This document shows, piece after piece, positions 1 through 64,000 of a stretch of 64,000 nucleotides of DNA. The first letter of the stretch is position 1; each line of letters starts with the position of its first letter. The notes beneath the pieces were generated by a model, which was given only the letters and a program-made list of their open reading frames with translations, was not told the origin of the DNA and made no database searches. The stretch is from an uncultured Clostridia bacterium. GTDB taxonomy: Bacteria > Bacillota > Clostridia > UBA1381. The position numbers and the translations under genes are program-made. Where the stretch lies: positions 1-64,000 of the forward strand of contig CANRKO010000006.1 of NCBI GenBank assembly GCA_947631235.1, in the 5' to 3' direction.

Positions 1-123
1 CCTTATGACGGAGCAAAGGAAATGCTTTTGGTTGACGAGGTTGAAAACAAAGAATATTTAGCGGGCTTGTTCAAGGCTATGTATGATGAACTGCCGATTC
101 CGAAATCAAAAAAGAAAAAATAA
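1..123 (+). CDS. TfoX-like N-terminal domain protein, C-terminal end only
   Basis: The window opens inside this reading frame, so only the last 40 residues are visible. They read PYDGAKEMLLVDEVENKEYL and continue to a proline/lysine tail (ELPIPKSKKKK). The pattern 'GAK-x-x-x-L-V-D-E' followed by a short helix and a PKxKKK end is typical of small stand-alone TfoX/Sxy N-terminal domain proteins of Firmicutes, which are of unknown biochemical role. No promoter or start can be judged. It lies in the A+T-rich left arm of the integrated element and reads in the same direction as the acetyltransferase that follows. Confidence 0.6.
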   Translation, partial: PYDGAKEMLLVDEVENKEYLAGLFKAMYDELPIPKSKKKK

Positions 124-179
124 GTTTTTGTTCGTCATAAATAAAATAGAATGATAAATCGGGATGTGCGGAGGAAATT

Positions 180-653
180 ATGGACTATACAATTCGGGAA
201 ATATCAGACAAAGAATATAAATTGCTCGATGATTTTCTGTATGAGGCTATTTTTGTGCCGGAAGGAATGTCCGCGCCTGCTAAATCAATTATCGATCAAC
301 CGGAATTACAGGTATACGTATCCGACTTTGGTAAGAAAAAAGACGATATAGGATTGCTTGCGGAAGCAGATGGCAAAGTTATTGGCGCCGTTTGGGTGCG
401 CGTTATGAACGATTACGGGCATATTGATGATAACACGCCATCCTTCGCCATTTCCTTGTATAATGAATATCGCGGCTTAGGTATAGGAACTGCTTTAATG
501 AAAGAAATGCTTTGTATTTTGAAAAACAGAGGATACAAACAAGCGTCGCTTGCGGTTCAAAAATCAAATTATGCTGTAAGAATGTATATGAAAACCGGAT
601 TTGAAATTGTGAACGAAAACGACGAAGAATATATTATGCTTTGTCGCTTTTAA
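180..653 (+). CDS. GNAT family N-acetyltransferase
   Basis: A 157-residue single-domain acetyltransferase of the Gcn5-related fold, expected to transfer an acetyl group from acetyl-CoA to an unidentified amine. The acetyl-CoA pyrophosphate loop is visible as RGLGIGTALMKEM at about residues 97-109 (the R/Q-x-x-G-x-G/A motif), preceded by the beta-4 strand and followed by a helix and the C-terminal GFEIVNE strand. The start ATG follows a GGAGG site by 6-7 nt. The ATG at 151 in another frame has no support. It is probably cargo of the integrated element. Substrate cannot be predicted. Confidence 0.9.
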   Translation: MDYTIREISDKEYKLLDDFLYEAIFVPEGMSAPAKSIIDQPELQVYVSDFGKKKDDIGLLAEADGKVIGAVWVRVMNDYGHIDDNTPSFAISLYNEYRGLGIGTALMKEMLCILKNRGYKQASLAVQKSNYAVRMYMKTGFEIVNENDEEYIMLCRF

Positions 654-668
654 AAACATAGCTCGTGA

Positions 669-1035
669 AACAAAGTTGAAAGGCTGCTTATGGACGAAGT
701 CAAGACGCATAAAAATTTTGTCTTTGCCACCGTAAAAGGCGATTACGGACAAGATATTTTGCCGCTTTACAATTATGCGATGTTGATTGATGCTACGAAA
801 GAGGTCAGAATGCGGCGAGTGAAAAATCGTTCTTTTCAAAAATTTGGGGAACAGAATGTTGCAAGGCGGAGATTTGTTCTAACGGGAGGAACGATTTTTT
901 GATTTGGTAAGCGCCAGACCGGAGAACTATGTTGAAGAATGGGTGAAATCTTTAAGCTGCCCGATTATACGAGCAGACGGCACAAAGTCAGTCGAAGAAA
1001 ATTTAACTTTTATTATAGAGCGGCTGAGAAAATAA
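669..1035 (+). pseudogene. Decayed P-loop kinase/ATPase-like gene (3' part)
   Basis: The readable part starts just after a stop codon at 666 and encodes MDEVKTHKNFVFATVKGDYG, then a lid-like segment (LIDATKEVRMRRVKNRSFQKFG). After about position 845 the sense moves to another frame (GNRMLQGGDLF, then REERFFDLVSARPENYVEEW), with an additional in-frame TAA near 880. It ends IIERLRK at 1035. The order fits small AAA/shikimate-kinase-like P-loop proteins of Firmicutes, but the Walker A half is missing. So there are at least three lesions: 5' truncation, a frameshift near a run of A/T, and a nonsense codon. Function is lost. Confidence 0.7.
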
Positions 1036-1172
1036 TCTTTACTTAGTATATAAAGCTGTTACAAAAATGTGATAGCTTTTTTGCGTTTTATGCCAAAAAT
1101 CGAATTATGTCGAAAATGGACATTTAGAAGGTTTTTGATAAAATAGCAAGCAAAGCCAAAGAGTACCCTATT

Positions 1173-1254
1173 GGCGATTTTTGCACAAGCCATACTTCGT
1201 ATGGAGCGCAAAAATATTTTGGGAACACAATCCCAAGCCCAGTGTAAAATCGCC
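1173..1254. other. Non-coding three-way-junction element
   Basis: The 333-base gap 1036-1368 has no convincing gene. Its centre folds into nested inverted repeats: an outer stem GGCGATTTT (1173-1181) with AAAATCGCC (1246-1254), extended inward by G-CAC/GTG-T pairs; hairpin one CCATAC-TTC-GTATGG (1190-1204); hairpin two TTGGGA-6 nt-TCCCAA (1219-1236). Together they form a closed three-way junction in either strand. A 78-codon minus-strand ORF (1059-1295) overlaps it but has no ribosome binding site of note and is probably spurious. It may be a mobile-element-associated structured RNA or a DNA-level recombination signal; the role is unknown. Confidence 0.5.
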
Positions 1255-1324
1255 TTTGGGCGCATTATACAGACCGCCAATAAATTTTTCTGCAATTATG
1301 CCGCTGGGCGCGGGTTTGAATTGA

Positions 1325-1333
1325 TGATATAAT
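1325..1333 (+). promoter_or_regulatory. Extended -10 promoter for the DUF6809 gene
   Basis: TG-A-TATAAT, i.e. an extended -10 (TGnTATAAT). It lies 36 bases upstream of the ATG at 1369. There is no recognisable -35, as is usual for extended -10 promoters. Confidence 0.5.
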
Positions 1334-1368
1334 TTTCTGTAGAATAAATTTTTACGGAGGATTTTATT

Positions 1369-1662
1369 ATGAACTTTATAGAAGAATTATACTATGGAAA
1401 CATTCGACCAAGCACGCAGGAACACATCTCAACGGAAACATATAAGCAGGCGACAGCCATTATTTCAAGAATAACGGCGCAGCTGCGGGAAACGCTTTCC
1501 GATACGGAACGTATTTTATTAGAACGGTTAATCGAAGCTAATAATGATATTATCGGAGAAACGAGTGCGGCTGAATTTCAAGTTGGTTTCGCTTTAGGCG
1601 TCCGCATGATGATTGATTGTTTTGCCATGAATATTGATAAAATCACAACAGGTAATGATTAA
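1369..1662 (+). CDS. DUF6809-type small element protein
   Basis: A 97-residue acidic, mostly helical protein starting MNFIEELYYGNI, matching the small Clostridia family usually labelled DUF6809. Such genes commonly sit next to recombinases on conjugative and integrative elements. The GGAGG at about 1356 precedes the ATG by 8 nt. It ends 15 nt before the recombinase ATG with its own ribosome binding site (AAGGAGG), so the two are likely co-transcribed. No catalytic motif is visible. A regulatory or structural role on the element is possible but not shown. Confidence 0.75.
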   Translation: MNFIEELYYGNIRPSTQEHISTETYKQATAIISRITAQLRETLSDTERILLERLIEANNDIIGETSAAEFQVGFALGVRMMIDCFAMNIDKITTGND

Positions 1663-1677
1663 CAAGGAGGATAAAAA

Positions 1678-3246
1678 ATGAATGCTGTAATATACGCTCG
1701 CTATAGCAGCGAAAATCAGCGCGAGGAGTCCATTGAAGGGCAGCTTCGCGAGTGTTCGGAGTTCGCAAACAGAAAGGGCTACACGATAGTCAAAACATAC
1801 GCCGACAGAGCAATCTCCGGCAAGAAAGCCGATAATCGACCGCAGTTTATGCAAATGATAGCCGACAGCAAACAAAAGCTGTTCGACGCGGTAATCGTGT
1901 GGAAAATTGACAGATTTTCGCGTGACAAGTACGACAGCGTTTTCTACAAGAACGCGCTGAAAAAGAATGGCGTCAGTGTAATATCAGCTAAAGAACCCAT
2001 CGACGACACGCCCGAGGGTCAGCTCATGGAAAGCATTTTCGAGGGCTTCTCGGTTTATTACATAAAGGATTTATCGGTAAAGGTCAGCCGCGGTATGACC
2101 GAGAATGTTCTCAAAGGCAAATTCAACGGCGGGACGCTTACATTCGGTTACATGATTGATAAAAACAAACATTTTCAACCAAATCCCGATACCGCGCCCG
2201 TTGTGCAGGATATTTTTGTAAGATATGCAAGCGGCGAAACGGTTAAGAGTATTTTAAATTCTCTTATCGAAAGCGGGATAAAAAACAAGCACGGCAAGCC
2301 GCCTACAATCAATTTTGTTTCCGCCATACTCAAAAACCGCCGCTATATAGGCGAGTATCGTTTTAAGGACACGGTCGTTGAAAACGCGCTGCCGCCGTTG
2401 GTAACGCAGGATATTTTCGATAAATGTCAAAAGCGATTGGAAGCGAATAAACGCACTCCGGCACACTTCAAAGATACATCGGACAAGTATATATTGACCG
2501 GAAAAATCTTCTGCGGTCACTGCGGCAGCACTATGGCGGGAGTGAGCGGCACAAGCAAGACCGGAGCTAAGCACCGATACTATCACTGCAACCGAGCCAA
2601 AAAGAAAAAGCTATGCGATAAAAAGCGCATACGCAAGGATTTGATAGAGAATTTTGTAATCGACTACACCGTAAATCTTCTCAACGATAAATCTCTAATT
2701 AATCAGCTTACGGAAACCTGCTACAGCCTGCAAACAAATAAAAACTCAACGCTGCCCGCTATGAACGCACGGCTGAAAGAAATCGAAAAAGAACTTGATA
2801 ACATTATGACGGCCATCAAGCAAGGCATATACTCGCCGACAATAAAATCCACTCTTGACAGCTTGGAGGAAGAAAAGGCAAATCTCGAATTATCCGTAAC
2901 AAAAGAACAAATCGAGCGCCCCAAACTGAGCAAGGAGCAAATTCGCCACTGGATCGAAAAATTCCGTTTGATAGACAAAGACGACTTAACCCAGCGTCAG
3001 CGGTTGATTGACGTTTTTGTGAACTCAGTTTACGTTTATGATGATAAACTTCTGATTACTTACAACTACAAGGACGGCGATAAATGTATTTCTTATGAGG
3101 AAATACAGGAATACATGAATAAAAAGGAAAACTCCGATAGCCTTAACGACTATCAGAGTTCGCCTTTGTCATTATGTGGTACGCGATCAGGGGTTCGAAC
3201 CCTGGACACCCTGATTAAGAGTCAGGTGCTCTACCAACTGAGCTAA
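1678..3246 (+). CDS. Large serine recombinase (integrase of the element)
   Basis: A 522-residue large serine recombinase catalysing integration and excision. The resolvase domain covers residues 1-150, with catalytic Ser10 in YARYSSENQ and the IDRFSRD arginine motif. The recombinase domain (about 165-265) contains LTFGYMID. The zinc ribbon has CGHCG with CN and C ligands (about 279-312). A coiled coil (about 355-410) and a C-terminal beta segment follow. The start is AAGGAGG plus 7 nt to ATG. The last ~23 residues, after SSPLSLCGT, are simply the antisense reading of tRNA-Lys, so the C-terminus is a hybrid created by integration and may differ in the excised circle. Confidence 0.95.
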   Translation: MNAVIYARYSSENQREESIEGQLRECSEFANRKGYTIVKTYADRAISGKKADNRPQFMQMIADSKQKLFDAVIVWKIDRFSRDKYDSVFYKNALKKNGVSVISAKEPIDDTPEGQLMESIFEGFSVYYIKDLSVKVSRGMTENVLKGKFNGGTLTFGYMIDKNKHFQPNPDTAPVVQDIFVRYASGETVKSILNSLIESGIKNKHGKPPTINFVSAILKNRRYIGEYRFKDTVVENALPPLVTQDIFDKCQKRLEANKRTPAHFKDTSDKYILTGKIFCGHCGSTMAGVSGTSKTGAKHRYYHCNRAKKKKLCDKKRIRKDLIENFVIDYTVNLLNDKSLINQLTETCYSLQTNKNSTLPAMNARLKEIEKELDNIMTAIKQGIYSPTIKSTLDSLEEEKANLELSVTKEQIERPKLSKEQIRHWIEKFRLIDKDDLTQRQRLIDVFVNSVYVYDDKLLITYNYKDGDKCISYEEIQEYMNKKENSDSLNDYQSSPLSLCGTRSGVRTLDTLIKSQVLYQLS

Positions 3247-3252
3247 TCACGC
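3177..3252 (-). tRNA. tRNA-Lys (anticodon CTT)
   Basis: Read on the minus strand: acceptor GCGTGAT, D-arm with AGCTCAGTTGGTAGAGC, anticodon stem CCTGA/TCAGG with loop CTCTTAA (anticodon CTT, Lys), T-arm CAGGG-TTCGAAC-CCCTG, 3' acceptor ATCGCGT, discriminator A and an encoded CCA; 76 nt. The acceptor pairs only through G1-U72 and U4-G69 wobbles. The gene is the apparent integration target of the serine recombinase, whose 3' end runs antisense through it. The element may have supplied the present 3' end. A good promoter lies immediately upstream. Confidence 0.95.
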
Positions 3253-3282
3253 ATATGACGTGCTGTTTCGGCAACGAATAGT

Positions 3283-3311
3283 ATAATACCATACGAAAAT
3301 GAATTTGTCAA
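3283..3311 (-). promoter_or_regulatory. Promoter of tRNA-Lys
   Basis: On the minus strand TTGACA, 17-nt spacer, TATTAT, about 30 nt upstream of the tRNA 5' end. It shows that the host-side half of the tRNA gene kept its own promoter after the element integrated. Confidence 0.75.
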
Positions 3312-3354
3312 CAGTTTTTCAAAAAAATTTTCAAAAAACTTGCCGAGGCGGGAA

Positions 3355-3383
3355 TTGACAAAAACCGCGCTATTTGATATATT
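3355..3383 (+). promoter_or_regulatory. Sigma-A promoter for the YdcF-like gene
   Basis: TTGACA (3355-3360), 17-nt spacer, TATATT (3378-3383). It lies 31 nt upstream of the chosen TTG start. It falls inside the longer ORF that begins at 3340, arguing against that earlier start. Confidence 0.75.
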
Positions 3384-3414
3384 AGAGAGTAGCATAAACT
3401 ATGAGGTGATTGAC

Positions 3415-4134
3415 TTGAGGATTATACTGTTTCTGATAGGTCTTGCCCTGTCTTTGGACGGTCTTTACTGCGGATACATGGGTTCTATGGGCGCGGGCGA
3501 GGGAGTTATTGTGGCGTTCGGCGTTATTTTTCTGCTTTGGGCGTCCTTTTACGACGCGTTTCGGGCAAAGAAGTTTCTTAAATTCTTAAAGGGCTTATTT
3601 GTGACCGTGCTGTCACTCTGTGTACTGTACTCCTGTTTTGTGTGCGTGATGGGAAGATTTGACAGCGACAAGGGCAACGAGGAATACGTCATCATACTCG
3701 GCTCGCCGCTAAAGGACAACGAGCCTACCGACATACTCAAAAGCCGTCTCGACACGGCTGTAAATTACCTTAACGGTCACCCGGGCGTTACGGCGATAGT
3801 ATCCGGCTCGCGCAGCGGACACAACGCTCTTTCCGAGGCAAGAGCGATGAACAACTATCTTGTGTCCGGCGGCATAGACGACGACCGTATTATGGTTGAC
3901 GAAAGCGCGTTTAACACGCACGAAACCTTTTTAAACGCAAAGGGCATTGTAAACGACGCAAAAACCGTGTTCATAACGAGTGAATTTCACGTTCTGCGCT
4001 CCCTGCAAATGGCTGATATGTGCGGTATTAAAAACGCCGCGCACATAGGCGCTCCGACGCCGCCTGAGCAAATTCCGGCATGCTGCGCGCGGGAAATTCT
4101 GGCTGAAATAGCCTCCGTGCGGTACTACCTGTAA
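3415..4134 (+). CDS. YdcF/SanA-like DUF218 membrane protein
   Basis: A 239-residue protein from a TTG start placed 6 nt after GAGGTG. The longer ORF from 3340 would begin upstream of the promoter. The N-terminal ~95 residues form three hydrophobic segments (IILFLIGLALSLDGLYCGY, a Gly-rich one, and one ending near VCVMGRF). The DUF218 domain follows: EYVIILGSPLKDN, then IVSGSRSGHNALSEA, the ESAFNTHETFLNA segment and FITSEFHVLRSLQMA. Family members are implicated in envelope or exopolysaccharide functions, but the reaction is undefined. It is a single-gene unit with its own promoter and terminator. Confidence 0.85.
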   Translation: MRIILFLIGLALSLDGLYCGYMGSMGAGEGVIVAFGVIFLLWASFYDAFRAKKFLKFLKGLFVTVLSLCVLYSCFVCVMGRFDSDKGNEEYVIILGSPLKDNEPTDILKSRLDTAVNYLNGHPGVTAIVSGSRSGHNALSEARAMNNYLVSGGIDDDRIMVDESAFNTHETFLNAKGIVNDAKTVFITSEFHVLRSLQMADMCGIKNAAHIGAPTPPEQIPACCAREILAEIASVRYYL

Positions 4135-4144
4135 ACGATACACG

Positions 4145-4167
4145 CCCGCGCTCTGCGCGGGTTTTTT
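4145..4167 (+). terminator. Intrinsic terminator after the YdcF-like gene
   Basis: CCCGCGC-TCT-GCGCGGG stem followed by TTTTTT, 11 nt after the stop codon. Confidence 0.85.
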
Positions 4168-4186
4168 CGCTTTTTGGGGACCGGAT

Positions 4187-4215
4187 TTGACAACGGCGCA
4201 AAAATTTAGTATAAT
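4187..4215 (+). promoter_or_regulatory. Consensus sigma-A promoter
   Basis: A perfect TTGACA-17-TATAAT. It drives the copper-amine-oxidase-like surface protein gene and very probably the downstream phosphodiesterase, giving a 42-nt leader. Confidence 0.85.
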
Positions 4216-4257
4216 AGTGGGTAAGTCTATAAACAGTAAACAAGCGAGGTTTTAAAT

Positions 4258-5223
4258 ATGAAAAAGATAATTTCGGCAATACTTGCCGCAGTTCTTACGC
4301 TGTGCGCCGTGCAGATGCCGTCAATGGCGGCGGAAAGCTGGCGCGAGGCGTTTGTGACGCGTATAATGAAGGTCATGTCGTCCGACCCGACGTACAACAA
4401 CGTCGCGCTCACCGACCTTGACAGCAACGGCATACCCGAGGCGTTCGTCCTCCGCGACGGCGCGGACGGCGGCATAAGCGCGGGATTTACCATGAACGGC
4501 AACTCCATTTCGTCAATAGAAATCCCCGGCAACATCATAGGAACGTGTATGTCGGACATTACCGTTTACAACGACAACGGACGTCTCATATTCGTCGGAC
4601 GCGAGGTGCCGCGCTATTCGTCGGTTATAAACTACTACAAGCTGATATTTGACGGCAAAACGCTTACGGCGCAGAAGATACTCAAATCCTACGTCAATAT
4701 GTACCCGACCGTTCCGTACAGCGATATGTATGGCAGAGACTTCCTGACGAACGGCTACCCGAACAGAACGAAGATAAAAAACTTTGTGGACAGCTACGAC
4801 AGCATAAACACGCTTACGGCGACAAACTCAGCCGCGAAATTCATAGTGGACGGCGAAAATGTTGAAATCTCGGGCTATACGGTAAACGACTCGAACTATT
4901 ATAAAATCCGCGACATAGCCATGATTTTGAGAACGACCGCGTCTCGGTTTGACGTGTCGTGGGACGAGTACCTCGGCGGAATAACGATTTCCCGCGGAGT
5001 TAAATATACTATCGTCGGCGGTGAGCTGAGCGGAGAAAGGGAAACGGCTTTGAACGTCAACCAGAGCAGCGCGCCCGTTTACGTGGACGGCGAGGAAAGA
5101 GATATGCTTTCCTACAACATAAACGGCAACACCTACTTCAAGATACGTGACATAAGCGATATGGTCGGATTTTCGGTTGACTGGGACGGCGAGCAGCAAG
5201 CCGTTATAATCAGAACGGAATAA
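4258..5223 (+). CDS. Secreted protein with C-terminal copper amine oxidase-like domain
   Basis: A 321-residue exported protein. A signal peptide (MKKIISAILAAVLTLCAVQM, cleavage near MAA-E) is followed by a ~180-residue domain with repeated short beta segments (ALTDLDSNGIPEAFVL). The C-terminal ~115 residues hold two half-repeats of the 'copper amine oxidase N-terminal' (Stalk) type: YYKIRDIAMIL...VSWDEYLGGITI and YFKIRDISDMVGFSVDWDGE. In Clostridia this module is a non-catalytic wall- or matrix-associated domain, so no oxidase activity is implied. It has a strong promoter, and the stop is one base from the next ATG. Confidence 0.85.
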   Translation: MKKIISAILAAVLTLCAVQMPSMAAESWREAFVTRIMKVMSSDPTYNNVALTDLDSNGIPEAFVLRDGADGGISAGFTMNGNSISSIEIPGNIIGTCMSDITVYNDNGRLIFVGREVPRYSSVINYYKLIFDGKTLTAQKILKSYVNMYPTVPYSDMYGRDFLTNGYPNRTKIKNFVDSYDSINTLTATNSAAKFIVDGENVEISGYTVNDSNYYKIRDIAMILRTTASRFDVSWDEYLGGITISRGVKYTIVGGELSGERETALNVNQSSAPVYVDGEERDMLSYNINGNTYFKIRDISDMVGFSVDWDGEQQAVIIRTE

Positions 5224-5224
5224 A

Positions 5225-6118
5225 ATGTATAACATAAGGAAAAAACTGTGGATACTGACGATACTGCTGTTTTCGTCGGCGGCTCTGATTGCGTGGATAT
5301 TCCCCGCGAATGACGAGTATACGCCCGTCGCGCCGACGGGTGCGGTCACGGCGCAGGCGCAGAATGAAAACGAACCGCTGTTCGGCGGAGACGGAGAACG
5401 TTTCGCGGCGCACCGAGGGTACTCCGGCTACGCGCCCGAAAACAGTATTTCGGCGTTTGAATTTGCCGGTAAAATGGGCTTTTGGGGCATAGAAACCGAC
5501 ATTTCCGAAACGAGCGACGGCGCGTTCGTGTGCATACACGACGACACGCTCGACCGCACCACCGACGGCGAGGGAAAGGTTACGGATTTCACGCTCGAAA
5601 AACTCAGCGAGTTCAGCATAGACACCGGCAACTATTTAAAACGCACTGAAAACCGCAAAATACCGACGTTCGAGGAATACCTCGACATATGCGGCGAGTA
5701 CGGCTGCACGGCTGTCGTGGAAATAAAAACGATAAAGAATTACGACGCGTTCCTGTCAATCATTTATGAGCGCGGCATGGACAATAACTGCGTTATAATC
5801 GGCGCGGTAAAGGATTTAAAAGAGATACGGTCGCGCGACAGCAAAATACCCGTTCTCAACATCGGCTACTATCCCGAACCCTACACGGACAACATAAAAG
5901 CAATCGAAGAAATCGACGGTGAAAAGGGCGTTCTCTACAACTACCCGCAGGTGGATAAAAAGGCTGTAAAGGCAACGCACGACAAGGGCTTGTACTGCGC
6001 GGTATGGGCTGTGGACGAGGAGGACGTCGCGGAGGAATATATCGAGGCGGGAGTTGACTTTATCGTCACAAACGAAATTCCCGCACGTCTCGAACATATG
6101 GTGAACGAAAACGAATAA
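5225..6118 (+). CDS. Glycerophosphodiester phosphodiesterase, membrane-anchored
   Basis: A 297-residue GDPD enzyme hydrolysing glycerophosphodiesters to glycerol 3-phosphate and an alcohol. One N-terminal transmembrane or signal-anchor helix (about residues 8-27) precedes the TIM-barrel. The key residues are present: HRG at the start of the domain (AAHRGYSGYAPENS), GIETDIS with metal-binding Glu and Asp, and IHDDTLDRTT with the second catalytic His; VEIKT and the terminal FIVTNEI strand follow. The ATG lies one base after the upstream stop with no good ribosome binding site, so translation is probably coupled. The domain probably faces outside the membrane and acts on lipid or teichoic-acid glycerophosphate. 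Confidence 0.92.
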   Translation: MYNIRKKLWILTILLFSSAALIAWIFPANDEYTPVAPTGAVTAQAQNENEPLFGGDGERFAAHRGYSGYAPENSISAFEFAGKMGFWGIETDISETSDGAFVCIHDDTLDRTTDGEGKVTDFTLEKLSEFSIDTGNYLKRTENRKIPTFEEYLDICGEYGCTAVVEIKTIKNYDAFLSIIYERGMDNNCVIIGAVKDLKEIRSRDSKIPVLNIGYYPEPYTDNIKAIEEIDGEKGVLYNYPQVDKKAVKATHDKGLYCAVWAVDEEDVAEEYIEAGVDFIVTNEIPARLEHMVNENE

Positions 6119-6128
6119 CAAACCGTAA

Positions 6129-6166
6129 AAAAAACAAGGATTTCCGAAAAGGAAATCCTTGTTTTG
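6129..6166. terminator. Bidirectional terminator
   Basis: A run of A, AACAAGGATTTCC, loop of five, GGAAATCCTTGTT, T-run. It sits between the plus-strand phosphodiesterase and the convergent MATE gene and can serve both. Confidence 0.85.
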
Positions 6167-6175
6167 ATAATCGGA

Positions 6176-7522
6176 TTAAATTTTAATTTCCGTCCACTTA
6201 CCCTTTTTAAATCGTATCGTGGCGAATATGTACCGCGCTACCTGGTCGCCGAGAACGCCGAGCCATATGCCGTTTATTCCCCAGCCGAGCGTGTAGCCGC
6301 ATAAAAGTCCGACGAAGGTACGGATAATCGTCACGCTTATCGTACTCGCGACGGCGGTGTAAAGCGTGTCGCCCGCGCCGCGCAGACAGCCCATGTAGAT
6401 TACCTGCCGTATCTGGAACAGCACCGTCACGATTATGATATACATGATACCGATGCCGATCGAGATGATTTCCTCCTCCTTAAAGAACATACTCATCAAG
6501 AGACGCGCTCCGAAGAAGTACAGCACGGCGAGTACCACCGAAATTATACCGCCTATCATCTGGCACACGCTGCCGTATTCCTTCGCCTTGTCGGGTTTTT
6601 TCTCGCCGAGACTTCGACCGATAAGCGCGACCGCAGCCGCCTGCAAGCCGTCGCCGAACGAGAACGACAGACCCATTATGTTCATGCTGACCTGATGCGC
6701 AGCCATAGCCGCGTTACCCTGTTTCGCAGCCATTATAGCCGTCGCCATAAAGCCGACACGCATAAGTATCTGCTCGAAGAACACGCTGTAGCCGACGTGT
6801 ACGATATTTTTGAGCGCCCTCATAGTAGGGCGTATTTTTTCCTTTATTATGTATGGTATCGACACAAATCCCGACGGTTTCATTATGGAAATAATACTCA
6901 TTATGCACGACACGACCGTGCCGAGTACCGTCGCGAGAGCCGCGCCCATTATGCCGAGCGCGGGGAAACCGCAGTGTCCGTTTATCAGGAAAAAGTTAAA
7001 GATTATGTTTATCGTGTTCGAGGTTATGTTTGTGCGCATCGTTATGCGCGTGTTGCCGACGCCGCGCTGCGCGCTGTTTATACCCATCTGCACGCAGTTG
7101 AATATCATACCGCCCATTATTATGCGGTAGTAAAGCACTGCGCTGTCATGCGTTTCGGGCGTAGAGCCGCAGAAGGTCATTATCGCCGGCGCGAAAATGC
7201 ACAGTCCCACGCCGAGAATGACCGACAAAAATACGATTACCGCAAGCGACGTGTACAGAACCGAGTTTGCGCTTTTTTTGTCGTTCTCGCCGAAACGCCG
7301 CGCCACGAGCGCGGAAATCGACACGTTCAGCGCGATAAACACCGACAGACCCATAAATTTCGGCTGCGCCGTCAGTCCGACAGCCGCGACGGCGTTCGCG
7401 CCCAGCGAGCTTACCATCAGCGAGTCCACAAGTCCGGCAAACGCGATAAAAAAAGACTCAATCATCGCCGGTACAGCCATGTTGAGCGATGATTTTATCA
7501 TGCGTTTATTGTATTTCATCAT
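6176..7522 (-). CDS. MATE family multidrug/antimicrobial efflux protein
   Basis: A 448-residue polytopic membrane protein with about twelve hydrophobic segments in two MatE halves (VPAMIESFFIAFAGLVDSLM at the start of repeat one, VGYSVFFEQILMRVGFMATA at the start of repeat two). MATE pumps exchange cations (Na+ or H+) for organic cations or other small molecules. The ATG at 7522 is chosen because GGGGAA lies 9 nt upstream; the GTG at 7531 abuts that site. It is the last gene of the ilvA-HD-recX-MATE run, 18 nt from recX. Substrate unknown. Confidence 0.93.
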   Translation of the reverse strand: MMKYNKRMIKSSLNMAVPAMIESFFIAFAGLVDSLMVSSLGANAVAAVGLTAQPKFMGLSVFIALNVSISALVARRFGENDKKSANSVLYTSLAVIVFLSVILGVGLCIFAPAIMTFCGSTPETHDSAVLYYRIIMGGMIFNCVQMGINSAQRGVGNTRITMRTNITSNTINIIFNFFLINGHCGFPALGIMGAALATVLGTVVSCIMSIISIMKPSGFVSIPYIIKEKIRPTMRALKNIVHVGYSVFFEQILMRVGFMATAIMAAKQGNAAMAAHQVSMNIMGLSFSFGDGLQAAAVALIGRSLGEKKPDKAKEYGSVCQMIGGIISVVLAVLYFFGARLLMSMFFKEEEIISIGIGIMYIIIVTVLFQIRQVIYMGCLRGAGDTLYTAVASTISVTIIRTFVGLLCGYTLGWGINGIWLGVLGDQVARYIFATIRFKKGKWTEIKI

Positions 7523-7540
7523 ATATAACACTTCCCCAAT

Positions 7541-8029
7541 CTATTCGTCCTCATATTCGGATTTTAAAATGTCAATACAATTTTTTATATCTCCGAAACT
7601 GTAACCGCGGTACAAGAAATATCTGATACATTTGTCCGCGTTCTTCCTGTCAAAATCACCTTTCAGCTTTTTCTCCACGAGCGGCATCAGCGTTTCCGTC
7701 TCGTCATCGTCAAGTTCTCCTACCGCCTCCTCGATATATTCCGCATCTATGCCCTTCGAGTACAGCTCCTGCCTTATCCTGCGCAAACCGTACTTTTTGA
7801 GGTTTTTTAAGTCACGCGCCTTTGTGAGCGCGTACTGCCTGTCGTTTACAAAGCCGTATTCGCGGCAGAAGTTCATTACCGTCTCAATATCCTCTTCACG
7901 CGCTCCCGCGATTTTCAGCTTATCCGCAAGTTCCTTCTCGCTGTGGGCGCGGTACTCCAAAAGCCTTAACGCCTTATCCTTCGTTTCCTCGTAGGTAAAC
8001 TCTTTTTTCTCGTATCTTCCTTTTCTCAT
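7541..8029 (-). CDS. recX: Regulatory protein RecX
   Basis: A 162-residue RecX, a modulator that binds RecA filaments and limits or tunes recombination and SOS induction. The three tandem three-helix repeats are visible: ALRLLEYRAHSEKELADKL, the middle VNDRQYALTKARDL...YGLRRIRQEL block and the third KCIRYFLYRGYSFGDI block. Its ATG overlaps the stop of the HD gene (ATGA), so it is translationally coupled. In this genome recA itself is not in the window. It may matter for the LexA/CI-like repressor at 46.65 kb, whose cleavage should depend on RecA. Confidence 0.92.
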   Translation of the reverse strand: MRKGRYEKKEFTYEETKDKALRLLEYRAHSEKELADKLKIAGAREEDIETVMNFCREYGFVNDRQYALTKARDLKNLKKYGLRRIRQELYSKGIDAEYIEEAVGELDDDETETLMPLVEKKLKGDFDRKNADKCIRYFLYRGYSFGDIKNCIDILKSEYEDE

Positions 8030-9216
8030 TTCAATTCAAAATAGCCGAACAGCCTGCCTATATCCAGTCCGCCCACAACCTTATCCTTATATTTTTCACG
8101 AAGATGCTCGTAACCCAGCACCATCTGTTCGGAGCGTATGCCGTAGCTTAAAGACATATACGCCTCGATATACGCCGACAGGTGGTCGCAGCAGCGCACA
8201 AGCTGACCGTCCATCGGGTTATACTTATCCTCGTTGTATTTTTCGTTTATAATATCCGTCGTCGTGATTTCCAAATCACCGTCGTTTATTACCTTTGAGT
8301 CAAACTCGTTTTCGGTGTAGTATTCTATATCCCTGTGCCACTCGGGCGGCAGCAGCGGATATATAATCTTACGCATCTGCTCGTCCTCGATTTCGCTTAT
8401 GAGACTGTCGAGACCTTTAACGCTGTTCTTAACGGGCGACACAATATCGCGCGTCAAAACCTCCGGCAAATCGTGGAAAAGTCCGGTGAAAAAGTTGTTT
8501 TGAAGCCGTTTCGGGCAGGGATCTTTAAGCTCCAGCGTCACAAAGTACGACAGTATCGCCACGACGAGCATATGACCCATTACGAACGTCTGCGGCATCC
8601 TCTCGGCTTTCGCCCACCGCTGCTGGTAGCGCAGCTTGCCGATAAGCGATAAAAACTGCTGCAGATACTCGCTGCCCGCAAAGTACCGAAAACCCGCGAA
8701 CGTGTCGCACGCGGCAAGTCCCTGCGCCATTTCATTCTTGACCTGCTCTATGCCGAACGTCTCGCCGTTCATCGGGTAGATTATCTTAAATTCCCAGTTG
8801 CTCGCGTGGTAGTGCGCCGCCTTCAGGATTTTCTTTTCGAGCGCGGAGTAGTCCTTGTCGGAATAATATCTCTCCATACGCTCAAAAAACCCGCCGCCTA
8901 TCTCACGCATACCGTCCTCAAGCTGCGACAGCACCCAGCGGTCTATCTGATAACCCTTTTCCTCAACAAGCTTGTGGTATATCGGCGGCTTTATGTCGGT
9001 CATTACAATTCTGTGGAAAAACTCGAATATGCCGCCTTCGATAAGGCGTACCATATCCACGCCCTCACCCTCGCACCTCGCGAGAACGTAGGCGTAGAAC
9101 ATCTTGTGCGCCTGCTTGTCAAGTTCGGTAAAGCCCGTCCACGGGCGGATATGGTCGTTCCACCTCTGTATCGACGCCGCCTCGTACATGAGCGTTATAA
9201 GAGATTTTTTTATCAT
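8026..9216 (-). CDS. HD-domain hydrolase (YfbR/HD_3-like)
   Basis: A 396-residue cytoplasmic protein. The metal-binding HD core is visible as FVMGHMLV (first His), FFTGLFHDLPEVLTRDI (His-Asp doublet) and VRCCDHLSAYIEAY (last Asp). HD proteins of this group are phosphohydrolases, often acting on nucleotides; the substrate here is not evident. The ATG at 9216 follows GAGGTG by 6 nt; the GTG at 9225 is part of that ribosome binding site. It lies 24 nt downstream of the threonine deaminase stop and overlaps recX by 4 nt, so all are likely one transcript. Confidence 0.85.
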   Translation of the reverse strand: MIKKSLITLMYEAASIQRWNDHIRPWTGFTELDKQAHKMFYAYVLARCEGEGVDMVRLIEGGIFEFFHRIVMTDIKPPIYHKLVEEKGYQIDRWVLSQLEDGMREIGGGFFERMERYYSDKDYSALEKKILKAAHYHASNWEFKIIYPMNGETFGIEQVKNEMAQGLAACDTFAGFRYFAGSEYLQQFLSLIGKLRYQQRWAKAERMPQTFVMGHMLVVAILSYFVTLELKDPCPKRLQNNFFTGLFHDLPEVLTRDIVSPVKNSVKGLDSLISEIEDEQMRKIIYPLLPPEWHRDIEYYTENEFDSKVINDGDLEITTTDIINEKYNEDKYNPMDGQLVRCCDHLSAYIEAYMSLSYGIRSEQMVLGYEHLREKYKDKVVGGLDIGRLFGYFELK

Positions 9217-9240
9217 GGCTTTCACCTCTGAAAAAATTTA

Positions 9241-10449
9241 TTACTCTCTCGTTACCTTGTAGCCGTTCTTTTCAAGCGTTTTTACTACTCTTTCTCCGTG
9301 CTCGCGTCCGCCGACGTCGCACGCGATGTGTATTATAACCTCGTTCGGGTCGAGGTCGGGACTCAATCTGTCGTACTGCACCATTACTATATTCGCGTTT
9401 TCCTTCGCGAGAATGTCGGAAAGGTGTCCGAGACTGCCCGGTATGTCAAGAAGCGTCGCCGCGAATTTAAGCTTTCTCTCGCGCGACATAAGACCGAGTT
9501 CGATTATCCTGTTTACGAAACTTACGTCTATGTTGCCGCCCGACAGCACGCACACGACCTTTTTGCCTTTAACGTCTATCTTGTTGTTCAGCACGGCGGC
9601 GAGCGTCGTCGCGCCTGCGGGTTCGACCATTTGCTTTGTTCTTTCCAAAAGCAGCAGTATAGCCTCGGAAATTTCCGCGTCGCTTACCGTCACAACATCG
9701 TCGGCGTACCTGTTTATTATCTCCATCGTCTTGTCGCCCGGGGCTTTTACCGCTATGCCGTCGGCAATCGTCGCGGCGGTGTCGGTGACGATTTTCTTCT
9801 TTTGCTTAAACGATTTGCATATCGCGGGCGCGCCCTCCGCCTGTACGCCGATTATCTGCACGCGCGGATTTATCTGCTTGATGCACGCCGCGACTCCGGC
9901 TAAAAGTCCGCCGCCGCCCGCAGGCACAAGCACCATATCTACCGTCGGCAAATCTTCGAGTATCTCTATACCTATCGTACCCTGACCCGCCATTACCTCC
10001 AAATCGTCAAACGGATGGAGGAACGTCGCGCCCTCTTTTTCGGCGATTTCGACGGCTTTGTTGTAAGCGTCGTCGTAGCAGTCGCCGTGCAGTACCACCT
10101 TCGCGCCGTAGCCCTCGGTCGCGCTGACCTTCGCAATAGGCGTTGACTTCGGCATTACGATTGTCGCGGGTATCGAGTGTACGTGCGACGCGTACGCCAC
10201 GCCCTGCGCGTGGTTACCCGCCGACGACGCGACAGCCGACTTTATCTCGCCCCTTTCAACGAGCGCCGCTATTTTATTTGATGCTCCTCTTATTTTGAAC
10301 GAGCCTGTTTTCTGCTGATTTTCGTATTTTAAATACACGTCCGCGCCCGTCATGCGCGAGAACGTCTCCGATTGCTCTATCGACGTTCTGTGTATCGTCG
10401 GCGCGAGCCTTGCCGCCGCTTTTTCGATTTCCTTGAGTTCTAAATCCAT
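9241..10449 (-). CDS. ilvA: Threonine ammonia-lyase (threonine deaminase)
   Basis: A 402-residue PLP enzyme converting L-threonine to 2-oxobutanoate and ammonia, the first step toward isoleucine (or threonine catabolism, as TdcB). The PLP lysine is in KTGSFKIRGA, the phosphate-binding glycine loop is PAGGGGLLAG, and SSAGNHAQGVAYA is the fold-type II Asn motif. The C-terminal ~75 residues (LLDIPGSLGHLSDILAKEN) form one ACT domain. That matches the ~400-residue single-ACT class rather than the ~510-residue E. coli IlvA. The ATG at 10449 lies 9 nt after AAAGGA. It is first in an operon with a good promoter; no attenuator or T-box is seen. Confidence 0.93.
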   Translation of the reverse strand: MDLELKEIEKAAARLAPTIHRTSIEQSETFSRMTGADVYLKYENQQKTGSFKIRGASNKIAALVERGEIKSAVASSAGNHAQGVAYASHVHSIPATIVMPKSTPIAKVSATEGYGAKVVLHGDCYDDAYNKAVEIAEKEGATFLHPFDDLEVMAGQGTIGIEILEDLPTVDMVLVPAGGGGLLAGVAACIKQINPRVQIIGVQAEGAPAICKSFKQKKKIVTDTAATIADGIAVKAPGDKTMEIINRYADDVVTVSDAEISEAILLLLERTKQMVEPAGATTLAAVLNNKIDVKGKKVVCVLSGGNIDVSFVNRIIELGLMSRERKLKFAATLLDIPGSLGHLSDILAKENANIVMVQYDRLSPDLDPNEVIIHIACDVGGREHGERVVKTLEKNGYKVTRE

Positions 10450-10484
10450 TATGTACATTCCTTTCGTTTTTATCCTAAGTTATT

Positions 10485-10513
10485 ATTATATAACAAAAAA
10501 TTGCTTTTTTCAA
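10485..10513 (-). promoter_or_regulatory. Promoter of the ilvA-HD-recX-MATE operon
   Basis: On the minus strand TTGAAA, 17-nt spacer, TATAAT, 36 nt upstream of the ilvA ATG. Confidence 0.75.
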
Positions 10514-10537
10514 TAGTAACCGAGGATTTTGTTGCGA

Positions 10538-10707
10538 GCCTCCCTTGTTAAAGGGAGGTGAATGACGCTTTAGCGTCATAGGCATAGAGCTTTGCTCGTA
10601 TGCCGTAGCAAAAGGGACCGCCGAAGGCGGTGGAGGGATTCATTGTAAAAACGAAAAAGAATCCCCCAGTCATGCTACGCATGACAGCCCCCTTTGACAA
10701 GGGGGCC
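10538..10707. repeat. Family A hairpin repeat (long copy)
   Basis: It begins GCCTCCCTTGTTAAAGGGAGG and ends with a matching half (CCCCCTTTGACAAGGGGG, then CC). Inner parts are a GGACCGCCGAAGGCGGTGG hairpin and a CATGCTACGCATGACAG hairpin. It is the same order as the copy at 60102-60214 but with a ~53-base extra segment holding two more hairpins (GACGC-TTTA-GCGTC; GGCATA...TATGCC). It is non-coding and intergenic. It probably belongs to a dispersed MITE/REP-like family. Together with the element at 10716-10780 it fills the 10459-10802 gap. Confidence 0.75.
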
Positions 10708-10715
10708 TTTCTTTT

Positions 10716-10780
10716 GTAGGGGCGACCCTTGCGGTCGCCCGCCGTGACACAGAACGGGCGACCGCAAGGGTCGCCCCTAC
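10716..10780. repeat. Family C palindromic repeats as a perfect 26-bp inverted pair
   Basis: The left arm (10716-10741, core GGGGCGACCCTTGCGGTCGC) and right arm (10755-10780) are exact reverse complements over 26 bases, separated by 13 nt. Each arm is itself a copy of the short 'GGGCGACCGCAAGGGTCGCCC' type palindrome that recurs at 28.9, 46.4, 50.9 and 59.9-60.1 kb. Confidence 0.8.
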
Positions 10781-10802
10781 GCCGTCTATCGACCGAACCG
10801 TA

Positions 10803-11909
10803 TCACCCCATTAACCCCTTCATCCTCAGCACATGTTTTACGGCGTTATCGAGCGTTTCCATGGAAACCGCGCCGCTTTGCACGCCTTCGAGCAGCTGAC
10901 TGTACGCGCCGTTATAATCGGTAACAATGAGCAAATCATTACCGGCGTTCACCGCCCTGATATACACATTCTCAATATCCTTCACCGCGCCCATATCAAT
11001 ATCGTCGGTCATTATAACGCCGTCAAAGCCGAGCTCGCCGCGCAGTATATCATGCACCGACGGCGACAGCGACGCGGGGTTTTCACTGTCCAATCCCTCA
11101 ACTATATTATGCGACACAAGCACGCAGCTTGTACCCGCGTCGATACCCGCCTTAAACGGAAGAAAATCCGTCTCTCTTATCTCGTCACCGCTTTTTGAGT
11201 TGCGCACCTCGCCCTTGTGGCTGTCGCCCGTGACCTCGCCGTAGCCGGGGAAATGTTTTAACACGCTGTAAATACCCGTTTCACGCATTGCCGCCACCGT
11301 CTTTGAAATAAACTCCGCCGTTTCCTCATATCCCTTACCGAAACTGCGGTCGTAAATATACGTTTCGGGGTTCGTCGAAACGTCCGCGACGGGCGCGAGG
11401 TTCATATTAACGCCGAGACTTAAAAGCAGCTCCGACTTCTCCGTCGCGTTTTCCACCACAGCGTCCATACCGCCCTCGGCATAAATCTCCTGCGGCGACT
11501 TGTACTTTTCGGGCGCGAGGTTCGGGTTCGAGCTTACGCGCACGACCGTGCCGCCCTCCTCGTCCGCGCCGATTACGAGCGGTATATCGCTCATCGACTG
11601 TAAATTATCCGTTTTCGCTATCACCTCGTCGCGCGTAAGACCCTCAAAGTCGCGCCCAAACATCAGAACACCGCCCGGCTTTAACGCCATAAGACCTTCA
11701 AGCTCGCTCTGTTCGGGGTAACGCACGAACAAAATCTGTCCGACCTTTTCCTCGACCGTCATTGTGTCGAGCAGCGTCGGCTCCGGCGTGGGTTCGGACG
11801 TTACGACCGCCGTCGGTTCGGGCGCGGGTTCGGGCGTTTGCGGCGCACTGCCGCACGATACGAGCGACAGACACATTAACGCCATACCTATAACAGATGT
11901 GATTTTCAT
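10803..11909 (-). CDS. NagZ-like beta-N-acetylhexosaminidase lipoprotein (GH3)
   Basis: A 368-residue lipoprotein. The lipobox LVSC ends the signal at residue 19, followed by a Pro/Glu/Thr-rich linker (TPEPAPEPTAVVTSEPTPEP), so it should be tethered outside the cell. The GH3 domain has KHFPGYGEVTGDSHKGEV, retaining the Asp-x-His pair of NagZ-type enzymes but with PGHG changed to PGYG, and VIMTDDIDMGA with the nucleophile Asp. The likely role is removal of GlcNAc from peptidoglycan fragments. It starts 2 nt after the holA stop and is the third gene of comEC-holA-nagZ. Confidence 0.88.
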   Translation of the reverse strand: MKITSVIGMALMCLSLVSCGSAPQTPEPAPEPTAVVTSEPTPEPTLLDTMTVEEKVGQILFVRYPEQSELEGLMALKPGGVLMFGRDFEGLTRDEVIAKTDNLQSMSDIPLVIGADEEGGTVVRVSSNPNLAPEKYKSPQEIYAEGGMDAVVENATEKSELLLSLGVNMNLAPVADVSTNPETYIYDRSFGKGYEETAEFISKTVAAMRETGIYSVLKHFPGYGEVTGDSHKGEVRNSKSGDEIRETDFLPFKAGIDAGTSCVLVSHNIVEGLDSENPASLSPSVHDILRGELGFDGVIMTDDIDMGAVKDIENVYIRAVNAGNDLLIVTDYNGAYSQLLEGVQSGAVSMETLDNAVKHVLRMKGLMG

Positions 11910-11911
11910 AA

Positions 11912-12961
11912 CTAATTCCTCCCTTTATTCGTACATTCCATAACATACTGCTCCAGCGCGTCCCATTCGCCGACGCGTCCCTCTTTCACCGCGAGGTCTA
12001 TCTCCGCGACGCGCTTTACCATCCACCTGAGCGCGTCAGCGTCAAATCCGCGCGCACTGTCGATGTATTTTCTTCCTATATATGGTCCCGTGCCGAGCGC
12101 GGCGATTATCTCGTTTTGCGGCGCGTCGCCCATCACCTTTACGCGCAAAAGCTTTTCAAAGTTCGACAGCATGAGATACAGCGTGCCGAACGCGCTGTCG
12201 TTCAGGGTTTTCATACCGCCGAGAACCGACATCGCCCTTGCCGCGTTACCCGTCATAATCGCGTCCGTAAGCTCAAACGCCACGACCTGCATCGACTTTG
12301 AAACGACGCGCTCTATATCCGAGCGCAGAATTTCACCGCCGCAGTACTCGAACAGCTTGTTAAGCTCGTTGTTTAAATTATTAAGTCCGGGGTCGCACAG
12401 CGTTACGAGATAGTACGCGTTTTCCTTTGACATTTTCACCTTCCTGTCAAGACACTGCTTTACGACCCACGTCACAAGATCGGCTTCGCTGAGATAATTA
12501 AACTCGACAGCCGTACCCGCCTTTGCCGCAGCCTTGTACAGCACGCCGCGCTTGTCCACAGCCGTCTCGTCGAATATTACCACCGTGTCGTCCGAAATAC
12601 GCTTTAATTTCTCCGTCCAGAACTCCTTCTTCTCCTCGGGCGTCGCCGCGTCCTCCTTGTCCTTGCGGCTCGGCTTGAATATACCGCTGTTTTTTATGTG
12701 TATCAGCTTTTTGTCGGTCATCATCGGAAACGACTCCCACGCGTCGTCATACTCCGACAGCGGTATGTCCGCGCCTTCAAGCTTTATCCTGTTAAACTCG
12801 GGGAAACCGCCGTCCGGCACCATGTCCGCGACGCGCCCCACATACGTTTCGCGCAGATATTCCTCCTCGCCGAAAAAAAGGTAAAGCGGCGACAGCCTAC
12901 CCTCTTTAAGCTGCTTTTTCAGATTTATCAAATCATCGTTCGTTTTTCTCTTATACGCCAT
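11912..12961 (-). CDS. holA: DNA polymerase III subunit delta
   Basis: A 349-residue HolA, the clamp-loader subunit that opens the beta clamp. The N-terminal SPLYLFFGEEEYLRETYV is the degenerate AAA+ start typical of delta, followed by WVVKQCLDRKVKMSKENAYYL (lid region) and a C-terminal collar helix domain (AFGTLYLMLSNFEKLLRVK). Length is normal for the family. The ATG is 2 nt after the comEC stop; comEC-holA adjacency is common in Firmicutes. The usual downstream rpsT is absent, replaced by the NagZ-like gene. Confidence 0.93.
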   Translation of the reverse strand: MAYKRKTNDDLINLKKQLKEGRLSPLYLFFGEEEYLRETYVGRVADMVPDGGFPEFNRIKLEGADIPLSEYDDAWESFPMMTDKKLIHIKNSGIFKPSRKDKEDAATPEEKKEFWTEKLKRISDDTVVIFDETAVDKRGVLYKAAAKAGTAVEFNYLSEADLVTWVVKQCLDRKVKMSKENAYYLVTLCDPGLNNLNNELNKLFEYCGGEILRSDIERVVSKSMQVVAFELTDAIMTGNAARAMSVLGGMKTLNDSAFGTLYLMLSNFEKLLRVKVMGDAPQNEIIAALGTGPYIGRKYIDSARGFDADALRWMVKRVAEIDLAVKEGRVGEWDALEQYVMECTNKGRN

Positions 12962-12963
12962 CT

Positions 12964-15276
12964 CTATTCCTTCCTCGCAAATGTTTCCGCGGAAATTTTA
13001 CCGCCTTTCGAAATATTAAAACGCACGTCTCCGTCATAGTCGGTGCGGTACACAATACTGCCGCGCAGCTTTTCGAGCGTTTCGTCAGCGGGCAGGTAAT
13101 ACGTGTTGTTTTCGCCCACGCTTATAACGCTGTACTCGGGAGCAGCCGCCTTGATCCATTCGTCCGACGACGAGGTACGCGAACCGTGATGCGCGACCTT
13201 CAATATATCCGTTTTCGGGTCAAAACCGATTTCCAGAAGATTTTTCTCGCCGAACGTCGTCATATCGCCGGTAAACAAAATATCGCGCCCGCCGTACGAC
13301 ACCTTGTACACGTATGTCGTGTCGTTTTCGTCGTCGCTTATGCCCGTTTTACGCGCGGGCTTTATGACGCGTATCGTCATACCGTTATTATACCTCAAAA
13401 CGGTATCGTCTTGCAAGTAGTGAATTTTCGTACCCTTCTCTTTAGCCGCCGTCTCGATTGCCGTCCTCCAGTCGCTCCCCTCCATATTGTCGGGCATGAA
13501 CACATTCTTTACGCGCAGATTGTTTATCGCGGCGATTATACCCTGCACGTGATCCTGATGATAATGGCTCACAAACGCGCTGTCGATAACCGTGATGTTC
13601 TCGTTCCTCAAATATTCCAGAAACAGCTTTTCGCCGGGGTCGTAGTCGGAGTACGCGTTGCCCCCTCCGCCGTCTATGAGAACGTTAAAGCGGTACGGCG
13701 CACATATTATCGCGCCGTCGCCCTGACCGACGTTTACAAACGTCATCTCTAAGGAGTTAAACCGTCCGACCTCTCTTATCCCGACCGACACGCACAGCGC
13801 GGCAGCAGTGAACAGCGCAGCGAACATCTGCGCTTTCTTCCTTTTTATATGCTTTACAGCCGCGCAAAGCAGCAAAAGGTATATCAAAAATCCCAAAACC
13901 GACGGTTTTACGAGCGAGAACCGCATAAAACCGATTTTGTCTGTCCACACGGGAATACTTTTAAGCAAATACGCCATAGCCGTTACAGCGTGTCCCACAA
14001 CGGGAGCGCTGCCGAATATTGCCAAAAGCGGCACAAATACGGGCGACAGCACGAGTATCACGCCCACGCAGAATATCATCGCAAACGAAACGAATATCGA
14101 GTAAAACGACACGCCGTTCCAGAAATACGCGCTTATCGGTATAAGTCCGACCGAGCATATCACGCCGACCGCGACCATTCTGCGTATAAATCGCGGTTTT
14201 ACGCGCATAAATTGCTTTTCAACGCTGTCGTAAAAATAATGTATCAGAACGCTCGACATCATCGACATCACAAATCCCGCGTCAAAATACATCAGCGGAT
14301 TTATAATGCCTATGATTATCGCGGTCATGCCGATAACGTCGAGGTAGTACACGTAGCCGCTGCGGCGTTTCAGTACGATAAACAGCGCGAGCATTATGCT
14401 CAGTTTAACCGCCGTAATCGTTCCGAAATTAAACATCGCATATATAATAAGTAAAATCACCGTCGCCGCGTCACGCTTTTTCTTACCGAGAAAGCCGAGT
14501 ACGGCGGTGATAATTGTCATAAACATCATTATATGCAGATACGCGGGATAATAAAACCTTTTAAGCCCCGTCCTGTCGAGCGCAGCGTCAAGTTCCTCGG
14601 AAAATTCCTTTTTGTTGCCCGTAAGAACCGCCTTCAGCACAGCCGCGTAGTCGCCGCCGTACCGCCTGTCCACCGCGTCCGACACGAAACATTTTACGTA
14701 CAGTCCGAGCGAGTACGGCGAAAAATCGCGTATCTCGTACGGCGCGGACACCGCCGCGGATGAATATACCCTAAAGAATATGCCTCGGCTTTTATAATAC
14801 CTCGCGTAATCAAAACCGTTCTCGTTCATTTTAACGGGCAGATTTTTTATTATGCCGCCAAAGCTTACAGTATCGCCGTATTCAAATTCCGACGGTGTTG
14901 TTAAGAGCAGCTTGCCGTCCGCGTCAACGCTCCCGCCCGCGTAACTCACCTCGCCCACCGTCACGACGTAACGGTGGTTTTCACCCGCGTCGGTCGGCAT
15001 CTCCGACACGCGCCCCGTCACCGTCACGTACCTGTCCACGTAATCGCTCAAAACAAGTCTGTCGGTATCGGCGGCAAAACGGCACAGACACACTCCGACG
15101 CAGAACGCGAACGCCGTTAACAAAATTTTTGTGTTAAATCCACGTTTAAAAATCGCTTTTATTGTCAATACCAATATAAGGGACAAAAGGAAAATTACCG
15201 CAAACGGGGTCGGTATTCTGCCGCTGAGATATATACCCGCCGCGAAAACCGCCGCAACTCTTATATATTCTATCAC
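12964..15276 (-). CDS. comEC: ComEC/Rec2 DNA uptake channel protein
   Basis: A 770-residue polytopic protein that in competent bacteria moves one DNA strand across the membrane. The GTG at 15276 is chosen: GGAAGGGGC lies 8 nt upstream and the next residues (VIEYIRVAAVFAAGIYL) open the first TM segment. Further upstream ORF sequence has no such support. Order: N-terminal DUF4131/OB region (to ~190), the competence TM domain (~200-500), then a metallo-beta-lactamase-like domain with SHYHQDHVQGI, FTGDMTTFG and VAHHGSRTSS. The usual 'GLxHLLxxSGLH' motif is degenerate (TGLKRFYYPAYLH), keeping only the His. comEA is not in the window. Confidence 0.93.
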   Translation of the reverse strand: MIEYIRVAAVFAAGIYLSGRIPTPFAVIFLLSLILVLTIKAIFKRGFNTKILLTAFAFCVGVCLCRFAADTDRLVLSDYVDRYVTVTGRVSEMPTDAGENHRYVVTVGEVSYAGGSVDADGKLLLTTPSEFEYGDTVSFGGIIKNLPVKMNENGFDYARYYKSRGIFFRVYSSAAVSAPYEIRDFSPYSLGLYVKCFVSDAVDRRYGGDYAAVLKAVLTGNKKEFSEELDAALDRTGLKRFYYPAYLHIMMFMTIITAVLGFLGKKKRDAATVILLIIYAMFNFGTITAVKLSIMLALFIVLKRRSGYVYYLDVIGMTAIIIGIINPLMYFDAGFVMSMMSSVLIHYFYDSVEKQFMRVKPRFIRRMVAVGVICSVGLIPISAYFWNGVSFYSIFVSFAMIFCVGVILVLSPVFVPLLAIFGSAPVVGHAVTAMAYLLKSIPVWTDKIGFMRFSLVKPSVLGFLIYLLLLCAAVKHIKRKKAQMFAALFTAAALCVSVGIREVGRFNSLEMTFVNVGQGDGAIICAPYRFNVLIDGGGGNAYSDYDPGEKLFLEYLRNENITVIDSAFVSHYHQDHVQGIIAAINNLRVKNVFMPDNMEGSDWRTAIETAAKEKGTKIHYLQDDTVLRYNNGMTIRVIKPARKTGISDDENDTTYVYKVSYGGRDILFTGDMTTFGEKNLLEIGFDPKTDILKVAHHGSRTSSSDEWIKAAAPEYSVISVGENNTYYLPADETLEKLRGSIVYRTDYDGDVRFNISKGGKISAETFARKE

Positions 15277-15308
15277 ACACTTTGCCCCTTCCGCACGTCC
15301 TCGTCTTA

Positions 15309-15337
15309 ATTCTACCACAACGGATATTACAAGGCAA
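15309..15337 (-). promoter_or_regulatory. Putative promoter of comEC-holA-nagZ
   Basis: On the minus strand TTGCCT, 17-nt spacer, TAGAAT, 33 nt upstream of the GTG. It is a moderate match. Confidence 0.55.
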
Positions 15338-15362
15338 TTTTGTAAAACGCTTTTGTAATATT

Positions 15363-15379
15363 TGTAACGTGTATGTAAC
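15363..15379. promoter_or_regulatory. WalR-like box 1
   Basis: TGTAAC-GTGTA-TGTAAC exactly fits the published WalR (YycF) consensus TGTWAH-N5-TGTWAH. It lies 26 nt upstream of the comEC -35. Two more TGTAA half-sites are at 15341 and 15354. Site identity is inferred from sequence only. Confidence 0.5.
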
Positions 15380-15513
15380 ATAACATCGAGGCTGCAGCCT
15401 GATAAAGTATGTAATTTCGTATACTTTTTGCCGAATATGACAAATCTTTCGCACGTGTTATGTGAATATTGCATAAAAAATACCCCGTTTTTTATTGCAA
15501 AAGTCACATTAAG

Positions 15514-15530
15514 ATTACGTTTTTATTACA
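15514..15530. promoter_or_regulatory. WalR-like box 2
   Basis: On the minus strand TGTAAT-AAAAA-CGTAAT, one mismatch from the WalR consensus, 28 nt upstream of the -35 of the NlpC/P60 gene. A further near-match (TGTAAT-N5-GGTAAC) covers 15594-15610, at the transcription start. WalRK controls wall hydrolases in Firmicutes, which suits this gene. Confidence 0.45.
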
Positions 15531-15558
15531 AAATAAAGACGTTCGGATTAAAAAAGTA

Positions 15559-15587
15559 TTGACAAGCGGTAATAAATGGTGTATAAT
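15559..15587 (+). promoter_or_regulatory. Consensus promoter of the NlpC/P60 gene
   Basis: TTGACA-17-TATAAT, 100 nt upstream of the ATG. The leader from about 15594 repeats GGTAA-type words. The rest of the 15277-15687 gap is A+T-rich regulatory DNA. Confidence 0.85.
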
Positions 15588-15687
15588 GCGTTTTGTAATG
15601 TTTTGGTAACAATCCGGTAATCAAAACGAAATTTTGGTAAAGATTTGGAAACAAACTTTGCTTTAATTATTTAGGAGGTTATATTTT

Positions 15688-16896
15688 ATGAGGAACTTTA
15701 AACATTCGATTATCGCCGCATTGGCGATTGCGATGATAAGTTCGCTTACCGCGGCGCAGTTCGCGGACATGAAAGACAGCAAAACGGAACGTGAACAGAG
15801 AATTAACGCCGCTGCGGCGTCGGACAGTATAACGATTGCCGAAAAGGAACTTGACGGCGCGGCGAAGGGCAGCGCGGAGCTGACAACCGAAGAAGACGCG
15901 GACGGCGCGCTTGACAAAGCGACCGACAGCGAAATCGCTGCTAAAAGCTTTCTCCCCATCGCGTACGTTATATCATCGGAAAGCGAAGTGGGCGTAATGG
16001 CTATGCCGTCCGACGATGCGGAAACGGTAGGCAGCGTAAGCGTGGGTACGGAGGTTCAAATCACGGAAAGTTCCGAGGGCTGGTACAAAATAGTTGACAA
16101 CAGCGGCTTGGCGGGATATGTAAAGAGCGCATTCGTAACGCAGAACAGTTCCGCCGCGAATGAGGCGAAAATGGGCGTTGACAACTACAAAATCGCGCAG
16201 GTTCATGTAAACGGAGGCTCCGTAAGAGTAAGAGCCGCCGCAAGTACCGACAGCGACATATTGGACGAGCTTGAAGACGGCAGATACGCCTATATACTGG
16301 GCGGCGAAAACGACTTTATAAAAATCTGCTACAGCGACGAATACAAAGAGGGCTACGTAATAAACACAGCGCTCGAATTTGTCGGCGAGTGGGAGGACAA
16401 GGACGAACTCCGCGCAAAGCAGCAGGAAGTAAAGGCGGCGAAAGAAGAGGCGGCGAGAGTCGAGGCAATAGCGCGTCAAAACGCGCAGGCCGCCGGTGTG
16501 CCGAATGCCGTTACGGCGTCCGCGCCGAGCGGCACGGGTCAGGCTATCGTAAACACAGCCATGCAGTACCTCGGCGTACCCTACGTATGGGGCGGAACAT
16601 CGCCGTCGGGTTTTGACTGCTCGGGACTTGTGCAGTACGTGTGCAGCAAAAACGGCATCAGCATTGCCCGCGTCGCGGCTGACCAGAGAAACTGCGGCTC
16701 ATACGTAAGCCGTGAAAACCTTCAGCCCGGCGACCTCGTATTCTTCGCAAAGGGCGGCAATATTCACCACGTGGGCATTTACATCGGCGACGGCAACATG
16801 ATACACGCGCCTCAGACGGGCGACGTCGTAAAGGTATCGTCGATCAACACCGAATACCGCATAGCGCAGTACGCGGGCGCGGTAAGAGTTTACTAA
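15688..16896 (+). CDS. Secreted SH3-NlpC/P60 peptidoglycan endopeptidase
   Basis: A 402-residue exported wall hydrolase cutting peptide stems, probably gamma-D-Glu-diamino acid bonds. A signal peptide (RNFKHSIIAALAIAMISSLTA) is followed by an acidic linker, two bacterial SH3 domains (about 92-150, GVMAMPSDDAETVGSVSVGT; about 165-230, GGSVRVRAAASTDSDILDEL), a charged helix (235-265) and the NlpC/P60 domain (about 280-402). The catalytic triad is visible: Cys in GFDCSGLVQYV, His in NIHHVGIYIG and His in MIHAPQTG. ATG follows TTAGGAGG. Monocistronic with a strong promoter, WalR-like boxes and its own terminator. Confidence 0.95.
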   Translation: MRNFKHSIIAALAIAMISSLTAAQFADMKDSKTEREQRINAAAASDSITIAEKELDGAAKGSAELTTEEDADGALDKATDSEIAAKSFLPIAYVISSESEVGVMAMPSDDAETVGSVSVGTEVQITESSEGWYKIVDNSGLAGYVKSAFVTQNSSAANEAKMGVDNYKIAQVHVNGGSVRVRAAASTDSDILDELEDGRYAYILGGENDFIKICYSDEYKEGYVINTALEFVGEWEDKDELRAKQQEVKAAKEEAARVEAIARQNAQAAGVPNAVTASAPSGTGQAIVNTAMQYLGVPYVWGGTSPSGFDCSGLVQYVCSKNGISIARVAADQRNCGSYVSRENLQPGDLVFFAKGGNIHHVGIYIGDGNMIHAPQTGDVVKVSSINTEYRIAQYAGAVRVY

Positions 16897-16921
16897 AAAA
16901 TCCTCCCTTTTTTAAGGGGTT

Positions 16922-16947
16922 GGGCGGCATTATTTGCCGCCCTTTTT
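16922..16947 (+). terminator. Intrinsic terminator after the NlpC/P60 gene
   Basis: GGGCGGC-7 nt-GCCGCCC stem followed by TTTTT. Confidence 0.85.
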
Positions 16948-16968
16948 CTTTTGCTCGGATTTATTGTA

Positions 16969-16997
16969 TTGAAAACACGTAAAAAATATGGTAAAAT
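16969..16997 (+). promoter_or_regulatory. Promoter of larB
   Basis: TTGAAA, 17-nt spacer, TAAAAT, 40 nt upstream of the ATG. Confidence 0.65.
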
Positions 16998-17037
16998 TAC
17001 GTTAGGATAATTTTGTATTTAAACGGAGTAACGTAAA

Positions 17038-17793
17038 ATGGAACAGAAGGATTTAAAGAAATTGCTTAAAGACGTAGCGGCGGGCAAGGTCGATATTGAC
17101 AGCGCGATGCTCAAATTACGGCTCGAACCGTTCGAGGATTTGGGTTTCGCGAAGGTCGATTACCACCGCGGCATACGTCAGGGCGCGGCTGAGGTGATAT
17201 ACGGCGCGGGCAAAACGCCGGAGCAGATCGTAAAAATAGCCGAAAAGCTGCATGACGGCGGGCAGAAAACGGTGCTTATCACGCGTATGAGCACGCAGGC
17301 TGCGCAGTACGCAAAGGACAAGCTGCCGCTTACGTATTACGACATGGGCAGTATCGGAATAGTCGGCGATATGCCCGAACCCGACACAAAATCGACCATA
17401 GTCGTCGCAAGCGGCGGCACAAGCGATATGCCCGTCGCGGAGGAAGCGGCTCTCACAGCCGAGGCTCTCGGCAGCCGCGTCACACGGCTTTACGACGTGG
17501 GCGTATCGGGTCTGCACAGGCTGCTGTCGCACGCCGAGGATATTATGAACGCGAAGGTAATCGTTGCCGTCGCGGGTATGGAGGGTGCGCTCGCGAGCGT
17601 GATAGGCGGACTTGCCGACTGCCCCGTCATAGCCGTACCCACAAGCGTAGGCTACGGCGCGTCCTTCGGCGGACTTTCCGCGCTCCTTTCAATGCTCAAC
17701 TCGTGCGCCAGCGGCGTGAGCGTTGTCAACATAGACAACGGATTCGGCGCGGGCTACCTCGCCAACATGATAAACCGCATAGGCGAACAGTGA
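17038..17793 (+). CDS. larB: Nickel pincer cofactor biosynthesis protein LarB
   Basis: A 251-residue LarB. The family carboxylates and hydrolyses nicotinic acid adenine dinucleotide, the first step to the nickel-pincer nucleotide cofactor of lactate racemase and relatives. The N-terminal helical part (LLKDVAAGKVDIDSAMLKL, then DYHRGIRQGAAEVIYGAGKT) and the AIR-carboxylase-like domain (VVASGGTSDMPVAEEA, DVGVSGLHRLL, VAGMEGALASVIGGL, VPTSVGYGASFGG) are both complete. No larC or larE partner is in the window, so the cofactor pathway must be completed elsewhere or this gene acts alone. Confidence 0.93.
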   Translation: MEQKDLKKLLKDVAAGKVDIDSAMLKLRLEPFEDLGFAKVDYHRGIRQGAAEVIYGAGKTPEQIVKIAEKLHDGGQKTVLITRMSTQAAQYAKDKLPLTYYDMGSIGIVGDMPEPDTKSTIVVASGGTSDMPVAEEAALTAEALGSRVTRLYDVGVSGLHRLLSHAEDIMNAKVIVAVAGMEGALASVIGGLADCPVIAVPTSVGYGASFGGLSALLSMLNSCASGVSVVNIDNGFGAGYLANMINRIGEQ

Positions 17794-17796
17794 CAC

Positions 17797-17828
17797 AAAA
17801 AATACGGCGCGTGTGCGCCGTATTTTTT
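17797..17828. terminator. Bidirectional terminator between larB and the GLUG gene
   Basis: AAAAAATACGGCGC-GTGT-GCGCCGTATTTTTT, a perfect 14-bp stem that serves both convergent genes. Its end overlaps the GLUG stop codon. Confidence 0.88.
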
Positions 17829-20800
17829 ATTCAACCTCTTCCATTTCCTCAAACTCCTCGGGGTTCGGTTCTTCAAATTCCCGATCCGTTTCGGTTTCCC
17901 CGTCCTTACGCCGCGACTTTTTCTTTATAAACGCTATGGCGGCTATAAACGCCCCGCCGAGCAGCAGCAAAATTATTATACTCACCGCCGTGGGACTGTT
18001 TTTGCCGTATCTGACGGACACGGTGTTATCCGCGCCTTTAAGCTTGAAAACAACGTACCTGCCGCGATAGCCGACGTTTATTTCCTCATTTACACCGTTC
18101 GTAAGACGCGATACGGAGACCTTATCCCTATTTTCGTTAATAAGACGCAGCGTTACCTCGTCGTCCTCGCCAATATCCGTTCCCGTAAGCGTTATATCGT
18201 ACACCTTTTCCTTGTCCCGCGCGTCCGTATCGGTTTTCTCCGTAACGGACAGTTCCGCCTTATCCGTAAAGTTACCCTCCGCGAGCGCGACGGCAAGCTT
18301 ACCGTCCTTTTTCTCCTTGCTCGCGAGAACGGTAATATACGGATTGTACTCGCATATTACGTCTATATTCTCCGTAACCGTATCCGCCTGCACGGGCTGC
18401 CACGTGCCGAAACAGCCCTCCTTTTCGGGAATGTCGGGATAAACTATCCTGTCGGTCGGCTCTCCGTATTGAACCTCCTGCGTGCCGACCGTCTTACCGT
18501 CCGCGATAAACGTCACGGTAAAGCTTAAAAATCTCGACGGTACACCCTCGCGGTTTTTCAGGTCATCGAACGCAACGCTTTCCGCCTTACCGCTGTAGCT
18601 TACGCCGTCAACAGCTCCCGTGCCGCTGTCCACGTAAAGGTTCTGCAAAAGCTTATCCCTGTTCTCCGCAAAGCCGCACACCGCGCCGATATTTTCGTCG
18701 CCCTCCACCGTGACAATGGAACAGCAGCCGCTCAAAACGTTCGCGTGTCCGGCTATACCGCCGACGTACCGCTTACCCGTGAGCGCACTCTTCGCGTAGC
18801 TTTTGCGGACTGACGAGTCGCTGCGGCCCGCTATACCGCCGACAAAGCTGCCGTTTGTACTCTCCGCGTTACCGTAATTTTCGCATTTGTACACGGTTCC
18901 TATCTCCGCGAGTCCGACCAGTCCTCCCGCGCAATCCTTTTTTCCGATGACCTTGCCTTCATTTATACACCCCTGAAGTACCGCCTTCGTCTCGTACGCG
19001 AAATGCAGCGTGGTCGGTTTTTCTATATCGTCCTCGGGGTCTTTCGCGTACTCTATCGCCATAGCGCCCGCGACTCCGCCCGTGTTACGGTCCGCGTCAA
19101 CCTCGCCCGAATTTACGCACTCGGCGATTTTACCCTGCTTTGTACCCTCTATATCCTCGTCCGACACATCGCGGAATATATCCGTAATGTCTCCGCTGTT
19201 TTCCAAATTTTCTATCTCGCTGCTCATAAGATTTAAGATAACGCTAAGCTGCTCGTCTATCGCGGATATGTCGCCCGTTACCTTATTCTTTTTATCCGAA
19301 ACGGTGTTTTGCAGCTTGTCGATTTCATTCTGCATATTTGATTTAAGGTTATCGATTTCGCTCGATATGCCGTTTAAGGAATTAAACACGTTCTCGCTCG
19401 CCTCGCGGAACTCGTCGCCGAGCTTAACAAATTCGAGTTTATCACCGTTTGACAAATCCGTGAGTATATTTTTAAAATTGCCGGTCGCCGTCGTAATATC
19501 GTCCGCGGCATAGCGCAGCATATCTATTGAACTCGTCAAATCGTCCTTCGTATCCTTAATTTCGTTTTCGGCGTTTTCGATGTCGCCGCCCGCATCACCG
19601 CCTGATATTTTGTCAACAGCCGCTTTCATGTTATCGATACCCTGCGATATTTCACTCATCGCGCCGCCCATACTGTCGAGAGAATGAGCCATTGTGTTCG
19701 CAGCGTTGTGCAGGTCGACAAAATCTATCTCGACATTGTCGAGTATGGCGCTTAAATTTTGATGGATTGTCTGCTCTGCGGCGATTACGACTGCGTTGTT
19801 TTCGCGTATTTTCCTTATATTTTCGCGCACCTCGCTCATATCCGTAGCCAGTATCGGCTTTTTAAGCTGCTCCTCGATAGCCTCGAGAGACGCTTGAATA
19901 TCCTGCCTTACGGCAGCCATATCATTTACCGCCCCAACGATCTGCGACACCGCGTCGCGCACCTGCGTCTGATCGTTTACCGTAAACGCGTCGTCGAGGT
20001 ACGCGCTCGCGTCCGAGGCGCGTCTCGCTGCGTCCTGCATTTTCTTCGCCGCGTCGGACATATCTTTAAGCGACGCGCTTATATCGTCCGCGCCGCCGCT
20101 CATGTCGGGAAAATTGAGACTTAAATCATCAAGCGACGCCGACGCCGCGTCAAGCGCGTTACCGAGATTTATTCCGCCACTCTCCAGACCCGCGAAAACA
20201 TCGGTAAGATTATCCATCGTATTTGAAACAATTGCGGACTGCGCGTTTATCTCGCTGAGATTATCGTCTATAAAATCGGTTCCCCGGTTAATAAGGATCT
20301 CCGTATTATCCCTCGCCGTTTTCGCGTAACCCGAAATTTCCGTGAAACTTACCCTCGTGTCGCTTTCAAGACCGTCGGTAACTGCGAGCATATCGGACAT
20401 CATCTTGTGCAGCTTGTCAAACTCGCCGCGTATATTGTCCATATCGTTTTCCGCCGCGCTCAAAAGGATATACGGCTCAGCCTGACCGACAATACCGCCT
20501 ACGTCCTTTCTGCCCTGCACAAAGCCCTTGTTTTTACAGCCGAGAATATACCCCGACTGTCTGCCTGCGATACCGCCGACGTTGTAGCCTATATGCTCGT
20601 AACCTATATCGGCGTTGTTCGTGCAGCCCTGCACGATACCCGTCGTATAACCGACAATACCGCCCGTGTCGGTATGTCCGAGAATACTTTCCTCCTCGTT
20701 CTCCTCCTGTTCCTCGCGGTAACTCTCCACAAACGCGCCCGCGTCAACGTCAAGCGCGGTCGTTACGTCCTTCTTCTTTTCCTCGTACACCGTGTTGACC

Positions 20801-21411
20801 TGCGCGTTGTTCACGCAGTCCGACAGAAAGCCGCTGTTTTTACCGACTATGCCGCCGACGGAATTTTCACCCGACACAATACCCGCCGAAGAACAGGATA
20901 TTATACGTCCGCTGTCGGTGTTCATGCCCGCGACGCCGCCTATGACGTTCTCACCCTTTACCGTGCCGTCAAAGGCGCACCGTTCTATATTTCCCGAATT
21001 TTCACCGACAACGCCGCCCGCGCTGCTTTTCGAGCCGTCCGGCGTTATATCGGCTTTAACGTTGAGGTCGGCGACCTTCGCGCCCTCCTGCACGTAACGG
21101 AACACACCCATATACGACCCGCTGCGCGCGACGCTTATGCCGGAAAGCGTGTAGCCGTTACCGTTAAACACGCCGCCGAACGTCGGCACGGGCGTAAAAT
21201 ACGCGCCCGTAAAATCAATATCGCCCGTGAGATTGACCGTCTTACCGCGCGACCACGAATCGAGCGTGCAGTTTTTCGCGAGAGACTCCCAGTCCTCCCT
21301 GCTCGCTATGTTCACGACCGTGTTGTCGGCGCGGACGGGCGGCACGGCGGCGCACACCGCGCTCATTGTGACGGCGGCTGTTATAAGACACGCAATTCCT
21401 TTACGTTTCAT
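17827..21411 (-). CDS. Surface protein: GLUG repeats split by a long coiled coil
   Basis: A 1194-residue exported membrane-anchored protein. Signal peptide (residues 1-28); GLUG-type beta repeats (about 110-320; VGGIVGKNSGFLSDC, VGGIAGRQSGYILGC); a helical, heptad-rich region (about 325-790, many Asp/Asn/Ala-rich LDN/MSD helices); a second GLUG block (about 800-950; GGVAGAM, AGGLVGLAEIG, VGGIAGRSDSSV, VGGIAGHANVLSG); an InlB-like B-repeat (about 965-1030; FTVTFIADGKTVGTQEVQYG); then one TM helix (IIILLLLGGAFIAAIAFI) and an acidic cytoplasmic tail. No LPXTG. It overlaps the upstream MMPL gene by 11 nt, implying a joint function. Confidence 0.85.
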   Translation of the reverse strand: MKRKGIACLITAAVTMSAVCAAVPPVRADNTVVNIASREDWESLAKNCTLDSWSRGKTVNLTGDIDFTGAYFTPVPTFGGVFNGNGYTLSGISVARSGSYMGVFRYVQEGAKVADLNVKADITPDGSKSSAGGVVGENSGNIERCAFDGTVKGENVIGGVAGMNTDSGRIISCSSAGIVSGENSVGGIVGKNSGFLSDCVNNAQVNTVYEEKKKDVTTALDVDAGAFVESYREEQEENEEESILGHTDTGGIVGYTTGIVQGCTNNADIGYEHIGYNVGGIAGRQSGYILGCKNKGFVQGRKDVGGIVGQAEPYILLSAAENDMDNIRGEFDKLHKMMSDMLAVTDGLESDTRVSFTEISGYAKTARDNTEILINRGTDFIDDNLSEINAQSAIVSNTMDNLTDVFAGLESGGINLGNALDAASASLDDLSLNFPDMSGGADDISASLKDMSDAAKKMQDAARRASDASAYLDDAFTVNDQTQVRDAVSQIVGAVNDMAAVRQDIQASLEAIEEQLKKPILATDMSEVRENIRKIRENNAVVIAAEQTIHQNLSAILDNVEIDFVDLHNAANTMAHSLDSMGGAMSEISQGIDNMKAAVDKISGGDAGGDIENAENEIKDTKDDLTSSIDMLRYAADDITTATGNFKNILTDLSNGDKLEFVKLGDEFREASENVFNSLNGISSEIDNLKSNMQNEIDKLQNTVSDKKNKVTGDISAIDEQLSVILNLMSSEIENLENSGDITDIFRDVSDEDIEGTKQGKIAECVNSGEVDADRNTGGVAGAMAIEYAKDPEDDIEKPTTLHFAYETKAVLQGCINEGKVIGKKDCAGGLVGLAEIGTVYKCENYGNAESTNGSFVGGIAGRSDSSVRKSYAKSALTGKRYVGGIAGHANVLSGCCSIVTVEGDENIGAVCGFAENRDKLLQNLYVDSGTGAVDGVSYSGKAESVAFDDLKNREGVPSRFLSFTVTFIADGKTVGTQEVQYGEPTDRIVYPDIPEKEGCFGTWQPVQADTVTENIDVICEYNPYITVLASKEKKDGKLAVALAEGNFTDKAELSVTEKTDTDARDKEKVYDITLTGTDIGEDDEVTLRLINENRDKVSVSRLTNGVNEEINVGYRGRYVVFKLKGADNTVSVRYGKNSPTAVSIIILLLLGGAFIAAIAFIKKKSRRKDGETETDREFEEPNPEEFEEMEEVE

Positions 21412-23725
21412 CTTCTCCGCCTCCCGTCATAATACGCTCCCTCATGTCCTTTCTGATGTCTTTCAGATTAAACGAGGTCTTTTCTATAATAAAGTCGCCC
21501 AAAATCAATAGCTGCGGCAAAATACCCATTACGAGCGCGATTGAAATAATCGTACCCCTTCCGAGCGTAATACCTATCGCCGAAATCGCGGGGTCGGACG
21601 ACAAAAGACCTATCGCCAGACCCGCCGCCGCAAGGATTGTACCCGACGTGAATATCGTCGGAAACGCGAGACCGAGCGACTTCTTTATCGCGTCGTATTT
21701 GCTCATCTGACGCCGAAACTCCGTGTATCGGTTCGTAATAACTATCGCGTAGTCTATATTCGCGCCCATCTGAATGGAACTTACGACGAGGTAGCCCATA
21801 AAGAATATCGGCGAATTTTCCAGCGTCGGGAACGAGAAGTTTATCCATATACTTCCCTGTATTACGAGTATCAGTATAAGCGGCAGACCGGCCGACTGGA
21901 ACGTGAAGAACAGTACGATAAGTACGAACAGTATAGACAAAATCGTGATCATAAGATTATCCCTCACGAACGCCGTCGAGAGGTCGTAATCGCTCGTCGA
22001 GTTACCCGCCAAAAGCACGTCCTCGCCGTAATATTTCTTCGCCGTGTCGCGCGCCGTATTTAAAAACTCGAACGTTTCCTCGCTCTCTTCGGGAATGTTA
22101 AGGTTCATGACGAGACGCGTATGCGTCATGCTTTGGAGTTGCTCCTTGCCGTCCTCAAGCTTGTCGTGCAGCTCGTTTATTTTGTCCTGCGTTTCCGCGT
22201 CGGGCGATACGTACCCGTCCTCCGTCACCTTGTACACAAAGTCGAACAAATCTATAAGCGAAATTTTATACGTGTCGATGCCGCCGACGATCCTGCCGTA
22301 ATTTTCCTCCTCGGCGGCGTACGCGGAGTACACGAGCTGCACGAGTTCTATATCCATATCGGTAAGCTCCGAAAACTGACGCGGCGTGAGCATATCCCCG
22401 ACCGAATACCCGTCCATCGCCTCGACGGACGCGAGAGCAGTCACCGAGTCTACCTCAGGATAATTTTCAAGTTCCTTTGTGAGCAGCTGCTCCTTCTCAT
22501 AATCTCCCGACGGCACGATTACCGCAAGCACGTTCGTCTTAGAGAACGTGCGGTCTATCGTTTCCTGCGCTATCTGCGACTCGTTCTTCGTAAACGTCGT
22601 AAGATTGGTATAGCTGTACGCGTACGGACAGTTGTTTGAAAGGAAAAACGCCCCAACTATAACAGCCGCGAAAATAAACGGCGTTATATGTCTAAGCTTT
22701 ACCACACCGTTGCTCCACTTCGTAATTTCCGGCACGAAATTTTTGTGGTGCGTCTTGTCGATAAGACCGGAGAACGACAGCAAAAGCCCCGGCATAAGCG
22801 TAAACACCGTTAAAATACTTATGATAATAGCCTTGATAAGCACGATACTCATGTCAAAGCCAATCTTAAACTGCATAAAACTCATCGCCAAAAGACCCGA
22901 CAGAGTTGTGAGACAACTGCTGGAAATTTCGGGGATAGCCTTGCACAGTGCGGTAATAACAGCCTCGCGCGGCTCCATGTTTTGACGTTCCTCTATGTAT
23001 CTGTGACAAAGAATGATCGCGTAGTCTATCGCAAGCGCAAGCTGCAATACGATCGCGATTGAATTTGAAATAAACGATATTGTGCCGAACATATAGTTCG
23101 TGCCTTTGTTAAGAATAGCCGCCACTCCAAACGTCAGAATAAGCACAGGTATTTCCATATAAGTGCGCGACGAAATAAGCAGCACGACAACGATAATCAC
23201 GCAGGCAATGAGCATAACAAGGTTCATTTCCTTCGCGATTGTATCGGCTTTCGTGTCGCCGAGTTCCGCCGATATGTACACGTCGTAATCGGCTGTTTTT
23301 TCTTTTATTTCATCAAGAGCCGTCTCGCATATCTCGTCCTGCGCCTCGCCCGTAAACGTCACGGAATAGAGAGCCGCGCCGTCCGCATAATGCGCCGTCG
23401 TGTCGTCGAACGCGATCTCCTTTACGCCGTCTGTGTCCTCTAACTCGCGCAGCAACTCCTCCGCGTCGGAGTACGATATGTTGTCCACCATTACCTCGGC
23501 GGTCGCGTAAGTTATAAACTCCTCGTCCATGAGGGTAACGCCCTTACGCGTTTCCGTTTCTTCGGACAGGTAATCGGTGATATTGTTGTTGACCTTTACC
23601 CAGCCCGACGAAAACAGGCTGAATATTATAAGCAGTATGTATATTAAATAAAACGCCTTACGCCGATCCACGATAAGACCGGCGGCTTTTTCAAGCGGCG
23701 ACGATTTCCCGCCATTGTTAGCCAT
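21401..23725 (-). CDS. MMPL/RND-family transporter
   Basis: A 774-residue polytopic protein of the MMPL/HpnN class: TM1 (YLIYILLIIFSLFSSGWV), an extracellular loop of ~130 residues, a TM bundle with LAIDYAIILCHRYIEER, a second loop of ~220 residues, and a second bundle with GANIDYAIVITNRYTEFR. The paired Asp-Tyr motifs are the proton-relay positions of the family. MMPL proteins export lipids or other envelope molecules; the cargo is unknown. It lies upstream of and overlapping the GLUG/coiled-coil gene, so the two probably form one envelope complex. It has its own promoter. Confidence 0.9.
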   Translation of the reverse strand: MANNGGKSSPLEKAAGLIVDRRKAFYLIYILLIIFSLFSSGWVKVNNNITDYLSEETETRKGVTLMDEEFITYATAEVMVDNISYSDAEELLRELEDTDGVKEIAFDDTTAHYADGAALYSVTFTGEAQDEICETALDEIKEKTADYDVYISAELGDTKADTIAKEMNLVMLIACVIIVVVLLISSRTYMEIPVLILTFGVAAILNKGTNYMFGTISFISNSIAIVLQLALAIDYAIILCHRYIEERQNMEPREAVITALCKAIPEISSSCLTTLSGLLAMSFMQFKIGFDMSIVLIKAIIISILTVFTLMPGLLLSFSGLIDKTHHKNFVPEITKWSNGVVKLRHITPFIFAAVIVGAFFLSNNCPYAYSYTNLTTFTKNESQIAQETIDRTFSKTNVLAVIVPSGDYEKEQLLTKELENYPEVDSVTALASVEAMDGYSVGDMLTPRQFSELTDMDIELVQLVYSAYAAEEENYGRIVGGIDTYKISLIDLFDFVYKVTEDGYVSPDAETQDKINELHDKLEDGKEQLQSMTHTRLVMNLNIPEESEETFEFLNTARDTAKKYYGEDVLLAGNSTSDYDLSTAFVRDNLMITILSILFVLIVLFFTFQSAGLPLILILVIQGSIWINFSFPTLENSPIFFMGYLVVSSIQMGANIDYAIVITNRYTEFRRQMSKYDAIKKSLGLAFPTIFTSGTILAAAGLAIGLLSSDPAISAIGITLGRGTIISIALVMGILPQLLILGDFIIEKTSFNLKDIRKDMRERIMTGGGEDET

Positions 23726-23767
23726 GATGCGCCTCCGAAATTTTTATTGTCAAAATCGTTACCTATC

Positions 23768-23796
23768 ATTGTACCACAAAACTTCGGAAAAATCAA
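23768..23796 (-). promoter_or_regulatory. Promoter of the MMPL-GLUG operon
   Basis: On the minus strand TTGATT, 17-nt spacer, TACAAT, 43 nt upstream of the MMPL ATG. Confidence 0.65.
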
Positions 23797-23807
23797 TACA
23801 TATACAA

Positions 23808-25247
23808 CTATCGCGCAATTTTCTCCGACTTGCCGCAGCGTATTATCGCCGCAGCGTACGCAGCCGTAAGCACGCCTCCGATCGCGTAACTCAACGTCCA
23901 CGAGAGATTAAAGCCTATCTGCGCGTTTAAAATATAGCTTGAAATCACGAACATATAGAACATGCCCGGCACGAGCGACATTATAAACGGCATCTTGTGA
24001 CGCATCATGTACACCGTGATCATCGCGAACGCGAATACCGCGATCGTCTGGTTCGCCCACGCGAAGTAACGCCAAAGCACATTAAATCCGCCCGCATTTA
24101 CCTTCGCGAACACGAGTATAACAGCCACAACGGCGAATATTGCAAGCGAAACGGCGAGCCTGTTCTTTTTCTTCGACTGGTCGATCTTCACCGCCTCCGC
24201 TATTATGAGTCTCAGCGAACGCAGAGCCGTGTCTCCCGACGTGATAGGCAGCACGATAATACCGATTACCGCTATAATACCCCCGACGCTGCCGAGCAGA
24301 TTATTCGCGACAATGCCGACAACGCTTGTCGCACTTGTGGAAGCGTCGGCAAGCCCGAGCTTTAAAACTCCCATAGTCGCCGCGGCCCATATCATCGCGA
24401 TAAAGCCCTCGGCAATCATCATGTTGTAGAACGTCATGCGTCCTTCCTTTTCATCGCGTATCGTGCGCGAAACGAGCGTCGCCTGCGTCGAATGGAAACC
24501 CGAGACTATGCCGCACGCGACGGTAACAAAGAATACCGGTATAAAATGCAGCCCCTGCGGGTGCACGCCCGCCACACCGGTCGTCCATATTTCGTCGAGG
24601 CGGTAACCCTTTACGAACATACCCACAAAAACGCCTATCGCCGACAAAATCAGCAGCGCGCCGAAAAACGGGTAAACCTTGCCGATAATCTTATCTATCG
24701 GGAACAGCGTCGCGATTATGTAGTACACGAAAATCGCGCCGTACACTATCCACACGATAGGATTTGCCGCGCCGCTGTCCGCGCCCAAAATCTGTGTTAT
24801 GAACAAATCTCCCGGCGTGTAAATAAACACCGTTCCGACGAGCAGCATCGTAAGACACACGAATATGTTATAAAACGGGTACGCGTACTTGCCGAGATAC
24901 TTCTTTATAAGCAGCGGCATCTGCACGCCGTCGTTGCGCACGGAAATCATACCGCACATATAATCATGCAGCGCACCGCCTATAACGCAGCCTATCGGAA
25001 TTGTTAAAAACGCGATAGGTCCGAAAAGAATACCCTGTATCGGACCCAAAATCGGGCCCGTGCCCGCGATATTCAAAAGCTCGATAAGCGAGTTTTTCCA
25101 CTTCTTCATAGGCACGTAATCCACGCCGTCGTTAAGCCGCACGGCAGGTGTTTCGCGTTTGTCGGGACGGAACGCCTTTTCGCACACCTTGCCGTACAAA
25201 GCGCCCCCGACAAAAAGTATCACAAGTCCGATAATAAATGTTGTCAT
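23808..25247 (-). CDS. cstA: Carbon starvation protein A (peptide/pyruvate transporter)
   Basis: A 479-residue polytopic membrane protein of the CstA family, the shorter form common in Clostridia. The conserved N-terminal block is intact: KNSLIELLNIAGTGPILGP, FLTIPIGCVIGGALHDYMCG and MISVRNDGVQMP. Later TMs include SGFHSTQATLVSRT and TSGDTALRSLRLIIAEA. Family members import pyruvate and/or peptides. The ATG follows AGAGGGG. It begins 16 nt after the stop of the subtilase gene, so the two are probably co-transcribed, which fits use of peptides released by that protease. Confidence 0.92.
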   Translation of the reverse strand: MTTFIIGLVILFVGGALYGKVCEKAFRPDKRETPAVRLNDGVDYVPMKKWKNSLIELLNIAGTGPILGPIQGILFGPIAFLTIPIGCVIGGALHDYMCGMISVRNDGVQMPLLIKKYLGKYAYPFYNIFVCLTMLLVGTVFIYTPGDLFITQILGADSGAANPIVWIVYGAIFVYYIIATLFPIDKIIGKVYPFFGALLILSAIGVFVGMFVKGYRLDEIWTTGVAGVHPQGLHFIPVFFVTVACGIVSGFHSTQATLVSRTIRDEKEGRMTFYNMMIAEGFIAMIWAAATMGVLKLGLADASTSATSVVGIVANNLLGSVGGIIAVIGIIVLPITSGDTALRSLRLIIAEAVKIDQSKKKNRLAVSLAIFAVVAVILVFAKVNAGGFNVLWRYFAWANQTIAVFAFAMITVYMMRHKMPFIMSLVPGMFYMFVISSYILNAQIGFNLSWTLSYAIGGVLTAAYAAAIIRCGKSEKIAR

Positions 25248-25263
25248 AATAAATCAACCCCTC

Positions 25264-28200
25264 TTAATTATAATCTTCATTAAATTCCACAGCCGTGCAC
25301 AGCGGCGTCATTTCACCGTGTTTCCACACAAACAGCCTTATATTGTCAGCGTCCGGCACGTCGGTAAAGGTAAATGTGTACGTCTTTTTCTCACCGCTTT
25401 CGAGAGTTACGCTTTGCTTGTCAACACCTAACAGCCTGCCGTTGTCATACACCGCCGCAATTACGTCGGCGTCCGTGTCGTCGGCTGTGTTTAGGACGTT
25501 AGCGACCACTGCACCGCTGCCGCCGCTTATTATACTGCCCGTGATTTCCGCGCTGACCGTGCCGATTGTGAAGTCAGTTTCATTGTACGCGTAATCAACA
25601 ACGGCAAATTCGAGCGTTTCCTCGTCCATGTTTGTTATGTCGAGCGTTATATCCGCACTCTTTTCAGCCTTAATCGACTCCGTAATCGTTTTGCGGTTCG
25701 CGTCACGCGCCTCGACGCCCATAAGATAGCGGTTGTCGCTCGCCGTGAATGACGCGTACGTTTTGCCGCCCTCCGTGTAAATTTTCGGATTGCTTATCTC
25801 GGGCGGCATGCTGTCCACGTAAAATTTATACGTCTTTTCCTCGGTTCTGCTCCGCTCGCTGTCATAGCCGAGCGTGCCCGATATCGTTACGGTGTAATCA
25901 CCGTCACTCAAATCTGCCGCGCCAATCGAAATGCTTTCCACATAATTACCGGTGTCATCCTGACGCGTCAGTCCGGCGCTTCTTGACCACGTACTGATAA
26001 CATTACCGTCTGAATCTTTAATCGTTACGGCAACGCCGCGCAGCGACCGCAGCATACGCATATTTATGTGATAGTCAAAATCAACGCTGCCCGAAAGACC
26101 GGCATAATCCTCACTCTCGTATTCGCTCTTGTCCGGCGCGTCATCGGGAACATACTCATTTGTGCCGAGTATGGCGTCCGTTATCATCAATCCGCCGTTT
26201 TCCTCACTGCCGCCTTCCTCAAAGTACGACGGTGTCATAGCGTCAAACGCTGTCCAGTCACCGTAGAAGCCCGTATACGGCATACTCGCCTCCGTCACCG
26301 AGCCGTCTTCGGACGAAAGGACCACAAAGCCGTCCACCCAGAAGCCGTTTGTGAATATTTCCTTATTTGCTGCCGTCTGAGTGCTGTCGAGCGTTATTTT
26401 AAGCGTTATTTCCTTTTCCTCATTTGCGGGTATGGTCACACTCGTCGGATTGTTGTCGGCGGGTTCAAATTTGAGCGGCACGGAGTCGGTAATCATATTT
26501 TTGCCGTCCTGCTCCTCATATCCGTCCGTGAACGCATATATTTTTATGCTGTCGTACGTTACGGGCTCACCCGTCAGATTTTTTGCCGTAAACGTGAGTG
26601 TTATATCGTCCGTCAGATTATCCTTTAAGCTTAATTTCGACTTGCCCGTATCACCCGTTAATATTACCGGCAGCGTCATTGCATCCTCCAAATTCGCAAG
26701 ACCCGCGCCCTGCCGTCTCGGCGACTCGGGAAGCGTTTTTTCATCGTTTTGGAACACAATATCAGCCGAGCTCATCAAAATATTTTCCATAAGCGCGACC
26801 TTGTCCTTACCCGTCACATCGGGATATTTCGCGTCAACAAAGCCGCTCATAAGAGCCATCGCGCCCGTTATCTGCGGCGCAGCCATTGACGTGCCGCTTT
26901 TGTTTCCGTATTGGTCATCATTTATCGAGGAAAGTATATCGCTGCCCGGCGCTGTGATCTCCGGCTTCAGCTCAAGATCGGCGCCGGTGCCCCAATTTGT
27001 GTAGTAAGCCATACCTACGGGGGCGTGTTCGTCCAAACGGTTATGTACACTCGTGTCCGTTTGAAACCGCTTATCCTCCGCGTTTATGAGAATATCGCCG
27101 TAGGATTTTCTGACCATCAGTCCCGGTATTTCATCATAGTTTACGGTATTGATTCTGACATCATACTCCTCGTTATTTATATACATCATTCCTATCGCGC
27201 CGTGCTCAAGGAGATAAGCGCTCTTTATGCCGGAGTTTAAATTTGCGATTACTATTTTACCCTTGACGGTTTCCTCCGGCGGTTCTGTCTCAGAGTCCAC
27301 ATACACGTAGTCGTAATATTTATCCGAGAACCTATCGAAAAACACTGCGCAGTCCTCGAACACGCTCTCATCAACGATCATCTCTGTGTTGTCCGCAAGA
27401 GTGATTTGACCGCCGATAAGCCATTTTTTATCGGGGTCAATCGACGCGACGGATGTGGTAGCCGAAAAAGCGGTGGGCAAATCCCGGTAGGTATAGTCGG
27501 GATTGTCGGTCGTCTCGTTATGCCTGTCCGAGTTGCCTGCCGCGCATATAAAGGCTATTCCGGCATTCCTGAGATTATCCGTGGCTTCAAGATACGGCGC
27601 AGATTCGGCCAGTATTGATCCAAGGCTTAAATTTACCGCGCATATACCCATCTTCGACGCGTCGTCCATGGCGGCTATAATTGTTGAGCTATACATGTCG
27701 CCGTCTTTATCCATGACCTTCATCAGCACAAGCTGCGCCTCCGGCGCAACGCCCGAAAATATCGTGCCCTCAAACACGCCGTCTTTACCCGCCGCAATTC
27801 CCGCGACATGGTTTCCGTGAGGATACGACGCATCGTACGTGTCCGCATCCTTTTCGCTGTAATCATAAGCGAATGGGATTTTTTCGCTCTTGTAAACCTG
27901 ATTTGCGGCTATATCCACATTAAGCTCGTTGTTTTCGATAAACTCGCGTATTAAGTTCTTTGTGAGTTTTGGTTCTTCAACGCCGGACGCGAAAAACTCG
28001 TGCGACGTGTCAAATTCGGTGTCAATAATCGCCACGGCTTGTCCGCGCCCGTCAAAGCCCGCGTCGTACATATCCTGCACGTTCATCATCGCCGCGCCGA
28101 TACCGGGCTCGCTTTCGCCGTTTGACAAGGGCTCGGTCGGCATTTCAAGCTTTTCCGATATGTACACGTTTTTCACGCCCTCGACAGCCTTTATCTTCTC

Positions 28201-28539
28201 AATATCGCTTTCGTACGCGTCAACCGAAAATCCGTTAAAAACGCTCGTGTACGTGAACCCTTCCTCGGCGTCCGCGCCGGTGCGTTTTTCTATATTTGAC
28301 TTTACCGCCGACTGTGCGCTTAAGATACGCGCCTCCGTATCCTTCGCCTCGTCTGTCTCCATATACTCCGACGCGCCCATACGGGCGGCGTTTTTCGTTT
28401 GAAGGAGCGGCTCACCCTCGGTCTCGACGATAAGCGTCACCCTCTCGCCCCTGTCCGCTGCCCGCGTAAGCGGCACGGCAGCCGCCGCGACGGTCAGACA
28501 GATAAACGGACAGAGTATTTTGCGTATTGATTTTATCAT
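25264..28539 (-). CDS. Secreted subtilisin-like (S8) cell-envelope protease
   Basis: A 1091-residue exported serine protease of the lactocepin/C5a-peptidase type. Signal peptide (residues 1-27), I9-like propeptide (to ~135), then the catalytic domain: Asp in VAIIDTEFDTSHEF, His in PHGNHVAGIAAG, oxyanion Asn in FICAAGNSDRHNE, Ser in GTSMAAPQITGAMAL. A PA-type insert lies between His and Ser (about 400-510). After ~650 come Ig/Fn3-like beta domains to the end. There is no LPXTG and no SLH repeat, so it may be released or loosely attached. Start ATG 28539 with GAGG 11 nt upstream. Confidence 0.92.
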   Translation of the reverse strand: MIKSIRKILCPFICLTVAAAAVPLTRAADRGERVTLIVETEGEPLLQTKNAARMGASEYMETDEAKDTEARILSAQSAVKSNIEKRTGADAEEGFTYTSVFNGFSVDAYESDIEKIKAVEGVKNVYISEKLEMPTEPLSNGESEPGIGAAMMNVQDMYDAGFDGRGQAVAIIDTEFDTSHEFFASGVEEPKLTKNLIREFIENNELNVDIAANQVYKSEKIPFAYDYSEKDADTYDASYPHGNHVAGIAAGKDGVFEGTIFSGVAPEAQLVLMKVMDKDGDMYSSTIIAAMDDASKMGICAVNLSLGSILAESAPYLEATDNLRNAGIAFICAAGNSDRHNETTDNPDYTYRDLPTAFSATTSVASIDPDKKWLIGGQITLADNTEMIVDESVFEDCAVFFDRFSDKYYDYVYVDSETEPPEETVKGKIVIANLNSGIKSAYLLEHGAIGMMYINNEEYDVRINTVNYDEIPGLMVRKSYGDILINAEDKRFQTDTSVHNRLDEHAPVGMAYYTNWGTGADLELKPEITAPGSDILSSINDDQYGNKSGTSMAAPQITGAMALMSGFVDAKYPDVTGKDKVALMENILMSSADIVFQNDEKTLPESPRRQGAGLANLEDAMTLPVILTGDTGKSKLSLKDNLTDDITLTFTAKNLTGEPVTYDSIKIYAFTDGYEEQDGKNMITDSVPLKFEPADNNPTSVTIPANEEKEITLKITLDSTQTAANKEIFTNGFWVDGFVVLSSEDGSVTEASMPYTGFYGDWTAFDAMTPSYFEEGGSEENGGLMITDAILGTNEYVPDDAPDKSEYESEDYAGLSGSVDFDYHINMRMLRSLRGVAVTIKDSDGNVISTWSRSAGLTRQDDTGNYVESISIGAADLSDGDYTVTISGTLGYDSERSRTEEKTYKFYVDSMPPEISNPKIYTEGGKTYASFTASDNRYLMGVEARDANRKTITESIKAEKSADITLDITNMDEETLEFAVVDYAYNETDFTIGTVSAEITGSIISGGSGAVVANVLNTADDTDADVIAAVYDNGRLLGVDKQSVTLESGEKKTYTFTFTDVPDADNIRLFVWKHGEMTPLCTAVEFNEDYN

Positions 28540-28580
28540 AATTCAAGTCAACCTCTCGATTTATACTTATTGCTTTTTTA

Positions 28581-28609
28581 ATAATACCACATTTCCGCCG
28601 CAAATTCAA
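28581..28609 (-). promoter_or_regulatory. Promoter of the subtilase-cstA unit
   Basis: On the minus strand TTGAAT, 17-nt spacer, TATTAT, 42 nt upstream of the subtilase ATG. Confidence 0.65.
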
Positions 28610-28680
28610 TTATTTTACGCAAAAAAACACACACCGAATTTCCCCGCACCGCTTTTGCACGAATTTTGCGTCCCATATGA

Positions 28681-28785
28681 GCCTCCCCTACTAGGGAGGT
28701 GTCGGCAAAGCCGACGGAGGGGTTTGGTCTGTAAATGAAACCCCTCGGTCACACTGCGTGTGACAGTTCCCCTAATAGGGGAGCC
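28681..28785. repeat. Family B hairpin repeat
   Basis: It begins GCCTCCCCTACTAGGGAGG, then GTCGGC-AAA-GCCGAC, GGAGGGGTTT, a variable centre, AAACCCCTCGGTCACAC...GTGTGACAG and ends CCCCTAATAGGGGAGCC. It has the same order as the copies at 46275-46409 and 50791-50926. It lies in the 28540-28933 gap, which otherwise holds a family C palindrome and the left copy of the island direct repeat. Confidence 0.75.
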
Positions 28786-28872
28786 TTTAGGGACGTCGGG
28801 GCGCCGTCCCCTACGGCTCTCATTTTATAAATCGCATATTGTAGGGGCTGGCGTCCTCGACAGTCCATTGTG

Positions 28873-28897
28873 GGGGCGACCCTTGCGGTCGCCCCCA
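28873..28897. repeat. Family C palindrome
   Basis: GGGGGCGACCCTTGCGGTCG followed by CCCCC: a perfect hairpin copy of the short family. Its right end abuts the island direct repeat. Confidence 0.75.
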
Positions 28898-28929
28898 CCC
28901 ACACAAAAAGAGCGTATCGCCCGATACGC
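28895..28929. repeat. Left direct repeat of the A+T-rich island
   Basis: Positions 28895-28919 are identical over 25 bases to 31449-31473. After a 2-base difference the next 8 bases (CGATACGC) also match 31476-31483. The right copy is an intact terminator hairpin, whereas this left copy has lost the outer 3' arm pairing, so it looks like the duplicated copy. Confidence 0.75.
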
Positions 28930-28933
28930 CCTC

Positions 28934-29248
28934 TCAATTATTTTTCGCGGCAAGAAACTGCATAAAATCCATAACCTCGTTTTTTTGCTCCTCGGAAAGC
29001 GAATGAAACACGATAAGAAAATCGTTGCCGTACGTGTGATTTTTTATATTTGTGATACCGAAAAGGTAATCTATGCTGACCCCGAAATGGTTTGCAAGCG
29101 CGATAATAACGCGCTCGTCCCTTGGGAAATGTATCCCTCTTTCATAATCGCTTATGACCTTGTTTGAAACGAACAGCAAATCCGCAATATCCTTTTGTTT
29201 TTCGTCATTGTCCTCTCGCAGCTCTCTTAATCTTTCCCCAAAAGTCAT
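28934..29248 (-). CDS. XRE-family HTH repressor of the island
   Basis: A 104-residue protein: an N-terminal HTH (FGERLRELREDNDEKQKDIA, VSNKVISDYERGIHFPRDE, LANHFGVSIDYLFG) followed by a short helical C-terminal arm (SLSEEQKNEVMDFMQFL) that probably dimerises. The ATG at 29248 is preceded 9 nt upstream by AGGAG; the TTG at 29257 abuts that site. It is divergent from the island genes, with three TTTACC half-sites at exact 30-bp steps between them. It should repress those genes and itself. No peptidase or metabolite domain is seen, so the inducer is unknown. Confidence 0.88.
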   Translation of the reverse strand: MTFGERLRELREDNDEKQKDIADLLFVSNKVISDYERGIHFPRDERVIIALANHFGVSIDYLFGITNIKNHTYGNDFLIVFHSLSEEQKNEVMDFMQFLAAKNN

Positions 29249-29270
29249 ATATATCAACTCCTAAATTCAT

Positions 29271-29347
29271 TTTACCGTAATCGTGATTTTATTTAAATAT
29301 TTTACCTTTAAAGTAAATATATTATTGACATTTACCGAAAAGGTAAG
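29271..29347. promoter_or_regulatory. Island operator array (TTTACC sites)
   Basis: TTTACC occurs at 29271, 29301 and 29331, exactly 30 bp apart, i.e. on one face of the helix. The second (TTTACCTTTAAAGTAAA) is a near-palindrome. The third, TTTACCGAAAAGGTAAG, is a palindrome (TTACC-N5-GGTAA). The third exactly fills the 17-bp spacer of the plus-strand promoter. These are the likely binding sites of the adjacent XRE protein. Confidence 0.7.
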
Positions 29348-29353
29348 TATAAT
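29325..29353 (+). promoter_or_regulatory. Consensus promoter of the island genes
   Basis: TTGACA (29325-29330), 17-bp spacer that is entirely the palindromic operator, TATAAT (29348-29353); the ATG is at 29385. Repressor binding would directly exclude RNA polymerase. Confidence 0.85.
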
Positions 29354-29384
29354 TAAGATAGAATATATTATATGAGGTGATATT

Positions 29385-29753
29385 ATGGGCAAATGTGGAT
29401 ATAAAATTAAAGAAAATAACGGGAAACATTATTTTGCACTTTATCCCGGTAATAGTCATACTTTTCCAATAGGACAATCCAAGGAATATGACAATTTGAA
29501 AGAATGTTTAACAGCGATAAATGACTTTAGAAACTTTGTGTCCAATAACAACTTATACGAAGAAACAAAGGGCAAAGTCCGAATTGATTTTAACAATCAA
29601 AATCCTATAAATAGGTATTGTTTTAAGTACATAATTAATGATGAGATAGTATTTTTTAGACATGGAGGGTATGGAAATCGAAAAAACTGTATAAAGGCTA
29701 TTGAAAGCATTTATCACCATATAGATGAATACACAACGAATGAATTAGATTGA
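29385..29753 (+). CDS. Small protein, possibly two tandem YegP-like (DUF1508) units
   Basis: 122 residues, not securely recognised. The two halves resemble each other: residues 4-50 (CGYKIKENNGKHYFALYPGN, then S-x-EY...CLTAINDFRNFV) and 62-115 (KVRIDF...YCFKYIINDEIVF, then GGYGNRKNCIKAIESI). The pattern of a strand, 'GKYYFxL', 'GN', 'S-x-x-Y' and a C-terminal helix with Ile/Cys recalls YegP/UPF0339 repeats, but the match is tentative. It uses A+T-rich codons unlike the flanking genes. It is first in the operator-controlled transcript, 21 nt before the next gene, with GAGGTG upstream of ATG. Confidence 0.7.
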   Translation: MGKCGYKIKENNGKHYFALYPGNSHTFPIGQSKEYDNLKECLTAINDFRNFVSNNNLYEETKGKVRIDFNNQNPINRYCFKYIINDEIVFFRHGGYGNRKNCIKAIESIYHHIDEYTTNELD

Positions 29754-29774
29754 CAAACAGAGGGGGATTTTAAA

Positions 29775-31442
29775 ATGGAATTTTGTCCAAAATGCGGAAC
29801 ACTATGTATACATGATATAAAAGAGCAGGATTTTTTAAGGCTTTCTGAGGGAAAGACTGTAACGGTAAAATCATTATACAAAGATTCTTATGGTGAATAT
29901 GGAGACAATCCATATACAAAAACATTAATGGAATACAGCCGCGCAGGTTTCTTTAAACATAATTTTATAATGCACAGAGCAAATGATATGGATGATGAAT
30001 TTACATTAAATCATAAAATCAAAGATCCAATACTAAACAGAATAGCGTGGTCAGATAAAAAAAATCATTGTCCGATATGCGGTAACAAAAAATTTTCGGT
30101 TCTTATTAATAACCCTAAAACCTTGGAAAAACTTGAACGCATAGATATTGGAGAACGATACTTCCTCACAGACGGTAGCGATTCAAGCGCTCGGTACGGC
30201 ACTCCGGCGGAAGTAAATAAAATTTATGAAAAGGACATTGATCCTTTGGTCTGTGAAGCGGAAGTGAGTGCATATATAAAAGACTGTGAAACAAGATATG
30301 TAGATAATCCGTTAGGCAAAACAGATAAAAACAAAATTAATGAAGTAGAGTATATTAATCAATTAATAGAACTCGAAATGAGTATAAGATACAGTGCCGA
30401 GCTGCTGTATAAGTTATTAATAAGTCAGAAAAAAACAGGAAGATTGGCATGTTATGAAAAATGCGGATTGCCGAAAAAAATTGAAGTTGATTTAAGGAGA
30501 AATGAGTTAAAGCAATCTCAGCTTGAGGAACAGTTTAAAACAGACAGCACAAAATCTGCTGATGAATTATTCAACTTAAAAAAACCGCAAAAGAAAACCA
30601 TCAGGAAACTCACCATAGATCCTCCGCAATATAGAAAACCGAATATTTTTAACAAAACAAAAGTATTGGCAGAGAACGAGCATCTTAAACGACAATATTT
30701 GGCAAAAATTAAAACATTAAACGATGAATACGAAAAGGCTGTCAAAGAAAGCGAAGAAAAATATAATTTTGAAATGGGACAATACAACAAACAAATCGCT
30801 GAATTGCAGGAAGAATATTATGCGCGGTATACAGAGGAAAAGGATCATCTCCTAAAAAAACAGAAACGTCTGGAAAGTGCAAGGGAGAGGTTTTCTGATA
30901 ATCTTGATGATCATCTGTCCAATACACAAAATCAACAGATCAATAATGCGCTTATAAAGGATATAGAAGATGTAAAAGCAACACTACAAAAACTTTATGA
31001 TACAAAACATCAATTAGAAAGCGCAGGAATCATTTATCCGAAATATCTCAATTTTGTAGCCCTCACAATGATGAGTGAATATCTGTCAACCGGCAGATGT
31101 ACCGAACTGACAGGTGCAGACGGCGCATACAATCTGTATGAAAGCGAAATTCGCGCTAACAGAGTCATTGCTCAACTGGATCAGGTGGTTGATTCGTTGG
31201 AGCAGATAAAAGACAACCAATATAAAACATACTCATTTCTGACGGAAATAAACCGTAATATGTCATATATTTCCGATAAAATAAATGATGCGGTTAATAC
31301 TTTAAGTATTATGCAATATGACGTTGGTTATATACGAGATAACAGCAGAATGACCGCATATAATACGGCAATGGCAGCATATTATGCAAAAACAAATACA
31401 CAACTTACCAATTCGTTAGGCTATTTAATAGCTTTAAAATAA
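29775..31442 (+). CDS. Unrecognised zinc-ribbon/coiled-coil protein of the island
   Basis: 555 residues; family not recognised. What is visible: an N-terminal zinc knuckle CPKCGTLC (residues 4-11) that could pair with a second CPICGNKKF near 95; a charged helical middle with long predicted coiled coil (about 235-425, rich in E/K/Q, e.g. QLEEQFKTDSTKSADELF and NKQIAELQEEYYARYTEEKD); and a C-terminal region (about 425-555) with a conserved-looking LTMMSEYLSTGRCTELTGADGAYNLYE start, then a helix RVIAQLDQVVDSLEQIKDNQ. No TM, nuclease or nucleotide-binding motif is seen. Strong GGGGG ribosome binding site. A+T-rich codons indicate transfer. Confidence 0.8.
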   Translation: MEFCPKCGTLCIHDIKEQDFLRLSEGKTVTVKSLYKDSYGEYGDNPYTKTLMEYSRAGFFKHNFIMHRANDMDDEFTLNHKIKDPILNRIAWSDKKNHCPICGNKKFSVLINNPKTLEKLERIDIGERYFLTDGSDSSARYGTPAEVNKIYEKDIDPLVCEAEVSAYIKDCETRYVDNPLGKTDKNKINEVEYINQLIELEMSIRYSAELLYKLLISQKKTGRLACYEKCGLPKKIEVDLRRNELKQSQLEEQFKTDSTKSADELFNLKKPQKKTIRKLTIDPPQYRKPNIFNKTKVLAENEHLKRQYLAKIKTLNDEYEKAVKESEEKYNFEMGQYNKQIAELQEEYYARYTEEKDHLLKKQKRLESARERFSDNLDDHLSNTQNQQINNALIKDIEDVKATLQKLYDTKHQLESAGIIYPKYLNFVALTMMSEYLSTGRCTELTGADGAYNLYESEIRANRVIAQLDQVVDSLEQIKDNQYKTYSFLTEINRNMSYISDKINDAVNTLSIMQYDVGYIRDNSRMTAYNTAMAAYYAKTNTQLTNSLGYLIALK

Positions 31443-31448
31443 GACTTT

Positions 31449-31489
31449 CCACCCACACAAAAAGAGCGTATCGTGCGATACGCTCTTTT
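31449..31489. terminator. Bidirectional terminator; right direct repeat of the island
   Basis: 31460-31489 is a perfect 14-bp stem (AAAAGAGCGTATCG, TG, CGATACGCTCTTTT) placed between the island genes and the convergent isomerase gene. 31449-31473 is the right copy of the 25-bp direct repeat. Confidence 0.85.
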
Positions 31490-31499
31490 ACAATTCAAT

Positions 31500-32918
31500 T
31501 TATCTCGTAACAATATCCACCGGCACGTTGAAAATCTTCGCGACCTTCAAAATCGTGTCGATATGTCTGCCCGCAGCCGCAGCCATATGGTGCGTGGGGC
31601 CGGCCTCGCTCCACTTGTTGCAGAACTCTCTCGCGCCGCACGTAAAGCGCGTGCGCATATTCGTGTCACCGAATGTGAAAATCGGACCTTCCTCGTTCAC
31701 GCCCTCGGCAACGACGAACTTAAAGTTACCGTCCTTATCCTGCGTGATACCGAGATACGTAACGGGGCCCAGATGCGGATAGAACTGCGTCAGATAACCG
31801 CCGCCGGTCTTGCCGTGGAACACGGGTACGATCTTCATCGTCGGCTTTTTCGCGGAAATGTCAGCGTCGCCCGAACCGCTGTGACCAATAATGCAGATGT
31901 CCTTGTCAAAGTCGATTGAGTACATCTCGGAAAGCTGACCCATACCCGAAATCGTCTTTAAAATACTCATCGCCATCGAAACCTTTATGTCGCCCTCAAC
32001 GGCGCACGCAACGCCCTGCTTTATAAGCATCGAGAACGCGGGGATAAGCATACTGTCGAGCACGCCCGCCTTACCCTGCGCGAAACCGTCGTAATGCGAT
32101 GCGATAAACGCGATTTTCTCGTCCTTGACCCACTGCTCGAACGCGACAACGTACTTCGCCATATCCCAAACCTTTTCAACCGTGCCGCCGCCTTCAATGT
32201 CGAAGGTATCGAGAATATCCTGCGCCTTCGCGCGGATAGCGTCCTCGTCGGTTATGTCGTCGGCGATAGCCCACATCTTTTCCCAGTCAAACTGCTTGGT
32301 ATAGAGGTACATTCTGTGGTAAAGGTTCGTCTCGTCGATATACAAATCCATCATGCCGGGGTACGGACGACCTATCTGCGCAAGGTTCGTGTCGCGGAAA
32401 CGGCGGCGCACCTGCGCGGCACGGCACCAATCCTCAATTTCAGCCTGAACGTAAGGGTCACCGCCCTCTACAACGCCGGTTATTACGGCGTGACGCTTGC
32501 CCGCGCGCTCCAAATCGGCTACCATCTCGCCTACAGCGCCGCACGCGTACAATTCACCGAGCCACGTCGCGGTATCGGTATTCTCGTAATCAGGAGCCTT
32601 TTTCTTCTGAATGTTTACCAGCACAACCGGCACGTCGAGGTCGCGAACCGCCGGCAGCATATTATAAGAAGTCGCGTATGTAAGGAGCTGAACGATAACG
32701 AGGTCAACGTCGGCAGCGCGGAACTTGTCGCCCGCCGCCTGTGACAGCTCCTTCGTCGTAACCATGCCGCCGTCAACTATCTCCACCGTGTCGGGGAGCG
32801 TCTTTTTGAACGCCTCGTACTGCGACTCGAACTCCGGCACGAGCGAGGGGAACTGCGGCAGATACGCGCCCAGCGCGATTGAAAATACGCCTATTTTTGC
32901 TTTTGTTTCAACTAACAT
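31500..32918 (-). CDS. L-fucose/L-arabinose isomerase family protein
   Basis: A 472-residue enzyme of the AraA/FucI-type sugar isomerase fold, expected to interconvert an aldose and a ketose with Mn2+. Visible metal or catalytic positions: CAVEGDIK (Glu), the acidic SIDFDKD region, IIGHSGSGD (His) and PTHHMAAAAG (His). N-terminal Rossmann-like strands are AKIGVFSIALGAYLPQFP and DLVIVQLLTYATS. The start at 32918 has AAAGGA 9 nt upstream; the longer ORF reads through the promoter. It stands alone with its own promoter and terminator, with no kinase, permease or aldolase beside it, so the sugar cannot be named. Confidence 0.85.
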   Translation of the reverse strand: MLVETKAKIGVFSIALGAYLPQFPSLVPEFESQYEAFKKTLPDTVEIVDGGMVTTKELSQAAGDKFRAADVDLVIVQLLTYATSYNMLPAVRDLDVPVVLVNIQKKKAPDYENTDTATWLGELYACGAVGEMVADLERAGKRHAVITGVVEGGDPYVQAEIEDWCRAAQVRRRFRDTNLAQIGRPYPGMMDLYIDETNLYHRMYLYTKQFDWEKMWAIADDITDEDAIRAKAQDILDTFDIEGGGTVEKVWDMAKYVVAFEQWVKDEKIAFIASHYDGFAQGKAGVLDSMLIPAFSMLIKQGVACAVEGDIKVSMAMSILKTISGMGQLSEMYSIDFDKDICIIGHSGSGDADISAKKPTMKIVPVFHGKTGGGYLTQFYPHLGPVTYLGITQDKDGNFKFVVAEGVNEEGPIFTFGDTNMRTRFTCGAREFCNKWSEAGPTHHMAAAAGRHIDTILKVAKIFNVPVDIVTR

Positions 32919-32963
32919 AAACAGCATTCCTTTCTTGTTAAAATACATAAATTTGATAATATC

Positions 32964-32992
32964 ATTATATATGATTTTGTAAATATTTGCAA
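32964..32992 (-). promoter_or_regulatory. Promoter of the sugar isomerase gene
   Basis: On the minus strand TTGCAA, 17-nt spacer, TATAAT, 46 nt upstream of the ATG. It lies inside the longer ORF, supporting the later start. Confidence 0.75.
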
Positions 32993-33023
32993 TAGCAAAT
33001 AATAAAATTGTTTCAAAAAACAC

Positions 33024-33051
33024 TTGCAAAATAAAAAAAATATGATATAAT
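33024..33051 (+). promoter_or_regulatory. Promoter of secG
   Basis: TTGCAA, 16-nt spacer, TATAAT, 43 nt upstream of the ATG, which is preceded by AAAGGAGG. Confidence 0.7.
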
Positions 33052-33094
33052 TAGTTGGTATTTGATATTTTGGAGTAAAAGGAGGTTGAATTAA

Positions 33095-33334
33095 ATGACC
33101 GTATTTGTTATATTACATCTTGTTGTCGCGGCAATTCTTATATTCGTCGTTATGGCGCAGGAGGGTAAAGACCCCGGTATGAGAGGTATTCAGGGCGCGT
33201 CGTCGGATATGGGCGAATCGTTCTTCAAGAAGAACGGCGGCACGACGAAGGAGGCTATCTTCACGAGAGTTACAACGACAATGGCTATCCTGTTCCTTAT
33301 AACGACAATGACGCTCGTTATCATGGGCGCGTAA
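33095..33334 (+). CDS. secG: Preprotein translocase subunit SecG
   Basis: A 79-residue protein with two TM helices (VFVILHLVVAAILIFVVMAQ; TTTMAILFLITTMTLVIMGA) joined by a Gly-rich cytoplasmic loop containing GESFFKKNGG, the usual SecG signature. It is the non-essential third subunit of the SecYEG channel. Length and topology are normal. Followed by a strong terminator; the usual downstream rnr/smpB genes are not present here. Confidence 0.95.
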   Translation: MTVFVILHLVVAAILIFVVMAQEGKDPGMRGIQGASSDMGESFFKKNGGTTKEAIFTRVTTTMAILFLITTMTLVIMGA

Positions 33335-33345
33335 TAAATAGGAAT

Positions 33346-33372
33346 AAAAAACGGCGCATATGCCGTTTTTTT
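33346..33372. terminator. Bidirectional terminator after secG
   Basis: AAAAAACGGC-6 nt-GCCGTTTTTTT. It also lies 9 nt beyond the stop of the convergent SLOG gene. Confidence 0.85.
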
Positions 33373-33380
33373 GTTGCATT

Positions 33381-33824
33381 TTAAACGTATATCACCCTTT
33401 TACCGATTTTCTCGGCGTAACGGCACATATCATATGCGCCGCCGAAATCGCGTATCACATACGCAAGAACAACGTCCGCCCTCTCCGCTATCCACCTGTT
33501 GCGTACCGTAATAGCGCGTTTGTAATGCACACCCCCAATATCGGGAATAATGATTTCGTCGTAGCTGCTCTCGTAATATTCTCTGTCGCGGTTCACACTT
33601 GTTTTCATGTAAGGCAAAATAAGCCGCAGTTTTATTTCTTTGTCTTTTTGCTTTATTCGTCTGACCGCATTTTCACATATGCCGTCAAACTCCCCCATGC
33701 CGCCGCTGTAAAATTCGGTAAAACCCTCGCAAACCAATTCTTCGATTTTCGTTTCAACTCTTTCTTTCACATTCCCGTTAAGAACGAGCCTATGTCCGCT
33801 GAAACAGCATATTTTTCCACTCAT
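33381..33824 (-). CDS. SLOG-family (DUF1273/YspA-like) protein
   Basis: 147 residues of the SLOG Rossmann-like superfamily, thought to bind nucleotide-derived ligands. The start CCFSGHR (residues 5-11) and the FYSGGMGEFD loop are the family's nucleotide-binding hallmarks. IAERADVVLAYVIRDFGGAYD and KRVIYV complete the fold. The ATG at 33824 is used (GGTGA upstream); the ORF extension to 33866 lies across the promoter. It is divergent from the XRE gene at 33918 with shared operator-like sites. DUF1273 members occur on prophages and near defence genes; the function here is unknown. Confidence 0.85.
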   Translation of the reverse strand: MSGKICCFSGHRLVLNGNVKERVETKIEELVCEGFTEFYSGGMGEFDGICENAVRRIKQKDKEIKLRLILPYMKTSVNRDREYYESSYDEIIIPDIGGVHYKRAITVRNRWIAERADVVLAYVIRDFGGAYDMCRYAEKIGKRVIYV

Positions 33825-33845
33825 AAAAATCACCGACCCGCTTAT

Positions 33846-33888
33846 ATTATAGGTCAATTTCACCATAATTTCAATAGGTCAATATGAC
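33846..33888. promoter_or_regulatory. SLOG/XRE divergent promoter-operator region
   Basis: Minus-strand promoter TTGAAA-17-TATAAT (33846-33874) for the SLOG gene. AGGTCAAT repeats at 33851 (touching its -10) and at 33876, 25 bp apart. The palindrome GTCAATATGAC (33878-33888) sits beside a CATAAT -10 of the XRE gene. Binding would control both genes. Confidence 0.6.
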
Positions 33889-33917
33889 ATAATTACAGCG
33901 AGGTGATTGTACAAATT

Positions 33918-34139
33918 ATGGGTAGATTGAGAGATTTAAGAAAAGAGCGCGGGTATTCGCAGGTAAAGATGCAGATGCTTACCGGCATTGACCAAAGCGA
34001 CTACTCAAAAATAGAAACAGGGAAAAGATATTACACGTTTGAGCAGTGCAAAAGGATAGCGACCGCGCTCGGCACGAGCATGGACTATCTCGCAGGACTG
34101 ACGGATGAAAAGAAACCGTATCCAAGAACAAAGAAATAG
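33918..34139 (+). CDS. Small XRE-family HTH regulator
   Basis: A 73-residue, almost pure helix-turn-helix protein (MGRLRDLRKERGYSQVKMQM, then IDQSDYSKIETGKRYYTFEQ and IATALGTSMDYLAGL). The ATG at 33918 has GAGGTG 12 nt upstream; the GTG at 33903 is inside that site. It lacks a sensor domain, so regulation is by simple occupancy or an external partner. The divergent SLOG gene with shared operators is its probable target. It could also be a leftover regulator of the adjacent phage operon. Confidence 0.85.
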   Translation: MGRLRDLRKERGYSQVKMQMLTGIDQSDYSKIETGKRYYTFEQCKRIATALGTSMDYLAGLTDEKKPYPRTKK

Positions 34140-34222
34140 AGAAATTACCAAAAAATACCTCAAATAAAACCGTGCAAAAACCGCATACTAAGAACGTAAC
34201 AAGGACAACGGAGGTAACAAAC

Positions 34223-34393
34223 ATGGATCGCAACAACGCAAACAAGAGTATCAGATGCACGGTTGAGCAATGCAGAAACCACTGCGACTGCGCGGATTAC
34301 TGCGCGCTTTCCGAAATTCACGTCGGAACGCACGAGCCGAATCCGACGGAAACGCAGTGCGTGGACTGCAACTCGTTCGAACTCAGACACTGA
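34223..34393 (+). CDS. DUF1540 small Cys-rich protein
   Basis: 56 residues with the DUF1540 pattern: IRCTVEQCRNHCDCADYCAL...ETQCVDCNSF, six or seven cysteines that probably bind a metal. The ATG is well supported by GGAGGT 7 nt upstream; the reading frame is open further 5' but without support. Small DUF1540 proteins are frequent in Clostridia and of unknown role. It lies 83 nt after the XRE gene on the same strand, with a terminator shared with the phage operon. Confidence 0.88.
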   Translation: MDRNNANKSIRCTVEQCRNHCDCADYCALSEIHVGTHEPNPTETQCVDCNSFELRH

Positions 34394-34416
34394 TCAAAAC
34401 GGAACTGACCGTAAAA

Positions 34417-34449
34417 AAACAAGGGCGTCGTTTTCGAGGCCCTTGTTTT
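34417..34449. terminator. Bidirectional terminator at the end of the phage operon
   Basis: AAACAAGGGC, 12-nt loop, GCCCTTGTTT with T-runs on both strands. It separates DUF1540 from the convergent amidase gene. Confidence 0.8.
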
Positions 34450-34462
34450 CTTTTTGAATTTT

Positions 34463-35212
34463 TTACCCGAACGCCTTCGCGTTATCGAGAATGACGAGCG
34501 TTCTCATCATCTCGTGCGTAAGACCGAGCCTGCCGTTTTCGTCGCCGCGCAGAAAGCCCTTGTCTTTAAGCTTTTGTACCGTGCCTCTCGCCCACTGCGG
34601 CATATTGTCGTCGATATAATCGTAAATCATCGGTTTCATGCCGTCGATCTCGCTTTTAAGTTCCTCATACTGTGTCACCGTTAATTCCTCCTTACTTTTC
34701 CCGCCGATTGCTCCGCAAATCGCACGCGCGACCGCGTCGCAGCCGACCTTTTCGTACAGTTCCGCGTCGGACTCGCTGTCGGTAAAGCACACCTCAACGA
34801 GCATCGCCTTCGCGTCTGTGTGGCGTATAACGTAAAGCGACGAGCCGTCCTTAATACCGCGGTTTTTAAAACCGAGACGGCATATCGCCCCGCACGTACG
34901 CTCCGCCTCACCAAAGCTTTTACCGCCGTACGTGTACACCTCGCAGCCATTGCCGCCGCCGGAGTTAAAATGCACCGACACGAACAAATCAAGCGGCTGC
35001 GCGTTCGCCATGCGCACTATCTCGGAAAGATTTTCGAGCGTTGTGTCGGCGTAATCGTTTGTACAGTCGTACACCGTGTGACCCTCGCCGCGCAAAAGCT
35101 CTGTGAGCCTTTTACCGACGCGGCGCGTCTCGTCGCTTTCGTTCAGATAACCCACCGCGCCGCAGCCCGGCTGACCCGACACGGTATGACCGCAGTTAAT
35201 TCCTATTCTCAT
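34463..35212 (-). CDS. Phage endolysin, N-acetylmuramoyl-L-alanine amidase (Amidase_3)
   Basis: A 249-residue zinc amidase that cuts the MurNAc-L-Ala bond. Zinc ligands and catalytic Glu are visible: GINCGHTVSG (His), ESDETRRVGKRL (Glu), FVSVHFNSGGG (His) and MLVEVCFTDSESD (Glu). After ~180 residues a C-terminal module follows (MIYDYIDDNMPQWARGTVQKL, LKDKGFLRGDENGRLGLTHE), a wall-targeting unit common in clostridial endolysins. No signal peptide, so release needs the holin. It overlaps the holin gene by 17 nt and is the last gene of the operon. Confidence 0.93.
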   Translation of the reverse strand: MRIGINCGHTVSGQPGCGAVGYLNESDETRRVGKRLTELLRGEGHTVYDCTNDYADTTLENLSEIVRMANAQPLDLFVSVHFNSGGGNGCEVYTYGGKSFGEAERTCGAICRLGFKNRGIKDGSSLYVIRHTDAKAMLVEVCFTDSESDAELYEKVGCDAVARAICGAIGGKSKEELTVTQYEELKSEIDGMKPMIYDYIDDNMPQWARGTVQKLKDKGFLRGDENGRLGLTHEMMRTLVILDNAKAFG

Positions 35213-35612
35213 CTGCTTGCTCCCTCTCTCTTATCTGCAATAAAACGTCTTTAAGTCCGTTCGGCATAATCGGCAGAATTTCAGCCGCGTTTTCAAGCAC
35301 CGATATGCCCTCGTTCGCTATATAAAACATAATGACCATCTCCCTAAGCGGCGCGGCGCTGCCCGTAATGTTCTGCACCACGTTTGCGAGCGCGACGACC
35401 ACAAGCACCGTTATTTTTCTCAAAATGCCCTTGTACCCCGCCTCGCTCGACAGCTTTTTTTGGTACACGGCTTTAATAACGCCCGTGATATAGTCGAGAA
35501 CCATAATCACCAAAAGCGCACCCAGAACCGTGTCCCACGCGCCGAATATTCTCGCTGCCATACCTCCGGCAACGCCGAGCGCGACGCTCAGAGTATTAAA
35601 TATCTTGTTCAT
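35196..35612 (-). CDS. Phage holin (TcdE/holin_4 family)
   Basis: 138 residues with about three hydrophobic helices (WDTVLGALLVIMVLDYITGV; ITVLVVVALANVVQNITG; the amphipathic MVIMFYIANEGISVLENAA). The DYITG and YKGILRK motifs are the signature of the holin_4/TcdE family, which permeabilises the membrane to free the endolysin. The ATG at 35612 is chosen (AAGGAG 10 nt upstream). Its 5' end overlaps the Tal gene and its 3' end the amidase gene: a standard lysis cassette. Confidence 0.92.
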   Translation of the reverse strand: MNKIFNTLSVALGVAGGMAARIFGAWDTVLGALLVIMVLDYITGVIKAVYQKKLSSEAGYKGILRKITVLVVVALANVVQNITGSAAPLREMVIMFYIANEGISVLENAAEILPIMPNGLKDVLLQIREREQADENRN

Positions 35613-36876
35613 TTCCTTCACTCTCCTTATCCTCAAAAATCCTTTTACCGTTCAGCAACAGATTGCCCTCGCTGTCGGTCGACAAAAGATTTGTTCCTAT
35701 CGTAATTTCATTCACGGTGACGCTTTTGGAAATCACACCGTTCGTTATCGTTCCGGAGACATACGACGCTTTGACCTTACCGCCCGACGTGGACGCCTTT
35801 TTGTACTTTTGCGTGAGAGCGCCCATCTGTTCGAGATAAAAGAACATATCCCTCTTTACGCGCCCCACCGTTATGACCGCGCTGTCGCAGTCGTAGGGGC
35901 TATATTCGATTTTAACGACCCTCTCGTAAAGTTCGTTACTGCCGTCCACGACCGTCACGCCGTCGCCTATGCTCAGCTTTTCATCCGCGCCGTAACATTC
36001 AAGCTTTGAAATCTCGGCGTACGTACCCGTGACGTTCACGCACGGAACGTCTATCCTGTCGGGATTGTCGCCGTCAAACTCCCACTTAGCGCGTCTTAGG
36101 AGTTCATCGGGCTTTGTGATGTCGCCGTAATCGCGGTAGCCGCACCGCACGCCGTATATTTCCGCGTTGGGGCTGTCCACGTACTGCGCTCCGCCGTTGA
36201 CGCTGCCTATATGCAAATCGTCTCTGCCGTAAGGGTAAAGCCGCGTCACGAGGTCTGAAATGTCGCGCTCGACGCTCAAATCACACATATTTTTCGTGAG
36301 GTCGAGCCGCACGGTCGTGTCGCGCCCTATACGCTCCACAAGCGCGATTTTGCGATTGTCGGCGTACAATTCGCCCTTGCCGCAGCACTCTATAACGTCC
36401 CTCACCACATCGTAAGGGTTGGTCTTGTCCGTCGAAAAATAATCGATCTTAAACCCGTCCGCGTCAACGCGGCGCATACCGAGCCGTTCAAGTTCACTGT
36501 CCGTCACGAGCGTAAAACCCGTGCCGGCAATCGCGTGACGTATGACCTCGGTCGGACTTACTCCTATCATATCGGGCATATTCTGTATATGCACGCCCGT
36601 CGCGTCCGCGTTCCAAATGTGGCTGCACGAGACCTCCGAAACGCCGCGCCCGTCGCGCGTGTTCGTCACCCTTATAACACGGTACGCTTGACCCTCGCAT
36701 AAAACGAGCATGTTCACGCGTATAAGCTCCGATTTTTCGTTGTCGGGATACGTGAATGTAAGCGTGCGCGCACCGTTTATCTCATGCGACACGCGCACGT
36801 TCTCCGCCTCCGCAATCGGTACGCCCTTCGTGAAATCCGACGCGCCGCCGTCCGTTATTTTAAGCAAGCGCGTCAC
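35596..36876 (-). CDS. Phage tail-associated protein (Tal / tail endopeptidase family)
   Basis: A 426-residue structural protein at the tail tip. The N-terminal ~370 residues match the gp44/Tal hub fold of siphophages: VRVSHEINGARTLTFTYPDN, then RVIRVTNTRDGRGVSEVSCS and YDVVRDVIECCGKGELYADN. The C-terminal ~50 residues are a short repeat-like tail (VNEITIGTNLLSTDSEGNLL) ending without a peptidase or fibre domain. There is no separate receptor-binding or fibre gene downstream, so the tip looks reduced. It overlaps Dit by 17 nt and the holin by 17 nt. Confidence 0.88.
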   Translation of the reverse strand: MTRLLKITDGGASDFTKGVPIAEAENVRVSHEINGARTLTFTYPDNEKSELIRVNMLVLCEGQAYRVIRVTNTRDGRGVSEVSCSHIWNADATGVHIQNMPDMIGVSPTEVIRHAIAGTGFTLVTDSELERLGMRRVDADGFKIDYFSTDKTNPYDVVRDVIECCGKGELYADNRKIALVERIGRDTTVRLDLTKNMCDLSVERDISDLVTRLYPYGRDDLHIGSVNGGAQYVDSPNAEIYGVRCGYRDYGDITKPDELLRRAKWEFDGDNPDRIDVPCVNVTGTYAEISKLECYGADEKLSIGDGVTVVDGSNELYERVVKIEYSPYDCDSAVITVGRVKRDMFFYLEQMGALTQKYKKASTSGGKVKASYVSGTITNGVISKSVTVNEITIGTNLLSTDSEGNLLLNGKRIFEDKESEGNEQDI

Positions 36877-37708
36877 CCCAATCTATATGCGAATAGTCCG
36901 CGCCGTACATATACTTAGCCTTAAAGCCGACCGTTATTATAATATTTCCCTGCGCGGAATTTGTGACGGCAACGTGGTTTATTCCCGCGGGAATTTCAAA
37001 AAACTCACCCGTCACGCCGACCAAGCCGTCGCCCGCTTTAACGGTCTGCTTTTCAAAATCAGCCGTAACGCTTTTGCCGCCCGCCGAAAACGAGAGCGTT
37101 TTCCCGCCGAGCGACAGCGTGATACCGCCTGTCTTACCCGTGATTTTTATAACGGGGCTTACGGGCATATCGCCGAAATTTACTATGCAGATGTTACCAC
37201 TGCCGTCTAACGTGTACGTGTACGCGCAGTCGGTGGACAGCGGTATCTCGCTGTCAAGCTGCAGCGGATGACCGATAAGTGGACCCTCCGTACCGAAAAG
37301 AGCCTCGCCGAACGGCTCGGCGGAGAAGGAGACCTCCAACTCCGCCTTTGTGCCGCCGTGTTCGGGCATATACGCGATTTCGTCCGTAACTCTCGCCTTC
37401 CACACGACAAGCGGCAAATCGTCAAAAATAAGCTCGCCGCTGCCGGTGAGCCACAGAGCGAGTTTTGAGATTTTACCCTGCAGCGCGGCGAGGTTGTCGG
37501 CGGTAATACCGAGCGAAAGAACAAACGTCCTTTTCGCGTAATGCTCCCTGCCGTGCGGATTGGCTTTTGAAAAATCGTACTCGCCGTCACGGTACGGGAG
37601 ATCCGACGTGAATGATTTTACGCCCGCCGTTATCGGGCGCGACTTTGTTCTGACCGTCACGCCGAACTCGGACGAATGACGGTTTTTAAATGTGAACCCG
37701 TTTCTCAT
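36860..37708 (-). CDS. Phage distal tail protein (Dit, Sipho_tail)
   Basis: A 282-residue Dit protein, the hexameric ring joining tail tube to tip. It opens with FTFKNRHSSEFGVTVRTKSRPI, followed by the LPYRDGEYDF segment and the galectin-like C-terminal half (ISLGGKTLSFSAGG). Length is that of the minimal Dit without extra carbohydrate-binding modules. Between tape measure and Tal, its canonical position in Gram-positive siphophages. Confidence 0.9.
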   Translation of the reverse strand: MRNGFTFKNRHSSEFGVTVRTKSRPITAGVKSFTSDLPYRDGEYDFSKANPHGREHYAKRTFVLSLGITADNLAALQGKISKLALWLTGSGELIFDDLPLVVWKARVTDEIAYMPEHGGTKAELEVSFSAEPFGEALFGTEGPLIGHPLQLDSEIPLSTDCAYTYTLDGSGNICIVNFGDMPVSPVIKITGKTGGITLSLGGKTLSFSAGGKSVTADFEKQTVKAGDGLVGVTGEFFEIPAGINHVAVTNSAQGNIIITVGFKAKYMYGADYSHIDWGDALA

Positions 37709-37720
37709 TATGTATCCCCC

Positions 37721-39469
37721 TTAATAAAAAATACCGTGCGCGATAGAACCCGACACGCGGTTCTGCAGCGCGTCGAGCGCACTGCTGCCGTTTGAGTTGA
37801 TGCTTATGTTCCTGTTGTCCGAATAGGAGTTCTGCGACACGCGTATACCCTTTATCGCGCTTATGGTCTGTTTGAAAAGAGATGTGATCGTACTCTGCAT
37901 GCTCTCGATGTCGTAGCGCGCTCCACTCACTATTCCTTCAAGGTTCAGACCGCTTTTTTCTATCGCCGCGAGGACATACTTTTTGTTGTCCTCTATCCTT
38001 GCGTAGTTTTCCTCCAAATCGGTAACAATGGCGGTATGTTTCTTCTGCAGCGCGTACATTTCTTCCTCGCGGCGCAGCTTTTTCATTTCCTCTTGGAGCG
38101 ATTTGTACTCGTCGCGTCCGCGCTGCGTCACCGCGCCCTCGAATATTTCAAGCCTCTCGGAAATCTCCGCCTTCGACGCTTTTCTGTCGCTTACCTCCCA
38201 CTTTTCGGAAAGTGCGTCCTCCTCGTCGGCAAACTCGGCTTTAACGTCCTTTATGTACTGTTTCTGCATTTTCAAAAGCTCACTTACCGCGTCCGCCTTC
38301 GCGCCGTACAACTTCAGCGTGGTATCCATCGTGTCGTCGCGGTACTCCTGCCAGTCGATAAAGCCGCCCTCGTACATTTCCTTTATCCTTTGAATCGAGC
38401 GTTCGTAAAATTTAATCTTACTGTCGCCGCTTTCCTCCCAGTCGTCGTACGCGTCGCGTATCTTCATCCAGTTTTCCGCGTCGCTCTGCCATTTCTCATA
38501 CACGGCGTGATTGTTTTCTTTTTCGAGCAGTCCTATCTTTAAATCGACGCCCGCCTTGTACTCGTAGAAATCATCCCAAACCGCTTTAAGCTCGTCGGAC
38601 GTGTACTCCGTGGACGCGACCATATCCGACACCATCGCGTTGTAATTGTAAAGCTGACGCTTGTACGCGTCAATCTGCTCCCGCACGCCCATGTCGTTTA
38701 CCTGCGTCTCGTACTTTATCCACGCGTCGGAATTTTTCTTGTAATCGGAAAGAGCCTCGTCGTTAGCCTTTTTGCGTTCTTTAAGCGCCTTTTCCTGCTC
38801 CGCGATAACCTTCTTTTCCGCCGCGAAAATTTCTTCCTCGATCTCGCGCATTACCTCGCTGTCGTAGGAAAAACGCGCCATCATTTCCTTCCACGCCTCA
38901 AGCTCCTCCGCGGGCGAAACGTCATGCGTCTTTTTATAATGCGTAAAATCCGACTTCGCGGTGTTAAACGCCTCGTTATTCTTACCCGACGCGTAACGCG
39001 GCACGCCGAGAGCAGCCATAATGCTTTTCGTCTCGGAGGCAGTGTACACCTTGTCGCCCTTTCCAAGCGGCACAAGGACGTTGCGCCCGTTAAACATCAC
39101 GAGCGAGCCGTTATGCTCTATAAGCTCCCTCGGGTCGGACGCGCCCATTTCGTCGTTTACGAGCGACAGACCGCCCAAAGCGTTACCCGTTCCCTTCGCG
39201 AGTTTCGGAATACTCGATACGGCGTAGTGCACGCTAATCGTTACGGTCTTGTCCTTTACGCTTGCAATACTTTCCTGCGCGCTTGCGACGCCCTCGGCAG
39301 TGTTGTCAACGGCTGTGAAACTTATTTTCGCCTCTTTGCCGTCAAAGTCTCTCATAAGCGAACCGGCTGACTCGCGCAAAGCCGCCGCCTCCGCCTCAGC
39401 CGCGCGCAGCGAGGACATAAGCCCCGACGCGTCGCCCGTAATCGAAACCGATAAATTTGCAGCCTCCAT
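37721..39469 (-). CDS. Phage tail tape-measure protein (short)
   Basis: 582 residues. It is assigned by position between gpG/gpGT and Dit, by helical heptad-rich composition (RFSYDSEVMREIEEEIFAAE; YALQKKHTAIVTDLEENYAR) and by the N-terminal VSITGDASGLMSSLRAAEAE typical of tape measures. Tape-measure length sets tail length; by the usual ~0.15 nm per residue this would be roughly 90 nm, at the short end. It lacks the hydrophobic pore-like and peptidase segments of many tape measures. ATG 39469 has GGAGG 7 nt upstream; ATG 39475 overlaps the gpGT stop. Confidence 0.85.
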   Translation of the reverse strand: MEAANLSVSITGDASGLMSSLRAAEAEAAALRESAGSLMRDFDGKEAKISFTAVDNTAEGVASAQESIASVKDKTVTISVHYAVSSIPKLAKGTGNALGGLSLVNDEMGASDPRELIEHNGSLVMFNGRNVLVPLGKGDKVYTASETKSIMAALGVPRYASGKNNEAFNTAKSDFTHYKKTHDVSPAEELEAWKEMMARFSYDSEVMREIEEEIFAAEKKVIAEQEKALKERKKANDEALSDYKKNSDAWIKYETQVNDMGVREQIDAYKRQLYNYNAMVSDMVASTEYTSDELKAVWDDFYEYKAGVDLKIGLLEKENNHAVYEKWQSDAENWMKIRDAYDDWEESGDSKIKFYERSIQRIKEMYEGGFIDWQEYRDDTMDTTLKLYGAKADAVSELLKMQKQYIKDVKAEFADEEDALSEKWEVSDRKASKAEISERLEIFEGAVTQRGRDEYKSLQEEMKKLRREEEMYALQKKHTAIVTDLEENYARIEDNKKYVLAAIEKSGLNLEGIVSGARYDIESMQSTITSLFKQTISAIKGIRVSQNSYSDNRNISINSNGSSALDALQNRVSGSIAHGIFY

Positions 39470-39471
39470 AT

Positions 39472-39935
39472 TCATACCTCCCTTCCGTAAAACATGTTAA
39501 GATAATCGTCCGCTTTTTCTCCCGTTTCCTCCGCGTCCTCTCCGAGACTGTCCAGAAGTTTCATGAGAACCCACGGATTTTGCCTTCCCACCTCGTCGGG
39601 CAGAAGGTGGTGGTACTTGAGGAACAGCGCGTATATGTCCCTCAAAGCACCGCCCTCCCCCGACCTTACTCGTTTTTTGACGTGAGTGCGTCAATGTAAA
39701 ACAACCACAATGTGCGGCACATTTTACCGAGCACGCCTACGTCCATTTTGTCGATCACGTCCTGCGTGACATCCGTACCCTCGAACAGATAATCCACCGC
39801 GTTTCGGCAGTGTCTTAAATATCCGCTGTCCTCGTTTTGCATATGCGAGTCGTTTATGATGCACATGGTCTCAAAGTCAAACGGCTTTGAAGTATACTTT
39901 TTGCCGTCCTTTTCATATGTAAGCGTGTGCTGCAT
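39472..39935 (-). CDS. Tail assembly chaperone gpGT, -1 frameshift product
   Basis: It shares the start of gpG, then shifts -1 at the slippery heptamer A-AAA-AAC (plus-strand 39672-39678), which is in the right phase (TCA AAA AAC). The -1 frame is open from there to a TGA at 39472-39474, giving 154 residues. The extension reads LRDIYALFLKYHHLLPDEVG, then QNPWVLMKLLDSL, a typical gpGT extension that begins with a Tyr/Phe/Leu-rich helix. Its stop overlaps the ATG at 39475. A TTG 8 nt after GGGAGGG could also start it independently, but the slippery site makes frameshifting likelier. Confidence 0.8.
39666..39935 (-). CDS. Tail assembly chaperone gpG
   Basis: 89 residues, the unshifted product. 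MQHTLTYEKDGKKYTSKPFD with a FETMCIINDSHM segment, a CRNAVDYLFEGTDVTQDVID helix and the end LWLFYIDALTSKNE fit gpG-type chaperones (GP13-like/phage_TAC). It is located between the major tail protein and the tape measure, as always in siphophages. gpG and gpGT coat the tape measure before the tube polymerises; their ratio is set by the frameshift frequency. Confidence 0.85.
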   Translation of the reverse strand: MQHTLTYEKDGKKYTSKPFDFETMCIINDSHMQNEDSGYLRHCRNAVDYLFEGTDVTQDVIDKMDVGVLGKMCRTLWLFYIDALTSKNE

Positions 39936-39939
39936 ATTT

Positions 39940-40536
39940 TTACACCTCCGGATAGTAGCTCATATCCGAGAACCACTTTTCCTCGAACTGCTCACGCGTC
40001 ACGCCTTCGGGAAGGTCGCTCTCGTCGAAGTACGCGTAGTAGTTATTGTCAAAGTCGCGCTGCACCGCCGTGTACGTCGCCTTCGCGGTCTGCTTGTCCA
40101 CGCTGCCCGACGACGACTTTGTCTTGCCGCCGACGTTTGACGCGAACGAGTAGCTGCCCTTGTAGTATCTGACGTAGCGGTACGAGCCGTCGGACTTCAA
40201 AATCCTCCATGCCACGCCGAAGTAAACCGTCTTTGAGTCCGAGCCTACCTCGACCACGCCGTGCTTTCTCTCGCAGCCGCGCCACATCGCGTCGACCTCG
40301 GGAGGAATATCCGCGCTCGTAATTTCATGGCCGAGTTTTTCTATGTAACTCGACGTTTCATACGCGCCGTTGTCGGCGTCGAATACGTCGCTGCCGCCCG
40401 CATCGGTCGGCGCGATCTCGACCGTGCCCTTTAACGCGTAAGCCTCGTCGTACTCCGCGCCTTCCGCGCTGTCCGATGTAAGCTTAAAAAAGGTGTAACG
40501 GTCTACGCCTATTGTTGGTAACGGTTTCTTTATCAT
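39940..40536 (-). CDS. Phage major tail (tube) protein
   Basis: A 198-residue tube subunit of the phi13-type major tail family. Features: LPTIGVDRYTFFKLTSDSAE at the start, the beta-rich middle with GTVEIAPTDAGG and ITSADIPPEVDAMW, and GVAWRILKSDGSYRYVRYYK, which is the long beta-hairpin of tube proteins. No Ig-like decoration domain. It stops 4 nt before gpG and begins 12 nt after the tail-completion gene. Confidence 0.88.
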   Translation of the reverse strand: MIKKPLPTIGVDRYTFFKLTSDSAEGAEYDEAYALKGTVEIAPTDAGGSDVFDADNGAYETSSYIEKLGHEITSADIPPEVDAMWRGCERKHGVVEVGSDSKTVYFGVAWRILKSDGSYRYVRYYKGSYSFASNVGGKTKSSSGSVDKQTAKATYTAVQRDFDNNYYAYFDESDLPEGVTREQFEEKWFSDMSYYPEV

Positions 40537-40548
40537 TTCAATTCTCCT

Positions 40549-40890
40549 TTACACGTTAAAATATTTGTGAAATCTCATTGTTTTGTGATATAATGCTCCG
40601 CCGTTTTCGGGAACGTCGGCTGACATTTCACGCGTCCAGCCGTCCGCCGTCATAACGTCGTTTGCGCGGAGCGTTATCTCGCCGCACTCGCGCGCCGAGC
40701 ATGCCCATACGTCAAGCTGAACGTAGCCCGACTGCACTCTTTCCGTATTATCCGCGTAGAGCGCGCCGTGTTCGGTCACGTTGTAGTAGCTTACCACGGG
40801 CATTTTTTTAAAGTCGCGCGGATGCTGATGCGTTATGCGGCAGCCGAGCTTTTTGAGCGTTTTTTCCGCCTCGTAATTTATATCGAGCAT
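40549..40890 (-). CDS. Phage tail-completion-like protein (DUF806/DUF3168 type)
   Basis: 113 residues. The beginning EKTLKKLGCRITHQHPRDF, then VVSYYNVTEHGALYADNTER and VQLDVWACSARECGEITLRA, match the small head-tail completion proteins (SPP1 gp17-like) that cap the tail. The position between gp10-like and major tail supports this. It overlaps nothing and lies 11 nt from the gp10-like gene. Family naming is tentative. Confidence 0.75.
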   Translation of the reverse strand: MLDINYEAEKTLKKLGCRITHQHPRDFKKMPVVSYYNVTEHGALYADNTERVQSGYVQLDVWACSARECGEITLRANDVMTADGWTREMSADVPENGGALYHKTMRFHKYFNV

Positions 40891-40901
40891 ATCTTTTCTC
40901 C

Positions 40902-41225
40902 TTATCCCGTGATTGCAGCCGCTATCGCCGACAGAACCGCGTTTTCGTTTCCCAAAAGCGACGGAACGAGGTACGGCTGCGCAGCTGTTTTGGAAGTGCC
41001 GAACTCCACGTAGGCGGCGTAATCGGTGTTCGCGGAAATTTCCGCGCTCGTGCCGCTAAGCGACACGGCTATTGAGTCACGGAGCGCACCGGTGTCCACG
41101 GGGCAGACGCTCCGCGCATTGTCGGCGACAGTCTCCGCGCCGGCAGCCACAGCCGCTTTCACTCTTTCCTCAATCTGCGCCGCCAATAATTCAAACGAGC
41201 CGTTGTATGTAACATTAACTTTCAT
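40902..41225 (-). CDS. HK97 gp10-like head-tail protein
   Basis: 107 residues with the gp10 hallmark PVDTGALRDSIAV near the middle, the YAAYVEFGTSK strand and the conserved QPYLVPSLLGNE end. Proteins of this family act at the head-tail junction. The ATG at 41225 is chosen (AAGGAG 8 nt upstream); the TTG at 41231 falls in that spacer. It overlaps the head-closure gene by 11 nt. Confidence 0.9.
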   Translation of the reverse strand: MKVNVTYNGSFELLAAQIEERVKAAVAAGAETVADNARSVCPVDTGALRDSIAVSLSGTSAEISANTDYAAYVEFGTSKTAAQPYLVPSLLGNENAVLSAIAAAITG

Positions 41226-41532
41226 TTTCAACGCTCCTTATAAGAGCCGTGACGCCCAGCGACCATTCCTCGGTATCGACTATCCTGTACCAGCAGTCCG
41301 CGAACTTTACCATGTTGCCCGTTTTTATAATATCCCGCTTGTCCGCGTACAGCTTGTACATTTTTTCGGAGGACAAGCCGTAAGGCTTATCCTCCGTATT
41401 GCCGGTGTACGGCTGAAGGTCGCATATGATTTTGCCGAGGTACGTTTTCGCGTCGCCGTCGGTGTAGCCGTTATCGACGCGGCTGTATATTTCGGCGGGC
41501 GTGTCGTAAAATCTTTCAAACGGATTAAGCAT
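41215..41532 (-). CDS. Phage head-closure/connector protein
   Basis: 105 residues: LNPFERFYDTPAEIYSRVDN, then LGKIICDLQPYTGNTEDKPY and FADCWYRIVDTEEWSLGVTA, matching the small SPP1 gp16/HK97 gp7-like head-closure group. The ATG at 41532 follows GGAGGGC; the ORF extension to 41571 is an antisense or out-of-frame tail of the upstream gene. It overlaps both neighbours, as in tightly packed phage operons. Confidence 0.8.
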   Translation of the reverse strand: MLNPFERFYDTPAEIYSRVDNGYTDGDAKTYLGKIICDLQPYTGNTEDKPYGLSSEKMYKLYADKRDIIKTGNMVKFADCWYRIVDTEEWSLGVTALIRSVENES

Positions 41533-41881
41533 TTTTCCTGCCCTCCAAATCCGACGGCACAAACGCGGCATGGCTTATAAACGGTTTTAAGCGTTCCCTG
41601 TACTCCGACATAAAGCCCGCGCCCGCGGCGCCGTACTCGACGCGTCTCTCACCCTCCGTCAGACTGACGACGCCGCCCGACGCGTTTTCACGGTACCGCG
41701 CGGCAGCCATCGACGGTATAAAGCCTTCAAGATGACGCGGCATAACGTCTATGTGGCAGTACGACATCACCGCGTCAACCGTGTCTTTGATAAGAAACGT
41801 GAGAAGTTCGTCGCTTTCGTCGTTCTTTATCCCGAGCAGCAGTTTTGCCGCGCCGAGAAGTTCCGTATTTTTATCCTCCAT
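41525..41881 (-). CDS. Phage gp6-like head-tail connector
   Basis: 118 residues, helical, with the adaptor signature AKLLLGIKNDESDELLTFLI, DTVDAVMSYCHIDVMP and MAAARYRENAS. gp6/gp15-type adaptors ring the portal after packaging. The start ATG at 41881 (AAAGGG 11 nt upstream) is preferred over the GTG at 41890, but either is possible. 24 nt from the capsid gene. Confidence 0.85.
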   Translation of the reverse strand: MEDKNTELLGAAKLLLGIKNDESDELLTFLIKDTVDAVMSYCHIDVMPRHLEGFIPSMAAARYRENASGGVVSLTEGERRVEYGAAGAGFMSEYRERLKPFISHAAFVPSDLEGRKNA

Positions 41882-41905
41882 AGCAATCACTGCCCTTTCT
41901 CAAAA

Positions 41906-42730
41906 TTATTCCTCCGACTTGTACACGTAAATCGCGTTTTTCTTATTATTGAGCACAAACGCGTCGTAGTATACTCTGCCCTCGACGAGCCAGCCGTTTA
42001 TGCCCGGCGGGTTGTCGTGTATCTTGTAATCCGACAGCTTTACGGGCGAGGTCGTCGCCGCGCTGTTCGTGATGATAAGCTCCACGTTCTCGGGGAGATA
42101 CGAGGTCGGTACGACTATCACGGGTATGCCGTCGATCGTGCCTACCTGTCCCTTTACGAGCATCTCCTGCGACATGTCGCCGCCTCTTACAAAGCTTGAA
42201 TCCTCCTTGACGCACTTGTAGAAGTTGCTCGAAACGAACGCCGCCGTGCCGGCAAGCGGTACGCACTCGTCGATAAGCGCAGCCGTGCCGGTAAGGAATA
42301 TATCATACGCGTTCGACTTCGTGACCGTTCCCGTCTCGGTCTTTTCCGCGCCCTCGGCTATCTTCTCGAAACGGTACTTGTCTATCTCCGGTATCACAAC
42401 CTCGCGCAATTGTCTCTGCAATGCCGCGCCCGCAGCGTTCGCCATCTGCGTGTCGTTATATGTACCGCGGTCGATCGTGAACGTAAAGCTGCGGTCCTTC
42501 GTCATCGTCATTTCCTGGACGGTGTTCTGAAGTTCCGACGGCGTTCCGTAGCGGCTCGACGCGCCGTTTATGTTGTAGTCGTTCATCTCGGCTGTCGGCA
42601 CGGTGTAGACGTTTACCGTCTTTACGCCTACAAAATCGTAGTCGCTGTTTACCGCGCTCGAAGTGAGCGATTCTCTCGTGAATTTTTCGTCAATTTTCTG
42701 AGCGTATTTACTTGCGTAATTTATTGCCAA
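41906..42730 (-). CDS. Phage major capsid protein
   Basis: A 274-residue capsid protein. The opening AINYASKYAQKIDEKFTRES and the middle KDRSFTFTIDRGTYNDTQMA, then VVIPEIDKYRFEKIAEGAEK, are typical of short HK97-fold capsid proteins of Firmicute siphophages that use a separate scaffold (the next gene upstream). No delta domain or protease is present, consistent with the scaffold system. DNPPGINGWLVEGRVYYDAF is near the C-terminus. Preceded by a good ribosome binding site. Confidence 0.9.
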   Translation of the reverse strand: MAINYASKYAQKIDEKFTRESLTSSAVNSDYDFVGVKTVNVYTVPTAEMNDYNINGASSRYGTPSELQNTVQEMTMTKDRSFTFTIDRGTYNDTQMANAAGAALQRQLREVVIPEIDKYRFEKIAEGAEKTETGTVTKSNAYDIFLTGTAALIDECVPLAGTAAFVSSNFYKCVKEDSSFVRGGDMSQEMLVKGQVGTIDGIPVIVVPTSYLPENVELIITNSAATTSPVKLSDYKIHDNPPGINGWLVEGRVYYDAFVLNNKKNAIYVYKSEE

Positions 42731-42751
42731 CTAAATCAGTCCTTTCCTGTA

Positions 42752-43255
42752 TTAAAATCCCAGACCGTTCAGGAACGGGTCGAACGGCTGTTCCTTTTCC
42801 TTCGAAACGCGCGGAAGTCTGCCCTTTAAACGGTCTGTAAGTCCTGTCTCGATAGCTTTGAGATACTCTGTCTTGAACGCCGAAATATTCTCCAGCATCA
42901 CGTCCTTGTCGCCGTCCGCGACAAAACGCGCAAACGTCACGGGGAGGTTCTGCGCCGTAAGCTCCTTCGCCGCCTCAAACTCGGCTCTCTCGCTCACATA
43001 CTCGGCTCTCTCGTTTTCAAAGTCTCTGCGGCTCTTTTCGATTTCCGCCTTAGCCCTTTCCTCCGAGGACATGGACGCCATTTTCGCCGCGTCCTCGCGT
43101 TCGGCCGCTATGCGCGTTTCTATCTCCTTGCCGAAGGACTGTTTCATATCCTCCAGAGCCTCGCTGACGTACTGCTTTATTGCCGCCTTAATATCCGCGC
43201 CGTTCTTTTTCTCGTCGGCGGAGTCAAGCCTTTCTTTGTTGTTCTTTTCGTTCAT
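42752..43255 (-). CDS. Phage capsid scaffolding protein (DUF4355 family)
   Basis: 167 residues, highly charged, coiled-coil in the middle (EIETRIAAEREDAAKMASMS, ERAKAEIEKSRRDFENERAE), then the typical scaffold C-terminus (PVTFARFVADGDKDVMLENI, with a short basic/Pro-Phe end). It directs capsid assembly and is removed afterwards. It overlaps the portal stop by 4 nt and precedes the capsid gene, its canonical place. Confidence 0.9.
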   Translation of the reverse strand: MNEKNNKERLDSADEKKNGADIKAAIKQYVSEALEDMKQSFGKEIETRIAAEREDAAKMASMSSEERAKAEIEKSRRDFENERAEYVSERAEFEAAKELTAQNLPVTFARFVADGDKDVMLENISAFKTEYLKAIETGLTDRLKGRLPRVSKEKEQPFDPFLNGLGF

Positions 43256-44568
43256 ATCTTTGTCCTTTCTTTCGTTTCCTTCGCTCTTTCACGCTCACGC
43301 GCCGCTTTTGCCGCCTCTTCCTTCGCGTCGCCGACAAACGAAAGCTGGCTCAAAAGCGTTTCGCTCGCCGCTATGCCTTCGAGATTTTTTATCATCTGCG
43401 AGGTTTCAAGTTCGTTTACCGGCATGTTGCGCGTGAATACGACGTCCACTCTGTGTATCGGCACATATTCCATCGCGCCCTTTAAAGACAGGAAGTTCAC
43501 GTAAAGCTCAAAGCGTTTTTTGAGCGTTTTCGCGAAGTAACGTTCCTTGTTTCTGACGTGCTGTTCAAAGCCCATGAGCTTGTACTTTATCGCGACGCCC
43601 GACAAATTTGAGCCGAAGGTGCGGTCGCTTAAATCGGGTATCATGGAAAAGCGGTGTATATCGGTTTTTAACGCGTTCTTTAAAATTTCCACGTCGCTCT
43701 CCGACATCACCTTCGCCAGATACTTCGCGTCCGCGCCCTCGTAGCCCATGAGTATGCGCTCCTCGCGCAGCTTTTTCGCCTGCTCGCTGTCGAGGTCTAT
43801 TCCCGTCAGGAACAGGAACGCGTCCACAAACTGCTCCTTGTCGTTCACTCTGTCCGACATAAGGATATTGTACGCGTCTATGAGCGATATAAGCTGCTCA
43901 AAGTCGCCCTGCGTTTCCTCGTTGTTGCGGTATTCCAGCATCGGTATCGCGCCGAAATAATGGCGGTGCGCGCCGGTAAGACGCATATGCTCAAAGCTGT
44001 CCGCGTCGTTTTCGTATGTGTACACGCTGTTGTCGTCGCACACGACGCATACCGTGCCGGTCACGCTGCCGTCTATGCCGCGTTTACGGTAGTAATGCAC
44101 GCCGTAAAGCGGTATTTCGCCCACGCCCGCGCCGTATACGACAAACGTATTCTGCGGCGCGAGCGCGACGCTCCTCGCCTGCGAATCGCCGTCGGCGTAC
44201 ACAAGTTCGTACGCCTTGCCGTAAATGCTCATCGTCTTTTCAAGCTCCGCGTCTATTGACGGCATGTCCTGAACGATGTAGCTGTTCTTTACCGCCTCTA
44301 TGTCGTAGCCGTCCGAGCACGCGTATGATATGGGATTGCCGACAAGATAGCTTTTCGCGATGTCCACGATGTACTTCGCGTGATTGCAGACAATTCTGTT
44401 GTTCGCGGCTGCGTCGCTCCTGCGGCTGCGCGAACAGACAGCGTGCCTGCCGAGATAGTAGTCGCCAAGCTTTTTGTAGCGTTCCTGTTCGAGCGAGTGG
44501 CGCGCTATGAGTTTCGCGAGTATCGCGTCCGTCATACCGCCTTCGAGAATGTCCTCGTCAATAATCAT
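43252..44568 (-). CDS. Phage portal protein (SPP1 gp6 type)
   Basis: 438 residues. The portal dodecamer forms the DNA entry channel. Family features: LIARHSLEQERYKKLGDYYL, then NRIVCNHAKYIVDIAKSYLVG (with the conserved 'N-P-I' just after), APQNTFVVYGAGVGEIPLY, and the stem/crown region LSGVAIKYKLMGFEQHVRNKE. It ends in a basic helix (EEAAKAARERERAKETKERT). No minor head protein (gp7/Mu-F-like) gene follows, unlike most related phages. It overlaps TerL by 4 nt. Confidence 0.93.
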   Translation of the reverse strand: MIIDEDILEGGMTDAILAKLIARHSLEQERYKKLGDYYLGRHAVCSRSRRSDAAANNRIVCNHAKYIVDIAKSYLVGNPISYACSDGYDIEAVKNSYIVQDMPSIDAELEKTMSIYGKAYELVYADGDSQARSVALAPQNTFVVYGAGVGEIPLYGVHYYRKRGIDGSVTGTVCVVCDDNSVYTYENDADSFEHMRLTGAHRHYFGAIPMLEYRNNEETQGDFEQLISLIDAYNILMSDRVNDKEQFVDAFLFLTGIDLDSEQAKKLREERILMGYEGADAKYLAKVMSESDVEILKNALKTDIHRFSMIPDLSDRTFGSNLSGVAIKYKLMGFEQHVRNKERYFAKTLKKRFELYVNFLSLKGAMEYVPIHRVDVVFTRNMPVNELETSQMIKNLEGIAASETLLSQLSFVGDAKEEAAKAARERERAKETKERTKI

Positions 44569-45839
44569 AGCCTGATTTCCTTTCTGCTTACAATTCTTGC
44601 TCTGCGGTTCTGTATTTCGCTTTCCAAGGCGTAACGCACCGCGTCTATCGTGTGATTGTTTTTGTCGGGATATTCGGAGCGCAGCATGCCGTCTTTATCA
44701 CGCGCAAGCTCGTACTCCGAAAATTCCCGCGCCGCGTTCGGACACCTCACGCGGTCAATCACTATTTTTTCGAGTCCCTGCAAAAAGCGTATGCCGTACT
44801 CTATGCTGTCGGGGCCCTTTTTCGCTCCGCGCACCCTGAGACCGTAATGCCTAAACTCGTTTATGCTCTTAGGCTCGGCGCTGTCGCAGACTATCATTTT
44901 ATCCGAAAAACCCTTTTTAAATATTTTCCGCACCGCGTTTCGGTTCGTCATTCCCTTTTCGTAAATTTCGTCAAGGATAAACAGCTTGTTGTTATGCAGA
45001 TAACACACAATGTAAACGAAAGGGTCCGCCGCGTAACCGAAATCAACGCCGCAGAAAATTCTGTCAAAGCTGCCGCGTTCGGTATTGGATAATGCGCAAA
45101 GCTCAATGTTTTTAAATATTTCGCCGCCCGTTCCGGTCGGTTTGCCGAGATACTCATGGTCGTAACGTTCTTTTTGCGTCTTTTTCAGATACTCAGCCTC
45201 CAAAAAAAATTGTTCTCCGAGCCATTCCTTCGGCATATCAAGGTATGTGCTGCTGTGAGAGAGAACGTCGTTGCGGTCGGAAAAGTCAACACGGTTTACC
45301 CAGTTTCTCAGGCTTTGGGGAGGGTTGTATGAGTAGAAAACCGTGAACGACGCGCCGCCGCGCATCAGGGATTGGTTTATGTTTCGGATTTCTCTCATGC
45401 CGTGAAACTCATCCGTTTCCTCGTACCATATGTATTTTACGTAGCCTTCCGACACCTTCAGGGACTTTATTTTTTGGGGATTGTCCGCGCCGCGGAACAG
45501 TATTTTCCGACCCGTGGGCTTATATACCATTTCGGGGAGACTCGGTTTTATGACCCATTTGTCGGTCACGCCGAGCATGGATATTGCCCATTCAAGCTGT
45601 GAGAAAACGCTGTCGCGTAAGGTGTCGCCGACCTTGCGCAGTACAACCGCGTTCGCGTCGGGGCAGCGCATTACGCCGAGAATTATCTCGACGCTTATAA
45701 AGCTTGACTTACCGCTGCCGCGTCCGCCCGACAGCCATATGTGCGTGTATTTGTCACACGCTTTATGCACGTCGTAAAACGTCGGCGCGATTAGGTCGGT
45801 AAGCTTTATTGTCTTGTTTTTAGCGGATGTCGTCAACAA
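44565..45839 (-). CDS. Phage terminase large subunit (PBSX/TerL type)
   Basis: 424 residues: the packaging ATPase plus nuclease. Walker A is LSGGRGSGKSSFISVEI (residues ~34-50), Walker B is YVKYIWYEETDEF with the coupling Glu, and motif III SYNPP follows. The RNase H-like nuclease domain shows FCGVDFGYAADPF (first Asp), IVCDSAEPKSI (second Asp) and NHTIDAVRYALE (third Asp). All catalytic residues seem intact, so packaging should be possible. It overlaps the small TerS-like gene by 20 nt. Confidence 0.94.
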   Translation of the reverse strand: MLTTSAKNKTIKLTDLIAPTFYDVHKACDKYTHIWLSGGRGSGKSSFISVEIILGVMRCPDANAVVLRKVGDTLRDSVFSQLEWAISMLGVTDKWVIKPSLPEMVYKPTGRKILFRGADNPQKIKSLKVSEGYVKYIWYEETDEFHGMREIRNINQSLMRGGASFTVFYSYNPPQSLRNWVNRVDFSDRNDVLSHSSTYLDMPKEWLGEQFFLEAEYLKKTQKERYDHEYLGKPTGTGGEIFKNIELCALSNTERGSFDRIFCGVDFGYAADPFVYIVCYLHNNKLFILDEIYEKGMTNRNAVRKIFKKGFSDKMIVCDSAEPKSINEFRHYGLRVRGAKKGPDSIEYGIRFLQGLEKIVIDRVRCPNAAREFSEYELARDKDGMLRSEYPDKNNHTIDAVRYALESEIQNRRARIVSRKEIRL

Positions 45840-46017
45840 TGGTCACATCTCCGCTCTCGTCATCGTTGCCGCTTTTGAAAAGTCCGTGGTACTTTCCCAA
45901 AAGCTCCGCCGCTTTGAAGGAGTCCGAAAATTTTATGATTTCCTCGTCCTCGCGGCGCATTATGTAGGTGAGGTATTCAAGTACCTCTTTTTTGCCTGCT
46001 ATTTTTGTTCTTGCCAT
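45820..46017 (-). CDS. Terminase small subunit remnant (C-terminal part only)
   Basis: 65 residues: ARTKIAGKKEVLEYLTYIMR, then SFKAAELLGKYHGLFKSGND. The 'KEVLEYLT...KAAELLGKYHGLF' stretch is the C-terminal oligomerisation and TerL-contact region of TerS proteins. The N-terminal helix-turn-helix (about 80-100 residues in full-length relatives) is missing. ATG is preceded by GGAGC. The usual HTH is not encoded upstream, where a zinc-ribbon gene lies instead. Loss of the HTH should remove pac/cos recognition while keeping contact with TerL. Confidence 0.75.
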   Translation of the reverse strand: MARTKIAGKKEVLEYLTYIMRREDEEIIKFSDSFKAAELLGKYHGLFKSGNDDESGDVTIVDDIR

Positions 46018-46040
46018 TTTTATTGCTCCTTTCCGGTCGG

Positions 46041-46250
46041 TTATGTCCAGTACAAAAAGTCAGTTTTATGCACGCACTCCGAGCAGCCGATACATTCCTC
46101 GTCGTCGTCGAGGTAGTAGTGTTCCGGTTCAAGCGCGCCGCACACGGGGCAGACATATTCCGCGCCGTCGTCGTAGTCCGCGCCGTAGTTGCCCGTGCGG
46201 TCGCGTTCCATCGCGTATAACGCGCGCGGGTCGTCGTTGGGGTATATCAT
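46041..46250 (-). CDS. Small zinc-ribbon protein, first gene of the phage operon
   Basis: 69 residues, acidic, with CPVCGALEPEHYYLDDDEE followed by CIGCSEC: two CxxC pairs that should form one zinc site. No family is recognised; similar small zinc-ribbon genes sit near the terminase in Firmicute phages. ATG 46250 is 7 nt after AAGGAGGA; ATG 46256 abuts it. It is the first gene after the promoter at 46478, with ~220 nt of leader containing hairpin repeats. Confidence 0.8.
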   Translation of the reverse strand: MIYPNDDPRALYAMERDRTGNYGADYDDGAEYVCPVCGALEPEHYYLDDDEECIGCSECVHKTDFLYWT

Positions 46251-46274
46251 ATACATTCCTCCTTTTTTTTGTCT

Positions 46275-46409
46275 GCCTCCCCTATTAGGGGAGGTGTCGG
46301 CGTGTGCTATTGCGCAGCAATAGCTTACAAAGCCGACGGAGGGGTTTATGTTATCGGTAATAAAACCCCTCAGTCACACTTCGTGTGACAGCTCCCCTAT
46401 TAGGGGAGC
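46275..46409. repeat. Family B hairpin repeat inside the phage operon leader
   Basis: GCCTCCCCTATTAGGGGAGG...GTCGGC with an inserted GCTATTGCGCAGCAATAGC hairpin, GGAGGGGTTT, AAACCCCTCAGTCACACTTC, then CTCCCCTATTAGGGGAGCC. It is identical in layout to 50791-50926. It lies between the operon promoter and first gene, where a prophage would normally carry early genes. A family C palindrome follows at 46416-46440. Confidence 0.8.
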
Positions 46410-46477
46410 CTTTCATGGCGGGCGACCCTCGCGGTCGCCCGTCGCACAATGTCGGTACAAATTCATTTGTTGTCTGG

Positions 46478-46506
46478 ATTATATCATAAAAAGATACAAT
46501 TGTCAA
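46478..46506 (-). promoter_or_regulatory. Promoter of the phage structural operon with repressor site
   Basis: On the minus strand TTGACA (46501-46506), 17-nt spacer, TATAAT (46478-46483). The spacer and -10 hold the palindrome TATCATAAAAAGATA (46482-46496, TATC-N7-GATA). A second ATAAAAAGATA is at 46519-46529 and a related inverted site (GATACTTTTTAG) near 46567. Confidence 0.85.
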
Positions 46507-46588
46507 GAGAAGTGTGTTATAAAAAGATATTTTATCTACTTTATACTAAATTTTATAAATTTTTCAGATACTTTTTAGTGTTTTTCTA

Positions 46589-46617
46589 TTGACACGCATG
46601 GATTTTTATGATACTAT
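46589..46617 (+). promoter_or_regulatory. Promoter of the LexA/CI-like repressor gene
   Basis: TTGACA, 17-nt spacer, TACTAT. The end of the spacer plus -10 reads TTTTTATGATA (46603-46613), the same 11 bases in the same place as in the divergent operon promoter, predicting autoregulation by the same protein. Confidence 0.8.
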
Positions 46618-46649
46618 TCATACAGAAATAATTATGGGAGGGGATCAAT

Positions 46650-47276
46650 ATGACAACGGGTGAAAGGATTAAAAAGCTAAGGAAAGAACACAGGCTGACG
46701 CAGGAGGAACTCGGAAAAATGCTCGGCGTGCAGAAAGCCGCGATACAGAAGTATGAAAAAGGAACTGTTACAAATATTAAGAAGGAGTCGCTTTTAAAGC
46801 TCGCCGACATACTCGGCACGACGCCGGAGTACATACTCGGCTGGGACGGCGCGGCGAGCAGTCTCGAACCCGTGAGCGCGGCGGATTTCGTGAAAGTGCC
46901 GGTCATAGGGCGCGTCGCGGCGGGTATAAGCTGCTTTGCCGAGAACAATATCGTCGATTACGAAAGCGTTTTAAAATCCGATGTGCGCGGCAACGAGCAG
47001 TACGCGTTTCTGCGCGTTGTCGGCGACAGCATGTACCCAATGCTTATGGAAAACGACCTCGTGCTTGTGCGCTGCCAGACGACCGTTGACAGCGGCTCTA
47101 TCGCCGTTGTTATCGTTGACGGCGAGGACGGCGTTATAAAAAGGGTCGTTTACGGGGATGATTTTATTGAGCTGCAGTCGATAAACCCGATGTATCCCCC
47201 GCGCAGGTTCGAGGGGCGCGACGTGCTGCGCATACGCGTGTTCGGGCTTGTCAAGGAAGTTAAAAGGAAATTATGA
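46650..47276 (+). CDS. LexA/CI-like repressor (XRE HTH + S24 peptidase)
   Basis: 208 residues. N-terminal HTH: RIKKLRKEHRLTQEELGKML, VQKAAIQKYEKGTV, LADILGTTPEYILG. C-terminal S24 self-cleavage domain: cleavage site in VAAGISCF (Ala-Gly), catalytic Ser in VGDSMYPML, catalytic Lys in GVIKRVVYG. All residues for RecA-stimulated autocleavage are present, so induction by DNA damage is expected. GGGAGGGG precedes the ATG. It is divergent from the phage operon, with shared operator motifs. Its stop is 20 nt from the M16 peptidase ATG, so that housekeeping gene is probably co-transcribed. Confidence 0.92.
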   Translation: MTTGERIKKLRKEHRLTQEELGKMLGVQKAAIQKYEKGTVTNIKKESLLKLADILGTTPEYILGWDGAASSLEPVSAADFVKVPVIGRVAAGISCFAENNIVDYESVLKSDVRGNEQYAFLRVVGDSMYPMLMENDLVLVRCQTTVDSGSIAVVIVDGEDGVIKRVVYGDDFIELQSINPMYPPRRFEGRDVLRIRVFGLVKEVKRKL

Positions 47277-47296
47277 CACCGAAAGGAAATTCAATT

Positions 47297-48547
47297 ATGT
47301 ATCAGTTTAAAACGCTCGCAAACGGCATACGCGTTGTCGCTGAGAAGATAGATTACTTAAAGTCCGTGTCGATAGGCGTGTGGGTCGGCAACGGGTCGCG
47401 GTACGAGAGAAAAGACGTGAACGGCATATCGCATTTTATCGAGCATATGCTGTTTAAGGGTACGGAAAACCGCAGCGCGGCTGAAATCGCGCACGCGATA
47501 GACAGTATCGGCGGTCAGATCGACGCGTTCACGGGGCGCGAGTACACGTGCTTTTACACGAAAACGCTCGACGCGCACGCGCATATCGCGCTCGACGTGC
47601 TGTCGGAGATGATTTTCCGCCCCACGCTCGCGCAAAGCGATATGGTTCTCGAACGCGGCGTTATCGGTGAGGAAATTCGTATGTACGAGGACAGTCCGGA
47701 GGATCTCGTGTACGACCTTTCGTCGTTCGCGGTGTGGGGCGACACGCCCATGGGTCGGACAATTCTCGGCACGTATGAAAGTCTGGAGGGTATCACGCCG
47801 GACGTTATGCGCGATTATATGAAGAGCCACTACACGAGCGCGAACCTCATTATATCGGTAGCGGGAAATTACGGCGACGATTTCTTTGATTTGCTGGAGG
47901 AAAAATTCGGCTCGCAGAAGATAAGCGCCGTGCCGCCCATATTGCCCGAGACGGGGTACAGAAACGGTCAGACGCTCGTCAGGACGAAGGACACGGAGCA
48001 GACGCAGCTTGTGGCGACGTTTAAGGGTATAGATATTATGGACGAGGGCGTGTACAGTCTGCTCGTTATGAACAACGTTTTCGGCACGGGTATGTCGTCG
48101 AGACTGTTCCAGAAAATACGTGAGGAGCGCGGTCTGGTGTACTCGATAAGCGCGGGTCACAGCGCGTACCTCGGTACGGGCGTGTTCGATATCGCGGCAG
48201 GTATGAGGGCTGAAAGTCTGCCGGAGGTCGCGGAGCTTATTTCGCGCGAGGTAAATATTATTAAGCGCGACAAATTGAGCAGCGACGAGGTGGAACGGTC
48301 GAAGGAGCAGCTTAAGGGCAGCTATATACTCGCGAGTGAAAGCACCGGCGCGAGGATGCAGGGCGCGGGCCGGGCGCTCCTTGTCGGCAAGCCTATCTAC
48401 ACGCAGGAGGAGGTTCTCGCTCAGATCGACGCGGTGAACACTGACAGTGTCGCGGAGATGATCGACCGCGTTATGGACGCGTCTACGCTGTGTCTTGCGG
48501 CGGTGGGTCCGGTCGACAGTCTCGACGGGCTGTTCGACGTGCGGTGA
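47297..48547 (+). CDS. M16 family zinc peptidase (YmxG/MPP-like)
   Basis: A 416-residue processing-type metalloprotease. The inverted zinc motif HFIEH is in NGISHFIEHMLFKGTENRSA, with the downstream Glu in VIGEEIRMYEDSPEDLVYDL. The C-terminal half has the R/Y pair region GTGMSSRLFQKIREERGLVY. Length (one M16-M16_C pair) is as in Firmicute YmxG. ATG 47297 is chosen, with AAAGGA 8 nt upstream; the ORF extends 8 codons earlier. Substrates are unknown. It probably shares the transcript of the upstream repressor. Confidence 0.92.
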   Translation: MYQFKTLANGIRVVAEKIDYLKSVSIGVWVGNGSRYERKDVNGISHFIEHMLFKGTENRSAAEIAHAIDSIGGQIDAFTGREYTCFYTKTLDAHAHIALDVLSEMIFRPTLAQSDMVLERGVIGEEIRMYEDSPEDLVYDLSSFAVWGDTPMGRTILGTYESLEGITPDVMRDYMKSHYTSANLIISVAGNYGDDFFDLLEEKFGSQKISAVPPILPETGYRNGQTLVRTKDTEQTQLVATFKGIDIMDEGVYSLLVMNNVFGTGMSSRLFQKIREERGLVYSISAGHSAYLGTGVFDIAAGMRAESLPEVAELISREVNIIKRDKLSSDEVERSKEQLKGSYILASESTGARMQGAGRALLVGKPIYTQEEVLAQIDAVNTDSVAEMIDRVMDASTLCLAAVGPVDSLDGLFDVR

Positions 48548-48593
48548 AATATGCCTGAAACGTGAATTTAACATGATTTTTATACGAAAAAGC

Positions 48594-48622
48594 TTGCAAT
48601 TTGCGCGATTTTGTACTATTCT
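48594..48622 (+). promoter_or_regulatory. Promoter of ireB
   Basis: TTGCAA, 17-nt spacer, TATTCT, 68 nt upstream of the ATG. Confidence 0.55.
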
Positions 48623-48690
48623 ATATGTGGTGGTGAATATATTATTGTACCACTACTGCTATGTATATCACAAGTTAAGGGGTGATTTTA

Positions 48691-48942
48691 ATGGAATTTA
48701 ACGAGACAATGAAAATCAATCTGGAGTTCGACAAGGAAAAAGAGGTCAAGGAAATCGTTACAAAGGTGTACGAGGCTCTTAAAATCAAGGGCTACGATCC
48801 GATAAGCCAGATTGTGGGATATATACTGTCGGGCGACCCTACCTACATAACGAGCTACAACGGAGCGAGAGGGCTTATAGTCAAAATAGAGCGTGACGAG
48901 CTTTTGGAGGAATTCGCAAAGACGTATATAAACACGCTGTAA
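48691..48942 (+). CDS. ireB: IreB family regulatory phosphoprotein (UPF0297)
   Basis: 83 residues: [60 protein letters not shown]. The family's small helical domain and its GDPxYIxxxxxAR motif are complete. In Enterococcus IreB is the substrate of the PASTA kinase IreK and phosphatase IreP and affects cephalosporin resistance. Here ruvX and the alanyl-tRNA synthetase gene, usual neighbours, are absent. ATG 48691 follows AAGGGGTG by 7 nt. A PP2C phosphatase is encoded 8 kb away (56481). Confidence 0.95.
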
Positions 48943-48945
48943 AAC

Positions 48946-48973
48946 AAATATCCGCTCACGGGCGGATATTTTT
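48946..48973 (+). terminator. Terminator after ireB
   Basis: AAATATCCGC-6 nt-GCGGATATTT followed by T-rich sequence. It ends 18 nt before the trmB start, so read-through to trmB may be partial. Confidence 0.75.
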
Positions 48974-48990
48974 CTTTGAGAGGTATTTTT

Positions 48991-49632
48991 ATGAGGATGA
49001 GAAAAAAGAAAAATCTCGGCGCGCGGTGGGAAAGGTGCGCGCGGTATCTTGTCGAAAAGCCCGAGGATATGAAGGGTAAGTGGCAGGAAATATTCGGTAA
49101 CGGCAATGAGATCCACCTCGAAATAGGCTGCGGTAAGGGAGGTTTTATCACGGGCATGGCGAAAAAGTACCCCGACGTTAATTTTATCGCGGTCGAGAAG
49201 GTGCGCGACGTTATGGTCATGGCTATGGAAAAAGCGGCTGCGGCGGAGCTTAAAAACGTCGTGTTTATGGATATGGACGCGGAGAAGATAGAGGATGTTT
49301 TTGAAAAGGGCGAGGTCAGCCGTATTTATCTGAATTTCTCCGACCCGTGGAAAAAGAACAAGCAGGCGAAACGCCGTCTTACGCACAAGCGGTTTCTCGA
49401 CAGGTACAAAAACGTGCTGCCTGCGGGCGGGTATGTGTGGTTCAAGACCGACAACCGCGCGCTGTTCGAGTTTTCGCTCAACTCCTTCGCGGAGGAGGAT
49501 TTTAAGATGAGAAATATTAGTCTCGATTTGCACAACTCAAAGTTCGAGGATAATGTTATGACGGAGTACGAGACGCGGTTTTCGGAGATGGGTATGCCGA
49601 TTTACCGCGTTGAAGCGATGTATCGGGGGTAA
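48991..49632 (+). CDS. trmB: tRNA (guanine-N7-)-methyltransferase
   Basis: A 213-residue SAM methyltransferase that makes m7G46 in tRNA. SAM loop EIGCGKGGFITGMAKKYPD; NFIAVEKVRDVMVMAMEKAA; the family signature NFSDPWKKNKQAKRRLTHKR with FLDRYKNVLPAGGYVWFKTD; and a C-terminal T-E-Y-E-x-R motif (TEYETRFSEMG). ATG 48991 has GAGAGGT 5 nt upstream. Convergent with the SLC13 gene, 2 nt apart. Confidence 0.95.
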   Translation: MRMRKKKNLGARWERCARYLVEKPEDMKGKWQEIFGNGNEIHLEIGCGKGGFITGMAKKYPDVNFIAVEKVRDVMVMAMEKAAAAELKNVVFMDMDAEKIEDVFEKGEVSRIYLNFSDPWKKNKQAKRRLTHKRFLDRYKNVLPAGGYVWFKTDNRALFEFSLNSFAEEDFKMRNISLDLHNSKFEDNVMTEYETRFSEMGMPIYRVEAMYRG

Positions 49633-49634
49633 AA

Positions 49635-50765
49635 TTACGGTTTTATGCAGACGTAAACAGCCGTGAGCGCGGCGAGGAAGATTATGTTCGCGGCTGTGAA
49701 GTAAATCATGTATTTTCCGCGCAGCGATTTGTTTTCATGTCCGAGGAGCTTAAACGATATAAGGCTCGCCATCGACGCTATCAATGTTCCCAGTCCGCCG
49801 ATGTTCACGCCGATGATAAGCGGTTTAAAGTTGTCGGTAAAGCCCGACAGCAAAAGCGCGGCGGGTACGTTGCTTATGACTTGGCTCGACAGTACGGCGG
49901 TGAGACATTCGCGGCTCGTGATTACGCTTTGCAGGAATTGCTCAAACGCCGGTATTCTCCCCATGTTGCCGATAAAGATGAAAAAGGCGATAAACGTTAG
50001 GAGCAGCGTGTAGTCCACGTCGGCGAAGATTTTACGGTCGGTCGCGGCTGTGAGCGCGATTATGATTATAAGCGTAAGGCGGTAGTCGATCACGCGCGCG
50101 ACGGTTAAAAGGCATATGATAAACGCGGTCAGGCAGACCGCGATTTTCTTTTTTGAGCCGAGACGTGCGGCGGTAAGGCTGACCGTTACCTCGTTTTTGC
50201 CGCCGAAAAAGAAAATCCATACCGCCAGAAGTAAAAACGATACGGCGGCGTACGGGAGCATAAGCGTCACAAATTCGCCCAAGCCCAGTCCCGACAAGCC
50301 TTGCAGGTAGAGATTCTGCGGGTTGCCTATCGGCGTGAGCATACTGCCGAGGTTCGCCGCAATCGTCTGCATTACGACTACGGGGATTATGAGCCGCTTT
50401 TTTTCGTCCTCTTCGAGCATATCGAGCGCGGTGAACGTGAACGGTACGAAGGTGATAAGCGCGACGTCGTTTGTAATAAGCATGCTGAAGAAAAAACAAA
50501 GCATGACGAGTATGAATACAAGGCTTTTAACGCCGCGGACGCGTCGGAGCATTTTTTCCGCGAGCATAGAAAACACGCCCGTTTTCCTCAGTCCCGCCAT
50601 TACAGCCATGAGACAAAAGAGGAGTGAGAGCGTGCGGAAGTCTATGTAGTTTATGTATTGCGCGTCGGGCGTTACGAAAAACGACGACGCGATCGCGAGT
50701 ACCGCCGCGATGCTGAGTACCGTTTCGCGCTTTACAAAGGCGGTTATGTGTTTGATCGGTTTCAT
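49635..50765 (-). CDS. SLC13/ArsB-NhaD-type anion permease
   Basis: A 376-residue polytopic membrane protein with about ten TM segments (ISFR-like start IDFRTLSLLFCLMAVMAGLR; LITNDVALITFVPFTF; TIAANLGSMLTPIGNPQNLY; and the repeat SQVISNVPAALLLSG, then GVNIGGLGTLIASMASLISF). The duplicated 'T-N-D-V-A' and 'SN-x-P-A' loops with following GNPQN are typical of the CitMHS/SLC13 ion transporter superfamily. Substrate (dicarboxylate, arsenite, Na+/H+) cannot be decided. Shorter than the ~430-residue norm. It stands alone. Confidence 0.85.
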   Translation of the reverse strand: MKPIKHITAFVKRETVLSIAAVLAIASSFFVTPDAQYINYIDFRTLSLLFCLMAVMAGLRKTGVFSMLAEKMLRRVRGVKSLVFILVMLCFFFSMLITNDVALITFVPFTFTALDMLEEDEKKRLIIPVVVMQTIAANLGSMLTPIGNPQNLYLQGLSGLGLGEFVTLMLPYAAVSFLLLAVWIFFFGGKNEVTVSLTAARLGSKKKIAVCLTAFIICLLTVARVIDYRLTLIIIIALTAATDRKIFADVDYTLLLTFIAFFIFIGNMGRIPAFEQFLQSVITSRECLTAVLSSQVISNVPAALLLSGFTDNFKPLIIGVNIGGLGTLIASMASLISFKLLGHENKSLRGKYMIYFTAANIIFLAALTAVYVCIKP

Positions 50766-50790
50766 ATGGGCTCCTGTGGGTGGTGTATGT

Positions 50791-50926
50791 GCCTCCCCTA
50801 TTAGGGGAGGTGTCGGCGCGTGCTATTGCGCAGCAATAGCTGACAAAGCCGACGGAGGGGTTTATGTTATCATTAATAAAACCCCTCAGTCACACTTCGT
50901 GCGACAGCTCCCCTAGTAGGGGAGCC
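50791..50926. repeat. Family B hairpin repeat
   Basis: Same layout as 46275-46409, including the GCTATTGCGCAGCAATAGC inserted hairpin. It is followed by a family C palindrome at 50931-50955. Together they fill the 214-nt gap between the permease and the PurF-like gene. Confidence 0.8.
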
Positions 50927-50979
50927 TTACGGGCGACCGCGAGGGTCGCCCCTACGGCGCATGGGATATAACCTTTCTT

Positions 50980-52398
50980 TTATTCCTTACCGTTCCAGCA
51001 GTAGGTGCAAAGCTTGCACTCGGGCAGACCTACGGACTCAATCATATCGTCAAGGCGGTGGTAGCGCAGTGAGGTAAAGTTACGCTCGGCGCATATCTCG
51101 TCAATCATTTCCTTGTAATTTGTACTGTCGGGGTCGGCGTAGTCGGCGAGAAGTGCGTCGCTCACGTCGTCGCCCTCGCGCTCTCTTATCACGCGTCTCG
51201 CGATAAGGTCAAGCTCCGACGTGGAGCGCGAGAAGTTCAGATACTTGCAGCCGAACATTATCGGCGGACACGCCGGACGTATATGTACCTCGTTCGCGCC
51301 GCTCTCGTACAGAAACTCCGTCGTTTCGCGAAGCTGCGTTCCCCTTACGATGGAGTCGTCGATGAGCAGCAGGCTCTTGTCATGTATAAGATCCTGCACG
51401 GGTATCAGTTTCATTCTCGCTATCATGTCGCGCTCCGCCTGGTTCGGCGGCATAAACGAGCGCGGCCACGTCGGCGTGTACTTTATAAACGGGCGCGCGA
51501 ACGGTATACCCGACTCGTTCGCGTAGCCTATCGCGTGGGCGATACCCGAATCGGGCACGCCGGCTACCATGTCGGGCTTTATATTGCCCTCGTTCATGTC
51601 GCGCCGCGCAAGCATCTCACCGCAGCGGTAACGCATATTTTCAACGTTTATGCCCTCGTAGCACGAGGTCGGGTAGCCGTAGTAAATCCACAAAAATGTG
51701 CATATCTTCATTTCGTCCCCGGGCGGCGACACCGTTTCTACGCCGTCGGCGGTGATAAACACGATTTCGCCCGGTCCGAGGTTTTTGTAGTCGCTGTAGC
51801 CGAGGTTCAGATACGCAAAACTCTCGAACGACGCGCAGAACGCGCCGTCCTTGTGACCGATAATAATCGGCGTTCTGCCGAGACGGTCGCGCGCGGCGTA
51901 TATGCCGTCGGGCGTTAAAATGAGCATACTCATCGAGCCTTTTATCACATTCTGGGCGTGTTTTATGCCGTCAATCAGCGTGCTTTCCTGGTTGATTATC
52001 GCGGCGACAAGTTCCGTCTGGTTGATGTTCCCGCCGCTCATTTCGAGGAAGTGCGGGTTGCCCTTGCTGTAAGCCATATCGACAAGTTCGTCGGAGTTTG
52101 AAATAAGTCCGACGGTCGTTATCGCGAAACTGCCGAGGTGCGAGCGTACGATAAGCGGCTGCGGCTCGTTGTCCGATATACAGCCTATGCCGGAAGTTCC
52201 TTCCATTTCATTTACGTCGCTCTCAAACTTCGTGCGGAACGGCGAGTTTTCTATATTGTGTATCGCGCGGTTAAAGCCGTCCTTGCCGTACACAGCCATG
52301 CCGCCTCTTTTTGTGCCGAGATGTGAGTGATAGTCAATACCGAAAAACAAATCGTACACACAGTTTTTCTTGGCAATTACGCCGAATATTCCTCCCAT
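50980..52398 (-). CDS. PurF-like amidophosphoribosyltransferase lacking the catalytic Cys
   Basis: 472 residues with both PurF domains: an N-terminal Ntn glutaminase fold (YHSHLGTKRGGMAVYGKDGF, IGCISDNEPQPLIVRSHLG, NQTELVAAIINQ) and a C-terminal phosphoribosyltransferase domain with the PRPP loop LLLIDDSIVRGTQLRE. The mature N-terminus of true PurF is Cys; here it is MGGIFGVIAKK, with Gly where Cys should be. The start is firm (GGGAGGT 6 nt upstream). Final Cys cluster CKLCTYCW. A paralogue class seen in Clostridia; glutaminase activity is unlikely, so the reaction is uncertain. 16 nt after valS. Confidence 0.88.
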   Translation of the reverse strand: MGGIFGVIAKKNCVYDLFFGIDYHSHLGTKRGGMAVYGKDGFNRAIHNIENSPFRTKFESDVNEMEGTSGIGCISDNEPQPLIVRSHLGSFAITTVGLISNSDELVDMAYSKGNPHFLEMSGGNINQTELVAAIINQESTLIDGIKHAQNVIKGSMSMLILTPDGIYAARDRLGRTPIIIGHKDGAFCASFESFAYLNLGYSDYKNLGPGEIVFITADGVETVSPPGDEMKICTFLWIYYGYPTSCYEGINVENMRYRCGEMLARRDMNEGNIKPDMVAGVPDSGIAHAIGYANESGIPFARPFIKYTPTWPRSFMPPNQAERDMIARMKLIPVQDLIHDKSLLLIDDSIVRGTQLRETTEFLYESGANEVHIRPACPPIMFGCKYLNFSRSTSELDLIARRVIREREGDDVSDALLADYADPDSTNYKEMIDEICAERNFTSLRYHRLDDMIESVGLPECKLCTYCWNGKE

Positions 52399-52414
52399 AA
52401 ATACCTCCCAATCA

Positions 52415-55057
52415 TTAAAGCTGTTCCATAGACGCGATGTTCGCGAGGACTTTATCGAGCATTTCACGGTATTTTACGCCCTTTGCCTTTTCCTCGTCGA
52501 TTACCTTCTGCGGCGCTTTTGAGACGAAGCCCTGATTATTAAGCTTGCCCTCAACGCGCTTTATTTCGCCCTCTAACTTTTTCTTTTCAGCCTGCAGTCT
52601 TTGTAATTCCTTATCCTTATCAACAAGCTCGTCAAGCGGCAGGAATATTTCAGCCGACGGTACGACAACGTTTACGGCGTTCGCGTCGATGCCGCTCTTG
52701 TCGGACTGCACGACAGTCTCGCTTGCCGACGCCAATTTTTCAAAGAAGATTTTTCCCTTCTCGAACACGTCCGTTTTGTCGGTCACGATTATCGTCTTAG
52801 CCTTCTTCGACGGCGGAACGTTCATTTCCGCGCGGCGGTTCCTTATCGCCGTGATAGCGTCCATGATAAGCCGCATCGCGCTTTCCTCCGCCTTGAAGTT
52901 GAATTTTTCGTCGTACTCGGGGTAGCGGCTTATCATAATGCTCTCGCCCTCGTGCGGAAGGTGCTGCCAGATTTCCTCGGTTATGAACGGCATGAACGGG
53001 TGCAAAAGTTTCATCGTGTTTGACAGCACGTATGTGAGAACGTACTGCGCCGTTTTGCCCGTCGCGTTCTCCTTGTCAAACAGGCGCGGCTTTACAAGCT
53101 CGATATACCAGTCGCAGAACGTGTCCCAGATGAAATCGTACAAATTCGACAGCGCAACGCCGAGCTCGAATTTGTCGATGTTCTCCGTTACCGCCTTGAC
53201 GGTATCGTTGTAGCGCGATAAAATCCACTTGTCCTCAAGCTGCAGCTCGCTTATGTCGGGCAGCTTGTTTTCGGTAATATCGAGGTTCATCAGCGTAAAT
53301 CTCGACGCGTTCCATATCTTGTTCGCGAAGTTTCTGCTCGCCTCGACGCGCTCGATGTAGAAACGCATATCGTTTCCGGGCGCGTTGCCGGTCGCGAGTG
53401 TAAAGCGCAGCGCGTCCGCGCCGTACTGCTCGATTATTTCCAACGGGTCTATGCCGTTGCCGAGCGACTTCGACATCTTGCGTCCCTGCGAGTCGCGGAC
53501 AAGTCCGTGAATGAACACGTGCCTGAACGGCGCTTTGCCGGTGTGTTCCATCGCCGAGAATACCATTCTCGAAACCCAGAAGAATATTATATCGTAGCCC
53601 GTGACGAGTACGCTCGTCGGGTAGAAGTAGTCCAAATCCTCGGTTTTGTCGGGCCAGCCGAGCGTCGAGAAGGGCCAAAGCGCCGACGAGAACCACGTGT
53701 CAAGTACGTCCTCGTCTTGGTGAACCTTGCCGCCGCATTTCGGGCAGACGGTTATATCCTCTTTTGAAACGGTCGTTTCTCCGCACTCGTCGCAGTAAAA
53801 CGCGGGTATTCTGTGTCCCCACCAAAGCTGGCGCGATATGCACCAGTCGAGTACGTTTTCCATCCAGTTCATATAGATTTTTGAGAAACGCTCGGGGATA
53901 AACGACGTGTCGCCGTTTTTGACCGCGTCGATAGCGGGTTTGGCGAGAGGTTTCATTTTTACGAACCACTGCTTTGAAATTATAGGCTCTACCGTCGTTC
54001 CGCAGCGGTAGCACGTTCCTACGTTGTGGCTGTGATCCTCGACCTTGACGAGCAAGCCCTGCTCCTCCAAGTCCTTTACGATAGCCTTTCTCGCGTCGTA
54101 GCGATCCATGCCCTCGTATTTGCCGCCGTAGTGGTTTATCGTCGCGTCGTCGTTCATTACCTTGATTTGTTCGAGATTGTGGCGTTTGCCGACCTCGAAG
54201 TCGTTGGGGTCGTGCGCGGGCGTGATTTTAACGCAGCCCGTACCGAAGTCCTTGTCAACGTATTCGTCCGCGATAACGGGAATCTCGCGTCCGACAAGCG
54301 GCAGGATAAGCGTTTTGCCTACGAGATCCTTGTATCTCTCGTCCTCGGGGTTTACCGCTACCGCCGTATCGCCCAAAAGCGTTTCGGGACGCGTCGTGGC
54401 GATTATCACGCAGCCGCTGCCGTCCTTTATCGGGTACTTGATGTGCCAGAAATGACCCGCCTGCTCCTCGTGCTCGACCTCCGCGTCGGAAAGAGCCGTG
54501 ATGCAGTGCGGACACCAGTTTATAATGCGCGAGCCCTGGTAGATAAGCCCTTTGTTGTAGAGGTTTACGAATACCTCGCGCACCGCCTTCGAGCAGCCCT
54601 CGTCCATCGTGAACCGCTCTCTGTCCCAGTCGCACGACGAGCCTATCTTTTTAAGCTGGTTTATAATTCTGTCGCCGTACATCTTTTTCCAGTCCCAGAC
54701 GCGGTCGAGGAATTTTTCGCGTCCCAGGTCGTAGCGCGTAAGACCCTCCTTTTCGCGCAGTTCCGCCTCGACTTTTATCTGCGTCGCGATGCCGGCGTGA
54801 TCCGTGCCGGGGATCCACAGCGCGTTGTAGCCCTGCATACGCTTGTAGCGGATAAGAATGTCCTGCAGCGTTTCATCGAGAGCGTGTCCCATGTGGAGCT
54901 GTCCCGTTACGTTGGGGGGCGGGATTACGATGGTGAAGGGTTTCTTGGTCTTGTCCACCTCCGCGTGGAAGTAGCCTTTCGTTACCCAGTTGTTGTATAT
55001 CCTGTCCTCAAATTCGGACGGGTCGTAGGTTTTTGAGATGTTGTTTTTGTCTTGCAT
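52415..55057 (-). CDS. valS: Valyl-tRNA synthetase
   Basis: An 880-residue class Ia synthetase charging tRNA-Val. HIGH-type motif [20 protein letters not shown], editing (CP1) domain with [19 protein letters not shown] and the [19 protein letters not shown] segment, the KMSKS motif in [15 protein letters not shown], the anticodon domain, and the C-terminal coiled-coil arm ([20 protein letters not shown]). All parts are complete. I found no T-box leader upstream, which is unusual for a Firmicute valS. Followed 16 nt later by the PurF-like gene. Confidence 0.97.
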
Positions 55058-55100
55058 TTATATTTTCTCCTTTTGGATGTTGTGGGTTTGTTTATGTGCG

Positions 55101-55377
55101 GACTGTCGAGGGCGCCAGCCCCTACGGCGCACTATTTACAAATAACGGGTGTAGGGTACGGCGCCCTCGAGGGTCGCCCCTACGGAGTGTCAGGGATAAA
55201 CCCCTCAGTCACACTTCGTGTGACAGCTCCCCTAGTAGGGGAGCCATACGCTTGCGTATGGTAGGCGTGTTCGCTTGCGAACAAACGCCGTAGCAAGGGG
55301 AGCCATACGGCGAGCGCCGCATATCGTGAGCCTCCCCTATTAGGGGAGGTGTCGGCGTAGCCGACGGAGGGGTTTGT
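55101..55377. repeat. Cluster of family C-like and half family B repeats
   Basis: Fills most of the 55058-55393 gap. Family C relatives: GGGCGCCAGCCCCTACGGCG (near 55113) and CGAGGGTCGCCCCTACGG (near 55169). Then the right half of family B (55198-55243, AAACCCCTCAGTCACACTTC to GGGGAGCC), ~85 nt of other hairpin-rich sequence, then the left half of family B (55331-55377). The two halves are in reversed order, as if two tandem copies had recombined. Confidence 0.65.
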
Positions 55378-55393
55378 TTCCGCAAATATATCA

Positions 55394-55594
55394 TTACATT
55401 CCGCCGCTTTGGTCGAGGAGGAATATCGCCAAAAAGGCGACCACCGCCACGCCGAGAGCGGCGTACTTGACTCGCAGCACCGCCTTATCCGTCGCTTCCT
55501 TGTGTAATATCTTTTCCAATATAAATTTCGCGCGGAATGTCATAAAAAGCGCTATCACGCCCATGACAACCACCGCAATTTTTACCGCGAGCAT
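55394..55594 (-). CDS. Small two-TM membrane protein
   Basis: 66 residues, not recognised. Two hydrophobic helices (LAVKIAVVVMGVIALFMTF; KYAALGVAVVAFLAIFLL) separated by a basic loop FILEKILHKEATDKAVLRVK. The ATG at 55594 is well supported by AAAGGAG 9 nt upstream; longer ORF starts lack a site. Single gene, divergent from the OB-fold gene. A membrane assembly or regulatory role is possible but not shown. Confidence 0.75.
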   Translation of the reverse strand: MLAVKIAVVVMGVIALFMTFRAKFILEKILHKEATDKAVLRVKYAALGVAVVAFLAIFLLDQSGGM

Positions 55595-55778
55595 CCGTGT
55601 CCACTCCTTTACGCGATACTTATCCATTGTACGATATTTTATCATTATTTAGCGGCGATGTCAATACGCGGCAAATTTAATCGTATAATAAACCGAAAGA
55701 TTTAGCATAATAACCATGTAACGGGAATAAACATAACATGATAAAATATTTAATCACATCGAGGAGGAGTTTACGGAA

Positions 55779-56468
55779 ATGGATAATAATACGTCAAACA
55801 ATCAGGCTGTCATAATCGGGGAAATAGAAAGCGATTTCGTTTTAAGCCATGAAATATACGCGGAAAAGTTTTATACGTGTACGGTGCGCGTTCCGCGTCT
55901 TAGCGGCACGGCTGACAATATACGCGTCATGGTTTCGGAAAGGCTGCTGTTGGGCGGCGGTTTCGAGGTGGGCGACACGGTCGTTATAACGGGTCAGTTC
56001 CGTTCGTACAACAGCTACGAGGACGGCGGCAACCGTCTTGTTCTTACGGTGTTCGCGAAGGATATTGAGCTTGCGGACGGCGAGGACAGCAAGAATCCGA
56101 ATTCGCTGTATTTAAACGGCTTTATCTGCAAGCCGCCCGTTTACCGCACAACTCCGTTCGGACGTGAAATAACCGACCTTCTTCTCGCAGTGAACCGCAG
56201 CTACAACAAATCGGACTACATACCGATTATAGCATGGGGGCGCAACGCGAGGTTCGCGAAAAGTCTTAACGTCGGTGACAATATAAAGATTTGGGGACGT
56301 ATTCAGTCGAGGACGTACCAAAAGCGTCTCGACGACGAAAAAACAATAGAAAAAACGGCTTACGAGGTATCCGTAAACAGGATGGAACTCGCAGCCGCCG
56401 ATGAAAGCGCGCCGTATGAGACAGATACTGCCGTCACACAGCAAAACGGCACAGCCGTTACACAATAA
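55779..56468 (+). CDS. Tandem OB-fold (SSB-like) protein
   Basis: 229 residues. Two OB-fold units resembling single-stranded DNA-binding proteins: residues ~8-100 (AVIIGEIESDFVLSHEIYAE, FEVGDTVVITGQFRSYN) and ~105-205 (LYLNGFICKPPVYRTTPFGR, EITDLLLAVNRSYNKSDYIP, IIAWGRNARFAKSLNVGDNI). The second is the more SSB/PriB-like. A Gln/Thr-rich tail ends with two repeats of a short motif (TAVTQQNGTAVTQ), without the DDDIPF-type tip of true SSB. GAGGAGG precedes the ATG. Probably a paralogue that binds ssDNA or a replication protein. Convergent with PP2C, 12 nt apart. Confidence 0.8.
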   Translation: MDNNTSNNQAVIIGEIESDFVLSHEIYAEKFYTCTVRVPRLSGTADNIRVMVSERLLLGGGFEVGDTVVITGQFRSYNSYEDGGNRLVLTVFAKDIELADGEDSKNPNSLYLNGFICKPPVYRTTPFGREITDLLLAVNRSYNKSDYIPIIAWGRNARFAKSLNVGDNIKIWGRIQSRTYQKRLDDEKTIEKTAYEVSVNRMELAAADESAPYETDTAVTQQNGTAVTQ

Positions 56469-56484
56469 AACGGCAAGCCGTCAA
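56446..56484. other. Two tandem small hairpins between convergent genes
   Basis: AACGGC-ACA-GCCGTT in the end of the OB-fold gene, and AACGGC-A-GCCGT overlapping the PP2C stop. No long T-run, so weak terminators at best. Confidence 0.4.
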
Positions 56485-57194
56485 ACAATAATCGCAAACG
56501 CGCTGTAGTTGTCGTTTCCTTCCTTTTCCTTTTTGTGCAGCGCGGCGAGCATTTTTTCGAGCCACTCGCCGGGCGAACGGGAGGATCTCAGCGTTTTCTC
56601 GACGGTTCTTTCGTTCGTAAGCTCCCAAAAGCCGTCGCTGCATATTAAAAACGCGTCGCCGTGTTTGAGCGTAACGATGTCGGAAACGTCGGGAACGTCC
56701 TGCGCGCCGCCGATTATGCAGCGGGTAAGCTTGCTTTGGTCGGCGCTCGTGCGTATCTCGTCGTAGGTTATTATGCCGCTTTCAAACTTCATAAACGCGA
56801 CGCTGTGGTCGTCGGTGATCTCGGATATTTCGCCGTCGGTTATACGGTAGATACGGCTGTCGCCTATGTGCGCCCATACAGCCGTTTCGCCGTCGGTTAA
56901 AAGCAGCGCAGCGGTGGTCGCCATATCGAACGGCGCGCCGTCCCATTTTGCCGCTTTTACGCTGTCCGACGCGGCTTTTATATATTCCTCGGCAGCCTCG
57001 GGCGTTATGCGCGGGTTTTTCTTGAACTCCTCACACACAGCCTTTGCGGCGGTCTTTGACGCGGTTTCGCCGCCGTCGTGTCCGCCGAGTCCGTCGCAAA
57101 GAATAAAACACCACATTTTTTCTTTATTCGCGTGGCAGATGTAATCCTCGTTGTTTTCTCTGCCGCCTCTATTGGTTATCGCCGCCGCTCTCAT
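56481..57194 (-). CDS. PP2C-family Ser/Thr protein phosphatase
   Basis: A 237-residue metal-dependent phosphatase. Motifs in order: RGGRENNEDYICHANKEK, ILCDGLGGHDGGETASK (metal Asp and Gly), ATTAALLLTDG, AHIGDSRIYRI, DDHSVAFM, FLICSDGFWEL, and DNYSAFAIIV with the last metal Asp. The ATG at 57194 (GGGGAGG 6 nt upstream) overlaps the preceding gene by 26 nt. No partner kinase is in the window. The PASTA kinase-PP2C system and IreB may be linked, but the usual prkC/stp locus is not here, so this may be a separate phosphatase. Confidence 0.92.
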   Translation of the reverse strand: MRAAAITNRGGRENNEDYICHANKEKMWCFILCDGLGGHDGGETASKTAAKAVCEEFKKNPRITPEAAEEYIKAASDSVKAAKWDGAPFDMATTAALLLTDGETAVWAHIGDSRIYRITDGEISEITDDHSVAFMKFESGIITYDEIRTSADQSKLTRCIIGGAQDVPDVSDIVTLKHGDAFLICSDGFWELTNERTVEKTLRSSRSPGEWLEKMLAALHKKEKEGNDNYSAFAIIV

Positions 57195-57489
57195 CGAGTT
57201 CCTCCCCGCCTTCCGTAACAAACGGTATATTGGTTTCATTGTCTTTCGCGCCGTAATTTTCGCTTACCTCGGTATTACTGCTGGTAAGTCTGTTTATTTC
57301 CTCCTGCATTGCGGCGCGGTCTTTGAGCGCCTCGTCGTACATCGCTTTCGTCCTGCTTACGGACGAGTACAAAACGGCGGCGGCAACGGTCAGAACGGCT
57401 ATGATACACGCCATTGCCGCTATGATTATACGCGCCGCACGTGCTCTCTCCGCCGTGTAATTCTGCTCTTTTACACGCTTGTAATCCAT
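57169..57489 (-). CDS. Single-TM protein with coiled coil
   Basis: 106 residues, not recognised. A basic cytoplasmic N-terminus (MDYKRVKEQNYTAERARAAR), one TM helix (IIIAAMACIIAVLTVAAAVL), a coiled coil (TKAMYDEALKDRAAMQEEIN) and an acidic disordered tail. Bitopic topology resembles small FtsL/DivIC-like proteins but no family is clear. The start overlaps the CYTH stop by one base (TAATG) and its end overlaps PP2C, so it is translated with both; it may anchor the phosphatase. Confidence 0.75.
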   Translation of the reverse strand: MDYKRVKEQNYTAERARAARIIIAAMACIIAVLTVAAAVLYSSVSRTKAMYDEALKDRAAMQEEINRLTSSNTEVSENYGAKDNETNIPFVTEGGEELDESGGDNQ

Positions 57490-58049
57490 TACCTATCCCC
57501 TCCGCCGCGCTTTTTATACTCGCCGAGAAAGCGCGAGAATTTTCCGACGCTTTTTTGGTTGAACGCCACTCCGAGCGACATGAGCTTTATGAGCAGGTCG
57601 GCGCTCATTTTTTCGACGTATTCAAGCTCGACCTCGTAGTCGGTCGTGTCGAAATATGTCGTTTTGTCAAGGCAAAGCTCGGTGTCGCCGCGCCGCAGCG
57701 TGCGGCGTTTCGTTACGGACGCGCCCATGCGGTACAACTCGCCTACGTCCATGCCCGTTACTTTTTTCGCCGTTTCGGCGTCTATGGTTTCGCTTACGCC
57801 GTCCGTTGCAAACTCCGTCTCCTCGCATATCTGGAGCGGGCTGTCACTGTTTGTATGCCGCTTTACCTGTATCTTCGCCGTGTCGTCCGTTACGCGGACG
57901 CGAACCATTATGTGATTTTTGCGCAGTATGCCGCCGCGGTCGGTGTAGTAATGGTTCTCCTGCGTGAACACGCTGCCCCAGTTGAAGGCGCGTTTTACCT
58001 TCGTGTACGTGTCAAAGTCTATTATGCTCTTTAATTCGGTTTCCTTCAT
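57489..58049 (-). CDS. CYTH-domain phosphatase-like protein
   Basis: 186 residues of the CYTH (triphosphate tunnel) fold. The ExExK motif is reduced at the start (MKETELKSII), then VRVRVTDDTAKIQVKRHTNS supplies the basic strand, ICEETEFATDG an acidic one, and LCLDKTTYFDTTDYEVELEY the later strands with E-x-E. Members hydrolyse inorganic or thiamine triphosphate, or act as class IV adenylate cyclases. The strand motifs favour a triphosphatase, but the first Glu pattern is shortened. It overlaps the DUF4250 stop (ATGA). Confidence 0.85.
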   Translation of the reverse strand: MKETELKSIIDFDTYTKVKRAFNWGSVFTQENHYYTDRGGILRKNHIMVRVRVTDDTAKIQVKRHTNSDSPLQICEETEFATDGVSETIDAETAKKVTGMDVGELYRMGASVTKRRTLRRGDTELCLDKTTYFDTTDYEVELEYVEKMSADLLIKLMSLGVAFNQKSVGKFSRFLGEYKKRGGGDR

Positions 58050-58222
58050 ACGAACTGATTTCTCTCTTTCTTATATGTATATCCTATTTCGGCAAGCTTT
58101 CTTTCTATCTCCCTGCCGTCCGTTTCCATGTCGCGGCACATCTCGTCAAATGACGGGTAAAAGTCGCGCAGCTTTGTGTTTACAAAGCTTAAAAGTATCG
58201 CGGGGTCTTGCGGTATAGTCAT
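58046..58222 (-). CDS. DUF4250 small protein
   Basis: 58 residues: MTIPQDPAILLSFVNTKLRD, FYPSFDEMCRDMETDGREIE, RKLAEIGYTYKKERNQFV. This matches the DUF4250 family, a small helical protein of unknown function widely present in gut Clostridia and Bacteroidetes. Its ATG lies 3 nt after the DUF2264 stop, with no separate strong ribosome binding site, and its TGA overlaps the CYTH ATG. So it is translated as part of the DUF2264-DUF4250-CYTH-TM-PP2C chain. Confidence 0.88.
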   Translation of the reverse strand: MTIPQDPAILLSFVNTKLRDFYPSFDEMCRDMETDGREIERKLAEIGYTYKKERNQFV

Positions 58223-58225
58223 AGT

Positions 58226-59851
58226 TTATCCGTCCAATCCGTCTTTAATAACAGTTTTTATTTTTGTTACACCCTTCGGTATGTGATATTTTACGGCGGG
58301 GATAACGGTTTTTCTGTAACGCAGGTTCGTGTTGGGCGATGCGGGTATTATGACGTTTTCGCCGCCCTCGCCGCAAACGGCGCACCGGTTCTCGTCCGTT
58401 ACGGCAAAGCCCGCGTCGTAGGCGGTGCAGTCGTAGTCGGACGTTATTTCATGCTCCCTTGTATGTCCCTCGCTCGTGGGCGTTACTACGGTAACAACGT
58501 CTATGCCCTTAAACGGCGACCATTTTATCGTTACGTTTTCCTCGGTCGCGCTCGCCGATATGAAATGACGGCGGAAAAGTATAAGTCCGTCCACGTCGAA
58601 CACGAGCATATTGTCGGGCGCACATTCGGCGAGGTTTACGGGGCTTAGCATCACGTTAAAGCCGAAGTGCGCGCTGTACGCGAATTTGAGGTACTTCGGT
58701 ATCGTCTGTCCGCAGTCGAAATATTCGTTGTCGCCCGTCGGGTACGCGACCGTTTTGCCGTTTCGGCGCGAGATAAGCATATCGGCGGGTTTTATCAGTA
58801 TTTTTTCGCTGAGTTTCGGCATCGGCGCGCTTTCGCACGTCCAGAACTCGTGGTCGTCCGGCAGCATCAGGAACGCGTATGCTTTAAGTCCCCAGTAGGG
58901 CGAGCCGTGGGCGTTGTAGTGTTCCGCCATGTTGAGGTTGGGGTAGTCGTAGCCGACGGTGAGTATGCCGGCATAGTCGAATATGCTTTTGCCGAGCCAC
59001 TTGTTGAGGTTGCGCTCGATTATGCCTTTCATTACCTCAATCGGGAACGGGCGCACGTCCGCCACCACGCACGCGCTCCAGAACGCGCACTGCGCGAAAC
59101 GGTAGGTTAAAGAGCGTCCGTAAGGGAGCGCTTCGCCGTCGTCGTCGAACCAGTATATGAATGTTTTCGCGAACGTTTCGGCGCGGTCGCGGTAAAGCTT
59201 TGCGCGGTCGGGATTGTCCTTGTCCATTACGGCTGCGTATATCAGTCCGTAGAAGTGGAACGCAAACGCTATGTAGTAGTCAGCCTGTCCGTGTACGCCG
59301 TCGCGGTACCAGCCGTCGGACACGTAAAACTCGTCGAGACGGGTAAGGTCTTCGTTAAGCTTTTCCTCGCTGTATTCCCTGCCGGCCTTTTTGAGCGCAA
59401 TGTTCACAAGCACGCGGAAAAAACGCCAGTTGCTGTCGCATACGTCGTGCGTGTTTATCTGCCAGAGCCATTCGGTGAGGTCGTCCTTCGTTTTGTCCGA
59501 AAGCGGCTGCCAGAGCGTGTCGGGTGTGAACAGCATGGCATATGCGATCGAAGCCATTTCGACGTAACGCTGGTCGCGCTCGCCGGCATCGCCCCAGTAG
59601 GTGTCGCTCTCTTTGTCCGCGCCGTCGCGTATGCCGTCGAGGTAAAGGCGCACAAACTCGTCGTGCCTGCCGCCGCCCGCGAGGTACGGCACAAGCCCCC
59701 ACAGCGGACGCGCGAACGCCTCGGTTTCAGCCGCGCCGTCGTCGTACCACGCGCTGTGGCGCGCGAAAAAGACCTTGCCGCCGCGGTAGTATTTTTTTAT
59801 CGGCTCGATTATATTTAAAAGCTGCTTTTGGAAATATTGCTTGTCGTTCAT
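58226..59851 (-). CDS. DUF2264 family protein
   Basis: 541 residues. N-terminal alpha/alpha-barrel-like part: YRGGKVFFARHSAWYDDGAA, RPLWGLVPYLAGGG, YWGDAGERDQRYVEMASIAY, then the WLWQINTHDVCDSNWRFFRV and GWYRDGVHGQADYYIAFAFH segments. A beta-rich C-terminal domain follows. DUF2264 proteins are related to polysaccharide lyase/glycoside hydrolase-like (alpha/alpha)6 barrels; no activity is proven. No signal peptide. ATG 59851 has GGGAGG 7 nt upstream; the ORF extension lacks support. First gene of the operon ending in PP2C. Confidence 0.9.
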   Translation of the reverse strand: MNDKQYFQKQLLNIIEPIKKYYRGGKVFFARHSAWYDDGAAETEAFARPLWGLVPYLAGGGRHDEFVRLYLDGIRDGADKESDTYWGDAGERDQRYVEMASIAYAMLFTPDTLWQPLSDKTKDDLTEWLWQINTHDVCDSNWRFFRVLVNIALKKAGREYSEEKLNEDLTRLDEFYVSDGWYRDGVHGQADYYIAFAFHFYGLIYAAVMDKDNPDRAKLYRDRAETFAKTFIYWFDDDGEALPYGRSLTYRFAQCAFWSACVVADVRPFPIEVMKGIIERNLNKWLGKSIFDYAGILTVGYDYPNLNMAEHYNAHGSPYWGLKAYAFLMLPDDHEFWTCESAPMPKLSEKILIKPADMLISRRNGKTVAYPTGDNEYFDCGQTIPKYLKFAYSAHFGFNVMLSPVNLAECAPDNMLVFDVDGLILFRRHFISASATEENVTIKWSPFKGIDVVTVVTPTSEGHTREHEITSDYDCTAYDAGFAVTDENRCAVCGEGGENVIIPASPNTNLRYRKTVIPAVKYHIPKGVTKIKTVIKDGLDG

Positions 59852-59918
59852 GGTCAATTCCTCCCTCGTTAATTGTACCACCTTTCGGGGGAATTGTAAA
59901 TAAAATTTGAGAAAAAAA

Positions 59919-60099
59919 GCGGGCGACCGCAAGGGTCGCCCCTACGGTGGGGGTTGACGAATTGCAGAGATGCGGGCGACCGCAAGGGTCGTCCCTACAG
60001 GTGAGTGAAATATATTGTCGGGGTACGGGCGGCCAATGACCGCCCCTACGGTGGGTAATTTATAAAATGCGGGTGTAGGGGCGGCGAGTCGCCGCCCGT
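59919..60099. repeat. Tandem array of four family C palindromes
   Basis: Copies at about 59920 (GGGCGACCGCAAGGGTCGCC), 59973 (one change in the right arm), 60026 (GGGCGGCCAATGACCGCCC) and 60073 (GGGGCGGCGAGTCGCCGCCC), spaced 47-54 nt. Each is a palindrome followed by CCTACGG-type flank. With the family A copy below they fill the 59852-60237 gap. Confidence 0.75.
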
Positions 60100-60101
60100 A
60101 A

Positions 60102-60214
60102 GCCTCCCTTGTTAAAGGGAGGGGGACCGCCGTAGGCGGTGGAGGGATTCATTATAAAAATAAAAGAATCCCCCAGTCACGCTACGCGTGACAGCCCCCT
60201 TTGACAAGGGGGCC
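60102..60214. repeat. Family A hairpin repeat (short copy)
   Basis: GCCTCCCTTGTTAAAGGGAG, GGACCGCCGTAGGCGGTGG, GAGGGATTC, variable centre, GAATCCCCCAGTCACGC, CGTGACAG, CCCCCTTTGACAAGGGGG. The same unit as 10538-10707 without the 53-base insert. Confidence 0.8.
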
Positions 60215-60237
60215 TTTCGTAAAGGCACACGTGATTA

Positions 60238-60621
60238 TCACTCAATCTCGCCATGTTTTTCGGCGGAGGTTATTTTCTTTATCTTATTATCGCCGTCAAC
60301 GAACACGACGGTCGGGGTATGCGTTTTTACCTCATCGGGCGTCATTGTGCAGTACGCCATTATTATAACCTTGTCGCCCACGCCGACGAGCCTTGCAGCC
60401 GCGCCGTTAAGGCAGATCACGCCGCTGTTTTCTTCGCCCGCTATCACGTACGTTTCAAGGCGGCTGCCGTTGTCTATGTCCACGACCTGAACCTTCTCGT
60501 ATTCGAGTATGCCAGCCGCTTTCATAAGTGCGCCGTCAATCGTTATCGAGCCGACGTAGTTAAGCTCCGCCTGCGTCACCGTCGCGCGGTGGATTTTTCC
60601 TTTAAGCATTTCTATGTTCAT
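60238..60621 (-). CDS. panD: Aspartate 1-decarboxylase
   Basis: A 127-residue pyruvoyl enzyme making beta-alanine from L-aspartate. The self-cleavage site Gly-Ser is in [10 protein letters not shown] (Ser25 becomes pyruvoyl), Lys9 in [10 protein letters not shown], Tyr58 in [16 protein letters not shown], and the NGAAARL motif is present. Length is normal. It is the last gene of panB-panC-panD, 4 nt after panC, so the pathway half from aspartate and ketoisovalerate to pantothenate is complete except for panE. Confidence 0.96.
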
Positions 60622-60625
60622 TTTC

Positions 60626-61465
60626 CTACTCCATAATAAAATTGTCGATAAGACGCGTTTTGCCTATATACACCGCGATTGCGCACAAAAGCGGCTTTTT
60701 TGTCTTTACGAGAGGGCTCAGATCCTTCAAATCCACTATCTCTGCATAATCTGTTTCGGCAAGCGGCTCCTTGTTTATTTCCGTCTTAATCACGTCAAGC
60801 ACAGCCGCCACGCTCTCCTCGCCGCCCTCAATGAGCCTTTTTCCTTTTTCGAGCGAACGCGACAGGCACAGCGCGGCTTTTCGTTCCTCGGGATTTAAAT
60901 AGGTGTTGCGCGAGCTTTTCGCAAGTCCGTCGCTTTCGCGGACGATCGGGCAGCCGACTATCTCTATATCAAAATTCAAATCCTCGGCCATTTTCTTTAT
61001 GACGCACAGCTGCTGCGCGTCCTTCTGACCGAAATACGCTCTGTCGGGCGTTACGATGTTAAACAGCTTGCTCACGACGGTGCATACGCCCGAAAAATGT
61101 ATGGGGCGCGTTTTGCCGCACAGTACCTTTGTTATCTTGTTCATGTCCACGAACGTGAGCGCATCGCGGTACATTTCGTCAGGCTCTGGGTTAAATATAA
61201 TGTCAGCTCCGGCAGCCTCGCAAAGAGCCGCGTCCGCGTCAAGGTCACGCGGGTACGTTTCAAAGTCCTCGTTCGGCGCGAACTGGGTCGGGTTCACGAA
61301 GTCGCTCACGACTACGCGGTCGTTTTCCTTGACGGCGCGGTCGATAAGGCTTTTGTGTCCCTCGTGGAGAAAGCCCATTGTCGGGACAAGTCCGACGGTC
61401 AGTCCTTCCCTTTTCCACGATTTTATGATAGGTCTTAATTCGTCTATTTTCTTTATTATCCGCAT
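60626..61465 (-). CDS. panC: Pantothenate synthetase
   Basis: A 279-residue ligase joining pantoate and beta-alanine with [22 protein letters not shown] holds the HxGH motif; then [36 protein letters not shown] (pantoate and ATP contacts) and [16 protein letters not shown] (KMSKS-like). Complete. It starts one base after the panB stop region and ends 4 nt before panD. Confidence 0.96.
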
Positions 61466-61466
61466 T

Positions 61467-62306
61467 TTATATCCTCCCGTCGTTTATCGCCTGAAGCGTT
61501 TCGTCGTCGGTTTTAAACGTGTGTTCTTTCGCCGGGAACGTTCCCGCCTTTACCTCGTCTATATACGCTTTTATGCCGTTTTGCATCACGCCGCCCACGT
61601 CGGCGAACCGTTTTACGAATTTCGGCTTAAAGCTGCCGTACATGGTGAGCATATCCTGATACACAAGCACCTGACCGTCGCAGTCCGCGCCCGCGCCTAT
61701 GCCTATCGTGGGTATCGTTAGCATTTTCGTTATGTGCGCGGCAAGCTCGGCAGGTACACATTCAAGCACAACGGCGAACGCGCCCGCTTCCTCTACCGCT
61801 TTCGCGTCCTCGATAAGCCTGTGCGCGGCGGCGATGTTTTTGCCCTGAACCTTGAAACCGCCGAATTCGTTCACCGACTGCGGCGTCATGCCGATATGCC
61901 CCATTACGGGTATCGACGCGTCCGTTATGGCGCGTATGTGTTCCTTTATTTTTACGCCGCCCTCCAATTTTACCGCCGAGGCGCGTCCTTCCTTTATGAG
62001 CCGTCCTGCGTTTACGACCGCGTCGTAGACCGACGTCTGGTACGACATGAACGGCATATCCGTTACAACAAACGCCCTCTCGGCTCCCCTTGCGACAGCC
62101 GCGCTGTGGTGTATCATATCCTCCATCGTGACGCGAAGAGTGTCGTCGTAGCCGAGCATTACCATTCCGAGCGAGTCGCCGACGAGTATCGCGTCAACGC
62201 CCGCCTCGTCCTCAATGCGCGCGGTCGAATAATCGTAGCCCGTTATCATCGTGATTTTCTCGCCGCGCTCCTTCGCCTCACGGAAGTTTGCCGTTGTAAA
62301 TTTCAT
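61467..62306 (-). CDS. panB: 3-methyl-2-oxobutanoate hydroxymethyltransferase
   Basis: A 279-residue enzyme making ketopantoate from ketoisovalerate and methylene-THF. Motifs: [40 protein letters not shown] (metal Asp), [51 protein letters not shown] (catalytic Glu), [20 protein letters not shown]. Complete. ATG has GAGGG 8 nt upstream and a ~140-nt structured leader behind a good promoter. First gene of the pan operon. Confidence 0.96.
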
Positions 62307-62327
62307 TTTTAATTCCCTCTTTCATTG

Positions 62328-62450
62328 AAAAAATCCGCACCGCGCGGCGCGTGCCGCGTGATACGGACAATATTTTCCATGACAAAAGTACGCCGCCCGA
62401 AGCGGCACAATATGTCAGGTGCAGTTTTCGTAAGAAATATTGCCCGTCCG
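62328..62450 (-). promoter_or_regulatory. Structured pan-operon leader with terminator (putative riboswitch)
   Basis: In transcript order: P1 5' strand CGGAC-GGGC-AATATTT (plus 62435-62450); inner hairpins including GCCGC-TTCGG-GCGGC enclosed by TGACA/TGTCA; P1 3' strand AAATATTGTCCG (62364-62375); then a terminator (62328-62366) with the core stem CGCGGC-ACGC-GCCGCG, outer CCG/CGG pairing and TTTTTT. The CCG of the terminator is also part of P1, so the two compete. This is where the published 'pan' RNA motif occurs in Firmicutes; I could not confirm its consensus. Confidence 0.55.
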
Positions 62451-62454
62451 ACAC

Positions 62455-62483
62455 ATTATAGCATACTTTTTCCGATATTACAA
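62455..62483 (-). promoter_or_regulatory. Promoter of panBCD
   Basis: On the minus strand TTGTAA, 17-nt spacer, TATAAT with TG-C before it (extended -10). Transcription should begin near 62448. Confidence 0.75.
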
Positions 62484-62512
62484 TAGCAAATTTAATATAT
62501 CCGCCGCGCGTT

Positions 62513-63547
62513 TTACGAAAAATACGAAATCGCGGCTGCTGCCTTTAACGTGTCGCCCCTCGCGCCGCCGTCGTTCACCGACCTCACAGCCTTTACGAGC
62601 GGCGTGTCGGCTTTCATCGCTTCGGCGCGGTAACAGTCAAGCACAAGCTGTTTCAGTCCGTCGAAGGTGTATATCTCAAACGGGTTAATCCGCAGCATTT
62701 CAGCCGCCTTTTCGATGCCCGATATTAAGTCGGGGCTGTACCTTGCGCGGGCGGAGATGTAATCGTCCGAGACAAAGCTGTACGTGCCGCCGACGGCGTG
62801 ACCGAGCGCGCGCATACATGCGACGTAGCCCTCCTCCATGGCGCGGGCTATTCCGGCGCGGTCAAAGTCCATAATGCCCGTCTGCGGACGCGGCGCGCGC
62901 ACCGTTATGATGTTAGTGTCCGCCGCCGAGGGTGCGCGGTTTATACCGATACCGCCCGCGTCAACGGCGATTATATCCTTTATGCCCCTTTGGAGCAGCA
63001 TGTTCACGGGTAGATTGTCGTAAAGACCCGCGTCGGACAGCGTTTCCGATTTCACGCGCTTTGAGCCGAATATGCTCGCGCTCGCGACGATGTAATTTAT
63101 AAGCTCGCCGCGCGGTATTTCGTCGGCAAAGCGGTACACGCCCCTTTTGCCGCTGAGCGACAGCAGCGCAAGCCCGAACGCTATATCGGATTTTCGCAGC
63201 TTGTCCTCGTCCACGACGCTGTTTAAAAGACGCTTCAGCGGCGACATGTCAAGTCCGCCGTTTCTGCTGATTTCGCGTATTACGGGCGGTAGGTTTTTCA
63301 GTGCGAAAAGGTCGTGCTGACCTTTCATACACTTTGGCAGCGCGACAATATCATCGGCTGAAATGTTACGCCACAGCCTGATTGCGTCGTCGTATTCGTC
63401 AAGCGCGATGAGCGCACCGTTGATCGCGCCGACCGACGTTCCGACAGCCGCGCATATTTCCACGCCCGTCTTACGCAGCGCCCTCCACACGCCGATGTGA
63501 AACGCGCCCCTTACTCCGCCGCCCGCGAGCGCGAGACCGTACCGCAT
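62513..63547 (-). CDS. Patatin-like phospholipase family protein
   Basis: A 344-residue serine lipase of the patatin fold. The oxyanion loop GLALAGGGVRGAFHIGVW, nucleophile elbow GTSVGAINGAL (G-x-S-x-G), and catalytic Asp in LSDAGLYDNLPVNMLL are all present, giving the Ser-Asp dyad. The C-terminal ~130 residues (TGIMDFDRAGIARAMEEGYV) are a helical extension. No signal peptide; it probably acts on the inner face of the membrane. The gene follows tadA by 33 nt. Confidence 0.92.
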   Translation of the reverse strand: MRYGLALAGGGVRGAFHIGVWRALRKTGVEICAAVGTSVGAINGALIALDEYDDAIRLWRNISADDIVALPKCMKGQHDLFALKNLPPVIREISRNGGLDMSPLKRLLNSVVDEDKLRKSDIAFGLALLSLSGKRGVYRFADEIPRGELINYIVASASIFGSKRVKSETLSDAGLYDNLPVNMLLQRGIKDIIAVDAGGIGINRAPSAADTNIITVRAPRPQTGIMDFDRAGIARAMEEGYVACMRALGHAVGGTYSFVSDDYISARARYSPDLISGIEKAAEMLRINPFEIYTFDGLKQLVLDCYRAEAMKADTPLVKAVRSVNDGGARGDTLKAAAAISYFS

Positions 63548-63580
63548 AAAAACACCTCCGCAAAACGCTTAATGCTTTTA

Positions 63581-64000
63581 TTATTGACGGTTTTCGGAAG
63601 TTTTATAGTCCTTTTTTGAATTTCGGAGCGATTTGAAAAAATCCTTCAAAACGGCGGCGCACTCATGCTCCATAACGCCGCCCCGCGCTGTGAGACTGTA
63701 GTTGCACAGTCCCTTGTCGAACAGGTTCACCGCGCTGCCGGCGCAGCCCGATTTTTTGTCGTACGCGCCGAAGTACACGTTCTCTATGCGCGCGTTCAGA
63801 ATAGCGCCGGCGCACATCGGACACGGTTCGAGCGTGACGTACATATCGCAGCCCGGCAGTCTCCAGCCGCCAAGCTTTTTGCACGCCTTGTCTATAGCCG
63901 AAATTTCCGCGTGCATGAGCGCGTTTTTCTTCGTTTCGCGCTTATTGTAGCCGCGCGAAATAATTTTTCCGTCACGTACTATTACCGCGCCGACGGGCGT
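63581..64000 (-). CDS. tadA: tRNA-specific adenosine deaminase, 5' end beyond the window
   Basis: The last ~139 residues; the beginning is outside the window. The reading frame is open to position 64000 (PVGAVIVRDGKIISRGYNKR), so the ATG at 63916 is internal. Zinc/catalytic motifs: LMHAEISAID (His, Glu) and LEPCPMCAGAILNARI (two Cys), then ENVYFGAYDKKSGCAGSAVN. TadA converts A34 to inosine in tRNA-Arg(ACG). It leads the tadA-patatin run on the minus strand. Confidence 0.93.
   Translation of the reverse strand, partial: TPVGAVIVRDGKIISRGYNKRETKKNALMHAEISAIDKACKKLGGWRLPGCDMYVTLEPCPMCAGAILNARIENVYFGAYDKKSGCAGSAVNLFDKGLCNYSLTARGGVMEHECAAVLKDFFKSLRNSKKDYKTSENRQ

Follow-up and report, generated by a model that had tools for sequence, protein, structure and literature searches.

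A domesticated siphovirus operon in gut Clostridia as a probable gene-transfer-agent-type system

Introduction

Gene transfer agents (GTAs) have been characterised as particles of caudoviricete-derived proteins that carry mostly random host DNA and deliver it to cells; their genomes are endogenised, often at several loci, and mostly inherited vertically, and their own genes are not fully packageable (PMC9662315). The closest precedent for the gene cluster described here is FpGTA of Faecalibacterium (PMC12946183, Nat Commun 2026), with which we compare it by description. Both occur in gut Clostridia and comprise a short operon with large terminase (TerL), portal, scaffold and capsid genes, a small terminase (TerS) without an obvious DNA-binding domain, no replication genes, and a second locus bearing fibre or receptor-binding genes. 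FpGTA is podovirus-like and has its lysis genes in locus II, whereas our cluster has a siphovirus architecture with the lysis genes in the main operon. The cluster also has a divergent S24 repressor and a common operator, whereas no repressor is described in the available excerpts of PMC12946183.

RcGTA and its relatives (Rhodogtaviriformidae; PMC6854486, PMC9662315) have vertical inheritance and distribution over several loci in common with the cluster. RcGTA is under host regulators and the activator GafA, whereas the regulator of the cluster is an S24 repressor of phage type that has an operator of its own, and the bacterial phyla differ.

Bacillus subtilis also produces PBSX, a particle with a contractile tail whose repressor adjoins the late operon. 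PBSX and the cluster both have a PBSX-family TerL, but the contractile-tail gene set is lacking in the cluster, in which no sheath-type match was found and the tail terminator, major tail protein, distal tail protein (Dit) and tail tip protein (Tal) are of siphovirus type. A literature search, mostly of titles and abstract openings, returned no account of this cluster. We consider it likely to be a domesticated siphovirus that acts as a GTA-type system of its host family.

Results and Discussion

Organisation of the particle operon

The window analysed is a stretch of 64,000 nucleotides from an uncultured Clostridia bacterium. Its main cluster, of about 12 kb, comprises 17 consecutive ORFs on the minus strand (34463-46256), and a Pfam or PHROGs match to a head, tail, packaging or lysis family was found for 15 of these, the exceptions being ORFs of 89 and 71 amino acids. 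The tail fibre is encoded on a separate contig. The features are as follows.

34417..34449 (about), no strand: terminator-like hairpin at the operon end, read by eye
34463..35212, minus: endolysin, N-acetylmuramoyl-L-alanine amidase (PF01520, phrog_435)
35196..35636, minus: holin (PF05105)
35596..36876, minus: tail endopeptidase/tail tip protein, Tal (PF06605, PF18994)
36860..37708, minus: distal tail protein, Dit (PF05709, phrog_33)
37721..39475, minus: tape measure protein, 584 aa (phrog_1293); 492-641 aa in most relatives
39666..39935, minus: 89-aa ORF preceding the tape measure gene; conserved in relatives, no family match
39940..40536, minus: major tail protein (phrog_88)
40549..40890, minus: tail terminator (phrog_78)
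40902..41231, minus: HK97 gp10-like tail completion/neck protein (PF04883, phrog_5)
41215..41571, minus: head protein, probably head closure (weak; phrog_939, E 5e-4)
41525..41890, minus: head-tail adaptor (PF05135, phrog_132)
41906..42730, minus: major capsid protein (phrog_422, E 8e-65)
42752..43255, minus: scaffolding protein (PF14265, phrog_172)
43252..44568, minus: portal, SPP1 type (PF05133, E 2e-105)
44565..45839, minus: TerL, Terminase_3/PBSX type (PF04466, PF17288, TIGR01547; conserved columns in alignment)
45820..46017, minus: short TerS, 65 aa (phrog_51); conserved, N-terminal DNA-binding half absent
46041..46256, minus: 71-aa Cys protein with five invariant Cys (CPxC...CxGCxxC)
46257..46470, no strand: leader from promoter to first gene, with palindromic repeats; length varies among nearest relatives
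46478..46506, minus: operon promoter TTGACA-17-TATAAT (sigma-70 match 12/12)
46481..46497, no strand: operator ATATCATAAAAAGATAC, covering the promoter spacer and -10
46589..46617, plus: repressor promoter TTGACA-17-TACTAT, with half operator ATGATAC over its -10
46650..47276, plus: divergent HTH-S24 repressor, 208 aa (PF01381, PF00717); cleavage-site and Ser/Lys motifs in alignment
47273..48547, plus: host M16 peptidase, outside the particle set; earliest possible start codon overlaps the stop codon of the repressor

The original prediction, a single minus-strand run of sixteen head, tail and lysis genes, stands as to the run and the positions of its features. The promoter, the divergent repressor with its cleavage residues and the terminator were likewise recovered where they had been placed, the last by eye only, as the hairpin is absent from the listing of a terminator scan with a loop limit of 8. 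The M16 peptidase adjoins the cluster in relatives and serves as a positional marker in the genus. An HTH78 regulator beside the terminator (33903-34139) was discarded as a part of the system, given that neither it nor orf175 has a match in the corresponding region of G024.

The Cys residues of the 71-aa protein are invariant in all 25 aligned sequences, and no match to it occurs among 50,697 phage records. Judged by its sequence, it is probably metal-binding (zinc ribbon or Fe-S); a structure model (pLDDT 70) added little. From its position, the 89-aa ORF is probably a tail assembly protein.

A conserved short TerS

TerS had been taken for the one defective gene of the run. Instead, it is a short form with its own start, recognisable in 24 of the 26 compact loci and without the N-terminal DNA-binding half every time, so we reject a pseudogene or broken gene. 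No TerS was recognisable in G050. The TerS of the window matches Terminase_2 at positions 110-138 of 141 only, below the cut-off; four of the five compact TerS scanned match only within 97-138, again below the cut-off, and the fifth has no match. Nine prophage-type copies in the family have a longer TerS; among the four prophage TerS scanned, three match Terminase_2 over 1-138 and the fourth matches other HTH families. A structure model of the short form (two helices, pLDDT 75) added little. An N-terminal DNA-binding domain that is gone while the rest is kept is also what has been described for RcGTA (PMC6854486), and this parallel supports the idea that such a loss marks GTA-type packaging.

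Distribution, inheritance and selection

The cluster is present on the chromosome in 27 of the 29 genomes of six carrier genera and was not found in the remaining 41 genomes of the family. Fifteen of the 16 members of the genus carry it, one of them as a contig-edge fragment, and the sixteenth (G019) has lost it, leaving an 88-aa head-tail-adaptor remnant next to the M16 peptidase at the same spot. Patchy presence with att sites and an adjoining integrase, which the original prediction had named as evidence against itself, was not seen. In an RpoB tree the carriers form one clade with the non-carrier genera g9 and g17 (SH-aLRT 98). The cluster tree has 16 of 22 splits in common with it (at most 2 in 500 relabellings), the two sets of distances are correlated (r 0.853; Mantel 0 of 9999), and the genera are monophyletic in the multi-locus cluster tree. 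Two RpoB branches (SH-aLRT 95) are at odds with the cluster tree, where the branches opposing them are weak. The shared splits, the correlation and the G019 remnant bear out mostly vertical inheritance, which the original prediction had named as a check, with co-diversification of cluster and hosts as in GTAs.

Purifying selection had also been named as a check, and the dN/dS ratios agree with it: 83 of 89 across the cluster are at most 0.3 and the highest is 0.65, with open frames and purifying selection for TerL, portal and capsid in the pairs tested. In G015, a frameshift divides the tape measure gene. Like GTAs, the system is made of caudoviricete-derived particle proteins and is endogenised at more than one locus, a fibre locus being found in 4 of 16 genus genomes. 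No free phage fell within the compact clade in trees that included 5 (portal) and 7 (TerL) IMG/VR contigs, and 60% was the highest TerL identity among the 80 viral loci retained.

Repressor, operator and the detached fibre locus

The 17-bp operator lies within the operon promoter. Sites with at most one mismatch number 31, in 19 of 22 intergenic regions, compared with 0.14 expected. Across the 16 genus genomes, the strict operator occurs 22 times: 16 sites at the cluster, three in promoters of detached tail-fibre genes and three inside ORFs. All four detached fibre loci have an operator in the promoter, and a two-locus regulon of this kind, particle operon plus fibre, is not to be expected of a phage. 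The fibre of G024 is complete, with Mtd_N and Peptidase_G2. Against the GTA reading, the operator-linked fibre was found in only 4 of 16 genus genomes, and G023 and some other full clusters gave no fibre match. The G026 fibre locus is possibly of prophage origin because it lies near an integrase, an endolysin and a short orphan ORF that resembles TerS by eye.

For G000, the data do not support a broad LexA-like regulon under the repressor: loose operator sites show no excess over the reversed control (32 versus 30). On contig C2, a site upstream of trpS, a gene assigned by eye, resembled a terminator and was left out.

The family cut-off for canonical LexA is reached in 35 of 54 genomes of other genera versus only two of the 16 in the genus, both weakly, and in eight of these 16 nothing matches other than the cluster repressor. 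Among promoters, its strict operator marks those of the particle operon and of a tail-fibre operon alone. We tentatively raise the possibility that the particle repressor is the only LexA-type sensor left in this genus, so that the damage switch would have one visible output, lysis and the broadcast of DNA in particles aimed by a co-regulated fibre. In genera g4, g8, g10 and g16, a LexA-box site with at most one mismatch occurs in six of six intergenic regions (null mean 0.87, maximum 4 in 300). The motif was chosen after looking, and LexA-box control of the cluster there is suggestive only.

Alternative explanations

Neither an integrase nor a replication gene was found among the 10 flanking ORFs tested, and the genome's eight tyrosine-integrase matches all lie on contigs other than that of the cluster. 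No direct-repeat family, among the 20 of 33 listed, lies on both flanks as an att-like pair. Codon distance is host-like (0.413 for the cluster versus a host-versus-host median of 0.429), compared with 0.891 for ORFs in a prophage-type region on contig C2; in contrast to that region, the cluster lacks the temperate-prophage set of integrase, replication genes and full-length TerS. The missing genes and the codon use had both been noted before, along with an alternative, a prophage whose early region was lost recently. A phage-type repressor above complete late genes would fit such a loss, as would the occurrence in the same family of prophage-type copies whose TerL and portal are related. It fails because the cluster has been inherited through six genera, with a tree largely congruent with that of the hosts; purifying selection, host-like codon use and the conserved short TerS also contradict it. 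We reject recent decay as scarcely credible, given the distribution, the tree, the selection and the codon use.

The main rival is a domesticated PBSX-like killing particle, which would pack host DNA or none, attach through a variable fibre and kill competitors, with no gene delivery. TerL falls in TIGR01547, a PBSX-type family, and the distal fibre differs strongly between G000 and G024 despite cluster genes that are 95-100% identical. Furthermore, PBSX packages host DNA and does not inject it, and for FpGTA the question of injection is described as open (PMC12946183). The flexible-tail (siphovirus) genes, with no sheath-type match, argue against this reading, which we consider unlikely; purifying selection on head, TerL and connector genes weighs little here, since PBSX also retains heads. 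The cluster might also donate particles to another mobile element, a satellite bringing its own packaging specificity. TerS is without its DNA-binding half, whose part could be taken by another protein, such as the conserved 71-aa Cys protein or a TerS from a satellite, and G026 has the orphan TerS-like ORF mentioned above; however, the cluster is passed on together with the host and not with a mobile partner, making this very improbable.

Proposed function

Distribution, the largely host-congruent tree and selection favour the GTA-like element of the original prediction. Such a GTA-type system would probably be damage-inducible. The S24 repressor would bind the 17-bp operator and repress both the particle operon and the fibre operon; upon DNA damage (RecA filament) it would cleave itself, and the two operons would be expressed together. 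TerL and the short TerS would then fill heads with chromosomal DNA with no choice of site, the holin and amidase would lyse the producer cell and release virus-like particles, and Tal and the fibre would dock these on kin for DNA delivery. Only the conserved absence of the DNA-binding half of TerS points to the packing and delivery of random host DNA. If this is true, the cluster represents a further such lineage, flexible-tailed and retained across six genera of gut Clostridia, with a switch that is simple and testable, in which a single repressor and operator serve two operons.

Another compact family, from Lachnospirales/Anaerotignum, was rejected as a system of the same kind. It is presumably PBSX-type by gene set, and the ORFs at the TerS place are longer (129-199 aa in four of five PBSX-type clusters, L114 not being among these four). 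Finally, one carrier of the cluster, MD329 (L085), is apparently cultured.

Organization of the compact cluster

The draft genome is 2.09 Mb in 16 contigs and 86% complete; the cluster is on contig C6. ORF calls place 17 genes on the minus strand, from 46256 down to 34463, and the majority of them overlap or almost touch. As originally predicted, the operon has its own promoter and is accompanied by a divergent S24 repressor.

Features of the cluster in order of transcription (gene families from Pfam and PHROGs)
Start 46650, divergent from the operon: HTH-S24 repressor, its stop overlapping the first possible start of the host M16 peptidase gene
46506-46478, minus: operon promoter, sigma-70 match 12/12
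Genes 1-6, minus: 71-aa cysteine-rich protein (no family), small terminase (TerS), large terminase (TerL), portal, scaffold, capsid
Genes 7-12, minus: head-tail adaptor, weak head protein, neck, tail terminator, major tail protein, 89-aa ORF (no family)
Genes 13-17, minus: tape measure, Dit, Tal, holin, amidase

The predicted absence of integration and replication genes beside the operon was confirmed: neither an integrase nor a replication gene was found in the 10 flanking ORFs, and all 8 tyrosine integrase matches in the genome lie off C6. Among the 20 direct repeat families listed of 33, none has copies on both flanks. Palindromic repeats occupy 46257-46470, in the leader that separates the promoter from the first gene. 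The repressor/operon intergenic region measures 393, 682, 392, 478, and 478 nt in the nearest relatives and 206-389 nt in the seven other genus members compared. The segment from SecG to the end of the operon (33360-34139) contains orf175 and a small HTH gene. Both are unmatched in the same region of a near-identical genome (G024), a difference that represents a recent insertion or loss adjoining the cluster.

Distribution and inheritance

We searched for TerL in 70 genomes of the host family and used gene neighborhoods to sort the copies into compact and prophage-type. TerL matches occur in 34 genomes. Within the window's genus (g1), 14 of 16 genomes have the compact cluster and a further one has a contig-edge fragment (G017; portal 89%); the cluster is also present in 5/5 genomes of g2, 2/2 of g4, 1/2 of g8, 3/3 of g10, and 1/1 of g16. 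Including the fragment, this amounts to 27 of the 29 genomes of six carrier genera. It was not found in the other 41 family genomes, six of which have a TerL match: three (G036, G040, and G047) group with prophage-type copies, and the others match at 43% (G010), 35% (G056), and 32% (G069), the last two having been left out of the neighborhood sorting. Most genomes are incomplete drafts, and absence from G030 (73% complete) says little. Outside the family, the best portal match among 25 genomes of the order is 30%. Gene order is constant as far as contigs reach, except in G005, where TerS and TerL, instead of preceding the portal, separate the tail terminator gene from that of the major tail protein.

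A portal tree combined the 26 compact loci with 10 prophage-type family copies and 16 other matches. All compact loci fall in a single clade (100/99), which also includes L101, apparently the G049 contig again. The prophage-type copies branch outside it. The TerL tree agrees, weakly (82), and no free phage falls within the compact clade among the 5 viral contigs in the portal tree and the 7 in the TerL tree.

RpoB phylogeny (47 of the 70 genomes) places the six carrier genera and two non-carrier genera, g9 and g17, in one clade (SH-aLRT 98). A single gain with later losses in g9 and g17 would account for the distribution. The tree built for 26 loci with TerL, portal, capsid, and major tail protein recovers all genera that have more than one locus, namely g1, g2, g4, and g10. 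For the 25 genomes in both trees, 16 of 22 splits are common, where 500 relabellings gave no more than 2, and distances are correlated (r 0.853; Mantel 0/9999). Two splits found only with RpoB (g4+g8 and g2+g10+g16; SH-aLRT 95) conflict with the cluster tree, in a region where its deep branches are weak (56/45).

Genomic context also bears traces of inheritance. In g1, M16 is the neighbor of the cluster in every case where the contig shows it. In G019, the g1 member without the cluster, an mscL-like gene (named by eye) and M16 flank an 88-aa piece of head-tail adaptor that shares 68% identity with the G028 protein; we read it as a deletion scar. The prephenate dehydratase gene that adjoins the repressor in g4 lies about 3 kb beyond M16 in G016 (g1), a trace of a common ancestral neighborhood.

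Selection (NG86; cluster genes and repressor in five genome pairs) is largely purifying: 83 of 89 dN/dS ratios are at most 0.3, with a maximum of 0.65 in a short head gene, although overlap between some cluster genes disturbs these ratios. Values for M16 are 0.05-0.09 in four pairs. Several clusters are interrupted by contig ends; the exception to intactness is G015, whose tape measure gene is broken by a frameshift after residue 121. Codon use resembles that of host genes, as predicted: the distance between the 17 cluster genes and 28 host genes is 0.413 (host-versus-host median 0.429), compared with 0.891 for 31 ORFs from a prophage-type region in the same genome. This region (contig C2, approximately 37-75 kb; L058, L320, and L321) has an integrase, a 150-aa TerS, its own fiber-like gene, and a TerL related at 62%, and with its unlike codon use serves as a natural control.

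A short small terminase

Of 26 compact loci, 24 have a recognizable TerS: tblastn found 21 (65-101 aa), and three were identified by eye (G004, 70 aa; G005, 72 aa; G048, at most 106 aa); the upper lengths may contain in-frame upstream extension. None is visible in G050, and the G021 contig ends at TerL. The start of each coincides with that of the second half of phage TerS. Of five compact TerS compared with Terminase_2 (Pfam; 141 positions), four align only inside 97-138 and fall short of the cut-off, and the fifth is unmatched, whereas three of four prophage TerS from the same family match 1-138 and the fourth matches other HTH families. In nine prophage-type loci TerS is 127-198 aa. The window TerS matches only the C-terminal part of the annotated 145-aa TerS of Streptococcus phage Javan1. 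The original view of TerS as a non-intact gene gives way to a conserved short form with its own start. Sherlock et al. (PMC6854486) report that gp1 of the gene transfer agent (GTA) RcGTA is without the N-terminal DNA-binding domain, which they propose as a hallmark of TerS of the GTA type.

TerL retains its conserved columns. The 71-aa protein has five invariant cysteines; neither 50,697 phage records nor the 80 viral loci compared contain a match to it.

Repressor, operator, and a detached tail fiber

The repressor carries the S24 Ser (GDSM) and Lys motifs in all sequences extending that far, with an A-G cleavage-type site (G-G once). In 22 intergenic regions between the repressor and 71-aa protein genes (five from near relatives; an ORF call shortens the G007 region), we identified 31 sites with at most one mismatch to a 17-bp near-palindrome, GTATC-N7-GATAC, in 19 regions (0.14 expected). 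It covers the operon promoter spacer and -10 in 12/12 g1 regions. The spacer is instead LexA-box-like in G008 (g4), G031 (g8), G048, G049, and G050 (g10), and G068 (g16); the family LexA box, CRAAYNNNNRTTYG, occurs exactly in 12 of 32 lexA upstream regions (null 0.26). This resemblance is suggestive only. A canonical LexA above the cut-off is present in 35 of 54 non-g1 genomes (the other 19 fail) versus 2 of 16 in g1, both weak matches, and the cluster repressor is the only LexA match in eight of the 16. Canonical LexA appears to have been lost from g1 and retained in many related genera.

With a relaxed operator, the window's genome has three exact sites: at the cluster, upstream of trpS, and on contig C13. 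The C13 site overlies a TTGACA-17-TATAAT promoter followed by a 90-aa ORF and a tail fiber gene (Mtd_N; weak collagen match) ending at the contig edge. Across the 16 genus genomes the strict operator occurs 22 times, compared with 4 for its reversed pattern. The cluster accounts for 16 of these sites; the other six comprise three fiber promoters (G000, the window's genome; G024; G017) and three sites inside ORFs, one of these ORFs short and doubtful. The fiber arrangement recurs in G026 with one mismatch. As far as sequence reached, the other 16 of 20 fiber-like loci have no site (at most one mismatch) within 1.2 kb before the match. The complete G024 fiber is 520 aa with a Peptidase_G2 chaperone domain, and inspection by eye of the ORF list for this 19.9-kb locus showed no further phage-type gene. 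The G000 and G024 fibers are near-identical in their first part and divergent in their distal part, as expected for a constant particle-binding end and a changing receptor end. Since a phage gains nothing from a chromosomally separate fiber gene, the arrangement fits a host-run machine. In G026, an integrase, an endolysin, and an orphan short TerS-like ORF, the last named by eye and without a PHROG match, lie near the operator-linked fiber locus, at 3172-5318 and 16623-17444 of L404.

Comparison with known particle systems

The sequence comparisons strongly support a domesticated, complete, repressor-controlled particle system, and we are nearly certain of this reading. The particle is likely to package chromosomal DNA without site choice. 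Three of six GTA features listed by Kogay et al. (PMC9662315) are found in the cluster. The nearest precedent is FpGTA of Faecalibacterium (PMC12946183), which likewise belongs to gut Clostridia, has a TerS without an obvious DNA-binding domain, and has a second locus with fiber genes. FpGTA differs in being podovirus-like, and the likeness is one of described features. Our literature search, which reached neither preprints nor most subscription papers, returned no account of the compact cluster.

PBSX, the other Gram-positive case, is the model for the main rival, a killing particle. Gene transfer rather than killing is our best guess, and overall we favor a GTA-type system with reasonable confidence. 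Clusters with a divergent repressor-like gene that we take to be PBSX-type, from their gene set, occur in Anaerotignum, Clostridium ASF356, and other Clostridia (L111, L114, L118, L134, and L148); in four of these five, the TerS position is occupied by an ORF of 129-199 aa.
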